The notes under the pieces: model-generated | What the model saw: the letters and a program-made list of their open reading frames with translations, nothing else | Database searches by the model: none | What the model was told of the DNA's origin: nothing | Part shown: positions 1 to 64,000 of the stretch, in pieces | Numbering within the stretch: the first letter of the stretch is position 1 | Layout: every line of letters begins with the position of its first letter | Position numbers and translations under genes: made by a program | Assembly: GCA_015501605.1 (NCBI GenBank) | Contig: JADNRZ010000003.1 | Location: forward strand, 806,001-870,000 | Reading direction: 5' to 3' | From: Panaeolus papilionaceus | Taxonomy: Eukaryota > Basidiomycota > Agaricomycetes > Agaricales | Length of the DNA stretch: 64,000 bases

Positions 1-659
1 GTGTGTAAGATCGAAATACAGACGTTTCCGTCGGCATAAACTAGGATGGGTTGAAATACAAGGACATTCTCTCATGACATTGATTCAATGAATGGGAAAT
101 GACAAACTTACTATTTGGGTGGAAAAGAGGGGGGTCGAACTTCATCTTGAACGGCGACAGTGGGTAATCCTGGGGCTATGTAGGCAAATGCTAACGGTTA
201 AGTACACTGAAGTTACTAAAGAAGGATGGGAGATTCCATACGAATGTCAGTTTAGCAGCAAAGACACCACCTTCCTATAGAGAGAATATCATTTAATAGT
301 TATAGATAAGCATACTTTAGACATAGCAACGTACGAAGGGCGTGTCTTTTGGACCACAGATTAAAGCCTCCCATGTAAAGAAATCGGACTCGGATATGGG
401 GCCTGGGTTTGGAGAATGGTAGTTTGATATAGGGTGCAACAAATATTTCGAAGGCGCTCTCACCAGCTGTAAACATGCCATCGGGCGAACCTATACAAAG
501 GGTCAATACCAAGTTACATGACTAGCACCCCCGGCCACGACAGACCAAGTGCCGAGTGCCCTTCCCAAGGAGCTTGTTCTTACCTCCTGCAGTGAGTTGT
601 TTGTACTCCGTCATAAGACGCCTAAGCGCAGTAGCACTTGATGAGCCACGAGAATTCAT
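1..659 (-). CDS. UBC7: Ubiquitin-conjugating enzyme E2, UBC7/UBE2G2 type (3' end off the window)
   Basis: E2 enzyme that carries ubiquitin on a cysteine; family members with this sequence serve ER-associated degradation with membrane E3 ligases. Spliced on the minus strand: ATG at 659, exons 584-659, 464-490, 335-402, 242-274, 112-175 and 1-40 (cut by the window edge). Phases agree at every junction. The N-terminus reads ATALRRLMTEYKQLTAG, then SPDGMFTAGPISESDFFTWE, a typical UBC7 opening. The last visible exon reads YADGNVCISILH, which holds the catalytic Cys. The acidic loop and C-terminus lie outside the window. The exons are only 27-76 nt long. It is a paralogue of the E2 at 6819-7714, and two intron positions are shared (after the TAG/SAG motif and after HPN). 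Family identity is confident; the ERAD role is inferred from the family. Confidence 0.9.
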
Positions 660-1628
660 TCCAAGGTTGTTAAATTGACGACGAAATGGTATGTGCGAAG
701 TTGAAGGAACAAATAGCAGGACAAGAAGCAATAATTCGGGACAGCAGTTTGTTGCCAATCATGACGCTAAATAAGCAGAGCCTTCTAACTCCGCGAACAT
801 CAATGAAGTTATCTAACAGGTTGCCTGCTCACACCTATATCGCACTGAGTTGGACGTTTCGTCAAAAATTTGCTTTCCTGTAGATCAATGTATTTTCGTG
901 AGTGTCTAGACAAGTCTGGACAGAATTACTGGGAAAGTGAGGCGTAGGCAATTAAAATCATTTATCTCACAGCTGCGTAATCTTATCTAACACAGGAAAC
1001 CCCTATTAATGGGGACAATGTGGATAGCAAGTCGCATTGTCGTTCATAACTATGCCGTTGTACATACACTTAAGTATTAAAATCATTGAACTGACTCCAT
1101 GGCATGATAGAAAGAAATATCCCGAGTTCGCCGGTCAGATCATTGCAGTGTGGTTTGACCTCTGGCATCAATGCAACCCTTGAATCGTGCACTGCCTCTC
1201 GGTGCATTCTATAATCCGGACACTGACAGCCTGGGTCTAAGAGGAATTAAGATGTCTACCACTCACGTATTTTCGGCGCTTCCCAGAGCTCTATGGGCAC
1301 CAACCAGAGCTCTCCGGTACAGACGCTCCTGAGCACATCATATTAATAGTTAGAGTGAATCCCAGGATTGGAGAACCTACCTCCTCGTGACCCTAGGACG
1401 TAATGGAACCAACGAGACTCTACATCAATGGGCCGCCGAGCCTCGAAAAGCGGAACCAGCGACGGATTTATCCATTCAATAATACATGTCTCAGTCACGG
1501 GGATGATGATGGATGTCCTAATATTACACTTGAAGTTTAAAAACAAATATTAAAATAAAAACAAACCACAGGAATGCTAATGTGGACATAGATAACCATA
1601 AAGCGTCCCAAAGATATGGTAAAGTCTA
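660..1628. other. Intergenic, UBC7 upstream / RPC2 downstream
   Basis: About 970 bases between the start of UBC7 and the stop of RPC2, both on the minus strand. It should hold the UBC7 promoter and the RPC2 3' UTR. I see no conserved coding segment; the short open frames here have no recognisable motif or splice support. Confidence 0.5.
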
Positions 1629-5947
<4,319 letters not shown>

Positions 5948-6818
5948 TGGAGATATTCAAGCCTATACACGTATTCAATTCGAATGATATCCAAGCCTAT
6001 ATATATTAAAGGCCCTATGAGCAGCAGTTGTATGTCATGAAGAAAGGCGCCTAAGAGATGAAGGAAAGTGGTAAAAGATATGAATTGACATTACAACTTT
6101 ATCGCCAATAAAGGCCAAGTCAGAAATTTGGGTTGACACGTGGCACGTGATGTATCATAGAGCATCACGTGTATTAGACGCGCTAATTAAAGCACCAGAT
6201 TGACGGAGCATCTGCCACTTAGAAGAGAATATGTAGCATAGACCAACCATGGAATGAGATAATTATGAAATGTAAAGATGGATTATGGTATACATACCAA
6301 TCATCCCCTGAATTGCCGAACATAATGACAAATTATAAGGCCTTTCGCTCAAGAATTATTGTGTCAAGATACTGGGTGAGCGGCTAGCCACGAATGAAGG
6401 AACAGCGCAGTGCCACTGGGCGTCTAAGTCTTTGTCTACGCTTCCATCGGCGTTAAGATGCTCTTATCGCTAACGACAAAACTTGTCCCATGATGCTTGA
6501 GAATGACTCGTTTGTTCCGGAGTCCTGGGGACCCATCTAAAGACTTAACTTTCCCATGGAACACATAACTTAGGTTTAATTTTCCTGAAATGTGGATTAA
6601 TATTTCCTCTTATTACTACCAATGACAAGCTGGAAGTCATTTCCCATTCTCTCGCAGAACAACAGGCTGAGGCACCCGATCAGTACCAGTCACGTGGGTA
6701 AAGGAGATACATATAAGGGCTCCGGGGGAGACAGAGTTCAAGTTACAGCCGCTTCACCTTTAACCATCGCCACTAACATCTCCGTTTTATATTCTTCTAC
6801 AAATACTACATCGTCTAC
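5948..6818. promoter_or_regulatory. Shared divergent promoter region, RPC2 / E2
   Basis: An 871-base non-coding interval between two head-to-head start codons (RPC2 minus at 5947, E2 plus at 6819). It must hold both promoters. A pyrimidine-rich stretch precedes the E2 start. No specific factor site can be assigned with confidence. Confidence 0.5.
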
Positions 6819-7714
6819 ATGTCAAAGACTGCCCCGAACGCCTCAAACACCCTGCTTCTCAGAAGGCAGTTGGCAGAACTTACCAAACATCCAGTCGAAG
6901 GTTTCTCTGCGGGTAAGTATCGATCTCGACTTTGATCTGGCTTCTCTGACATGAGATAGGCCTCGTCGATGATGACAACTTTTATGAGTGGGAGATCATG
7001 ATTATCGGGTCAGTTTTCATCTTGTTCGAGCTGACCATAAGACTGAAAACTAGTGACCTTCAGACCACAAGATACCCTATAGTACGTTCTGGTTTTTCAA
7101 TTAGAATTACTCGTTTTAATCCATCAATTGGCTTTAGTGAAGGAGGCTTTTTCAAAGCACGTCTATCGTTCCCTCCCGAGTTCCCCCTGCTACCACCCAA
7201 GATGCGTTTCATCACACCCATGTGGCACCCAAACAGTAAGTCGTCAGCGGCTCCCCATTCCAGTGGTTAACCGAAAACCTACTGCAGTTTATCCTGATGG
7301 TACCGTCTGTGTCTCTATTCTGGTATGTTTTGTTGGTGGCTGTTAGCTGGTTTTATTACTTATCCTTAATCAGCACGCCCCCGGAGACGATCAGTACGGA
7401 TACGAAGATGCTGGGGAGAGGTGGATGCCCGTTCACACTGTCGAATCTATTGTAAGCATTTCCTTCTACAGTCTATATTTCACATATTAAATATCGTTTA
7501 GCTTGTCAGCGTGATATCATTGCTCTCATCCGACACACCCAACCTCGACAGTCCTGCCAATGTCGATGCTGCTAAGGAAGTCAGAACGGACCTAGCAGGT
7601 CAGTTTCATTCGATCGATATATCCATTTAAATCGGGGTTTCTAAATGTGCTATAGGTTACAAGAAGAAGGTTCGACGACTTGTAAGGAGGAGTGCAGAGG
7701 AAGCTTTCGATTAA
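6819..7714 (+). CDS. Ubiquitin-conjugating enzyme E2, UBE2G1 / S. pombe ubc15 type
   Basis: E2 enzyme, 175 aa from eight exons: 6819-6912, 6960-7008, 7064-7081 (18 nt), 7138-7235, 7288-7322, 7374-7451, 7502-7598, 7656-7714. The sequence starts MSKTAPNASNTLLLRRQLAE. The active-site block YPDGTVCVSILHAPGEDQYG contains the catalytic Cys, followed by the acidic insertion and ERWMPVHTVESI. The tail DSPANVDAAKEVRTD...VRRSAEEAFD is closer to UBE2G1 than to UBE2G2, so the two G-class E2s of this window are different orthologues. Role by family: ubiquitin transfer, often Lys48 chains, in quality control; the substrate is unknown. It faces RPC2 across a shared upstream region. Confidence 0.93.
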
Positions 7715-8525
7715 ATCGCCATTTATCTCTTCACCGCACACCTTGCATCATTTCGCTTTCTTTAGGCTTTCAGACTTTTCCCCCTCTCGCTGTTAGGTAT
7801 TCTTTCATGATCCATTTTTTTCATCGATCGTATGACAGTAACTTCCTCGTTAATACACCCATTTTCACCAGTCTTCTCTGGGTTCCATTTCCTGCTATCA
7901 TCATTGATCTATCCAACGTGTAACATTTACTATCTCATGCTGCATATGAGCTTTCCGTATTTCTGAAATACGATTCATTTCATCCCAGCTTGACGTACCT
8001 CCCCTAAACCTCAGAATATCCATTTGGCAGTTCGATTGAAGAGTAGGTACAGGCGAACCCACCTTCCACACCACCTCGATATCCGTTATGGAGATTTTTC
8101 ATTCGGATTCAATCACCGAACACTTATTGTATGAAGATAAGAAAAAGCACGATTGTCCCTTGGCCATGTGATGACCTCTCCGTACAAGCTCAAATGCTAT
8201 TTCCTGGATAGAGTTCAATTGCCAAAGAAACAGGGTAGTTATGCACATCAGCGCAAATGGTTTAATCGACACGTGGCTTTTGTTGAATGACCTTCCTCAA
8301 CGCGCTTCACATTCATATAAATCAGTGCAGAGGTGTATGATGAGTAGAAAGAAAGGTCGTCCAGCATAATTGTCCTTGATGAAGGTGGAAGGGTTGTTTG
8401 TACTTGTTAGCACTCAAGGACGCGTGCGAGAACAAACGCGCCTTGAACATAGCAGCGTCTTGACCACACTCAACGTTGAGGATAGGGTCTACCTAGATCC
8501 TTAATTCACGACCACCATCATAACT
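7715..8525. other. Intergenic, E2 3' end to NUP192 start
   Basis: About 810 bases between two genes on the plus strand; it should hold the E2 3' UTR and the NUP192 promoter. No open frame here shows a family motif or splice support. Confidence 0.5.
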
Positions 8526-11500
8526 ATGGACACGATATCTCGTCTAAGGGAACTTTTATTCCGTGCTCTATCATCACCAGAACCACAGCATGAAGAACAA
8601 GAACTTTTCGATCAGCTCATGCTTCAAAAGCCCCGGTTGCTGCAGTTATTCGACGTAGGACCTCAGAGTCAGCAGGAACAAAAGGAGATTGAATCAGGTA
8701 TACCATCTAAATCTTTTTAGAATTTCTTGGAATTGTTTATGTCTTGAATGTTTGTTTCACCAGGCAAACCAACGATCAATGGCAAGCCAACAGCTGTGAA
8801 CGCAGACTTCGCTCGTCAAGCCGTGTTTCTGGCTCAACAACTAGGTTGTTCTGAAAAATACGTCGCTGGCGTACTACACCATGTGACATCCCAGAATCCA
8901 AACATCGAGGCCATTCCATGTATGGAACTTGCGGTTTCAACCTTCCACCAGCGTCGGCGGCACCTTGTTGAATCTTTGAGGTTCCTCATGGAGGTTACAG
9001 AGGCAGCAGAACTCCCCGACGCGCCGTCAACGTATAAAAGCCTTGCTCGATTTGTTATATCTGAATTGCTTCCTGGAACTAGAACTATGGCGGGACAAAT
9101 GTCACTAGCACACAAAATCTTGAGGGAGATCGAGCAGTTGGATGCTGTCATCGGAAGAGGGGACAACGCAAGGAAGAATGCTGGAAGTAACACTGTTCCA
9201 CCTACGGGGCAAGGTACGCTGTTGTTTGTTTCCGTCCTTATCTTTGTGTGTTGAGCAATGTGCAGGTACACCATCCCTTGGGTTTGATACACTCAATGCT
9301 CGCTATGACTCGCTGAAATATGAGAGGCGATACCTTGCGATTGTCCTCTGTTTTATATCCAGGCTGGGATACTTCTCCGCTGCTGAAGTTAAGCTTGTTA
9401 TGGAATGGCTTTCAACGAACCAGAACAACCCCATCACCTACTACATGTTGACATCTGCCCTTCTTTCTTTCGACCCCATTGATCCCTCAAATCATCTCTC
9501 AACAAGACGTGCATCAATAGCGACTGATCAGTCTCTCATGACATTTATGATCAAGAAGTTTGAGCCGTCTGCACAGTGGAAGGAGCCAGGGTTAAAGGCC
9601 GCAGTGTTGCTGAAGTGGACGATGTTTTTGACGGAGGCACGCCACAACGATTCAACGTTAGAACACCGCGGAGGTTTTAAGAACGAAGAACTGGAGACGC
9701 AAGTGTGGAACGCGGTCCAAGGAGATGCGTTCCTATACCTTGCCCGTGTTGTGTTGCACATCAGAGGCACAGAGAGCGACGGACCTGCCGGTGCCATCTT
9801 GGACGATTCGCCTATCGATCAACTTGACCAACGCGAAGTTCCATCTGCCGACTTCAAACCCATCATTCTCTCTACCTTCGAGACCCTTGTTCGTTCGCTC
9901 ATCACCCATGCTTCCTCGGAACTGCGTAAAATCAAACAAAGACAAGAAGATCTCGTTCTTGCTACTGCCAGGACGGATAGGCGTAATGTGTCTCGCTTCT
10001 CAACAAACATCCCCGTCGAGCCTGAAAAGAAGCCCGGTACCGCGCCAAGGCATGACATTGCAATCCTCTACACGTTCATTGGCATCCTTTTCTCAGCCCT
10101 TCCCGAGGAACGTGCCCTCCAGTTCTGGGGATCTTCACCCGGTCAGTCCTACCGGACCACCTACCAAGAAGCTGTCGAGTCAACTTCGGGGCGGCTGCCT
10201 CTCTTTGTTCAGTGGGCTGTCTGGTCGACCTCAACACAGGACACCACCATGTTATCGTCGCTTTACGATATGCTCTGCGGTCTCGCACATGGCCAGCAGT
10301 GCAGCGAGCTCGCTTACAACTTCCTCGCGAGAGGCGGGGTTGAGATTGTTCCAGGTAGCACCGCTTCTGTTTCGTCGAATAGTCCACCGACACTGTCATG
10401 GACTGTCATCTTCGGGACTTTGGAGTCCTGGGCAACACATGCCGCCAATCCCCGGAGCCAGCCTCAATCTCAGCCTCTCGGGATGAGCACATCGTTCACT
10501 GGTTCTATTCAGAACCTTGCATCACAACAGCTAGCATCGTCTCCATCCCAGCAGCAGTTTATGATTGGGCCAAAAGATGTCATTCTTGCCCGCTCGTTCC
10601 TTCGCATTTTAGCAACTGTCGTCAGCCATTCAGTTGCAGTCAGGACCACCATTGCCGGTCATGGTCAATTCAGGGCGATCCCCGTTCTGCTATCACTCAT
10701 TCCACTAGGAATTCCTCTGGAGCTGAAGGGCGCGCTTTTCGAAACGCTCTCTGCATTCTGCGAACCTGGCGCAGGAGCAGCAGGCATTGAAATATGCAAA
10801 TCAGTATGGACAATGATGGAGCGTTTGGAAGTTATCAATGTTCGTCTAGGGCCCAGCGCCGGGATGAGCGTTTCACTGGCGACTGGAAAAGGTGTGGAAG
10901 TCGAGCTGGAGCAGGTTGAAGCTGCACACCGTGTATATCCGGCCACTATCGCGTTCCTCAAGCTTCTTACAACGCTGATTCACACTCCCAAACAAATCTC
11001 GTTACAAGACAGAGCAACAGGAGCTGAACCTCTCAACACCATTCCTGACAACCTTGGTCAGCCTTACCGTATGGTTGGAATTGCACCCTTCACATCGTTT
11101 GTCATCGACAATGTGTTCAATAACATCCCCAACCGCGAGTACTCGCAACCTTCCGATCGGTGGAAGATCAATGATTTGTGCTTGAACTTCATCGAGCGAA
11201 GTTTGGCGAGCTTTAACCTCGAGTCGCTTGTCGCTGGTCTGGATGATGGCCCACTTAAGATGGAGACCGTGACGCCTCTGCTCATTCACCCCGGGTTTGA
11301 CGTTATGAAGAGGCTCCTGACTACCACAGCGCTCCAGACGACTATTTTGTCGTATATCGTCGAAGGCCTGGCTGGCTTTGAAAAGGGTCTGGCTGATGAA
11401 GACGTCTTCTTCCGCAACACTATTGTTCGTGTCCTGCGAATCGTATATCGAGTGCTGGAGATACAGGATATTTTCCTAGATGTCTTTGTTCCTCTGCTTC

Positions 11501-14500
11501 AGGAACTCAATGGATCGGTGCTGGTGGGACAAGCACCGTCACGCTCATCCTTCACTCGATTCGATCAGGCTTTGACATTTGCTCCTCGATTCATTCCTGC
11601 TATCGCTGCTTACGTGTCATACCCTTCGCACCCAGAGCTTGTGTATCTTTCTGTCCGCATCATGTCCCGACTCTCCACTTCCACTTCACCCGCATCCCTT
11701 GTCCCTCTTATTGAGCGCAGCACCAACTCCGATCGCATTTTGAGCGGTTTCATGCAAATTATGACGTCGGATTCGACAGAGGACGCCGCACAAGCAGAAG
11801 AGTATGCTGAACAGACCACAGGTGCTGGTGCTCCAACAATGGATATCCCCACGGAGTCGTTAGAACAAGCAACACGACTTGCAGCACTGAACCTTATTAT
11901 TCAGGACACCGAATCTAGCCGACCTTACCCCAACCTCGCCCATTTCCTTCTGTTTGGCTCAAGGCAAGGGGAATATACGATTCAGGATCCTCATGCTTTG
12001 GGAGCACAGCAAACCAGCATTCATGTTCTTTTGGAGCTCATCAATGCAGGTGTACCCCGGGTCAAGGGAAAGAGGAAGGAGAAGACACCAACTGATAGTA
12101 CCGAGCCGCTTTTCCTTACCCTTCCTGATATTGCTGAGCGGATGTATCGAGTGGTATACCAGCTCTGCATTCACCCCAGGACCTCTGAATTTACTGCTAG
12201 GTATCTTCGTACTCGCGAGGACTTCTTTGCACGACAGATCGCCCGCATTCCCCTTGCTGCACCAGAATCGATCAGACAACCCCTCATCCAAGTTCTCTAT
12301 GCAGATGGGGCGCGCATAACCACCAACGTTTCTGCGCTTAGCTCCTTCCTAGCCCTCCGCTCCTACATCTTCGACCTCGTTGCTCTCGAGCTACATGTCC
12401 TCACCAACCGAGGACACTTCAAAGGTGTCACTGAGCTTCTAGAAATCCTCTTTGGTGCCGACTTTGATTGTAATGATGAAGATCAAGTATTCCCCACGTT
12501 CCACGAGCTTGGCCAATCTCCCATGCGCATCGTGGACTTTTTACAGTCCCTGATGTTCGACTGGGCGGACAGTCTTTCTGTCGAGCAAGTCGATTTGAAG
12601 TACCTTGGCCAATTCAACCCTCAGCCGTGCATGCGCAAAGACAAATCCGGATGCGAGGTGGTTGATCGAACGGCTGTTCTCTACCTCCTAGCTAGCGCGC
12701 GACGGACATTGCATTCCAACGGCACAATTGCGACGCAATCCCAGAATGAGCAGCTCAACAAGGAGTTTAATTACATTTTGGAGAGTTGCGCTGTCGAGAA
12801 TCATCGCAGAAAAGTTTCCTACGCTCGGGCGTGTGGGTTTGATGCATGGAGGAGACTCCTTGATTTGGCGCTAATGAAGTGCTTCGACCGACTCCCCCAT
12901 AACCGTCGGGAAAACATGCTTTTTGACCTCCTGCACGTTCTCCCTGCCGCAATTCGCTCCCCCAATATCGAAGAGCCAACAGCAATTCTCCTTTCTGAGA
13001 CAGTCCTTTCCTCCGTGACCAAGCTCCGTGAAGATCGCCACCAGCAACTGATCCTCCAATCTGTCGATGAAGAATCAGAGTCAGGGTCTCTTCCCGCCGA
13101 GAGATTATTCAATATCCTTCGGCACATCTTAGAGGGAATTATGGAGAGCAATCATGTCGAGCTCGTTCGTGGAAATCTCTATGCATCGCTAATCAACTTC
13201 TTCCACCTCATCCGTTCATCTTCGCCCAATCAAATCACTTTCGAGTCTGAGTCAAACCCCTTTGCTGCCTCCCTCTCTATGTCCATGATGCGAGATGTTT
13301 TCAGCTCGTCTCGCAGTCGCTCAGTCACGCCATCTCATTCATCGACCGAGAAGAGTTCTGGTACTCCCCTGGAAGTGGGCAGCCTCGGCTTGCTCAAACC
13401 ACACATGGAGAAGCTTGTAAGCGTGATCTCGCGCGATGCTGTCGATGGCACAGAGGTCTGGAAGACGGTCGCGTTTATGCTTCTTGACGCGACTGTGCAA
13501 CTGTCGAGCTTGGAAAAGCCGCATGTTGCGTTGAGTGCCTTGAGCAGGCATGGAATGTTGGCAAACTTTGTAAGGAGCTTGAAGGATTCTGATGGCAGGT
13601 TGCAGGCGGTTCTCAAACCTGATCCTGGTACGCTGATTGCCGTGTCTTGGTTTCTGATCTAGTATTGACGATGCTTTTATAGAGGAGTTGAATGCATTGT
13701 ATGTGTATGAAGCGAAAATGTCGCTTTTCATCCGAATGTCACAAACAAGAATTGGTGCTGAGAGGCTACTCGACGCTCACCTTCTACCTGTTCTTGCCGC
13801 GTGTGATTATCTGGATGCTCGACCAGAAGCCGACCAGGCATTCATTGGTAAGGCCTTTTTAAAATAAAAATAATTGCCGTCAGTAACACCCACCGAACAA
13901 TTCAGACTACGACTCTTTCCTTCCGTCCGCCATTCAGAGGTATCATCAACTCTTCCTACCTGCACTACAAGTCGTAGATGGGGTATTGGCTACTTTAGGA
14001 AGCAGGCATTCGACTGCTACACATCAGGTACATATGTCCCACACTTGGTCATTTACTTTCTAACAATCTGGTCAGGCACTCGACTTCCTCTCCAACCACT
14101 CAGCGACAATTGCTATCTTACTCAAAAACGAATCAGAATACGTCAGCTTGGCAACATTAGAGGAAATCCACCTCATCATTGCACTGTGCACGAGTGTTCT
14201 ACCTTCAGTTCCCAAGGCGGATCTTGTACGTCTCTACCCAATTTAGTCATCATAGCAACAACTAAGTTGCGTCCTTTTAGCTCTCTGCTAACACTGGCTT
14301 TGGAGCTATTCATCTGGCTATTCTCGGACTGTCAACACGGTGCCTCGGTAGGGGTCGACCATTCCCTCATGTTGTCCCACAAAGTGATGAGGACGTGCAG
14401 CTGAGTGGCGCTCATGCATTCGGTACGTGTTTGTTCCGGTTTAAATATCAAATCCTCATTCCGGTGGTAGGTTACGGATCTATGAGTAAATTTGACTTGA

Positions 14501-15458
14501 AGGTGGAGAGGAAGGAAACTGTCCTTCGTAAGACTGTTGTGGCATACATCGGCGCCGCAGCAGAGTTCACTGAGCCAGAGATCACCTTGGTCCTCTCTCC
14601 CGTTACTGTCGCTCCACGAAAGGATGAGCACGCGCATTTCGCTGGTAAGTTGTTTATACCAGAGACAGAATTTAGGATCTGTTGGCTTTAACTCTCAATT
14701 GCCTCATTAAAGCAACGGTTCCAACCGTCGGCGATGCCCTTGTTGCTCTTGACAATATTTGCACAGAGCTAGCGGAAACACTGAAACAAATATCGGATAT
14801 AAGTGCAGAACTTGCAAACAAGGACCAAATTGGACTGGACAACGCCCAAGAGGTGTGTTTTGTTATCTGGATGCATTTCATTCGTTTGTTTTGACCGCTT
14901 ACCTGTCATTCAGGTACTGCGCGATGTTGACACGAGCATTCTGAGAACACTTTCGACCCACCAGAAGCGGGTCTTGATCGCACAAAATCTTCAACGTATC
15001 CTGGTGACATCGCGTTCTGATGCTCAAGTTCAACTCTCAACACTAGAGATGCTTATGTTGCTCATTTGGCGTCATCTTGAGCAATATGCGGAACCCAGCT
15101 CCATGAACGTACCGCCAGCAAAGATGAATGTATCCAATGCAATGAGGTTGCTCGTCAATGTGGGCCGAGGAGGCACAGCCGGAAGCCCAGGAGATAGAGA
15201 CCCAGAGGCGTTCCGGAGAGATGTTAGGACTAAAATTGGCCCAGTTCTAAGTCGAATTGGGGGGTTGGATCTGGTGAGCGCATTTTCCTCCTTTTGCAGC
15301 TGAACTGCGCATCCTCATAATTTACTTTCTCATAGAGTGTCGAAGGATTCGGGAAGGAATGGCAAGATAGTCGAGGCTACATTGAGATCATGTGCCGGCG
15401 GTTGAAGGACAGCGCTGGATTGCATGATGAGTTGGCAATGTTGACGGACAGGGACTGA
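8526..15458 (+). CDS. NUP192: Nucleoporin NUP192/NUP205 (inner-ring scaffold of the nuclear pore)
   Basis: Large alpha-helical solenoid nucleoporin of the inner ring, which binds the NUP93/NIC96 partner. Eleven exons: 8526-8697, 8764-9213, 9266-13627, 13683-13847, 13906-14027, 14076-14225, 14281-14422, 14471-14644, 14713-14852, 14914-15273, 15336-15458. Total 6360 nt, 2119 aa; human NUP205 is about 2010 aa and yeast Nup192 about 1680. Family traits are the N-terminal DTISRLRELLFRAL segment, the GKPTINGKPTAVNADFARQA block (NUP192 proteins have a conserved 'G K ... V N ... F' element here), the segment LGYFSAAEVKLVMEWLSTNQ, and helical repeats with no FG motifs. The main exon is 4362 nt without an intron, while the last 1.8 kb has eight short exons. 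The assignment is confident from overall architecture. Confidence 0.88.
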
Positions 15459-15915
15459 TCCTGTTGTCAAAATGGTCCTATTTCTCCTTTCGATTGTCTT
15501 AAGAGTCGCATGTTATCCCAATCTCTTGTGTTCCATATCCTTTCAAAATTGTTCGAATATTTTACATACTGTATGTACTACCTTCTGTTGATGATGCATA
15601 ATCTTTGTTTCGTAAGGCTTGATTCGCTGGAATTTACTTGCAGCTTAAGGGGCAGGATATAACTTGGCAACGCCATTGTAACACCTGGTGCCTTTGAAAC
15701 GAATTTGAGATATACATCCAATCAATTCGAAGTTAACGTATACAAGACAGTACATGTCGGGGTTGTGCTGAATGCGCACGAGATGGGCCAGGGCCCAGGA
15801 AATCAATGAATATGGTAATAAAAGGTATCGAGCAATGATGATGCATAACAAACCGCAGAATAGGTCAAGAAACAGTGTAGAAAGTGAATGACCCAAAACC
15901 TAAAGTATGATATTA
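15459..15915. other. Convergent 3' regions of NUP192 and the ADP-ribosyltransferase-like gene
   Basis: About 450 bases between two convergent stop codons (15458 plus, 15916 minus). It is AT-rich; polyadenylation signals are expected on both strands. No gene is seen. Confidence 0.5.
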
Positions 15916-18235
15916 TTAAAATACGATCAGAAATACAGGTCGAATAGCGTCGTCTGAATAGACAATAGTCTCATTCAAGGTACCGTTATTTCGGTCAAAT
16001 ACAACCTGATAATTTGCAAAGGACTCCTAAGAATAAAAGCCATAGGAGAAGGGGAGATCCACTTACCGAATTGAACCCGGCTGGACATGACATGACTTCG
16101 TTCCATCCAGTGACCATTCGGGGTTTTCCAAGGATAACCTTGGTCAGAAGAACGGCACCACTCCCTCCCCCAGTGTAACTGTATGACCTAGGCAAAAAAA
16201 AAGAGTTTAGGATGTGCTTGATAAACTCAAGATTGGCGTTGCATGTACTTATTAGATGCCGACGACGTGTATATACCTGGTCCAAATCTGAAAAATGAAA
16301 ACAAGCGCATTGTTCCGTCAGGAATCCAAGAATGGTAAAAGTAGAAAAATAGCTCACGCTCCAGAGGGATTTGCAAGACTGGTTTTGAAGGATGTTTTGA
16401 GAATGTTGCACAACGGACAATTACTAGCGTTGCAAAGTTGGGCGTTGTTCCCTGTACCGAGTGTGCACTTCCTTGAGGTACCGTGGTATCGGAAAACTTC
16501 ATTTCCGTGATTTTTCCTTGGGTGTCGTCAGCCTTTGCTGTAGAACGAAAATGTGAGTCTCTCTCACTTGTATCGATCATATGGTTGAAGGAACGCCTTG
16601 TTCTCTATGATCTTGAATATCTTCTTAATGGGTGGACAAGGGGGGCTGGTTACTTTCCATGCATCTTTGAACTTTTTCTCGACTGAGTAGGATAAAATTC
16701 GCAATCGCTCAATGACTGGCAAAACCAGAGTCAATGCTAAAAGTGCTCACCCAGCTCGTATGTCGCGTGTCCATGGGGTGCTTCGAGAATCAGTGGTGTT
16801 GATTTGATGGCAATTTGCTTGCACGACTTCCCGCAAAGGTGGTATCGCCCAAACTTGGGTCTGCTCTTGCACAGCAAGCAAGCAATTTTAGCGCTATCGC
16901 GACAGCTTTTGCCGCACTGGTTATGACCCGTTTGTCTTGGTCGACGATGGCAATACTATTGGAGCAAGTGAGTAATTCGGCTTGGCAGAGGCGCTTCTTG
17001 GTATGGCTTACGTCGCACATACTGGGATCACTGCTCCCTGTTTTGCACAACCTTTCTGCACACGTTAGACCGCAAGTCACGTATCTACTGTCGCGACATG
17101 GTTTGACGCGACACACCTGAAATAAATAAATAAATCAGACCCGTATAAAACACGTAGTTCCTGGTATACCTACCACACAAGCGACCGATGGATGTGGTGG
17201 GCCTGCAGGCTGTGGGGGAGGAGGTTGAGATCGGAAAGGAGGGAATGTCCCTGGCGGGCCTGGGTGGTTGTTGTGATAATTTGGGGGTCTTCCTCTTCGG
17301 CCGCCTCCACCACTATGGTTATGGTCACGCCTGTTATAGCCATGACTTCTCCCAGAGGACGACGCTTGTGACGGTGGTGGTCCAACCCAGAAAGGTTGAG
17401 TGTATAATCCTCCGTACTGCATGTCATCAGCATCGTCATCTTGCTGCTGTTGTGTGCGTCGACGGAATGATTGAGGAAGAGGCTGTTGATGCTCCTGGCG
17501 CTGAAATTGCGGTTGGGTATGGGCTGGTCGAGGATTTGGCCGACGTCGTTGGGTTTGAGGCTCTGTCCCTGGAATGGCCTCGGCTGGTAACTCGGTGTGC
17601 ACCTCAACCACAGGTGTTTGTGCTTGATTTCTCTGGGACTTGTATCCGCCGAGATGCTGGGTGAGCAGGTGAATATTTGGATCGACATATGTCGTCGATG
17701 CTTGCTGAGTATGTGAGCCATTCGGGTGGTTGTGCCCTCGCTGTGCCTGGGTCCCACGGTCGGTCCCCGCTGATACCCATCCTTTCTAACATGATGTTGG
17801 TGATTATTGTCAGTCGTAGATTCGTTTGGATCGGTCGAGCTGATCGCGTTTTGTAATTTACCAGCGCATGTCATACCGCAAGTTGGAAAGGACCTTCCTC
17901 CACTCGAATAGGCTGGTTTCCTTCGACAGATCTACGAGGACGGTAGAAGTTGGTCACCAGGCTTCCTATGTAACCTACACGACACTCACAATGCAGAGAG
18001 GCGGTGGAGGTCCAGGTGCGAACTGGGCGCGGGGACTTTCCGTGACTGGCATGTTATACTCGGCACTGTCGTCGTCATCATCGAAGTCACCAAGAGAATG
18101 GTCATCGTCGTCGAAATTGTCGTCGAAGTCATCATTACTGTCGAGGTCGAGGTCGTTGTGGCCATCCTCGTTTACATGAGGCAAACGTTGGGATACTGGG
18201 GTATATGTCCCAACGCCTTGGGTCTGAAAAGACAT
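15916..18235 (-). CDS. Zinc-knuckle repeat protein with PARP-like ADP-ribosyltransferase domain (triad intact)
   Basis: Spliced from ten exons: 17990-18235, 17862-17931, 17174-17769, 17012-17116, 16751-16955, 16568-16682, 16358-16516, 16249-16287, 16067-16187, 15916-16005; 1746 nt, 581 aa. Order: an acidic Asp-rich N-terminus; a Cys4 knuckle (LCIICRRKPAY..TCGMTC) near residue 80; a long Gln/Pro/His/Arg-rich linker; three more knuckles from about residue 302 (ACVVC..TCGLTC, MCDYC..QCGKSC, ACLLC..LCGKSC); then a catalytic domain. GNEVFRYHGTS (His457), FGPGIYTSSASNKS (Tyr505) and LNETIVYSDDAIRP (Glu564) match the His-Tyr-Glu signature of PARP-type transferases, which move ADP-ribose from NAD+ to a target. 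A Cys-rich insert (CTLG...LCNASNCPLC) lies between the first two motifs. Seen: motifs and frame. Inferred: activity. Target and polymer- versus mono-transfer are unknown. It is a paralogue of the gene at 18774. Confidence 0.85.
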
Positions 18236-18773
18236 TGTATTGCTCTAACGAAGAAGGAAAGGAAGAGAGGGTGAAGACACCTCTCGATGTTGGGTATCGA
18301 TAAGAGAAAGGCTGTGAATTGTCGGCGACGTGGAGAGACAGTACGATATAAGGGGTCTATAGCTAAGCAGTTAGATGTATATAAGAAGGGAATTGTATTA
18401 TAAGTTGGAGTTACAGACGGCATTATTCCCAGGTTTAATTACATGAGGGGACGAGATCGTTCCCGATAGGAAATATATGGCAAGGGGGTCGAACAAGATA
18501 AAGAAAGGAACGACCAAGCGAAGGGTAGGAACAATGAGGCTATGACATTTAACGGCGAACCGGAAGGGTTGGGCGCTAAATTCGGAGGTCAGGTCACAGG
18601 TACAAGTGACCCCCTTTCGATCTTTCGGAATTCGAATCAAATTTGGACCCAGATATCACAGCCATGCCGCAGAGACTCCGGTAGCTTATTGTACCTTCCC
18701 ACTGTCTTTCATTACTTATCTGCCCATCACCAAGGCCTGTCTTCATATACTCTACATTACTACCCCTCTAAAC
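18236..18773. promoter_or_regulatory. Divergent promoter shared by the two ADP-ribosyltransferase-like paralogues
   Basis: 538 non-coding bases between two head-to-head start codons. Both promoters must lie here, so the two genes may be co-regulated. There is an in-frame ATG at 18606 upstream of the chosen plus-strand start, so part of this interval could be coding or 5' UTR. Confidence 0.5.
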
Positions 18774-20916
18774 ATGCAGGACAAGTCGATGAACATGTCT
18801 GCATCACCTTCTATTCCACCGGGAGCATCAGCTCCCCAAATTTCGGCTCTCAGATATGACCTTGCAACAAGCTTGACTCCAGAAGAAGAGGAACAGATGT
18901 TTATAGATATGGACAGCAGCAGCATGGACCACGCATCCTTGGACTCGGACGATGATTTCCCTAGCGACATAGAGTCAACCGATGTGCATGACATGACGAA
19001 GCAGTTTGACGAATCACCACCGGACTACGATCCCTTTCAAGATGAAAATGGCGAAGGTGGGACCAGTGGAGGGTTTGAAATATCAAACACTCCAAGCCAC
19101 GAATCGCTAGATTGGGAGAGTGCTCAGCCTGTAAAGACGGATGGTCCGTTGATACAGAAAACACCAGCCTTGTCTCCTGCTAATCCTACCTCGGAGAACT
19201 TCCGACCCACAAGTCCATCGCAGAACCCCCGTGCATCGGGCTCAGGGTCGTCCGCGTCAATGGCTGCAATGGTCAGGTCCGGTCCTCTGTGTGTGGTAAG
19301 CAATATCTGTGCTGTTGTCCATGTACCGCCATGACGATGGACGGTCTCCTTTTAGATTTGTGGAAAGAGACCCGCGTACAACGATGGCAGACGTTCTTTC
19401 AATACCTGTAGCAAGACATGCGGGACGCAATTGAAAATACTACAGGGGCTTCCAGATCAGAGTGGGAGTAGTAGACCGGTGGGTCCAGGATATGATACGA
19501 GAGGTGGTTCAAGGTCAATGTGGGATAACTATCAGACAAATAGCATGGTGAATCTGCACCATAGGGCGACTCCGACCACAGTCAGAATGTGTGTTGTAAG
19601 TGTAGCTATCAAATGATCAATCTTTCAGGAGACTTAGCCCGCTATCGTCTACAGGTCTGTCATACAAGGCGACAGTGTGTTAGGGGAGGGGTCGTTTATC
19701 CAACGTGTGGACTGACGTGTGCTTCGAAACTGGCTGGGTCTCAAGGAATAGAGATGTGCACGGTATGTGGTTGTAATGTCAAGTTATTCGTTTTCTTGGT
19801 TGAAAAATGTGTTTCGTAGTTCTGCCACCAACGACCAAAAGCCATTCGGAACGGCAAAACGTATCCACAATGTGGAAAGACGTGTCGAGATAAAGCGCAA
19901 GCAGCTGGTATGGTGTTGAATACTTTGTTCTATTTACCATTCTGACATATCTTTGTATCGAAGTCACTAATGTCGCTGCCTGTGCGACGTGTGTTCTATG
20001 CTGGAAGAAATTTAAATTTGGAAATAGTGACTTCTGCACTGTGGAATGTGTAGAAAATGCAGAACGAAGGTCGCCAGTCCTCCTTGAAATCCCGAAGGGA
20101 CACGTCTCCTTTAAGAAAGGTCAGATATTTACTCGCTTTGTTGTATCAATATTGCTAAAGCATCGTTCATGCGGCAGTGGCCGACTGCTTTTCTCGAGCT
20201 TGGAAAGATACACGTAGGCCCTCTCCGACCGTGAAGAGAATTTACATGGTATCAATAAAGAAGTCTGCGAAAAACAATTATGAGCTGTATCGGTTCGTCT
20301 CTTCCTCACCCATTCTGGAAGTGACATTCAAACCCCTTTTGTTTGGCAGTAACAAGGTCGGTCAGCATGGGTCATTCCAAAAGAAAGGCAACGAATTGCT
20401 TTCATGGCTTGGAATCCCGCGTGATTGCGGCTTTGGTGACCCAGGCAAGATGGAGCCTTGTGCAAGCTCAAAGTGCTTGATGTGCTGTATCGTCAGATCA
20501 AACGTAACAAGAATAGAGTACCCCGATGGGATTATGTCTACCCCTCTGCCTAGGTCCGTCCTTTAGTTCCACCTCTCCAAGTTTTCTGCCTGGATGGGTG
20601 CTGAGCTTTTTGTTTGTGCAGAGCCGTTGAGATGGTGGGTACACCAGCGCGTCGGTCTTCGAAGGTTGTGCTGTTGGCCAATATCCTGATGGGGAGACAA
20701 GTTGAAATGGATTCGAGGCATGTAGCTGAATACACACCACCCCCAGGTATCGACTCAGTAAGTGGGATAACCGTTCCTCAGCTCGATGTCCTGGTTGACA
20801 TCTTTGTACAGATACGTTTGGTCAGTATCACCCATCTTCGCAAGATCGAGTATGGTGAAGTTGTCGTCTATCATGGTGACGCTGTAAAGCCCCTTTACAT
20901 GATCGCGTACGAGTGA
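18774..20916 (+). CDS. Zinc-knuckle repeat protein with degenerate PARP-like domain (catalytic His and Tyr lost)
   Basis: Paralogue of the gene at 15916-18235, nine exons: 18774-19295, 19356-19595, 19655-19762, 19820-19907, 19964-20119, 20178-20292, 20350-20553, 20622-20757, 20812-20916; 1674 nt, 557 aa, frame intact throughout. The N-terminus is acidic and Ser/Asp-rich. Four knuckles: LCVICGKRPAY..TCSKTC, MCVVCHTRRQC..TCGLTC, MCTFCHQRPKA..QCGKTC, CVLCWKKF..FCTVEC. The catalytic-like domain follows: where the partner has RYHGTS this has SWLGIP (His to Leu430), where the partner has GIY this has GIM472, and the Glu element survives as YGEVVVY (Glu539). The intact frame and conserved intron sites argue against a dead gene; it looks like a pseudoenzyme. 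Start: ATG at 18774; an in-frame ATG at 18606 would add 56 residues. The exon 7/8 region is the least certain part of the model. Confidence 0.8.
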
Positions 20917-22046
20917 TGTCCCCCTTTTCTTCCTGGTTAGAGTAGCTTTGGACATTGTCACTCGTTCTGTGCTTTTTTGCGCGGCACTCAATGAACTGTG
21001 TAATTGGATCAACAGAAAGACTATTTAAAGCTGGTGATCAGTAACTCAGGTTACGGTGAATAGTGAATATACTGTTACAACGGCTCCCTCGGAAGACGGC
21101 GTCCACATTCTGACCGCTTTCCGCCCGTCTTCCGAAGAGCCATGAGGTATATTCGACGTGAATAGCAAGTGCCTTGATACATATATTGAGTGCCTGAGGT
21201 TACTCAACCATTTTGAGGGGTGTCTTTAGAATAGATTCGCACCTAACTGCTCCTGGAACAAAGCATTAATAATTGATTTCGCTGATGATTCTGATAGGAA
21301 CACGTTCGATGGTGTCATGTGCGATGTCGCCCCATGGCGTGCGGAAGAATGGCATCGCATTGTTACACAAAGTGCCCTGGATTTTTAATAAATATGTAGT
21401 GGGAACAGAAGATTCGTGGTCGACCTTGCAAGGTGTTAGTTTTCCAATTGTGTTCCAGCCCGGCCGGCAGATTTGAGGCGGGATTGGATTTGGGGATGAT
21501 AACGACTTGAACACTCGTTATGAACACGCGTGCGATTGTCATATCACGTCGGGGAGGACGGCGATCTCGCTTCGAGGAGGGTGTTGACTTCGAACTTCGA
21601 AGGAGAAGAATCCATGGACACAGATGACCAATAGACGCTGAACATCAGAAACCCCGTCAGCTGGTGCTTCTGGCGAGCTGGCAGGGATGCATCGCCTCGC
21701 CGGAGGGACCCTGTTGATTGGAGAATGGATGGCCTGCGGAGGGGGGGTTCGAACGAAATAAACAGTCAGAATGATATCCGTCTATGATAAGTGCAGTATT
21801 ATTTGACGGCAGGCACGTTGCCAAGCATTGGGTATGTGCACAGCCGTGCCACTGCACTGAATGCCAGAAGTAGGTATAGTGTGGGAGAGCTGGCAAGTCC
21901 TTGCTGTGCCCATCTACACTGTGAACAATCCTCTCACTTGTTGTTACTTGTCCTGACCCTAACACACAATCACTGTTCACGTTTCATCCTTGATTACTTG
22001 CCAAAAGGTTAGGAAATTCTGCGAATAACCACGAATTCATCGGCTT
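20917..22046. other. Intergenic between pseudo-transferase and PARG
   Basis: About 1.1 kb without a convincing gene. It contains an imperfect inverted repeat (21065-21154, listed separately) and should hold the PARG promoter. Small open frames here have no motif. Confidence 0.5.
21065..21154. repeat. Imperfect inverted repeat (hairpin-forming)
   Basis: The left arm (21065-21099) and right arm (21125-21154) are complementary in three ordered blocks: GAATATAC (8 bp), GGCTC (5 bp) and TCGGAAGACGG (11 bp), around a 25-nt loop. Two arms sharing three blocks in the same order are unlikely by chance. It may be a small MITE relic, a structured RNA or a palindromic regulatory site; the sequence does not decide. 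Confidence 0.6.
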
Positions 22047-23570
22047 ATGGTTGCTACATCGAACATGATTAGACATCAACCCAGAACACTTGTGTCTACA
22101 AGCGCACCAACTCCACATATTCTTTACAGGCAAATAACAGACAAAACGTCTCCCGTCCAAGATTACGCGTGTTGCTCTGGAGAAGGAAGCCCGAGGGGAA
22201 TGATCCATGCATTCGTACCGCTAGGAACTGCTGTCGTCGCATGTGGCGCACTGGCCGTAGCGGGACATATGGAAAATTCACAATCTTCCTCCAGGTCTCT
22301 TTCACCAAACCCATCATCACCAAACCGCAATCGTAACCAGAATCGCAATCCCCGTCGGTCTCAAACAGCAGATTTCGGCCCAGCCCATATCCATTCAGAA
22401 CCCCATTCACATCGTCACTCATCACCGTCGGTATCAGGCGCATCAATGTCCATGACCCCAGCTGCCTCCAACAGTACACGTTTTGATGAAAGTCGAAGGG
22501 CAGAGCTGAAGAGACAGGCCGAGGAGACACTCACCATTCTCAGGGAAGAAATGTTTACCATGAGAGGAGTGGATTACGAGCTAGCAGCAAAGATCAAGGA
22601 AACAAGGAAATCTACCAAGTATTACTCACCGACATCCAACATCAGTCGTTGGGCCTCAACGAAACCACGCTCGTCACGCAACTCGTCTGCCGCAACGGGT
22701 GTGAGCAATACTCATATCGCGATTCTGCAAATATCGACATTGGACGCCGCGAGGTTACTGCAACAAATGTATAAGAACAACCCAGAGGAGCATCCAGCGA
22801 CTGGTATATTGAACTTTGCGAGTGCGACTAAACCAGGAGGAGGATTCAAGAATGGGGCTGAAGCACAAGAAGAGTCGATTGCGAGGTCTTCAACCCTTTA
22901 TCTGGCATTGAGAACGGAAGAGGCACAGCAGTTTTATGCTCTTCATGAGAGGGAGAGTGGATGGAATTTGGCAGGATATTATTCGCATGCGATGATATAC
23001 TCGCCCAAGGTGATGGTGTTTCGAGACGATGATGGGAGGTTGACGTACCCTTTTGAAGTGGATGTGCTGACATGTGCTGCGGTGAACGCTGGTGATGTTA
23101 GAAAATCAGCTCCAGGAGTTGTATCTGGGGTCGAAGTGGGGATTGAGAAGGAGATGACGGAACGGATGGGTAGAATCCTTTACCTGTTCGAACAACAAGG
23201 AATGAAGAACATTGTGCTCGGCACTTTCGGGACAGGCGTCTTTAGGAATCAGGTTGCGACGGTTGCTCGAATTTGGGCACACTTACTTTTGGTCCCTGAT
23301 GCTAGATTCCGGGATTCGTTTGATAGGATTATATTCGCGATTACTGGGGAGGAGACGTATGTCGAGTTTCAGAGCACATTTAGCGCCTGGGGTCAACAAC
23401 GAGCGCCTGGACTTGGGCAAGGACAACCTGGACCATCAAGACCACAGTCCGGTACACAATCTCAGCAACATAGTAATCACCATTCTCAACATCATCATCA
23501 TTCGAATCGCCTTTCGAAATCCGACGGTCGAGCAACTCACAGTGACAACAGTTTTATGTACCTCGCGTAA
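22047..23570 (+). CDS. Microbial-type poly(ADP-ribose) glycohydrolase (PARG; TIGR02452/DUF2263 family)
   Basis: Predicted to hydrolyse ADP-ribose polymers or remove ADP-ribose. One exon, 507 aa from the first ATG; ATG codons at 22068, 22200 and 22269 are also in frame, and the last would give 433 aa starting MENSQSSSRS, so the true start is unsure. The catalytic signature GGG-x6-QEE is present as GGGFKNGAEAQEE (residues 264-276), with two adjacent Glu. Before it, LNFASATKPGGGF forms the usual PARG loop, and later VLGTFGTGVFRNQVATVARI is the conserved C-terminal block. A Ser/Pro/Asn-rich N-terminal region and a His/Gln-rich tail flank the domain. It lies 1.1 kb downstream of two PARP-like genes, which suggests a linked write-and-erase role. 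Seen: motif. Known: family chemistry. Inferred: functional link. Confidence 0.88.
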   Translation: MVATSNMIRHQPRTLVSTSAPTPHILYRQITDKTSPVQDYACCSGEGSPRGMIHAFVPLGTAVVACGALAVAGHMENSQSSSRSLSPNPSSPNRNRNQNRNPRRSQTADFGPAHIHSEPHSHRHSSPSVSGASMSMTPAASNSTRFDESRRAELKRQAEETLTILREEMFTMRGVDYELAAKIKETRKSTKYYSPTSNISRWASTKPRSSRNSSAATGVSNTHIAILQISTLDAARLLQQMYKNNPEEHPATGILNFASATKPGGGFKNGAEAQEESIARSSTLYLALRTEEAQQFYALHERESGWNLAGYYSHAMIYSPKVMVFRDDDGRLTYPFEVDVLTCAAVNAGDVRKSAPGVVSGVEVGIEKEMTERMGRILYLFEQQGMKNIVLGTFGTGVFRNQVATVARIWAHLLLVPDARFRDSFDRIIFAITGEETYVEFQSTFSAWGQQRAPGLGQGQPGPSRPQSGTQSQQHSNHHSQHHHHSNRLSKSDGRATHSDNSFMYLA

Positions 23571-23695
23571 TTTAGATAAGATGAATAAGGATACACGTGA
23601 CTAAATATGTATTTGTTAAAGACAAACAAAAAACGGTATTTATAGATGGAAATCTTTTTTTTCAGAGATTTGGCTAACCAGCCCACCTCACCGTC

Positions 23696-25605
23696 ATGTC
23701 TGCTCAGTATCTCAACATCAAGGATGCCATCGAACATCTCAAGACTTATGAGCATGCAGACGGCCTTTCTGTTCGCCATCTCATGAACTCTCATGTCCAT
23801 GGTGGACTCACCTACAATGACTTCCTCATGCTGCCAGGAAAAATCGACTTTCCTGCTTCAGATGTCGTTGCAGAGAGTCGTATCACTCGTAATGTAGTCC
23901 TCAAGACTCCCTTTATGAGTAGCCCTATGGATACTGTGACAGAAAGCGAGATGGCCATCGCAATGGCGGTAAGCATTCATGGTTATGTCATTTATAATCG
24001 TATATTTATTCAGATTTTATTCTTTAGCTCTTGGGAGGTATTGGTGTTATCCATCATAATCAATCTCCTGAACGCCAGGCATCTATGGTCCGTGCCGTCA
24101 AGCGTCATGAGAACGGTTTTATCTCCGACCCTGTTGTCTTATCTCCCACTCACCTCGTGGAGGATGTCCTTGACATCAAGGCCAGGCTCGGTTTCTGCGG
24201 TATTCCTATCACTGGTGAGCCCATCTATCTATTTCTGTTTTCCTTCGTGATGAGTTTCAAATATCAACCTTCGTTCTACCGAACTAACGCGTGTATACGT
24301 GTGATTTGAGGAGAACCTTTCGTATATTGGCTTTTCTGACATCCTCACCTCGTGTTGTGCTTTTACGTCTTTCGATCAAGTCGTCTGACCAGTTCTTTCT
24401 ATAGATACTGGTGTCGTTGGTGGAAAACTCATCGGAATCGTCACAGCACGCGACGTCCAATTCCGTGATCCTTCCACTCCTTTGTCAGAGGTCATGACCA
24501 CGGATCTTGTGACTGCCCAGCAAGGCATTACCCTTATGGAGGCCAACGCCATTCTTCGTGATTCGAAGAAGGGAAAGCTTCCTATTGTCAACTCCGAGGG
24601 TCAACTTATCTCCCTCCTTGCTCGTTCGGATCTTCTCAAAAATCAGTCTTATCCTCTCGCTTCCAAAAATCCCAAGACCAAGCAGCTCTACGCCGCCGCC
24701 GCCATTGGCACCCGCCCTTCCGATCGCGATCGTCTTTCCCTCCTTGTCGATGCTGGTCTTGACATTGTTATCCTCGATTCTTCGCAGGGAAACTCTATCT
24801 TCCAGATTGAGATGGTCCAATGGATCAAAGAGACTTACCCTCACCTCGAAGTCATCGCAGGAAACGTCGTCACCAGAGAGCAAGCTGCGTCTCTCATTGC
24901 TGCTGGTGCAGATGGCCTTCGCGTTGGAATGGGCTCCGGCTCTATCTGCATCACTCAGGAAGTTATGGCCGTTGGTCGTCCTCAGGCTACTGCTGTCTAC
25001 AACGTTGCCGAATTTGCACGCAAGTTTGGTGTTCCCGTTGTTGCTGATGGTGGTATCGGCAATGTCGGCCACATCGTCAAGGCCCTTGCACTCGGTGCAG
25101 GTGCTGTCATGATGGGTGGTCTGCTTGCTGGTACCGAGGAGGCACCTGGGGAGTACTTCTACCACGATGGTAAGCGTGTCAAGGCTTACCGTGGTATGGG
25201 TAGTTTGGAGGCGATGGAACAGGGCCAGGCTGCGAAAACACCAGGCAAAGCCGTCAGGTCTACCACCGTCGAGAACGCCGCCACTTCCCGTTACTTCTCT
25301 GAGAGCAGCGCTGTCAAGGTTGCCCAAGGTGTTTCCGGGGATGTCCAAGACAAGGGTAGTGTCAAGGCTTTCTTACCATACCTCTATACTGGTGTCCAGC
25401 ACTCGCTCCAGGACATCGGTGTCAAGAGCATTTCTGCTCTCCAGACCGGAGTCACTGAAGGAAGGGTCCGTTTCGAGCTTAGGACTGCCAGTGCTCAGGT
25501 TGAGGGTGGCGTTCATGGCCTTAATTCGTACGTTGATCTCACGTTCCTTGCACGTTCCTTTGCTGATAACTTTGCTATAGCTATACTAAGAGACTCTTCG
25601 CATAG
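23696..25605 (+). CDS. IMPDH: Inosine-5'-monophosphate dehydrogenase
   Basis: Oxidises IMP to XMP with NAD+, the committed step to guanine nucleotides. Four exons: 23696-23968, 24028-24214, 24405-25527, 25581-25605; 1608 nt, 535 aa, the usual size. Landmarks: [13 protein letters not shown] at the N-terminus, [14 protein letters not shown], a CBS pair (residues about 120-240: [28 protein letters not shown]), [16 protein letters not shown], the catalytic loop [13 protein letters not shown] with its Cys, [30 protein letters not shown] on the flap and a short end NSYTKRLFA. The last exon holds 25 nt. Its upstream neighbour, PARG, is 125 bp away on the same strand. Confidence 0.97.
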
Positions 25606-26049
25606 GCGACTTGTCGAACTTGCTTCCAGTTTATTCATCCATAGCGGAGATTGTCTGACCAGATACCCTCTACTTACGATTTAAAAAGCGATACATGCAT
25701 TACGCCGATTTTATGTCCTGCTTTATGCTGGGTCCCTTTTGTTTCCCTTTGTTGTGTCGACTTGTTGTTCTGTATCCACTATCTATCATTGTCATTGCAT
25801 TTTTCACTGTATAACACACATCCTGATCATGAATCGATATCAATTTGCCATATATCAATTGAAATACTTGAGGGTGAAATGCTGCAATTTAGTTTAATCA
25901 ATATTACCGGTGATTTAAATGACGCGACCTTAATGGCCGTGTTAATCATGTGATCGTGTTCGACCAGATGGGACACCCGCGCCGCGGCGACCAAGTTCAG
26001 TTCAGCATCTTGTCCTCCACCACTATCTTGGCTATTATCTCATTGTCAT
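25606..26049. other. Intergenic, IMPDH to GEN1
   Basis: 444 bases between two plus-strand genes, AT-rich. It should hold the IMPDH 3' UTR and the GEN1 promoter. No gene is seen. Confidence 0.5.
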
Positions 26050-29000
26050 ATGGGTGTCACTGGCTTGTGGAAGGTAAGTAATCTCCATTATTGACAAGAG
26101 CTTTGGTTAATCTTAAACACAGATACTTCAACCGGCAGGGGAAGTAAGGTCTCTAACTGACCTAGCAGTCAGAGATGGGTTTCTGGCAAATCCAGATAAA
26201 AAACGAGGCTTCAGACTAGGCATTGATGCTAGTATCTGGTTTTTTCACGCAGAATACGGAAAAGAAGGAGAGAATCCAGTTCTACGCACACTCTTCTTCA
26301 GATGCGCAAGGTTAACCCAGACGACCTTTCTGCCGCTTTTTGTTTTTGACGGTCCAAAGCGTCCTGATTTCAAGAGGGGGAAGAAAGTCAGCAAAGTGGC
26401 AAACAAGCTCATTCCTGGCATGAAGAGAATAGTCGAAGCGTTTGGGTTTGAGTGCAGAACGGTGCGTTTACCTGCTTTTCGTTGCCTATTCCAGTGCTTA
26501 TTGTATTCCCTTTGTGTGTCTTCAGGCTCCTGGTGAGGCCGAAGCAGAGCTAGCCTACCTGAATAACATTGGGGTGATTGATGGGGTTATGTCTGACGAC
26601 GTCGATAACTTTTTATTTGGTGCTACCACTGTGATACGAAAGTATGTACTTGACAAAGGTTAAACGTATTCAGTATCCTAACAGTAACCCACAGTATCAG
26701 CAATAATTTATCTGGCAACAAATCTAACCCAATCCTCAACAGTGATGGCAAGGACGACAAGAATCACACCCGTGTCTACACTGCACATAACATTATGACT
26801 CACCCCGACATACAACTTACCAGGGGTGGCTCGATTCTCATCGGTTTGATGTCAGGTGGAGATTATAACACAGCAGGAGTTCCTGCTTGCGGTATTCAGA
26901 CAGCGCATGCCCTGGCTCGATGTGGCTTTGGTGACTCCCTCTTCAAAGCCGCGCAAACGCTCTCTCGTGAAGCGTTGGATGATTACATCGTGTCTTGGCG
27001 CGAGGAGCTTATTCAAGAGCTGAATACCAACTCAAGAGGGATTATCGGGAGGAAGCTCAAAGCGATAGCTAGCAAGGTTCCGCACGATTTCCCAGATGTT
27101 GAAATCTTGCTTTCTTACGTGCGGCCTGTAACATCGCAAAGCATGGGGAGGGAGAGCAATAACTTGTTGCTGACTTGGGGCAAGGAGCCTGATTTGGCCA
27201 AACTAGCAGGAGCTTGCGAGTTATTTTTTGAGTGGGGATACAAGGAGGCGATTCTTAAACGGTTTAGGACGGTGGTGTGGCCTGGTATTGTGTTGAGGAT
27301 ACTGAGGAGAGCGGTCTTGGATCAGGAGGAGCGGGAGAGGCGAGCGGTTCTTATGCCCGGCACGCCCAGCAGGAAAGGGAGGAAGGAGAATGTGTCTGGG
27401 ACGCCATCTAAAATGATTGCCCAAAGATTTTCGTCAATGACCGTCACGTCACCTGTCAAAAAGAGCTACCTATCAGATTCGGAGGATGACGAAGAAGAGG
27501 AAGAGAACAAGTTGATTGTGGCAATCCATTCGAAGCGGGAGAATCCATACACAGACCACACGCTGGAGTATAGGCTTGAGATTGCGCCGAAGCAGCTTGT
27601 TGAGTTGGCGGAGTCAGGTATTCAGGGTGTGCGATCGCCTGAAGGGCCTGATGAGTGGGACGACGACGAGGCAGGACTTGGGGATGGGGAAGGTGGTAGT
27701 AAGAAGAAGAATATGGAACCCGTCGACCCGGTGACCCACTTCAGAGTGTGGATGCCTGCGTGCATGGTCGAGTTGGTAGAACCAAAGCTCGCTAGGGACT
27801 TTGTTCAGCGAGAGGAAGAGAAGGAGGCAAAGAAGATCAAGGCGGCAGAAAGAAAAGCTGCCAGGGAGGCCGGTATCACACTCCCACCTGTCCCTAGAAA
27901 ACCTAAAGCCAAGGCGCAACCTACTGGTAAAGCCAAAGGCAAGAAAGGCGTTCCTGAGGATAAGACGCTGGATATCTTCTATCAACCTCCTCCCTCCCCA
28001 GTTAAGAAGGCCAAAACCACGAAGGAGTCTATTCTTGCGCTTTTCGACGATGTCTACCAGAATTCCGCCCAGGAAGAAGAGGAGGAGTCGGATGACGATG
28101 ATGTGCTTCCCTCTTTAGCGACGCTTGCAGCCAAGCCCAAATCAGCAGCTCCAAAACCACCCTCCAGAAAGACGACGTCTGCAACTTCACCTCCTGCCGG
28201 TATCAGGGACCTCACGAAAAAGAAGGCTACCGATACGTCTGCAGACCTCCTCGCCTTCTTTGCTTCCACTAAAGCAACCACCTCCAGATCCACTTCTCAA
28301 GGCCATCAGTCGACTGAAAGCACCTCCTTGTTTACTTCAACATATGTGCACGCAACTTCATCTACTTCTTCTTCCCGACCGCCGGCTGCGTCATCGTCGT
28401 CGCACAAAGATGGCCTTTTTTCTATATCTCGACCTACACAACAACTTTCATCCTCGACTCGGGACCTTGACGACGGGACTTGGGAAGAGTACGATCCGCA
28501 ACTGTGGAGCAAAACGACAGTCTCTGCTGGTTCCTTCTCTTATCAAGCATCTTCAACTATAACCCGGCCAGTCTCTCCTGTGGAGAATGCTATTTTGAAG
28601 TCACCCTCAAAGCGCAGCGCCCGCAATTCGAGTCCTGGGTGGTCTTCAGATGAGTCCCTCCGGACCAAATTCAGTAAATCACCTCGGAAGAGTTTGCAGC
28701 AGTCATCTCCGAGGCCTGCAAAGAGGAATGAAGTCAGAGATGTATCGCCTTCACCGATGCGTCGGGCACCATATAAGGCAGCGTCTTTGGGGTCGGCACC
28801 GTCATCAGTGGCATCAAGAGCAGGAAGCGCGGGTAGGAAAGCGGCTACGACGGTGGAGCCTAGGTTGGCGAAGCGGATAGAGGATGTCATTGAACTCACT
28901 GATTCAGATGACGAGTTCCCGAAGAGGGTGATGCCGTCGAAGGATGTTCCTCCTCTGTTAGCCGCCCGGGCAATGAGAAATATTGCCAGTAAGGCGAATG

Positions 29001-29077
29001 CGACGACTGCATTCAAGGTCACAAAGCCAAAAAAGGCGCCGATTGTGTGTAAAGATGTTATAGAGCTGAGCGATTGA
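26050..29077 (+). CDS. GEN1: GEN1/Yen1-type Holliday-junction resolvase (XPG/RAD2 nuclease)
   Basis: Structure-specific endonuclease that cuts Holliday junctions in recombination. Exons 26050-26073, 26123-26461, 26526-26641, 26695-29077; 2862 nt, 953 aa. N-domain: MGVTGLWKILQPAG then LGIDASIWFFHAEYG (metal Asp) and FVFDGPKRPDFKRG. I-domain: APGEAEAELAYLNN and GVMSDDVDNFLFGA, which carry the acidic metal ligands. LTRGGSILIGLMSGGDYN is the helix-hairpin-helix entry, with ACGIQTAHALARCG. The order and spacing, with MGVTGLWK at the start, fit GEN1/Yen1 and not FEN1 (no PIP box at the end) or RAD2 (no long spacer). The C-terminal half is disordered, rich in Ser/Lys/Pro with acidic runs and SP/TP sites, typical of cell-cycle-phosphorylated Yen1. 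The first exon codes for eight residues. Confidence 0.9.
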
Positions 29078-29339
29078 GTTATCTAAGGAGATTTCATTTC
29101 ATTTGACTTTTCTTTCTGTATATGTCACTACGTGTTTCCTTTATGTATTCATCGTACTAGTATCTGTTGTATCTTAAGTAGGTAACCTATCACGACAGCC
29201 TTGTTTTTTCAACGAGTTGCGTAGACAATGTTCATCTATCATGGTAAATTATCGTTCAATTTTGATGCGAAGATGAATTCAGGCATGCAAGACGACGCCC
29301 TACGTAGCATCTATCGTCCCCCTCCGACAGCAACAACAA

Positions 29340-30983
29340 CTATTCGTCATCATCAGAATCGAATTCGCAGACAGAGCAACATATATCCATTTCGTAAGTT
29401 GTAGTGAATGTGAACGCTATGGCTTCAGAACGCTGCAAGCACGAAATAGCAGGTTTCATGACTGATTGAAGTATGTCATGTGTCTCGTCATCTCCTTTGA
29501 AAATGTCCTCGTGTATGAACACCTCAGCATGCAAAGTGACGTTCTTGAGGTGTGGAAAGGCACCTGGTCTGCACAGAATCCCGGAAAGCGTAGCAAGGCG
29601 ACTCGTATCAGGTGCGAATGGACCTCGTACGCAAGGTATTTGTATCTTCATCAACAAGTTGAGTGTTTCAAGCATGTTTTCGTCGGCGATGCTTTCGAGG
29701 GCGGTGTTGATTTGGTTGAGGGGGTAATCGAAGTTTTCAGGGTGGTAATTAAACGCGCTCACGCAGTCGAGTGTAAGCACTTCGAGGGTCTTCAGAAATG
29801 GTCGAAGGTGATCACTGAGATGGAGATCGGTTCCATAGTAATCCTCTGCAAGCATTCCAACTATACACACGTTAGAATGGCTTGGACATTGTCCTTGGGA
29901 TGCAAAGATAAACAAGTTATACGCACTATTGAATAGTGTCAGTTCCTTCAACGAATACATATGTGCCAATACAGGGATATTTGCCAGGGCTTGCTTCCCC
30001 ATTGTCACGTTGAGCGAAAGTTTCTTTAATGCGGGAAAAGGTGGAGAGTAGTTGATGTGATTTTGAGGGGTCTGACAGAATACACTCCAATCGTTCAGGT
30101 TCGTGGTCGATATTTCTGATAGGTGTTGAAAGGCATGAGATATGGAGGGTTTTGTGACTGGCTCGAGATTGAAGGACACTGGGTTGGGGCGGTCATTCGA
30201 GTCCTCAGGTGTGCTGAGGAGCTCAAACTTCTCAAGCTTGGGCAGATAAACTAGGTGGGGCAAGGGGAACGTTGGGCTCGTAGTGTGGCGCACGGAAATA
30301 CTGATTAAATTAGTAGCAAACCCTGCCTGGGTGGATGCGGTGGATAGCGAAACATAGTCTGAAAAAGTGCAATGTATAAATTCCGCGCTAACAAGGGACG
30401 GTGAAGAAAGGACATCTGGAGTGGGGATATCATCGACCCAGGACAACGAAAGAGTGGTAAGGGTCCCTATTTGAAGGTAATGTTTCAGTAATGCACGAAG
30501 GCTCGTGGAAAGAGGTCCAGGTCCATCGTATTGCAACGCCTTGTAGAAAAAGCGCGTTTCGACCGTCAATGTGCGGATATTAGGAAGCTGGAGGAGAGGG
30601 GACCCTTCAGCCCAGGCTTCAAGTGGACTACTAGTCGTTTGATGATTGAGCCTGTAGAAATCGGCTTGAGCAGTTGGCGGGCTTGACTCTGGAGACCTGA
30701 GGAAAATATCCCGTATGTGGTTCGCGAGATGTGGGTAGCGCTTTAACGCGCCTAACGCGACCTCTCGGTTAATATAGCCACATGGTGGGCTTTGAGGGCG
30801 ATAGCCCAGATCGACGCCATTCCTGAAAAGTAACGAGACGATGATCTCGTCGAAGTGCTTGCAGACTTGGCGACAATTCTGGAGCCGCTTCTTATATGCC
30901 TTTGTGTTGGAGCTTTGCAGCTCGTTGAAGATGCGCACCAAAAGTTCAACTGGAAGCGTGAGTTGGGATTCTGAGAGTTTCAT
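29340..30983 (-). CDS. F-box protein with leucine-rich-like C-terminal part
   Basis: Single-exon gene, 547 aa, from the ATG at 30983 (an open frame continues upstream but lacks an ATG). The N-terminal F-box is LTLPVELLVRIFNEL...LQNCRQVCKHFDEIIVSLLF, the Skp1-binding site of SCF ubiquitin ligases. The rest has leucine-rich segments such as LFNSAYNLFIFASQ, ALKKLSLNVTMGKQ, LKTLEVLTLDCV and a Cys pair with an acidic end (CCSVCEFDSDDDE). It is one of three F-box loci of similar layout in the window, typical of expanded agaricomycete families. A putative short intron (GTATAA...TATAG near 29.9 kb) is not supported because removing it breaks the frame. The substrate is unknown. Confidence 0.72.
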   Translation of the reverse strand: MKLSESQLTLPVELLVRIFNELQSSNTKAYKKRLQNCRQVCKHFDEIIVSLLFRNGVDLGYRPQSPPCGYINREVALGALKRYPHLANHIRDIFLRSPESSPPTAQADFYRLNHQTTSSPLEAWAEGSPLLQLPNIRTLTVETRFFYKALQYDGPGPLSTSLRALLKHYLQIGTLTTLSLSWVDDIPTPDVLSSPSLVSAEFIHCTFSDYVSLSTASTQAGFATNLISISVRHTTSPTFPLPHLVYLPKLEKFELLSTPEDSNDRPNPVSFNLEPVTKPSISHAFQHLSEISTTNLNDWSVFCQTPQNHINYSPPFPALKKLSLNVTMGKQALANIPVLAHMYSLKELTLFNSAYNLFIFASQGQCPSHSNVCIVGMLAEDYYGTDLHLSDHLRPFLKTLEVLTLDCVSAFNYHPENFDYPLNQINTALESIADENMLETLNLLMKIQIPCVRGPFAPDTSRLATLSGILCRPGAFPHLKNVTLHAEVFIHEDIFKGDDETHDILQSVMKPAISCLQRSEAIAFTFTTTYEMDICCSVCEFDSDDDE

Positions 30984-31573
30984 ATGAAGCGGTTTGCACG
31001 GGAAAGCGAGAATGGCAGTGCGTTGAAATGACCAATGTTTTCTCAACTCAAATACTGAGATGATCCTAAGCTTGGCTCAAAACCAAGAGATTTCGAGCGA
31101 GTCAACATGCCGATTCTAGTCAATGTTGAGAGACAGTGATGAGGTCATGCGACATTACTCTTGAGGTTGTTCACGCTCAAGTCAGGGTCTGAGTGAAGAA
31201 TCTGAGATTATTTAATATTGAGATAAAGACACATACGTCTTGCTGTGATGCGCCAAATAAATTTGTTGTTGCTGCTAGCTGAACGAAGCCAAGATCAAAA
31301 GTGACTGACCTGACCCAGCGTTGAAAAACAGTGTGAATCAAAGCTGAGCGCTGAACTTGGACAAAGGCAGTTTCCAGTGTCGGCCCCGAAGTTTATCCGG
31401 GATCCAAACCAAACGACTCGAGGCGCCACCAAGCCCCTCGTCGTGGTACAGACCGAGCCTTCTTGGCCTCAGCTAATACTCTTGGTTCTTCCTGAGTCAA
31501 ACCTTTGTTCACCTGGATAGTGTATTTCAAGGGTACAATTCAGACGCAACCTATCAGTGACTAATGGCTATTA
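30984..31573. other. Intergenic upstream of the F-box gene
   Basis: About 590 bases between the F-box start and the DUF1857 stop. No gene is seen. Confidence 0.45.
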
Positions 31574-32159
31574 TTAAATCTTTCCCTCGTTGACCAGCTC
31601 CCTAATTCTCTTGAGTGTGCTCTCAACTGCGTTCCCGATAACTGCATTCACCTCAACTGGGGTTGCATTGTCTGCAAGGGGCACTTTCGCGGGAAATCCC
31701 CCCGCAAAGGAGAACGTCAAAACCAATTCACTGTTCTTGTCGTAAGAGACAACGTTTGTTACGCGATGCCCTTTGTCTGGGGAATCAAAGTATAACTTCA
31801 CAAAGGTACCATGCATTCAGTTTTCTTTTTTTTGACAGTGAGCGGGCTATTGATCCCACTTACAATAGTCGGCTGGTAAATGAGGATGTCCTCTTGTACT
31901 GGTTCCCCACCACCAAATCGGACAATACGAACGACCTGTTGGCAAAGTGGTGTCACCATGAGGGCCAGGCTAGCTTCGAATGTTGTCGCACCTTATCACC
32001 GGTGTCAGATTGGATAGTACATTCACTCATCGCTGCCACGAATTGCTGTGGATCTCGGGCCTTGATTTCCAAGCCCCTCCAAAGTTGTTCCTCTGAGAGG
32101 ACGGGAGTTACGCCTGGTGGATTTACGGAACGACTCACAGCAAAGTTGCGCTTTGACAT
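31574..32159 (-). CDS. DUF1857 (AtaL-like, SRPBCC fold) protein
   Basis: Three exons: 31992-32159, 31864-31935, 31574-31795; 462 nt, 153 aa, exact frame. Introns are 56 and 68 nt with GTGCGA and GTAAGT donors. The sequence opens MSKRNFAVSRSVNPPGVTPV and continues LSEEQLWRGLEIKARDPQQF, then VVRIVRFGGGEPVQED and LYFDSPDKGHRVTNVVSYD, ending in a helix SVESTLKR-like (AVESTLKRIRELV). This is the layout of DUF1857 proteins, a family with a START-like ligand-binding fold, often near secondary-metabolite genes in ascomycetes; function unknown here. A decayed copy of exons 1-2 lies at 52730-53010. Confidence 0.8.
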
Positions 32160-32557
32160 CGTGGCAAGGGATCTAGAGGAGGTGATGTGCGAACTATCTC
32201 CTATTCTTTTTATTTTGTTTTAACCCGCACGATGTGTTTCAGTCAGCAGGATTGTCTGTCATCCATTTACGATGACCGTGTACTTTTCAATCTGCATTGA
32301 CAAATAAAATGGTTCTGACGGTTACATACCACACGCCCATGTGATCATCACGAAAACGTTTTACAGAGGCGCGTCAATTGCAAAGGATATCAGGATGCAC
32401 TCAACACGCAAGCACGAACAAATGTTCCAAGAAATTACAATCACGGCCATTACACCAAACCAAAAAGTGAATACACAAAAGGAAAACTAGGTAAGCTGTC
32501 CGCTAGAGCTTTCAGAAATTAGTCGAGTATTTATGTGTCCATAACTAATAACGCCGT
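32160..32557. other. Intergenic
   Basis: About 400 bases between the DUF1857 start and the secreted-protein stop. No gene or site is recognised. Confidence 0.45.
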
Positions 32558-33440
32558 TTAGAGCTTGCAGAAACCAGAAGAGTCGCGGATGAAGTTGACG
32601 CTGCCATCAGGTTGGGTTTGTCCTCCAACGTTGTCAGCAGCCTCAGGACCGTGGCAACCGCCGAAGAGAGAGCAAGTGAAGTCGGGGCTTCCGTCCTTTC
32701 CGTTGACATCGTGATAAACTGGAGAAGAGCACGGGCAATTAGAAAAGGGAATACCAAGATTGACAAAACAGAACTTACTATTGAAGAAATTGCAGCCAGA
32801 GACGCCGTTGCACATAGCAATGCAATCTAATTCATCATTCAGTCAGTGTCGGCACAAGCAACGCAGGGGCGCAATAAACATACCATCGAGGGTATCAACA
32901 AGACCGAAAGTCAGGTAATCATCGGCTTGGATGGCACCAGTGATGTTCTGGAAAGTTGGAGTATAGCCAGCAGTGGGGGTAGGGGTAGGAGCCGTAGACG
33001 AAGAGGAAGAGGTGGGGGTAGGGGTAGAAGAAGTTGAAGCTGGCTTCGAGGTGGTCTTGCTAGTGGTGGGTTTGGGTGGAGGGTACTTAGGGGGGCACTG
33101 GAACGCCCATGGCCAGAACTTCAACCATTGGCAAAGCCACTAAGCGACAAACGGTAAGTAACTTGTTGATACACAGAGGTCTAATGATTAACTTGAAACA
33201 TACAGGGTTGTACCACCAGCTAACGCAAGGAAGGAAGGGGTACTTTTGGGGATGCTTCCCATTGTACCAACCGGGCTTGGCACCCTTGACCCAGGGTGGG
33301 GATGGGGCGTTGAACTTGCTCTGAGGAGTCAGATCAAATCCGGTGACTGCCAAAGGAGTGAGACCTGGAGCAGGGTTGGGATTGGCCTCGACTGCGGTGA
33401 AGGCAATGGCAGCTGCAGCAACGAAGGTGGTGAAGCGCAT
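32558..33440 (-). CDS. Secreted cysteine-rich protein with Ser/Thr/Pro linker
   Basis: Four exons: 33204-33440, 32884-33139, 32779-32826, 32558-32718; 702 nt, 233 aa, in frame. The N-terminus MRFTTFVAAAAIAFTAVEAN is a classical signal peptide. An aromatic/Pro-rich part (PWVKGAKPGWYNG, FWPWAFQCPPKYPP) follows, then a Thr/Ser/Pro linker of the O-glycosylated type, then a C-terminal Cys-rich domain: CIAMCNGVSGCNFFN, YHDVNGKDGSPDFTCSLF, GGQTQPDGSVNF ending in SGFCKL. I recognise this last pattern from agaricomycete secreted proteins with a PAN/apple-like Cys arrangement, but cannot name a function. Likely an extracellular or wall protein. Confidence 0.75.
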
Positions 33441-35257
33441 GTTGGTCTACGATTGAACTGTTGATTCAAAGGAGAGAGGGGAACAGAAGCTGATCCTGAG
33501 GAATTTAGAAATGCGGGGGTTCCTTTTATACCCGTTTCTTGCCCCCTGAAGCCGACCCTCAAAGCCGGATCGCACACAAGGTTCATCTGGACAAGGGCAG
33601 AAATATTAATTCGCAATGAAACGACACCCATGTCAACTTGTCAGCATCATCCTGCTGGATCAGGTCCAGACACAGTGGTGTATTCTTCTTGCGCGCTTCT
33701 GTGCCTCGAATTCAAATCTGTTTACTCATTATACCTTACAATAGGAATTTCAGGCAGGCAATACAGTTCGACAAGTCACGAATTAAATTCATTGATCCGG
33801 ATTTGTGTGTACGATTTCTCTTGTGTATGTATCCCTTCGCTGTCAATCCCCCAATATGGTTATAAGCAACCCATCTTCAGTAGAACATTTGGGTCGTTTC
33901 TAACCTTTTTTTTCTTTCCTTTTTTTTTTTTCCATTCTCGTTGTTCATAACTAATATGCGAGACGACAGTCTGGTGACAACGCCCTTTCAAATAAAACGC
34001 CACATCGTTCAGAAGGTAGGTAAAAGTCTGGTTGGATCAAAGGGGAAAGGGGGGTCCAGCTCATCGAACCGTCGCGGAGATGCCCTCGGAACGCATGCAT
34101 ATGCTCCCAAACTGCCGATGTAGACATAATTGACAGAACTTCTATCTGTATCACCTACCAAAGTCCCCTTTGATTGGTGCCGGGGCGGAGGGCGTGTATA
34201 CGGTTTAGATGCGGCACCACACGCATACACTGCAGCGTGTGTTGGTTCATTTTCGAACGTACCTTTTTTGCTTCGTGCAACGCGGAACCCATAACTTCCT
34301 TTTCGAAGGAACTGAATTTGTTGTCCTTCCGGCGCCGGGAACGCGATAAGTCGAACAGAATAGTTAAAAGTAACCCCCGAGTCGCGGCATCTAATCCTGC
34401 TGCTCTTATTTCAGTCCAAGGTTTAGATTCGGAGGCATCAAGTCATTCCCCCCTCCCTCCGACGTCGACCAACAGTCCTTGAAAGTGTATTGTTCCTCAT
34501 TGATCAACCACCCGCCGCTGAATTGCTGTGAAATGTTACGTTTGTCCTTGTGTTCTATGGGAAGCCAAACTGTCCCGTTAAAAATAAGAAAGATGTGCAG
34601 CATCAGATTCAGATTCAGAATTACGAACAAGAATTGTGGACGGCGGTGACATAGCGGGCCCAGGCTCGCATCCCCTGCAACACTGATCTGTCAAAATGTC
34701 TTTTCTGGTGACTGTCATCATGGAATAATGGACAAGAAACATAAACACGCGAATGACAAGGCTTGGGAATTTCTCATCAGTGTAATGTCCGCCTACGCTG
34801 TAACTCCAGGTTCACATCTTGTCAACCTGAATGCCTTTTTCTCGACAATACTTCAACGTAGCTCGACATTGCTGCGATGCCTTGTAACTGCTTTCATTTA
34901 GAAACGATACATGGCACAGATAGATGATTATAGTGTTTTTCCTAGTCGAGCATCGAAGGCCTTACTGTGGTCAAAGGGGAATATTGCAAAGCACATGTGC
35001 AAGTCATATGTGGGTCAGAGAAGAAGGGGGGGCAAAGAGGAGCGTGTCGGCGGCGAGGCTTCTCGTGTTCTTGCTTTTCTCCAATAATGATTTTCTTTCC
35101 AGATACGCTGCTTGTCCTTTGATCCGGAGGTTGTAAACGCCGAACGTACAACATGCGAAAACTTGAACAAGTCAGCATCCACGGTTTGGGTTGAATTGAT
35201 TGGAGGGTGTGCTCACTTTGCGAACATCAGGGTATGGGGGTGTCCATTTTTATATTT
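33441..35257. other. Gene-poor interval of 1.8 kb
   Basis: Between the secreted-protein start and the NCS1 stop. It contains a T-rich tract near 33.9 kb and several small open frames without motifs. I found no supported gene, tRNA or transposon here. Confidence 0.45.
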
Positions 35258-37445
35258 TTACGCGGTCATAATGACCTCGGAAGCGGGATCGTTCTTCTCG
35301 TCACTGATTTCACTTTCACTGCCCGAATCAGATGGGGGAATGTCATCAGCGAGGATGGCCTTGTCCAGGAAGGTCTCCCGCGCAGGGAAGTACAATGATA
35401 ATGGGGTATAGATAGCGAATGATGTGAAGAACTGCGGTCAAATAAGCAACACGTCACGAAATGATAACAGCTTTGAACCTACGCCGTATAGCCAGGCAAT
35501 GTTGAACAAGAACGACGCGTTACCGACAAAGATATTCCGGTTAATGTCGTTTATTAGCCCAGGAAGTGTTGGGGTGATAGAGCAAGCCAATGCCACAGCT
35601 GCCCTCCAGTTCTGCAATATCCATGGAGTCTAAATTTAGAACATATACAAAGGGTGACGCGGATATCGCTCACGATTCCTTTCCAATATCTGTATCTTCC
35701 CATTGGCTCGTACATGGCGGGTACATCCACTTTACACCTGTGCACAACCCAGTACTATGCAATTCTTCCATTAGCCACACGTCCGATGACAAGTTTGAAA
35801 ATAAAAACCGAATTCTTACGTCTGCAACCATGCTACGGAAGTGGACGTGAGTATGAGCTATTTGAGAAGATGCGGGTGACGAAGGACTAACATGCCAGCG
35901 AATGGTCCGAGAAACACAGTGTACCCTGACATGAAAGATAAGAATCCCGGAGCGGAGGCAAGAATCTCCCATGGACAGAGAGCCCAGCCACCAATAATGG
36001 CACAAAGGATTTGCCCGCGCCTGATGTTGATATATTTTGGAAACAGAACGGTCATATCGTTGGCAGCGCTCAAGCTATTTGCAGATATGTTCGATCCCAG
36101 CGTGGCAATGAGGAAACTAGCCGAAGCGAAGAAAGCGGCGGCGCGATTGTCCCATCGGTCGATGAGGCGAAGGGGATCCCACAAAACATCACCGTACAGA
36201 ACTTCTCCTGCGGCGGTAACGGTAATTCCTGAAGAAGCAAAATTGATTTAATTGAATTGTGGGAGGAATTCGCAAGGCAATTATCCGCTCACCAATGAAC
36301 CCTATCATGGTAAAAGCGACTGGGATGATGAGAAGCTGGATATATTGTCTGAGGAAGTTCTCAATAAAGGCTTAGGAGTCGGCTGAGGAAACAAACACTC
36401 ACGCTCTCTCGGTTTTAGCATATCTCTGCAATAAAGACTAAGCATTCGTGAGAAGGAGATAAGGACATATATGTTACCGTGAAATCTGGGATGTTGACAG
36501 AAAGAGTGGCATAAATTCCAAGGGCACTGTTCATCGAGCCTAGCCATGCCCAGCTCATGGTTGCACCGCTCAACATCGAGTGGCTCTTGCCCAGACTCTG
36601 AGATGTTGGAACCTTGACAAGGGCCCATATAAGCATGGACATCCAGGCAATAGGAACGAGGGTTCCCTTGAGTGTGAAGAAATATCGAATTTTGTGGGGT
36701 GAGAGGAACATCAAGGAGAGTTGGATAATCCAGAACAGGAAATAGCACATCATATCTATAGGAGCGTTTAGAATAGCACAAGCATATCTTTCACGTATGA
36801 AAACGTACCAACAGTGGTAATATTTGAGCCTTCTGAAAGTCTGTTTGGTATGCGAGCAACGGATGGCCAGATAGCTTTGAGCATCTGGTAAATGCATTCT
36901 GAACCTACAAAGGTCTGCCATTTTTTGTCTGTTAGAAAGCAAATTACAAGCCAGCCATGCTTTATCAAACTGACCTGGATGCCAAACCAGAACATTGACA
37001 AAACCACCCGGCTCACAACGCTGAAGTAACTGAGCCAAAATCCGAACGACGACCTGTTTAGAACCGGAAACGCAACATGAAGTCGAGCGCCGGCGGTACC
37101 ATTGAGAACGATAACACTCTGTGGTGTCGGCGTCTAATCAGTAGTGATGCGAATGATTGGGGCATATGATGGAAAACTTACCGCTATTATGGCGCTACCC
37201 ACTGCAATGGCAGGGATTGCTTGTTTCCATGAAAGTCCAATGGCGATCATTGAACTTGCTAGTTGCCACACGGCTGCGTTTGTCGCGTCTGATATCCAAT
37301 AAAAACAGTAATCCCAGGTGGACCAAGTCCTTTTTTCGGGTGGTACTGGATCCATGTCTTTGTTACTCCATGCTGACGATGGGCCGAACCTGGAAACCTC
37401 GCGCTCCAAGGACCAGTAGGAATTTTTCAGGAATTTCAGCTCCAT
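35258..37445 (-). CDS. NCS1-family transporter (uracil/allantoin/thiamine/nicotinamide-riboside permease type)
   Basis: Cation-coupled importer of nucleobase- or vitamin-like compounds at the plasma membrane. Eleven exons: 37182-37445, 36975-37118, 36809-36914, 36478-36755, 36403-36425 (23 nt), 36293-36348, 35892-36228, 35820-35832 (13 nt), 35674-35754, 35483-35611, 35258-35431; 1605 nt, 534 aa. Motifs: WSNKDMDPVPPEKRTWSTWD at the N-terminus, NGTAGARLHVAFPVLNRSSF, LGIYATLSVNIPDFTRYAKT in TM6, ISANSLSAANDMTVLFPKYI in TM8, FAGIMVADYWVVHRCKVDVP and MYEPMGRYRYWKG late. About twelve membrane segments; the acidic C-terminus with Ser (SDSGSESEISDE) fits endocytic control. The exact substrate cannot be read; yeast relatives include uracil, uridine, thiamine and nicotinamide-riboside carriers. 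Confidence 0.9.
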
Positions 37446-38001
37446 GCCAGGCGGTGAAGAGAGTAAGAGAAAGAGGGTAGGTGGCCACGAGAGGACTAAG
37501 CATTATTCGGATGGAAACATTTTTATGTGCTTTGACCTAATGTGAATCGAAGCACATGGGGTTTCCGTCAAATGATAAGGCCAAGGGACTATGGGGTAGT
37601 CAACTGTCTTGACGAATGTACCAGTTTTAGACGTGTCCTTCGCCATACAAAAATACAGCGATAAGGACCTTATTCTGAACCTAGAAATTCTCATGATACT
37701 AGAGAAATAAAAAAGGTCAACTGAATGCCGATAAGTAAGGTCTCTGAAGTCAGCTCCAAGCGTGTTTTAAGTTCGGCTATACTTGAAGGCCACCACATGT
37801 TTTTACAGGATTATTGACTTTCACTGTGTTGTCGGTAAGTCGTCGCTGTTGAAGACGATGTCATTAGAGCAGGACGTCAAGGACATTGAGGTTCGAAGAG
37901 AGGAAAGCGGAAGAGCCACGAGTAGCCGGTTGATCCATTGATGGCTTGGCAATCCACAACCTTGATGTCCTTCCGTCATTGTCAACCTCAGTCTACTCGC
38001 T
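37446..38001. promoter_or_regulatory. Divergent promoter region, NCS1 transporter / FIG4
   Basis: 556 bases between head-to-head start codons (37445 minus, 38002 plus). No individual element is called. Confidence 0.45.
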
Positions 38002-41000
38002 ATGGATAACGTCCAAGAGGACAATACCAACGTTCACGACGAACAGATACCAAAAAATTCTTCTTATGCTGGTATAAAAGAAACACCTGATGAAAAAAGA
38101 CCAACAGCTCCAACCAAGAATGAGAATACAAATACTAAACGGCCAACAGTGACAAACCCCCAGCTCCGTACTACTCCACCTCCAGCTTTCAACAAATTCA
38201 TTTTATATGAAAATAAATTGCGATTCTACATTGTAGCTTCAAATGCAGCTGATTCTCGTCATCGGATCATCAAGATTGACAGAACTACTCAGGACGAGCT
38301 AAATATCGTAGAGGATGAAGCAGAGTATACTGGCAAGCAGATGACTGCTATGCTCAAGATGCTGGATGACGGTAACAAGGCGTCTGGAGGTTTATCCAGG
38401 TCGAGAGTTTTCTTTGGTATTGCTGGTATGTTTAAATATTGTGCTGTGGTAGAAAAACGCCTGTTGATACTTGTATAGGATTCATCCGCTTCACAGCTGG
38501 GTGGTACCTGGTCGTCGTATCCAAACGTTCCGTAGTTGCGCTTCTGGGAGGTCACTATCTCTATCACTGTGAAGGCACAGATATTCTACCTATATGTTTC
38601 AACCAGAAGATCGAGAAACCTGCAGAGGAACAACGCCTAATGAGTATCTTCAAACAGACCGACATGTCCAAGAACTTCTACTTCAGGTATTGCCCTCGTA
38701 ACTCGTTCATTCTCTCATTTGTTGACAAAATTTATGCTTCTAGTTATAGCTATGACCTTACATCAACTTTGCAGCACAACCTTACTGGTCCTGTCCGCAT
38801 TGGCGAGAATAATTGGCCAATTAATGACAGATTTGCATGGAACTTCCATATGTTGACCGCGCCCTTCGCCGATAAGGAAGATTTGCCTCTGAGACATTAC
38901 TGGCTACTACCATTGGTTCATGGACATGTCGACCAAGCCAGTGAGTTAAGGTCTTAATCGCATTTTCAAGTCATCCAAGTTGACTCATTTATACAGAACT
39001 CACTGTGCTCGGCCGCGTTATCTTTGTCACTCTTGTCGCCCGTAGGTCGCGCCATTTCGCTGGTGTGCGATTTCTAAAGCGTGGTGCGAACGACGAGGTA
39101 ATATTCGCCTTAAGCATCGGTCAACGATTGATCTGACTTCGGGCCAGGGAAACGTTGCCAATGAAGTCGAAACTGAACAAATTGTCTGCGAAGCATTAAC
39201 AACACCCTTCTATTACCCCTCAAAGACACAACCGCATAGAAGGCGGCCGAGTCCTAAGTATACGAGCTACGTTCAGGTAGGACGCATATTGATTCACAGC
39301 AATTCACGCCTGTTCACCTCGCATTAATCTAGTACCGAGGGAGCATACCCATTTACTGGACGCAAGAAGCGAACGGTATGAGTCCGAAACCTCCAATAGA
39401 GAGTACGTGCCTTTACGATGAGATTTGTGACAATAATCTAAATTATTGTGATAGTAAATGTGGTTGATCCATTCTACACTGCGGCTTCACGACACTTTGA
39501 TAATCTTTTCCAACGATATGGTGCTCCAATCACTATACTGAATCTCATAAAAAAACGAGAACCCGTACCGCGAGAATCAAAGTTGCTGGACGAATACACC
39601 AAATGTGTCGAGTACCTTAACCAGTTCCTTCCCCAGGACAAGAAGATGATATACAGAGCCTGGGATATGTCGCGGGCCTACAAGGAGTGAGACGTCTGTA
39701 TTTCGCATGGTGCAACAATGCTGATTGGCTGCATCGTAGAAAAACTCAAGATGTCATCAGTTTCCTCGAAGATATCGCAGAGGAATCTATTCAAATGACA
39801 GGTTTTTTCCATTCAGGTCCAGAGCCTTATTCTCACTACTTTCAATCAGAGGTGGAGTAAGTCATTTCAAGCGAGGTGATCATCAAATCTGGCTGTCTCT
39901 CTTATTGTTTTTCTTTTTTTCTTTTTTCTCAGAAGTGGCGAACCCCGTTGGCGAGACACCATCTTGCTCCAGAACGGCATATGTCGCACAAATTGTGTTG
40001 ACTGTTTGGATCGCACGAACGCTGCGCAATTTGTCTTTGGAAAACGGGCATTAGGGCACCAGCTCTACGCGCTTGGCGTGGTGGACAGTCCAAATCTAAC
40101 ATTCGATACCGATCCTGTCAATATGCTGACAGAAATGTATCATGATCATGGTGACAGTGCGTACCCCGACCCTTGTCCTTTTTCTCCTTTATTTGTCCTT
40201 CCCTTTTCGCTTCCTTGCTGCGGGAATCACCCCAAGTCAATATGCCAATCATTGTCAATATGCTGACTCGACATCACTCGTCTCTTTTTGATTTGATAGC
40301 CATCGCACTGCAATATACCGGAAGTGCACTGGTGAATCGTGTCGAGACATACAGGAGGATGCCGCACTGGAACAGCCATTCCCGGGATATCATCGAAAAC
40401 ATCAGACGGTTCTACACAAACTCCCTTCTCGGTAAGTCGTCGGTCGGTCTATTTTTTCCTAGCTCAGGCCTCTGGCTGGAGTCGGAATTGAATGCGACAG
40501 TCGATTTTGCACCTTCTTTCGCCCCCCTTTAACACAACTTTCATTTCTCTTTGCGCATTTTTAGACGCGGATAAACAAACTGCCATCAACTTATTTTTGG
40601 GCGTGCGGTCTGAGCGAGCTATCACCGGCCCACCAGTGCGGGGAGGTTACTGCGAATGGTTCCATCCAGAGTATCTCAAACCTGCCTATGTTCTGGAAGA
40701 GTGCAAGCATGAGCTGGATGACTACATGCAGCACCGCGGGGACTTTTGGCTTGAGTATTACCGCCCCCTGCTCTTTACCGCAATTGGCAAGCATTTCGCC
40801 TATTCAATGAATAGCACCCTCAAGCTTCCCGGGTTAGTCCTTACGCCATCTTCGAAGCCAGAAAATTTTCGAGCTGATTTATTGTAGTAAAACTATGAAA
40901 GATGTCAATCAAAGCCCATTTGAGCCGCACGGGTTTAGGGAGACGGGTGATCCTCATTCTCGGTGAGTGTCAATCCAAAACAACTTCATTCAAAACTTTT

Positions 41001-41602
41001 GGCGAAGGGAAAGGCGTTCAGGAGCGTTGATTGACCTTCTCGTCCTTTTTTTATCCGTAATAGAGTTGTGCAGGGGGTCCGTCGGTGGATAGGCTCACAA
41101 CCTCCAAGGAGTCGAACCCATCCCCATCATCTTCAGAAGTCGCGGGGACAGACGTTAAATGTGAAGAACAAAACACAGAAGACACCGACGGAGAGCACGT
41201 CTGTTGATCGTAATTCTACCGAATATGTAGCGAATGCCCTGCTCGATCCCAGTGTATCGGAGGATGAAGAAGCCGAGTATCAAGGGTAAGGGTTTACTCT
41301 GGTCAACATCGTCTCGACGCTGATTTCTTTCCGCTTTTTCTTCAAGATACATCGACCAGTACCAGGATTTATTGGAAGCGCCTAGCACTTTGGAGAGAAA
41401 AGACCTCGAAGTTTACAACAACGCGATCCAAACGGCCAAGGGTGCAACAGTGTTGGATATGTGGCATGATGACCCAGAAGACCTGTACCCGCGAGAGCTG
41501 GTGGCGTATGTAGAACGAAGCTCAACACGGTATCTGGATGGTGTGGACAGGGAGGCTTTTCCCGTTACTTTTAGTTATGATAGGTGGCTACGCTCTGTGT
41601 AA
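38002..41602 (+). CDS. FIG4: Polyphosphoinositide phosphatase FIG4 (Sac domain)
   Basis: Sac-type phosphatase acting on PI(3,5)P2 at the vacuole/endosome, in complex with Fab1/PIKfyve and Vac14. Fourteen exons: 38002-38425, 38479-38686, 38744-38940, 38997-39097, 39148-39276, 39333-39402, 39455-39686, 39740-39856, 39933-40156, 40300-40431, 40565-40832, 40888-40962, 41064-41285, 41347-41602; 2655 nt, 884 aa. The catalytic CX5R loop is CVDCLDRT (Cys514, Arg520) within [23 protein letters not shown]4-type features around it: [19 protein letters not shown] at the start of the domain, [47 protein letters not shown], and a tail with AEYQGYIDQYQD. FIG4 is chosen over Sac1 because the C-terminus lacks membrane segments. 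Confidence 0.93.
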
Positions 41603-41875
41603 GCGTGCAGGCCCTTTCCCGGCATAGGGTGGACGGGCATCGAGTGAGACTCACCGGATAGCTTTCTTAATGACCAACACGACTTCTCGATGACCTTTCG
41701 CATTAATGTATGTAATCATAATTTGAATATATTACCTGGGCGTAGCTCTCTCGGAAATTGTGAGGTGTTTCTCTGATAGGAAATTACACTGAGCTCAAGT
41801 ATTTGGTTTAATTGTATCAATACACCACGGTAAATACAGTCGCAAGGTTTTTAGACAATGGAATGGTGTCGGACA

Positions 41876-43887
41876 TTATTCTGCCTTGTCTCTCGATCTC
41901 CGAGTAGGAATGACAAAATTCATATGCCTTCCAGTTGTCAGCCACCAAACACCTAAACAGCCCAATCCCAAGAAACCACCCACTCCAATGTGAGCAATAA
42001 AATTCCTTTGTAAAAGCGCCCCACGGCCGAGTTTATTCACTAACTCTAGTGGTCTGAAGTAATTCTCGCTCTTCGAGATGATAGCTCTAGCAATTGAAAC
42101 TGAAAGAACGAGGCCCCAGGAAGGGAAAATGGCACGGCGTGCGGAAAAGACAAGGTCGGATTCTGATGCATCGGGTGTTGGGGATTTGACTGCGCCGTTG
42201 AAAAAAGACTGGGCAAAGTTTATGCAGTAGGCTATCCGCGCTGATAAGTTGATGATGTTGGCGTAGACAAGGGACGCATCGCCGAATCCTGCTCGGTAAA
42301 GTACGATTGCTGACCCGATGTAAAGCGTTGAAAACAGAACCATCCACCTGGAATATGTATCGATCTTATAAGCTTTATGTTGTAGTGAATTCCAGAACGT
42401 ACTTACCGGCTTTGGTTCATAAAGTCGCTTGTGGTAGCCACACTTGTAAAAAAGGCCTCTAATCCGCCATTCAATGCTAAGAAGGGGATATACCACACCC
42501 ATGCGGATAAAACACGCGGTGCGCTTGTATGAAGGAAGGACCGAGGGAGAAGGAGTGGCAGGATGAGGCCTATGTATGAAGACCCGAAGACGACCAAGAG
42601 CAACGAGAACGCAGATTGGATTGTAAGTAGTGTCGAGAGCGTACGTGAAGCGGTGAGGATGGCTTGATGGGGCGCGGTCAGTTTGGGTGTTTCCCGTCCT
42701 TTGACCATGGGCGAATCCGGAATTTCGCTCAGTGTTCTTGAGAAGAACAATCGAAGGGTTTCTTCAATTGGCTGAAATACTATGCGAGCAATAAGGGAGC
42801 CTACACGTCAGGAGATTCATGATTCAGGTATTAGAAAGGATAAAAGCATAATGGATAAAGACTTGCCGTAATTTACGGCCATAGCATAACCTCCCTGGTC
42901 TTCTAGTGGACTGAACGCAGAAAGTACAAACTTGTCCCCTTCAGTTAAGAAATGCTTAACAATGGATTGCGATGACATCGTAAGGGATAGGCTAAATAGA
43001 TCATAGTCAACCCACGACCATATTCTGTTTCTGGGTTTGCGCACAATTGTTTAATATAAATCGCAAAAGATCAAGCTTGTTGGCGCTCACGATTTCTTTG
43101 AAGCCCGCGTAGCACCAGGTCGACGTGGCGAGATGGCCGCAAACCCAAAGTTCGCGATGTATCCTCCCAAAAGCACGACACTGTACGCGAGCTGCCCAAC
43201 AGCAAATGATATTAGACCCAGTTCACCACTGGGAATGTCGGGGTGTGCACGGTGACGTCGTGCATCACAAAGGAGGACAAGGAGGGTTGATACACTCTTC
43301 GCAGAAATTGCAAGCCCTTCAGTGCGCACGCGTACTGACGTCTGGAGTGTTGACATTGCGCTGTTGCGAGCATTGTAATGGTGAAATTATATCGTGAAAG
43401 TCAACGACGAGGGCTTGAGGTGGAAACGTATGGTGACTGACAGGTTATACATGGGTTCGCTGAGCAGCTCTCCAACTGCTGCCAGAGCATATATCGTAAT
43501 TGTTGTGGAAAAGTAGGGTTGTTTCCGTACCTCTTCCGCTGCAAAACGGGCATAGGCAATGGAAGTCAAGAGAGCCAAAGGAATCCCGATGATTGTAGGT
43601 AGAAACGAAAGGTTGTCCTGCTTGACTTGCTGTTCCTCGTTGTTCCCTGGTTTTCCATCTGCCGTATGTTTTGGTGCTCTCAAAACAGCGTTTCTCACAC
43701 CTTCTCTACTAAGAAAGAGTATGGAGCTGAGAACGAGCTCAAACTGGATAGCAGCAGCACCATATGCCGCTGGCGATGCGAGGCGAAAGAGTGCTTGATT
43801 TAGGCCAAATGTGAAGAGCCTAGAAAAGAGCTGCAATGCCATCAGCGATGAGGCCGTGAGTATGGATGTCTGAAGCAGTGAAGACAT
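41876..43887 (-). CDS. RFT1: RFT1, oligosaccharide-lipid translocation protein
   Basis: ER membrane protein required for N-glycosylation, linked to flipping or transport of Man5GlcNAc2-PP-dolichol. Five exons: 43442-43887, 43091-43360, 42867-43030, 42407-42800, 41876-42347; 1746 nt, 581 aa (yeast 574). It opens MSSLLQTSILTASSLMALQL then LFTFGLNQALFRLASPAAYG; the mid part has MSSQSIVKHFLTEGDKFVLS and EDQGGYAMAVNYGSLIARIV, then FQPIEETLRLFFSR, blocks typical of RFT1, with about twelve hydrophobic segments. The third intron starts with GC (G|GCAAGT): the GC-AG class, needed to keep the GYAMAVNYGSLIA block in frame. The C-terminus ends in basic and acidic residues. Confidence 0.93.
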
Positions 43888-44145
43888 GACTTTGGTCAAG
43901 GTAACATGAGAGTTGTGAATAAAGAATGATGGTAAACGTGGACCCCTATTCCCAGGCCCTTTTGGGAGATGACATTTAACATCAGGGACAAATTGTGGAC
44001 TAGACGCTTGCACAGTGTACTTTACATATGTTTTGTTCCTTGCTCCTAATCTTAATGATGGAACACCGATAAAGATGCCAGAAGTTCCCCAATAATAAAT
44101 TGTTCCGGTGATGTAGCATAAAATACAGACGTTAGGGCACAAATA

Positions 44146-46058
44146 CTAACACGCAAGTCACTATAGGGGTTGTTCTTTCTACTGACTGAATTGCCAGTAG
44201 TTGAAGTTGAACAAGGATCCACTTCCTCCGGTGAACTTCAGGAACAAGTCCTGTGTCCCCGTCGCACCACTGACCGAGCAGGAAACAGTGGTCCAGCTTG
44301 TCCAGCTTCCCGTTCCGGAGACGTTGCATGTTCCTACGAGGTTGCCGTTGACGTTTCCTAGACGTAACTCGATCTTACCACCGCTCGTAGCAGAGGAGAC
44401 ACGAGCCTGGAAAGTCCTGGCGCCGCTACCGAATGCGACACCCCTGACCTTGATGTAATCTCCGTTCTCGATGAAGCCAACCGACATACCACCTTCGCTG
44501 CAGGTTTCGGTTTTGAGGCCAGACGAGAAAGCAATCGTCTCAGCTTCTTGACGAACGTAGGGGTTGAGTGTGCCGATTTGGGCAGGGCCGTTGGTGGACA
44601 TGCGCATTTGGGGGATAGAGCCATCAGAGCCGTAGTTGAATTGCTCAACGCACACCGACCGCTGGTAGCCGCTGCCGCCGTTGAGGGCACCGCTGTGGTA
44701 GAAGAAGTAGGAGTTGCCCTTGTAGTCGATAACTGCGGGGTGGTTCGTGAAGCTGCGTCCTTCCGTGGCCATGACGAGACCTGACGACGAGAAAATCAGC
44801 ACCGAGTATTTCAATAAAAGCGCAGTTGGATTACCCTTGTATGTCCAGGGGCCAGTCGCACTAGGACCAGTCGAGTAGCGGATGTCCTCAGAGCAGCAGT
44901 TGGCGGCGTATGTCAGGTAGTAGGTCGATCCACGCTTGCTCAACCATGGTCCCTCCTCGTACATGGTGGGGCGTTGAGCGTTGCCGCTGCGTGCACCGAA
45001 TCCTTGCGTGGTGAGAGTCACCTTCTGGACACCTCCACTGTACGAAACCATGTCCTGGTTGAGGCGGACGTATGACAGACCGGGGTTGCCCCAGTAGAGG
45101 TATGCTTGACCATTATCATCTATGAACACTGTAGGGTCGAACTCGTTGTTGTCGACCAAGGGTCTTCCGATGGCGTCTCTGTATGGTCCAGTAATGTTGT
45201 CGCTGACACCAACACCGATGGCCATGGATCCAGTGTTACGACGGACGGGGACGTAGTAGTAGAACTTGTTGTTGCGCGCAATGACCTGACCTGCCCATGC
45301 GTTGGCATTGGCCCAGCTGAATGTAGCCAAGCTCATCATAACACCTATTTATACAATCAGTAAAAAAATCACTGCGGTAGAGCACAATAGACCCACCGTG
45401 ATCTTGCCAGTTGGCCATATCAGATGATGAGTACAGCCGCCAGTCGCGCATGTTATACGTGGTAGAGCCATCTTCATCGTGTCCAGTGAAGAGGTAGACG
45501 CGGTCATTGTACACTACAGGAGCAGGGTCGGCGGTGAATAAAGTTTGGACAAGGGGGTTGTCAGCGTTGACGAAGCTGACGTTATCCAGTAAGGTGGCAA
45601 AGGCTAGTAGAAGTGGAGAGAACCTTTTGAGTGTGGATAGTTTCATTTTGGGATGTGAAGAGGGACTACTTGAACGGTCAACTTGAAACACCTGCTCCGA
45701 CATTAAACGCTAAATAGCATTTTGGTACCTTACGGACAGAATTCGGTCCAATAGAACCACTTTTTTCCGCTTCATGTAACTCTGAATATAGACGGATTTA
45801 TTTATCAGACACCGGGAGCAGACATAATAATACTTCGCATGGAAGAGAGGATCATGTGCGTGGTGATTCTGGTGAAATAGGAGTTCATAACGAGAATCAT
45901 AGATATATTGCGGGGTTTAATCTTAATCAAGAAAACTCGTTTAAAAGCATGACGCACCCTGATAGCATTCAACAAGCGCCTAGTTAGCGCCTCATTTGAA
46001 TTTCATTAGACAATCATCACAATTACCAACAACTTAAATGAGTCACATGACCGCGTAG
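44146..46058 (-). repeat. Inverted duplication, copy 1 (contains GH43 gene)
   Basis: About 1.9 kb that reappears, reverse-complemented, at 57372-59292. The match runs from just past the stop codon (GTGTTAGTATT side) through the gene and roughly 400 bases of upstream DNA. Coding exons are nearly identical; the upstream part is clearly more diverged with small indels. Confidence 0.85.
44179..45646 (-). CDS. Secreted glycoside hydrolase family 43 enzyme with C-terminal CBM6 (copy 1)
   Basis: Predicted arabinofuranosidase/xylosidase-type enzyme acting on plant hemicellulose. Exons 45397-45646, 44835-45344, 44179-44780; 1362 nt, 453 aa. Start: ATG at 45646, giving [20 protein letters not shown], a signal peptide (an upstream ATG in frame adds a non-signal stretch and is less likely). 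GH43 five-blade propeller marks: [20 protein letters not shown] (general-base Asp), [18 protein letters not shown] (modulator Asp), [15 protein letters not shown] (acid Glu). The C-terminal ~130 residues from [15 protein letters not shown] to [18 protein letters not shown] form a family 6 carbohydrate-binding module. It lies in an inverted 1.9-kb duplication; the partner at 57789 differs by about ten residues. Confidence 0.9.
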
Positions 46059-46720
46059 AGCATGAGTTTGGAGTTAGGGGCTGAGTTCTTCGAATCAATC
46101 AGCCCCCTTTAAGTTCCATGCTGTGACACCCACTGTCCACAACTTCCATGACAGCCGAATGTACTTTATTTTAGAAGCGTCCCATAAGCCCTGTATACAC
46201 ATGAGGCGGATAATTGGCATACAATGATGACGAAGTGAGGGACATCGTAGTTCAATTAAGGCTGTCGGCAATAAGTACGGAGTTATCTCTACCATGCAAT
46301 GACAGGCATGATCAGTCTACCAAGGTTGCTCCATCTTACGCTGGGTCAGGGGAAGTGGCTAAGGCTGCTTCAAGCATCGCATGCAGGCTACCAACCAATA
46401 AATGCAAACTCTCCAAGGTTCTCGAGGGCCATGACGGTGGTGAATGTGTCTGGCTACTACCTGGGTCGTTATGATTGCGATGCACCATAACCACATAATG
46501 AATCCATCGATAAGCAGCGCAATCACAGGATGAAGTAGAATGTTTCAAAGCGCATGCAATGCCATCGGATTCGTAGAGATACAAATTGTCCCAAAGATAT
46601 AGGATACAGCGGGGTGTTGTTAATTTGTGGGTAAGGGAAACAGCGAGTAGAACATAAAACGAAAGGCATTGATAGACTAGTGATTGATAAACGAAGGAGG
46701 AAACGAGAAAGAGGAGTAAT
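45647..46720. other. Intergenic, GH43 copy 1 upstream / TSC2 downstream
   Basis: The first ~410 bases belong to the inverted duplication and hold the GH43 promoter. From 46059 to the TSC2 stop at 46721 I see no gene; several small open frames there lack motifs. Confidence 0.5.
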
Positions 46721-49700
46721 TTAGAAGGAAGAGGTAAAATCCCTGAGGGCTTCCTGGGACATAACATCGTTCGCGGCAGGAGCACGAGGGACATGCGAAT
46801 CTGCTCCTCCATTCTGCTTGTTGTCCTCGTTCCAGACTTGTGTCTTGAATCTCTTGATCGTGTTCAACCGATTGTGCCAATTTGTTGTCATTTCAATACG
46901 CTCCGTGTCGCGACTCGTTCGTTGGAACACCTTGGCGAACCAGTCGGAAAGCAGACTGAGCTGGCGAACAAGGATAGGAAGATTTTCCGCAGATATGATT
47001 TTGAAATGACCGATGGGCGAGAATTCGGTCATGCCAGGAGCCAGTTGTATTGTCACCTTGAAGTACTCGGATTCGTGTATGTTGTTGGAGAAGGCGGCAA
47101 TTGAACCGATGGAGTGAGGTTCGATGACGATGTTGACGAATTGGAATTCAGTAGTGAGGGTATCAAAGCGGTAAGGCAATCCAGAATCATTCCAAACGAT
47201 GCGGACGTGGTCATTACCAATGTGACGCTTTTTGTTGTTGCACTGGGGATCGTGTTTTGTTGTAGGCATCATAGTCGCTGTATGATATAAAATCTGACCG
47301 ATATCGTCCCACCAAGCATACGCATACTCGCCATCTTCGTCTGGATCCAATCCACCGGCGTATACATCGACTTGACCACGTAGGTTGATCAACCTGCCTA
47401 TTCCCTCTAGGAAACGAGTGTAAGCAGGCGAGCCATGCGTATTTTGCAGGATGTCGACTTCGTGCGTTTGACCGGGAGCAACGTACATGATTCCAACAGC
47501 GTGTGTATCAATAACGGGAGTGCGATCCAGTTGGCCAAAGAATCTGGAGACGTTGACGCTATCGGGAACCCGCTTCGCGTATGGTTCCGTAGACCCATCA
47601 GGGAAAGGAGAGAGCTGAAGGAGCAGGAAAGAGGGATCGATGGAAACCTGCTTGCGTCGTTGTGAAGGAGCGGTTTTACTCCAGACATAACCAGTAATAG
47701 GGTCTGGCACTGGTGGTTCCCCTTCAGTTTTTCCCTGACCATCCGACTCAGCCTATATAGAAAGGGTTAGCTGTTATTCAGACCTGATGTCAGAGAAACC
47801 TACCTGAGAGCTTCCTGCCTCAATGGGGTCACTTTCAGCCACCTCAGTGACCTTTGCAGGATCACGTTCCATAACCAATCCAGCAGCCAACGAAGTCAGG
47901 TCAGGAGAGACATCGCCAGGCCCCACCATTGGTACATTCTCTACTCTACAAATAAACTTGGCATAGCCTGACGGTCTCCTCGATATGACCTCCACCCACC
48001 CAGCCCTAGTCAGCGACTTAATCGTCACAATCGAGTTGCCCATAATCCATGTTTTCTCACTTGTTGAAGCTGAAGATAAAGAATTCCCGTTCATCACAGT
48101 TGTGCTGAATACCGAGTTGGCGGGTCGTGGATCGGCACTCGCATAAGTGTATCGCGACAGCCAGTCAAAGCATACTTCAGTCGGACCATCCACCTCCTTG
48201 TTATCCTCGTTGGCCAGAAGTAGCTGCCTTGTTATGAAGCTGATGTGCTTAGGACGATCAGGAAGTTTAAGGGCCAAAAACCAAATATAAACCGATGAGT
48301 AGGATAAAATCCGCACATGCTGGCTGAGTGCCCATGATACCGACATGGAAGTTGAGGAATGGACATGCAAGCGGTTGTAATGCTGGAGGTATTGCAATGC
48401 CACACCAAACACCATTTTGAAATCATTGGCAGTGAAGTTGACGTAAAGCGCTGGCATGGAGCCAATGATGGTGATAAACCCGAGGATATGTACCGCCATG
48501 TTGGGATTAGACATGATCTGGGAGAGCTTTTCCAGGATGCGAGGAAGACAACGAACCAGAGAAGGCTGGAATTCGAAGGCACAGAGAGAAAGTGCGTGCA
48601 GACAGCATTTGATGGTGGAGAGCTGCCCATTCAGACCAGCTTCAAACGTCTCGACAAGCAGATGGCGTTGCTTGAGGTCCAAGCATATTTTGAAGCTGAT
48701 TAAAACAGAGAGTGTCTGATAAGCTAATCCATGCGCATCCCTGATTTTCAAACCAGGAGGCCACGATTCAATGGTGGTTCCCAGCTTTTGGTTGGCAATG
48801 CCTGTGCACAAGATGGAGAGCATAGTCGAGATAGCCATCCTGGAATTGGGTCCACAAAATAGGTGCTTGTTCGAAAGCTGGACAGGAAAATGGCACAGCA
48901 GGTAAGAAAGAACCTCCCAACTGGTCTCCCGATCCAACATCTGCACTACCGCTTGAAGGTAGTGAGAAATTGGTAGGACAACAATCCTGTTGGGTCCCTC
49001 AGGGTCATAAGACATCAACACCTCACTGGGAGAGTCAACACCAGCAACCACGAACGGAAGCTCATCAGGGATCCTCCACAAAGGATCTGGCACTTTGGGA
49101 AGTGGAGGTGGTAGCGACATTATTGGGGTGTGAGCTGTCCGCGACCGACTCCTGCTGGAAGCAATGGGCCCAGCACCTATGCCTCGAGATGGACGCCTGC
49201 TGGTCAGATCGCGAGGTAAACGAGAGCGGGCTCGACGTAAATCAGCATGATCACTGATATCTATGTCCGGTTGCTTGTCAGTCGCTGGCTTGACATTTGG
49301 GTCAGATAAGCGATTGATCAAGCTGGCGAGGGAGTGCGTCAGCCCATTGGGGTCGTAAGCTTCACTGACAAAGTACAGCCGATGATCACGGTCAGCTCTG
49401 AGTCGAACCAGGAATTGAAGGGTGGTGAGACGAGCCACAGCCGAAGGACTGTTGGACATAATGTCCAGCAACCTCTCGTAAATGCGGATGGCGAGGACAA
49501 GGCTGTTGTTTTGTAGGGAGTAGGGCGTAAAAGTGAGCTGGCTGAATGCCTCAATAAGTGCGACAACTGCTGAGACATCTCGAGGGATGCTGGGCGTGGT
49601 GTTGGTGGTAGGGGCAACACTGAGAGTTTCTTCGATCATGTCTTCGCGTTCTGGGGGCTGAACGGACTGAGACCGGGAACTATTGCCCGCGATAGTTGAA

Positions 49701-52206
49701 AGAATCGATGAGAGGGAAGGAAGACCACTCTCTCGGTCTCGCGAGGCTGAGGGAGGATGAGATTCGCTTTGTCCACGGGAAAGTTGGGGTGAAATGACAG
49801 TCGAGGAATATGGTGTATACGGCGAATGCGTCTCATTTGTGTAAACGGAAGAGGTTTCTGTTACGTCCTCGTGGTCATCCGACTTGGAGCATGCTACGGA
49901 TATCAAGAGATCAAGCATCCCATCCAGACCATCAGCGGCCTCCTCCACACTTTTCTGGACAATTTCCTCTCCGAGCATTCTCCACATGCAATCAGAGTCG
50001 TCCAGAGAGTCGTTGTTACGAGCTAACCGCGAGCAATAGCCAAAAATCAATTCTCCTAAAGGGAGCCTATACATTGTCATGTCTTTGACGCTCTCATAGA
50101 CAATCTGCAATGCTTCCATAACCGCTCGTCGTGTCAAGGGCCGATTGGGAGCCATCATTGTTTCATTTTCAAGGAGTGCCTTCCAATTTTTGAGCCATTC
50201 GGGTGACGTTGGGGAGAGATCATGCTGTTCCATCATGTAGACTGGTAGTTGAGATGTGTCGGCATCTGTTAGATGCTCTGCTACGTTGAGGAGGATGGTC
50301 GAGAGTGGTGGCTGCATGGCTCTTTTGTGATCCCGTGCTAAGAACATGGAGACGGTTTTGAGGATGGGGGTCGGCGCGTCGTTGGGGTGTGTGAGGGAGA
50401 TGATGTAAGGCGTCCCATCTTCATTTCTGGAATGGCGAGGTCAATATAATTCCGACAAGTATAAATCCATGGTATGTACCTCAACGAGAGCAAATAATCA
50501 GAGAGTTGAAATAGTGTTGCACCCACAACGCAGGCCTCCTCCTCGTCCATCACAGCGTTTTCGTCGTCCTTGAGATCAAGTTCCTGCAAAATGTCCTTCA
50601 AGACGCCTGCAGCCTCTTCCAGAATCTCATCCCTCCCTTCAATTGCTTTCTCGGTTAGCGTCTGCCTATCGGGGTCTGATGAGTTAATGACCACCTCAAA
50701 CTTCACCCAAGCCCCGACACTCCCTGTTAGAGCACGTCCCAAGGTCCCTGCCTCCCAACCGTTGCCTCCCGCTCCGATAGAACTCGCGGTATAGTCGTCC
50801 TTTGCCCAAGCATTCTCCATCAACTCCGTTTCCAAGTCCAAGTTGGGTGGTATGCCTGAATGAGAGTACGACATGGACGCTTCCCGTGAAATGTAGGCTC
50901 GCGCCAGCCTTGCGGATAACGCCCGCCGCACATAGTTGCGCAAGTTTCGTTGTGCACCGAGAGAATTCATAATGCTCAACCGGAGTTGATCCAAAGTACT
51001 CCGTTCATTTGAATTGATAGTGAGCTGCAGTGGTGAGGGTGGAGGGAACAGGTATTGTTTCAGAATGAGCATACATTTCGCGGAGTAGGGGCCAACAAAA
51101 AGGCTGTTCAGTGTCTCTGTAATTTTATCTTCCAGTGTATTCTTTTGTCGTGAGTGGGTGCGAGGTGGAATAATATAAAGTCTTGGGAGCGGAGAGGCAC
51201 AAAACGCAAGTGATCTGAAAAGCAGAGGAAGAATGTAATCCAGATGCACCGCAGAAAGAATTTTGAGATGGAGAGTGAGGAAATTGAGGTAAAGATCAAT
51301 GGCAAATTCACCCGAATGTTTCTGGGGGAGATCGGGTGATGACTGGGACGGAGAATTGATGGAGGGGATGGAAGACGAGGATAAAGATGAAACGTTGCGT
51401 CGGTGCGTAGGAGAAGATTGGACAGAGATATGTGGGGTCAAGGAGGGACGACTAGGGCTTGAGTTTATGAGGATTGCACTGTCAACAAGAGAGGCATAGA
51501 AACCCATGATACCAAGCATCTGGCCCTCTGAGATGCGAGAGACATTTTCGGGATTTTGAAGGATATTGTTGACGAACTTTACGAGAATGTCGATGCTTCT
51601 TTCGCGCTCTGTCCTTTCAGAACGATTAACGGCTAGACCATCGAAAGCACCTCTGATCCAGTGGTGTAGGACCTTGATGACAGCGCTTTCGATGCCAACA
51701 ACGTCCATTCCGTACTTTGTGAGCGCACGTAGGGCCTTAAATCTAGGCTCCCACAAGTCTACTGCCCAAGAGGTGGTACCACCAAGGAATAGCGATAGAT
51801 AAGAGAACCGCTCGGATGTGGATATGACAGACGACTCATGGTTCTCCCAATAAGCTGATAAGATGTCGTATCCGGCTGCTTGAAGGACGGTTGGTGATTC
51901 CGTGCACAAGACAATGAGGATGGGGTTCAAAGACTCGCGCTGTGGCAGGGGTGATGCTGTTGTAAGCAGGGTCGCTAAAGTCCTTGCATGACTCAAACAA
52001 GGAACTGCCGGAGGTGACAAGGCTGTTATGAGATCATTTATGGATAAAGGTGGCTGTTGTTGCTGTGGTGGTGGTAATGGTAGTGGAGGTGAAGTTTGAG
52101 GGGTTGACTGTTCACTTCTAGGTCTGCGCCAGGAAAAAGAAGGAAATGAAGTTGTATGTGCTCTTGGACGCACTGGTGGTGATAAATCACTGGCTTGACG
52201 GGACAT
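46721..52206 (-). CDS. TSC2: Tuberin (TSC2), Rheb GTPase-activating protein
   Basis: GAP for the Rheb GTPase, a brake on TORC1; works with TSC1. Three exons: 50480-52206, 47804-50426, 46721-47752; 5382 nt, 1793 aa, about the size of human tuberin. The long alpha-solenoid N-terminus (LFLGGTTSWAVDLWEPRFKA, KVLHHWIRGAFDGL) is followed by a Ser/Arg-rich middle and tuberin-type segments (FCGPNSRMAISTMLSIL). The C-terminal Rap/Ran-GAP domain includes VSRFFGQLDRTPVIDTHAVG, then KKRHIGNDHVRIVWNDSG, where the Asn of GND is the catalytic 'asparagine thumb', then FQFVNIVIEPH. The very long exons contrast with the many-exon neighbours. Confidence 0.93.
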
Positions 52207-52729
52207 TCATGAATTGCGAGCCTGTATCGATTTGAACAAAGTCGACTCTGAAACGTTCATTGACTTGAACCTACACAGTTCACGATAACGTTTAAAATCC
52301 CTTTAAAACCCTGTTAATAACGATTATATAGTCAATATAATAACATTTAAAGGCTTACAATTATTTGATATGATAATTGGATTTCCTTGTTGAAAGGTGG
52401 AAGTAACAGTTTAACTTGTTACATTCTCAAATCCAATAACCGGAATCTACGTTTACGTAACTACTAGATTGTTGTCTAATCCTTGTAACGATAAACTCTA
52501 CTTCTTCACCGATAATTGAAATAATTTGTTCAGTAGGGGTTATTTTTTCTGGATTAACTGTCGAGGTAAAATCATCATTTTAAGAATGATAATGTCCATA
52601 GCAGATCGTTATTTTCACTGTGCAATATCAAATACTAATAGCGACTCTGATATGGCTCAGTGAATGAGTGCACGCCTGATTCAGATCAATTGTCTCTTTT
52701 AATTATTACACCAACTCAACATAAATCAA
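52207..52729. other. AT-rich intergenic upstream of TSC2
   Basis: About 520 bases, markedly AT-rich between 52290 and 52640. It should hold the TSC2 promoter. No gene is seen. Confidence 0.45.
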
Positions 52730-53010
52730 CTCACAACCACTGGTGGGTAAAGGCGTACTTCCTCCCGGAATAGCATTTGAGACGGGTATGTGACGAGACG
52801 GGCCACCTGGGAGCAGAGAGCGTGCAATACTCGTACTAAATGATCCAAGGCTGTGGATCTGTGTAAACAATTTATTCGTAATACGTGCATCTTTGAATGC
52901 ATTCTCGTCAAATTCTCTAGGAGAGCGGGTCTTGAAATCGAGTCCCTTCGAAGCCTGTTCCTCAGAAAGGACCGGAGTTACACCGGCGAGTAGACATGTT
53001 AATAGAAGAT
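52730..53010 (-). pseudogene. Decayed DUF1857 gene fragment
   Basis: The minus strand keeps two pieces that match the DUF1857 gene at 31574-32159. Piece 1 (about 52890-52995) reads GVTPVLSEEQ and then KGLDFKTRSPREF, next to the intact gene's GVTPVLSEEQLWRGLEIKAR. Piece 2 (about 52737-52808), preceded by an AG acceptor and followed by GTGAGT, reads VARLVT...REEVRLYPPVV against VVRIVRF...QEDILIYQPTI. No start in the right frame and no third exon are visible. I take it as a truncated relic, in the same orientation as the intact gene and about 21 kb away. Confidence 0.7.
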
Positions 53011-53719
53011 ATGGTAGATATCTACATATTCCTATTAGATATTTATATTCAAGTAAGCACGGCTACTGCCTTTCTTGCTACCAAAGGTAGCTGAGTGGGC
53101 CAACAATCCCAAGCTCATTTGAACTGTGTCGAAATATCGAGTAGACAATGACTAGCTGTGTGAACCAAGGCGGTGCGATTAACATATCGAACACGGAAGG
53201 TGACGCGTACCTATCGTTCTCTCTCCGTGACTAGCCACCCGTTGCAATTGTTCCTATAGAATTTTTTTCAAGTTAACTGGCCAAGCACAGGTCACACTTG
53301 AAGGCACCAAATTCACGAAACATGTTACCTGTCGCAGCTGGGTCCCAGTGCACCAGTGTCTCGTGGCTCCTTGGATGCACATCGGATACGAAGGCCCGAC
53401 ATTTCTTCAGGAAAACGTCTAAACGTGGCCTTGAGAGCAGATCCCGGAAGAAACTAATTGTAGTGATGATGCGTCGTTCAATAGCCATTCCCATTGGCGT
53501 TGTGGCATGTTTCGTTCAATCGCGGCTTACGATGGGGTATCTTCTGATGTCGCTGATTGAGTAGAACTAGGTGGGCTATGCAGAAAAGTCACTGAGGCGC
53601 TGGACAAGTTGGAGCCAAGTTGTGGTAATGTTGCAAGTCGAAGCCGTGGGTAAGTCGTACCTAAGCAGCTTGGAAATCGTTCGCACTGGCATGTTCTTTC
53701 GTTGTTCAAGACACCCACC
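53011..53719. other. Intergenic
   Basis: About 710 bases between the DUF1857 relic and the F-box gene. Open frames on both strands lack motifs and splice support. Confidence 0.4.
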
Positions 53720-55244
53720 ATGTCGATGCCGACAAGAAACCTCATTTCTTCAGAATGTCAACAGCCAACCTTTCCTATAGAAATATTTCAACTGATTATA
53801 GATAACCTCGTCTCAGCAAATGATTACCACATTGCAGCCGAACGTGAAAATCTCAAATCATGCAGCCTCGTCTGTAGGACCTGGGTACCCCTCTGCCAGC
53901 GTCATATCTTTGCTCTGGTATATATTGGATTCAACTACAGCCCCGACAACGTCCCTTCAGGACAGAATCTCATCACTGCTTTGAATGAATCTCCGTCTCT
54001 TTCTACGCACATAAAAACACTGGTATATTCGTTCCGAGATATATCACATGAGAGGAAGTACACGGATCCCTCATTTTCTGTGTTTCTTCAGTTGCGTCGG
54101 GTTCGGCGACTTCAAATTTACAGCCATAATCAGCGATCCTCTTTCGACGAAGCCAGCGAACACGGCTTTGGATTCCGTCCCCTTCTCACACACTACCTTT
54201 CAACGGGAAGACTCACTATGTTGCAGCTATTTGGAATCCTTAATCTGCCTATCCACGACATCCTCGCAACTTCCTCTTTGAAAAGCCTTAGACTCTTTAA
54301 TTGCAGTCTTCAAAGTGTCGGGGAATATACGCCTTTCGAAAGTTCTCTCAAATTCCTCCGGGTGGTTGGTGTCCAAGGCCTATCTTGGTCTTCCTTTAGA
54401 CATTGCTCGGAGCTGGAAACACTATTTACACAGTAAGGATATCCAAATAATTTGTGCAGAGGTGGTAAAACTGGCTAACAAAATGTCTATTTAAACACCA
54501 GCGGTGAAAGTATGTCAGATATAACGCTTTGCGCCATAGAGGAGACTTTTCCTGGCTTGAAGCACTTGGTGTTGACCACGTTCAGCATGGAACATACATT
54601 AGAGCCAGAGAATGGTACTATGACAAACCTGGGCATTAATATAGAGCATTTGACCCTGAAACGTGAGTTGGGTTCTTCTAACATAACTGTACCCGTTTCA
54701 TTGTCGTCAACATTGCCCAGCTCCATTAGCATGGCGTTCGTATGAAGACCAGGTTACATTTGATGTCGACAAATATCTCCTTCGGTACCACAAATCTTTG
54801 AAAACATTTGACTTGCACGTCAAAATTGCCAGGTACTCCTCGACCATCGTTGATCTCGTCTGTGACGCCCTATCAGGCATTCGAGGGGACAACATACTAC
54901 AGAAAATGGAGCTTATATTCTTCTATGACCCCCCTCCTCTGCCTATTTCCGAAAAACTGGTTCTTGATCTTGAGCATTGGCGTAGATTTGCTGCTTTAAT
55001 AACTGGTGGTTCTTCGTCATTCCCGGCGCTCCGACATATCTCTTTGCACATTGCGCTTCAGGAGCAGCCGGCTTATGGTCCAGGGTATACTGCTGATCGA
55101 GCAGAATTGGCGGAGTTTCGAAACAACATTGATCGGACCCTGGATCCTATAATGTGTAGTCCACATATAACATTCCGTGGAACCGTCAAGTTGCATAGGG
55201 GTTCGATGATGTATTGCTTCCCAGACAATTTCAACGATTACTAA
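53720..55244 (+). CDS. F-box protein
   Basis: Three exons from the ATG at 53720: 53720-54432, 54502-54662, 54730-55244; 1389 nt, 462 aa. F-box: FPIEIFQLIIDNLVSANDYH then LKSCSLVCRTWVPLCQRHIF. The rest has leucine-rich segments (LQLRRVRRLQIYSHN, LLTHYLSTGRLTMLQLF, SLKSLRLFNCSLQ, FPGLKHLVLTTFSM). The second intron (GTGAGT donor, CTAAC branch) can end at 54729 or at 54717; both keep the frame, differing by four residues. Probably a substrate adaptor of an SCF ligase; target unknown. Its tail sequence is partly repeated just downstream. Confidence 0.75.
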
Positions 55245-55339
55245 CGTCCAGTATTTAAAATAATCCTTAAGCATCCAATATCTTCCTAGACAATACTTCT
55301 GTTCTGTTCTATATCCCAACTCATGTATCACTTTAAAAA

Positions 55340-55428
55340 TGCTGGCTCGTGATCTTGGACATTGGCGGAGGTTCCTGCTTCGATGCCGGACAACGCTTTG
55401 AAGTTCATTATTCCAGCGTTTCGACATG
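55340..55428 (+). repeat. Degenerate tandem copy of the F-box gene's 3' coding segment
   Basis: Bases 55340-55428 resemble 54957-55040 inside the F-box gene: the shared order is CTGG-TC-TGATCTTG-CATTGGCG, then a gap, then a CATT...GCG...CGACAT stretch. It is diverged and has no open frame, so it looks like a leftover of a local duplication. Confidence 0.5.
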
Positions 55429-56180
55429 ATGTATTTATTTGATTACATCATGACCTCAAGTGCAGCACTTGTAGGTGGTTACATTCGAGTACTAACCAAA
55501 TTGATTTGACAAGGCTTTGCGAATTGCAGAGGGTTGAGGCAAGTGCTCAGACCTCAGTCGGGGTGTATGAGAGCGCAACAGACGTCCCCCGTTGAGACAT
55601 TTCATCGAATATTAGAAAATCTGAAAACACCATTCGGGCCTGGTGTAAGCATAATTATCCACAAAAACCGTCCCAACGGCAAACCGAAGAATAAGAGCTG
55701 TCTTAATTATAAAGCTTACGCACATGTACATATGTAAGATTGGCGTCTAAGTATTCCTCGAAAGGTGACTTTCTGCCTTGCATGTAATGATCCAATCACT
55801 GAGAAATCAAAGTATCCCTGAACTATGGTTTGATTCCTAGTATGTACGCGACCGCTGGATCTGGCACCTCTTGCATTTTACCATCTTGGCTCACTTGTAT
55901 ACTCAAGCATTCACCGTCCTCAAGTAGACTCAGCACCAAACCTACACATATTTTAGTCTAAATTTTAATATCTGTCGGTATAACCACAATCAGCTGGGGT
56001 CTGAAAACGAAACCAACTAGAAAGAGTAGAAAAATGGTGAAGCGGACTCATCAATACATGGGGGTCAAGTTAGCTTGAGTTTCCTTTTATATCGAAATGT
56101 CAAGCTCAGCTTCGCTCAAACTAGCTCGCGCTCGCGGTAACGACAACAAATCATCGGACAATTCATAAATCATCTGTACC
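55429..56180. other. Intergenic
   Basis: About 750 bases with no supported gene. Confidence 0.4.
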
Positions 56181-56231
56181 ATTATCATCATCATCATCAT
56201 CATCATCATTATTATCATCATCATCATCCTC
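56181..56231. repeat. Trinucleotide microsatellite (ATC/ATT)n
   Basis: About 17 uninterrupted or nearly uninterrupted ATC units with two ATT variants, on the plus strand. Likely length-polymorphic. Confidence 0.9.
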
Positions 56232-56429
56232 ATACAGTCCACTTCATCCACCAGTCCTCCAGCTACCTCAGGTAGGGTGGACCCAGACCGTGATGCATCG
56301 CCCAGAGCCAATCCTGTTGACACCAAGCATTCCAGCCGGTTTCTGCTCACTCTGGCATTAGGGTCCTCATGCATCATCATTCCATCTCCTAATTCCTCGA
56401 GAATTCGACAACCCCAACTTTTACCTAGC

Positions 56430-57360
56430 CTCTACCGTCCCGCCATTTCCGCTCGAAACAGGCTGAAACTCTGGACCTCCCCTACGCTGTTCAGAAGTAC
56501 AACGAACTCGTTGCGGAGAGAGGGCCATACCTTGTGGACATTTCATACCATGCTATACATTCTTCGCTCGCACCTAGTACCAAGACTACCTACGCAGCGA
56601 GTCTCCTATGATTCCATCAATTCTACGACTGCCTGTCTCCGCCACTTTGCTCACATCTTTCGTTGTCCACGGCGCGGGCTCATATTCCGGTAAAACCATC
56701 AATGCATGGATGGCTGGGATTCGTTTCTGGCATCTCGCCCTGGGTTAGTTTCGCCAGAACTACGGCCAATAAAGCCGGCACCCGATTTACTCGCTCACCT
56801 CGAGTACTAGTCATCGAGCATCTGGTTCTCCTGCAGCAATACCTTAGGATTCCAATTCTTTCGACGCTGCCATTTGGGCTACAGCTCTGGTCACTTTCCT
56901 CGGCTGTCGCAGACTGGGTGAGACCACAGTTGAACGCACCTTCAACCCGGTCTTCCACGCTATCCGTGCTTCGACCATTCGTTTCAAAGATCTCCCAAAT
57001 GGTTACTCTTCGGCAACCATATCTATTCCTTAGACAAAAACCACTCGGGAAAAGGGAGCTTCGATGATTGTCGCCTCACGAAGCGACTGCCTCTGTCCAG
57101 TTTCGGCACTTAAGAACCACCTCATGGTTAACTTGCGCCTTCCGGTATGCCCCTATGTGCCTTTCGTGTGGCGGGACGAGTCCATGACATCAGTTATTAA
57201 TACTTGGAAGAAAGCTGAACTTGATCACGTTTCAGGATACAGCGGTAGCACCGTCACTTTTCTCCTCGCAGGGGTATTTCCCGAAGTGGTGACCGCAACT
57301 GGCGGTTGAACCTCTTTCGCTTTTCTTCTATATTGGCGCAGGATTGATATCATTGTCATT
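56430..57360 (+). pseudogene. Broken tyrosine-recombinase (DNA breaking-rejoining) domain gene
   Basis: Pieces in different frames match the recombinase-like open frames common in agaricomycete genomes: LAPSTKTTYAASLL (N-terminal SAM-like helix), GSYSGKTINAWMAGIRFW, VLVIEHLVLLQQYL, ALVTFLGCRRLGETTV (conserved Arg block), SDCLCPVSALKNHL and LLAGVFPEVVTATGG. Stops interrupt at 56609 (TGA), 56746 (TAG), 57031 (TAG) and 57307 (TGA), and the frame changes at least three times. It ends within about 15 bases of the inverted duplication's copy 2. It marks an old mobile element and is not expected to make a working enzyme. Confidence 0.75.
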
Positions 57361-57371
57361 TCAAGTCCTCG

Positions 57372-59292
57372 TCCCATCTGCTACGCGGTCATGTGACTTA
57401 TTGAAGTCGTTGGTAATTGTGATAATTGTCTGATGAAATTCAAATGAGGCGCTAACTGGGCGCCCGTTGACTGCTATCGGGGTGCGTAATACTTTTTCAA
57501 CGAGTTTTTCTTGATTAATCTTGAACACCGCAGTATATGTATGTGTCTTGTCATGAACCCCTATTTCACCACCCACATGATCCTCTCTTCCATGCGAGGT
57601 ATTATTATGTCTGCTCCCGGTGTCTGGTAAATAAATCCGCCTGTATTCAGAGTTGCATGAAGCGGAAAAAAGTGGTTCTATTGGACCGAATTCTGTCCGT
57701 AAGCTACCCCAGGATGTGTATATAACGTTTAATGTTGGAGCAGGTGTTTCAAGTTGACCATTCAAGCAGTCCCTCTTCAAATCCCAAAATGAAACTATCC
57801 ACACTCAAAAGGTTCTCTCCACTTCTACTGGCCTTTGCCACCTTGCTGGATAACGTCAGCTTCGTCAACGCTGACAACCCTATCGTCCAAACTTTATTCA
57901 CCGCCGACCCTGCTCCTGTAGTGTACAATAACCGCGTCTACCTCTTTACTGGACACGACGAAGATGGCTCTACTACATATAACATGCGCGACTGGCGGCT
58001 GTATTCATCATCTGATATGGCCAACTGGCAAGATCACGGTGAGTCTATTGCGTTCTATCCTGACGATTTTTTACTAATTGTATAAATAGGTGTTATGATG
58101 AGCTTGGCTACATTCAGCTGGGCCAATGCCAACGCATGGGCAGGTCAGGTCATTGCGCGCAACAACAAGTTCTACTACTACGTCCCCGTCCGTCGTACCA
58201 CTGGACACATGGCCATCGGTGTTGGTGTTAGTGACAACATCACTGGACCATACAGAGACGCCATCGGAGGACCCTTGGTCGACAACAACGAGATCGACCC
58301 CACAGTGTTCATCGATGATAACGGTCAGGCATACCTCTACTGGGGCAACCCTGGTCTGTCATACGTCCGCCTCAACCAGGACATGATTTCGTACAGTGGA
58401 GGTGTCCAGAAGGTGACTCTCACCACACAAGGATTCGGTGCACGCAGCGGCAACGCTCAACGCCCCACCATGTACGAGGAGGGACCATGGTTGAGCAAGC
58501 GTGGATCGACCTACTACCTGACATACGCCGCCAACTGCTGCTCTGAGGACATCCGCTACTCGACTGGTCCTAGTGCGACTGGCCCCTGGACATACAAGGG
58601 TAATCCAACTGCGCTTTATTGAAATACTCGGTGCTGATTTTCTCGTCGTTAGGTCTCGTCATGGCCACGGAAGGACGCAGCTTCACGAACCACCCTGCAG
58701 TTATCGACTACAAGGGCAACTCCTACTTCTTCTACCACAGCGGTGCCCTCAACGGCGGCAGCGGCTACCAGCGGTCGGTGTGCGTTGAGCAATTCAACTA
58801 CGGCTCTGATGGTTCTATCCCCCAAATGCGCATGTCCACCAACGGCCCTGCCCAGATCGGCACACTCAACCCCTATGTTCGTCAAGAAGCCGAGACGATT
58901 GCTTTCTCGTCTGGCCTCAAAACCGAACCCTGCAGCGAAGGTGGTATGTCGGTTGGCTTCATCGAGAACGGAGATTACATCAAGGTCAAGGGTGTTGCAT
59001 TCGGTAGCGGCGCTAGGACTTTCCAGGCTCGCGTCTCCTCTGCTACAAGCGGTGGTAAGATCGAGTTACGGCTAGGAAACGTCAATGGCAACCTGGTCGG
59101 GACATGCAACGTCTCCGGAACGGGAAGCTGGACAAGCTGGACCACAGTTTCCTGCTCGGTCAGTGGTGCGACGGGGACACAGGACTTGTTCCTGAAGTTC
59201 ACCGGAGGAAGTGGATCCTTGTTCAACTTCAACTACTGGCAATTCAGTCAGTAGAAGGAACAACCCCTATAGTGACCTGCGTGTTAGTATTA
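57372..59292 (+). repeat. Inverted duplication, copy 2 (contains GH43 gene)
   Basis: Reverse-complement partner of 44146-46058. It begins at CTACGCGGTCATGTGACT, directly after the recombinase relic, and ends at GTGTTAGTATT, where the two flanks become unrelated. Confidence 0.85.
57789..59254 (+). CDS. Secreted glycoside hydrolase family 43 enzyme with C-terminal CBM6 (copy 2)
   Basis: Exons 57789-58038, 58090-58599, 58653-59254, with the same lengths (250, 510, 602 nt) as copy 1; 453 aa. The signal peptide, catalytic Asp/Asp/Glu motifs and CBM6 are all kept. Differences from copy 1 are few and mostly mild, for example NPIVQ for NPLVQ, YNNRVY for YNDRVY, RRTTGHM for RRNTGSM, EIDP for EFDP, TEPC for TETC and KVKG for KVRG. 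Intron 1 differs much more between copies than the exons. Both genes look functional; which is expressed cannot be read from sequence. Confidence 0.9.
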
Positions 59293-59783
59293 CTCATCTA
59301 TCATGACTTTGAATCCATCAGTTCGGCATAGCCTTGATGAAATTCTCGAATTAGAACACCGCTAAATTGTGGAAGATAATATAACTCTACTGCTGCAGGA
59401 TGGGGTATTAGTGATACACGCTTTGGGTCTACGCGTGGACTTGGTATACGCAACATAATGCGAGGAGTTCGACTCATTGACATTTATGGCAAGACTATGA
59501 ACATCTCAGCACCAATCACTGTGGTGCCGTTTCCAGGCAAGTGAGCTTGCGTTAAGGGTTGAGCATTTTTAAATACCTCGAAGCTGTGTGATGGATGGGA
59601 TCACTGATGATGTCATGTTAAGTATTGCTCAGGAAAGCACGCCCGTTACCGATCTGTTGCTGCTTCGGTAACGATGAAACAATCAAAAGAAAACCCACAC
59701 CACCGGACGCATCTTCCCACTCGAATATTACTTTCATACTCAGACTAAATACTTACTGACAAACAAGGCCGTGCATGCTACGT
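59293..59783. other. Convergent 3' interval
   Basis: About 490 bases between the GH43 copy 2 stop and the next gene's stop on the other strand. No gene is seen. Confidence 0.45.
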
Positions 59784-60461
59784 CTAAGAAATGGTAGACA
59801 TGATATACAATAACCCTCCACCGAGAAGTGTGCCGATTGTAGCGATGATGAGGGAAATCGGAGTATTGAAGACAGCAACAAATGGACCATCCCAGGTGGC
59901 AGGAAGGGTGAGAGCGCTGAGGTTTGCAGGGACAGTGATGTTTGCGTCAGTAAGGCATTTTCCAGCATAAGCTATGTAGGAGTAAGATGGTTTTGTCAAA
60001 GTAATAAGAGTAAGATTGCTACACACCTCCCATGATGACGTTGGATCCAGCTCTAAAATCAGGAGCCTGCGTATTGGTGTTGATCAAGAAATGGAGCATG
60101 CAGGTTTCGCAGCTGTGTAGAGATGTGACGGTAGCGACACTGCAGAGGCATGGGACGTTATTATTGCACTGGGTGATTTTAGTGGTGGTGTCGGTGCAGT
60201 TGGCGGCGCACTAAGTAAGCGCCCATGAGCGATGATAGGATAATGAACAATCGAAACAAAAATTCTTACAGCAGTCTTCACCGGGCTGTCTGGGATAGTC
60301 AAGATTTGAGAAACGTCGAGAGTCCTGGCTCCGACAGTCACGTTGAAAGCAAGTACTAAGAGATTCATGTGAATTTAGGGATTCTATTGAGATTTAGAGG
60401 ACTACAAACCATTAGAAACGAGTGTTGCAAAGATTGCAAAGAGAAGGACTGAGGAGATCAT
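59784..60461 (-). CDS. Small secreted Cys-rich protein with C-terminal anchor-like helix
   Basis: Four exons: 60410-60461, 60270-60355, 60027-60210, 59784-59971; 510 nt, 169 aa, in frame. It starts MISSVLLFAIFATLVSN, a signal peptide. The core has CAANC, CNNNVPCLCS, SCETC and a further Cys in AGKCLTDANIT, with several N-x-T/S sites. The end, TPISLIIATIGTLLGGGLLY, is hydrophobic and followed by only a few residues, as in a GPI signal or tail anchor. The Cys pattern (C-x3-C ... C-L-C ... C-x2-C) recalls small surface proteins of basidiomycetes; I do not assign a function. Confidence 0.75.
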
Positions 60462-60718
60462 GATGGAATGAAAGCAGAGGGCCAGCCCAAAGAACAAAGA
60501 AAGCGAAAGAGAGGATAATGATTTGGCGAGTGAACTCTCACTTTTATGGCGGTGGACATGGTGATGTCGGTGTCACACTTCCCGTTATTTTGGGACATAC
60601 CACTATTTTGGTTTATCAATGTCACACTTCATCACATAAAATCACGTGTTATGTGACACCTTTGTTTACTGAGAATTCAATGGGCGTTTCTTCCTTTTAA
60701 AACTTGACAACAACTATC

Positions 60719-62104
60719 ATGGCACAAGTCGCGTATTCAGGCGCCCTTCCATCTAAAAAGAAATCAGAACTTCAGGAGATTGCTATAGCACTCAGGCTTA
60801 GTGATCAAGGAACAAAGGATGAGATTCAGACGCGAATCAAGAAACATCTCGACAGAAATCAAGACGAATTGGAGGAAAATCCAACTTTTTCAGGTCTTTT
60901 CGGTCGCAAGAGGAGAACTGGTAGTTTAGTACCTCAATCACAAGTCGCGCCTCCAAGGTATATTTTCTTATAATTTCAAATTGTTTTGATCTTCACGACT
61001 AACATTATTATTAGTACCCGCTTTGCTCCTCCGAGCTCAACCTCCGTCTCCATAGATAACCCCAAACCATCTTCCGTTCGTAAGGCCCTTGATCCGATCA
61101 GAGAGGGTACTCCTGTAAAGGACCTCCGAGATGTCTCTCAATTCCTCAAGCATCCATTCAGCCCAGCTGAGGATACACCAGAGTCATCACCGCGTCAAGC
61201 AAACCAACAGGCCCCTGCTACACCCAGCAGTCTCCCACCACTTCCTCCCAGCCCGAGCAAGAGTATAATTGAACATATTCCTCAAGCTGCATCAAATGTA
61301 CGCGCTGTTGTTCAACAAATCACTCAACAAGAGGTCATGCAGAATGGCAACGAGCTATTAATAGCTCTTCGAGCAGTAATTATCTACCGATACCTCAGCT
61401 GCTCTTATTTCTGACACCCCATCCATCAGTTCCTTTCAAACTCACGTAATATCTGGTCTCTAACAGCCTTATTTGAGCTGCTATACGTCGTGTATGCTAC
61501 CGTTCCTTGGAACTACGTGGAGGTTAGTGTGCATTGGTGCCTCATGTTTCCGCGTCGCTCGCAATTGACCCCGACCACACAGATTCCTCTCTCTCCACGC
61601 AAAGTTAACTGGGCCATTTCGATGGCATACCCACCATTGAGCACTTTCCAAGCAACAGCGTTCTGGATAACCCTCTTCCATTGGGCCATCCCTACTCTCG
61701 TCATTCCCACCGTGTTCGGTTCCCTAATCTCATTCAGCCCGGTTGCCCCAACACCACCTCCCACGGGGTCAGAGAAACCAGTGACCAAGCCTGCCGCCCC
61801 ACTGGATCCTTTGACTGCGTCCATCATTCGATTGGTCGCACAAATTGCCTACCCTTATGAGTCGCTCTCTGTGCGCAATAACATTGTGGGCCTCGATGTA
61901 ATGGGCTCCAACGGACGCATTTTAAGCGCATCGACTGGTCTTGCATTCGCATTCGCCGAGGCTATTCAGGGCGCGCCAAAGATATTCGCCAAGACGCTGG
62001 TCGCTGAACAACGCAAAACTATCACCTTGGGCGATGGTGAATCGTCGTCATCGACAAGGAGGAGGATTATGCCCACCGAAGAAGTCAGTGCGGAAGTAGA
62101 TTGA
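60719..62104 (+). CDS. SAP-domain membrane protein
   Basis: Four exons: 60719-60957, 61015-61375, 61430-61522, 61583-62104; 1215 nt, 404 aa. The N-terminus holds a SAP-like helix-turn-helix (SGALPSKKKSELQEIAIALR then GTKDEIQTRIKKHLD, residues about 7-46), a DNA- or chromatin-binding motif. A Pro/Ser-rich linker follows, then hydrophobic segments: IWSLTALFELLYVVYATVPW and FQATAFWITLFHWAIPTLVI, with more in IIRLVAQIAYPYESL. A SAP motif joined to membrane segments suggests an inner-nuclear-membrane or chromatin-tethering protein, but it is not the HeH/Man1 architecture of Src1. Function unknown. Confidence 0.78.
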
Positions 62105-62890
62105 ACGTTTCATCACCCGTGCTGTGAAGCCCTCTCCATCTCCCACTGATTCGATATCTGCTATTTCTTCCGATATAATTATTCGCTCTGCACTGCGCTT
62201 TGTCCTTGCTTTCGAGTGCTTATGATTTTTTTGTTTTACGAAATTCCCCGTCGATGGCTTATCCTCACGAATCTTTGCAACTTGAACCTGAGTCTTTCAC
62301 CAGACTCCACTCCAACCCCTAATTGATGACCACAACTTTTTTTTTGTCTTATTTCTCTTCCCTAACCTTTCTTCTAATGATACCAGTTATCTATTGTATA
62401 CGTCTTATCGTTATGTTATAGATTACTAAGTACGGTTGCCTGCAATAGTATGTACTGTTTGATACGGGAGTTGTACCATTATTTACCCAACCATCTAACC
62501 CCTTCTCCCTTTACAGTGTTGGGTAATCAAACATACCCCGATCCTGTGAGGCTCGACTACGTTTAAATTATGTACTTTTTCTGTATGGTAGGTCTTAGCG
62601 GTGTATATTACTTTTCTGTCTTGGTTAACAATTTTATTCCGCTTCTCAAACACGTCGAGAGAGATTCAGGAGCATTGGATGGAATTTTACTCGTTTGAGT
62701 TGCATCGTAAGCGCTGGATCAAATTCCCAAGCTGACGCTGATCTACGCATCTCTTGGGAGCCTGAGGTGATGATGCTTTAAGAAGTATTCAATGCTACCA
62801 TTACGGTGCCCAGCCCGTGTCGAACTATTGCAAAATTTTGTACATTCTGCGGGGACCCGACGTTCTCCTTGCTCGGGGTAAAGACTGGGT
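62105..62890. other. 3' flank and intergenic
   Basis: About 790 bases, T-rich and AT-rich. No gene is seen. Confidence 0.4.
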
Positions 62891-63668
62891 CTACTTCTTC
62901 GAGTATTTCAACTGAGGGAATACACTTAAACAGCGCCAGAGTTGAAGTACCATGAGGTTTGGAGAGGATAGAATGGTCGACAGGGGAATGTGGACCACAT
63001 TGATGAAGGATAGCTTTGTAAAGGCGCTGGTGCAGAGATAGTATGCGGTGAGATGACCAAATCCAATGTAGCCAGCATCCGTAGTGTGATATGACTTTCT
63101 GCCATAGAGGACGTCAATATGCAGGCTGTTTAAAGCAGGAAGACCCAAGAAGTTGGTGCAGAATTCCTCGTTAGACTCGAGGTTTTCATCTACGGCGTGT
63201 TCTATAGAGTATACAAGTCTTTCGATGTGATTGCGCAAGAAGGGTTTTGAGTCAAGATATGGAGCAGCCGGTCTCGAGAGGATTGAAAGGCAGGGCCTAT
63301 CTCGACATTGTGTGCCATGTGTGGCTGGCACAACGAAAAGAAGGATTGAGGCTGCATACTCGAAGGTTTGTTATTTAGTCTCGTTGCCTTCCGGAGGCGA
63401 CATGGTCGATGATGTATTGGAAGATTTCGAGGGGGAATGGGATACTGGAATCTAGTTTTGTGCTATTACTGGGTAAGACGACGCTTTCAGCTGGATCGAA
63501 AGTGGAATCACAGTAGGGCAGGTGCATGGTGAACATGTGTGGAAATTGCTTGATCTGAGTTGGACGTTTGTTCGATGGGTGAACGATTAAGGACAAGTGG
63601 GTCGAAGCCCAAGCTGCGTTATCGGCGTTGCAACTTGGCAGTTTCACTGAGGTTTCTGAGATATTCAT
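62891..63668 (-). pseudogene. Broken F-box gene
   Basis: The minus strand opens with MNISETSVKL and later FPLEIFQYIIDHVASG, an F-box like that at 53720. The frame then stops at 63375 (TAA), yet homologous sequence continues in the same frame as NLRVCSLNPSFRC, and further on in another frame as FLRNHIERLVYSIEHAVD, LPALNSLHI and LTAYYLCTSAFTKLSF. One nonsense change plus at least one frameshift are needed, and I see no intron that would remove them. It could be a recently dead member of the F-box family. Confidence 0.6.
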
Positions 63669-64000
63669 TCAAATGTAAGGAAGGAAAATTCGTTGCGAAT
63701 ATTTGATCGAATCTACGTTACACTTTGGTGACTAGATATTACATCGAATCAGGTATGTACCTTCCGTACTCTAAATCTCCAGGGAAGAGGTAGTCTCCCT
63801 CGAAAGACTCGAACGTGATAAGACATAGGATGTTCGAACACATATGTAGACGAGTGAGCGCCCCGCGTAGTTTCTTTTCAAACTCCAGCACGGGATCCGA
63901 GTTTGGTTGTTCATTTTGTCCTGATATACCTGCATCAGCGGCTCGGAGACACGAGGGTTCAGCTTGAAGGTGCTTTGCATCCATTTTGAAAACGATGTGT
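63669..64000. other. Right edge, nothing assigned
   Basis: A minus-strand open frame (63739-63984) has no recognisable motif or splice support; it may be part of a gene that extends beyond the window. Confidence 0.3.

Follow-up and report, generated by a model that had tools for sequence, protein, structure and literature searches.

Three adjacent genes of the mushroom Panaeolus papilionaceus, on the balance of the evidence, probably form a module for reversible ADP-ribosylation in which one gene supplies the writer, another a dead-writer scaffold and the third a tethered eraser, with a possible tie to a WW-domain ubiquitin ligase. The genes lie between positions 15916 and 23570 of the window, that is, the 64,000-nucleotide stretch of contig JADNRZ010000003.1 analyzed here: gene A (15916..18235, minus strand; 10 exons, 594 aa) encodes a zinc-knuckle PARP predicted to be an active writer, gene B (18774..20916, plus strand; 9 exons, 557 aa in our hand-spliced model) a zinc-knuckle pseudo-PARP, and the third gene (22047..23570, plus strand; 507 aa counted from the first ATG, the presumed start site) an intronless microbial-type PARG. 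All three genes are real, as an earlier note on this DNA had held, and its coordinates stand, with A ending at 15916 and the PARG open reading frame at 23570. Hand splicing of A and B yielded 17 introns of 51–70 bases, all of them bounded by GT..AG, and the database copy of B from the same species (P0192) is 100% identical to the B protein of the window over 273 columns. A and B are head-to-head paralogs (BLASTP: 136 bits, E 2e-38, 29% identity over 313 aa), and the 538 bases between these divergent genes (18236..18773) might serve as a shared promoter. A run of the PF00644 profile on the genome, in which exons were scored apart, missed both A and B, which were found with single-protein queries. 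No RNA families were detected in the window at the gathering score. The start of an IMPDH gene lies 125 bases from the PARG gene, and genes for Nup192 and the GEN1 resolvase are close by.

The A protein matches the Pfam PARP catalytic domain PF00644 with 29.6 bits, above the curated cut-off of 26.7 (residues 418–567; 16000..16760, minus strand), and the H-Y-E triad is intact: His470 (16483..16485), Tyr518 (16269..16271) and Glu577 (15970..15972) are conserved in 70, 72 and 69 of the 72 rows of the A-family alignment, respectively, with departures in four rows. The fold comparison assigns the protein to the ART/PARP fold; the best structural matches of the A-family model are the tankyrases, closely followed by PARP14, 15 and 10, and the list of fold matches includes the ZAP structures 4x52 and 2x5y as well as PARP3 and PARP1, which are the best profile matches of A. 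Upstream of the catalytic domain, with which the protein ends, are four Cx2C..Cx3C knuckles (C81-C104, C316-C336, C351-C370 and C378-C397; 16821..17995, minus strand) that are predicted to bind zinc, the first two separated by a long low-complexity linker. Four additional cysteines, C476, C487, C492 (70 of the 72 rows each) and C495 (71 rows), fall in the interval between the catalytic His and Tyr (16408..16467) and might constitute an extra zinc site. PF00644 was the only domain detected in A in a search up to E 10, with no match to WGR, BRCT, PARP regulatory, UBCc or WWE domains. We predict that A is an active ADP-ribose writer.

The paralog B looks like a PARP-folded but catalytically dead protein, a conserved pseudo-enzyme. 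In the alignment of 14 B rows (13 distinct proteins), neither the catalytic His nor the catalytic Tyr is found in any row: the His position is occupied by Leu430 in the window (20408..20410, plus strand; Leu in 8 rows, Ile in the other 6), and Met472 (20534..20536) stands at or near the Tyr position (Y in none of the 14 rows, two of which have gaps). The position of the catalytic Glu is kept (Glu539, 20857..20859; E in 9, D in 4 and A in 1 of the 14 rows). A direct search of B against PF00644 gave no match up to E 10, although the filters of HMMER drop most weak matches; the P0192 model matches tankyrase 2 (E 2e-9). The protein contains four knuckles (C173-C196, C253-C276, C289-C312 and C329-C348; 19290..20049, plus strand), the first of which is kept in 11–12 of the 14 rows and is incomplete or uncovered in 2–3, two rows not covering this region. 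The names that the earlier note had given to the writer and eraser families proved correct, but its view of the two PARPs as two writers did not: because B lacks the His and the Tyr, one writer is predicted rather than two. A pseudogene or a splicing error was considered for B and rejected, given that the window B groups with P0192 and 12 further B proteins in a single clade with 100/100 support and that the cysteines of knuckles 2–4 and the four cysteines of the PARP domain are present in 14 of 14 rows. Across the species with both genes, identity to the window protein is 35–50% for B and mostly 65–77% for A; in Hebeloma, the two values are closer (45 and 57%).

The PARG gene encodes a predicted ADP-ribose eraser of the bacterial type. 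Its catalytic domain (22518..23027, plus strand) matches PF10021 with 134.3 bits against a cut-off of 23.5 (E 5.6e-39), and the solved bacterial PARGs are matched with E 1.4e-30. The description of this gene as an intronless microbial-type PARG carrying the family signature was borne out, except for the spacing, which is GGG-x7-QEE (22836..22874) rather than x6, is invariant in all 16 aligned PARGs, and falls within the GGG-X6-8-QEE range that defines the family. Near the N-terminus is a hydrophobic segment (22209..22265; mean Kyte-Doolittle value of 1.95 over 19 aa), a putative membrane anchor of a kind that is common to many close PARG relatives. Across the window and the 13 linked species, the anchor was called at the threshold used in 5 PARGs and was not called in 2 (P0086, with 1.54, and P0153), and the gene models of the other 7 start at the domain. 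An alternative, later start of the PARG, at Met52 (base 22200), fits several relatives. At the sensitivity used, the viral contigs yielded no relative of either the PARG or the A family.

The PARG shares its domain and the GGG-x7-QEE signature with the bacterial-type family (PF10021, TIGR02452; 5zdb, 3sig), from which it is set apart by the hydrophobic N-terminus and PPxY motif of many close relatives and by the linkage to PARP genes. PARGs of the bacterial type are reported in filamentous fungi, Basidiomycota included, in the account of PMC4245714.

A lack of conserved synteny in close relatives was one part of what the earlier note had named as grounds for refutation; on this point, linkage was found. 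A-like and PARG genes share a contig in 11 of the 12 named species listing both, and the counts for B with PARG and for A with B are 7 of 8 species each; ordinary conservation of gene order may also account for these raw counts. These calls derive from contigs of equal size and from locus tags rather than from the DNA itself, and several of the contigs exceed 1 Mb. The locus tags are close in several genera; in Psilocybe cyanescens, they are 26 apart (CVT25_013118 and 013092). In Crassisporium and Pholiota conissans, several A copies share a contig with B and PARG. The exceptions are Crepidotus, with A-like and PARG genes on separate contigs, and Agrocybe chaxingu, with B on another, short contig. 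All 12 named B rows come from what we take to be dark-spored Agaricales.

The three families are all enriched in PPxY, a WW-binding motif that, like the anchor-like segment of the PARG relatives, goes beyond what the earlier note had pointed out. B contains PPDY (residues 82–85; 19017..19028, plus strand), and the only such motif of A, PPNY (residues 280–283), is located inside the linker; the PARG of the window contains none, and among the PARGs outside the near set, 7 of 23 have one. This enrichment suggests a common WW-domain partner, most likely a ubiquitin ligase of the NEDD4/Rsp5 type, that would gather the parts.

Elsewhere in the genome, PARP and PARG genes also stand unpaired. By tblastn, no PARP was found in the 30 kb around the other microbial-type PARGs (two on contig C56 and one on C70), and no PARG in the 10 kb surrounding a PARP on contig C19, so that a rule under which each PARP adjoins a PARG is rejected. 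The second PARP array of the genome, on contig C13, adjoins a NADAR gene, another kind of ADP-ribose hydrolase. In an exon-by-exon read of the genome, no WGR match was found, with the control detected in 2 of 14 genomes, and no PARP_reg match, with the control detected in none.

Among known systems, the locus resembles PARP12 and ZAP (ZC3HAV1, also PARP13) plus an eraser more closely than it does nuclear PARP1. As described in PMC8102003, ZAP belongs to the zinc-finger PARPs but has a dead domain, and its active paralog PARP12 is encoded about 900 kb from it in mammals; the human pair, with one active and one dead domain, parallels A and B as linked zinc-finger PARP paralogs. The differences are that the human proteins have CCCH fingers and WWE domains, whereas the mushroom proteins have CCCC knuckles and no WWE match; that A and B are only 538 bases apart; and that a PARG gene is paired with them, none being mentioned for PARP12/ZAP in the relevant text of that source. 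A has the catalytic domain in common with the PARPs assigned in fungi to Clade 1 (WGR) and Clade 6A (UBCc) (Citarelli 2010, Perina 2014), but it shows no WGR, regulatory or UBCc domain. In PMC4245714, a CX2CX9-19CX4C motif is reported to precede the PARP domain of Clade 6 (PARP6/8) proteins; this motif is near but not identical to the Cx2C..Cx3C of A. Citarelli 2010 (PMC2964712) states that no clades other than 1 and 6 occur in fungi and that the sole PARP retained by Postia placenta is of Clade 1. We found an A-like protein, P0052, in this species; A may therefore have been missed in that survey or filed under Clade 1, and it may be a stripped-down Clade 1 PARP. The SirTM/zinc-macrodomain (PMC11490716) and DarT1-NADAR (PMC11543638) systems similarly have an ADP-ribosylation writer and an eraser side by side or fused, but belong to other enzyme families, and the relevant text of these reports mentions no dead writer paralog. 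PARP and PARG of Fusarium are treated in PMC11569842.

The mechanism that we favor would proceed as follows. The knuckles of A would dock the writer on a target or on nucleic acid, and its H-Y-E domain would attach ADP-ribose using NAD+. B, which retains the knuckles along with the scaffold of a PARP but has neither the His nor the Tyr on which normal use of NAD+ depends, would most likely act as a scaffold, decoy or regulator, sharing the targets of A or pairing with it. PARG would remove the ADP-ribose that A adds, and the anchor-like N-terminus seen in many of its relatives would hold the enzyme on the cytosol-facing surface of a membrane. A WW-domain partner would gather the parts through PPxY. 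The process controlled might be stress or defense, which is a guess.

The arrangement might instead reflect inheritance only, with A and B being products of a duplication, PARG adjacent by chance, and gene order changing slowly in a single group of Agaricales. The restriction of the named B rows to dark-spored Agaricales fits such an explanation, as would housekeeping surroundings (IMPDH, Nup192, GEN1) that may be stable; nevertheless, we consider it somewhat unlikely given the close locus tags in several genera, the presence of several A copies on the contig with B and PARG in Crassisporium and Pholiota conissans, the fit between the predicted biochemical roles, the enrichment in PPxY that the three families share, and the second PARP array next to a gene for another ADP-ribose hydrolase. 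That same NADAR neighbor can be read differently, namely, in favor of a locus for defense or non-self recognition in which A would be a harmful effector, B would sense or restrain it, and PARG would be the antidote, in the manner of DarT1-NADAR or PARP12/ZAP. The greater divergence of B than of A between species is compatible with this possibility, and a precedent is provided by ZAP, the zinc-finger PARP whose own domain is dead and whose paralog is active (PMC8102003); the housekeeping genes in the neighborhood speak against it, and overall we view it as unlikely.

A nuclear, PARP1-type pathway of DNA damage response, in which A would be the polymerase and PARG would erase the polymer, appears improbable. 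The intact triad, PARP3 and PARP1 as top profile matches (both also in the fold list) and the nearby GEN1 resolvase gene agree with it, and A could have taken over this role in a genome where no WGR or PARP regulatory match was found elsewhere. However, those searches read exon by exon, and the PARP regulatory control was detected in no genome, so that a classical PARP may have escaped them; and the top structural matches of A are tankyrases followed by PARP14, 15 and 10. The suggestion of DNA-damage signaling in the earlier note is further weakened because A and B show no WGR, BRCT or regulatory domain, because no WGR was found in the genome (control detected in 2 of 14 genomes) and because many close PARG relatives have the hydrophobic N-terminal segment.

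The reversible module can be extended to a broader proposal, which we offer as speculation that is unlikely to hold in full: Agaricales would possess a PARP system apart from the WGR and UBCc PARPs, in which A, an ancient dead paralog and a membrane-anchored PARG are inherited together and are gathered by a WW ligase through PPxY, yielding an ADP-ribose/ubiquitin switch at the membrane surface that would operate in the way of PARP12/ZAP with an eraser of its own, possibly with an antiviral or other defense role. Among the papers listed in searches of open-licence PMC text, we found no description of the cluster and no work on ADP-ribosylation in Agaricales, so that mushroom ADP-ribosylation looks little studied. 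The linked writer, dead writer and eraser make a compact genetic target: in a mushroom that can be transformed, the three genes could be deleted one at a time or in combination. Should the module work as we read it, fungi would have arrived separately at the combination of active and dead zinc-finger PARPs known from vertebrate PARP12 and ZAP, a bacterial-type PARG would have been recruited to the pair and tethered to membranes, and ADP-ribose would be tied to ubiquitin through a short motif.

At this locus of Panaeolus papilionaceus, gene A, a zinc-knuckle PARP with the H-Y-E triad (18235-15916, minus strand; 10 exons, 594 aa), and gene B (18774-20916, plus strand; 9 exons, 557 aa) are divergent, their starts separated by 538 bases, and a gap of 1130 bases follows between B and a PARG gene (22047-23570, plus strand). 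The introns of A and B, set by hand from GT..AG sites, the reading frame and the mutual match of the two genes, are 51-70 bases long in these hand-spliced models. The description of the third gene in the earlier note as an intronless microbial-type PARG is borne out by its single open frame, by profile searches (PF10021, E 5.6e-39; TIGR02452, E 1.8e-56) and by matches to solved bacterial PARG structures (about E 1e-30); the GGG/QEE signature named there is intact, but the spacing is x7 rather than x6, with GGG-x7-QEE unchanged in 16 of 16 aligned PARGs. Neighbours in the window include a Nup192 frame (9124-13662), a GEN1 resolvase frame (26654-29077), and IMPDH, F-box, GH43 and Rap-GAP genes; the IMPDH start codon lies 125 bases past the PARG stop on the same strand (23570-23696). 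A near-identical (by eye), inverted GH43/CBM6 gene pair lies about 13 kb apart (44179-45348, minus; 58086-59254, plus), the plus-strand copy being broken into two overlapping frames.

Linkage in relatives, part of the check proposed for this locus, was assessed in homologue lists with locus tags, where two homologues were assumed to share a contig if their contigs were equal in size. The tally was limited to named species with a PARG among the best 120 of 1185 matches. Among the matches listed, 12 species have both an A-like gene and a PARG, and in 11 of them (all but Crepidotus) the two lie on one contig. The same holds in 7 of 8 species for B with PARG and in 7 of 8 for A with B, Agrocybe chaxingu being the exception in each case; all three genes lie together in 5 of 6. 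The shared contig spans 13877 bases in Agrocybe chaxingu, 16876 in Gymnopilus dilepis and 89554 in Pholiota conissans; where shared contigs exceed 1 Mb, the linkage is for that reason weak evidence. Locus tags, the order of which is assumed to follow position, are close in Psilocybe cf. subviscida (D9619_011841, 011840, 011837), P. cubensis (JR316_0010934, 0010933) and Agrocybe chaxingu (NLJ89_g7599, g7597), and 26 apart in Psilocybe cyanescens. Because the species are related, this linkage shows retention, not repeated origin, and it may be no stronger than that of ordinary neighbour genes.

The PARP-type paralogy of A and B stands, whereas a catalytic role for both is not supported. The alignment comprises 72 A-family and 14 B rows, the latter representing 13 distinct proteins because window B and P0192, the P. 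papilionaceus copy, are the same protein (identical across 273 columns). The catalytic His is present in 70 of 72 A rows (the others have one Y and one gap) and replaced by L or I in 14/14 B rows; the Tyr is found in 72/72 A and 0/14 B rows (two gaps); at the Glu position, 69/72 A rows have E and 13/14 B rows have either E or D. This residue pattern, together with the placement of the B rows on one side of a branch with 100/100 support, indicates that B is a predicted pseudo-enzyme, not a broken gene, with an old and maintained loss of catalytic residues. Between species, B diverges more than A (identity to window A and B, respectively: Crassisporium, 76% and 50%; Galerina, 77% and 44%; Agrocybe chaxingu, 73% and 43%; Psilocybe cf. 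subviscida, 73% and 35%; Flammula, 72% and 46%; the values are closer together in Hebeloma, 57% and 45%). About 285 kb from gene B on the same contig, stretch L016 (G000:C23:535000-542000) holds knuckle exons resembling B (local 3422-4447; best 78% over 27 aa). With no match to a PARP domain found in L016, these may come from a truncated copy of B.

Just after its second Met (22200), the window PARG has a 19-residue hydrophobic segment (22209-22265) with a mean hydropathy of 1.95. Within the best 120 of 1185 matches, the 60 nearest PARGs (window included) were considered apart from the 61 farther ones. In 44 of the near set, the domain is preceded by 35 or more residues, and a comparable segment occurs in 30 of those 44, where shuffled sequence would give 1.6; of the farther set, 11 PARGs were assessable and one has it. 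Of the PARGs from the window and the 13 species with linkage, 5 are above threshold (window, P0077, P0098, P0124, P0126), 2 are below it (P0086, at 1.54, and P0153), and 7 have models starting at the catalytic domain, outside the judged set. From basic residues behind the segment in some members, we infer that the PARG would face the cytosol.

PPxY, a motif bound by WW domains, precedes the domain in 20/70 A rows (1.5 from shuffles), 9/12 B rows (0.6) and, among the best 120 of 1185 PARG matches, 27/45 near (1.1) and 7/23 far PARGs (0.3) that are long enough to assess; these counts come from related rows and hence are not independent. As a second control, Y follows PPx in 25/88 cases in A (3.3 expected from Y content), 12/41 in B (0.8) and, in the same PARG set, 27/95 near (2.5) and 7/32 far (0.6). 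In the window proteins, an N-terminal PPxY is present solely in B (PPDY); A has PPNY in the linker, and none was found in the PARG. The genome encodes at least 3 tight WW-domain arrays (C71, C15, C56); a NEDD4/Rsp5-type ligase would be our guess for the PPxY partner.

Elsewhere in the genome, PF10021 genes occur on C56 (two, tandem) and C70, where a tblastn search of the surrounding 30 kb or so detected no PARP. The C56 pair lies in L009 (G000:C56:1448500-1458400) at local 3790-4707 and 6066-7542, the second with a long charged insert within the domain. Further PARP-like genes are on C13 and C19; the C13 stretch L007 (G000:C13:713000-722900) contains a second zinc-knuckle PARP gene set, with frames showing RRWHGT, LLFHGT and FGTGIYTTS. 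One of three NADAR loci found in the genome (G000:C13:722218-722805, exceeding the cut-off once neighbouring pieces are joined) lies about 1.4 kb from the end of the matched C13 PARP exons. NADAR enzymes, including eukaryotic ones, remove ADP-ribose from guanine, according to the accessible text of PMC11543638, and C13 is predicted to pair another PARP writer with another kind of eraser. Three PARP neighbourhoods were found in this genome, and two of them adjoin a putative ADP-ribose hydrolase gene, from a different family in each case (PARG next to A/B, NADAR next to the C13 PARPs); at the third, none was found. A canonical-type PARG match (PF05028, 55.4 bits; variant signature GFGPACTQEE) lies in L015 (G000:C12:2870200-2880100, frame 3923-5359); the available portion of Perina 2014 (PMC4245714) describes this type as absent from Basidiomycota representatives.

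The earlier note had offered DNA-damage signalling as one role for the locus, a reading that is weakened but alive. The WGR domain, the mark of PARP1-type PARPs, had no match in an exon-by-exon search of the whole genome, in which the control was positive in 2/14 genomes; the genome may thus lack a classical nuclear PARP, although such a search can miss one. A domain search of gene A found neither WGR nor UBCc. The part of PMC2964712 available to us assigns fungal PARPs to Clades 1 and 6 only and credits Postia placenta with a Clade 1 PARP; an A-like protein (P0052) is present in that species.

Searches of open-licence papers brought up no account of an A/B/PARG cluster. Judging from the accessible portions of the sources, the vertebrate zinc-finger PARP paralogues PARP12 (active) and ZAP (dead) form the nearest parallel (PMC8102003), compared to which A and B are far closer together and have an eraser gene alongside; adjacent writers and erasers are likewise known in SirTM with zinc macrodomains of bacterial and fungal pathogens (PMC11490716) and in DarT1-NADAR (PMC11543638). 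The simplest account that fits is that the locus is a predicted reversible ADP-ribosylation module, in which gene A would write ADP-ribose, the PARG would erase it, and gene B would hold or compete.
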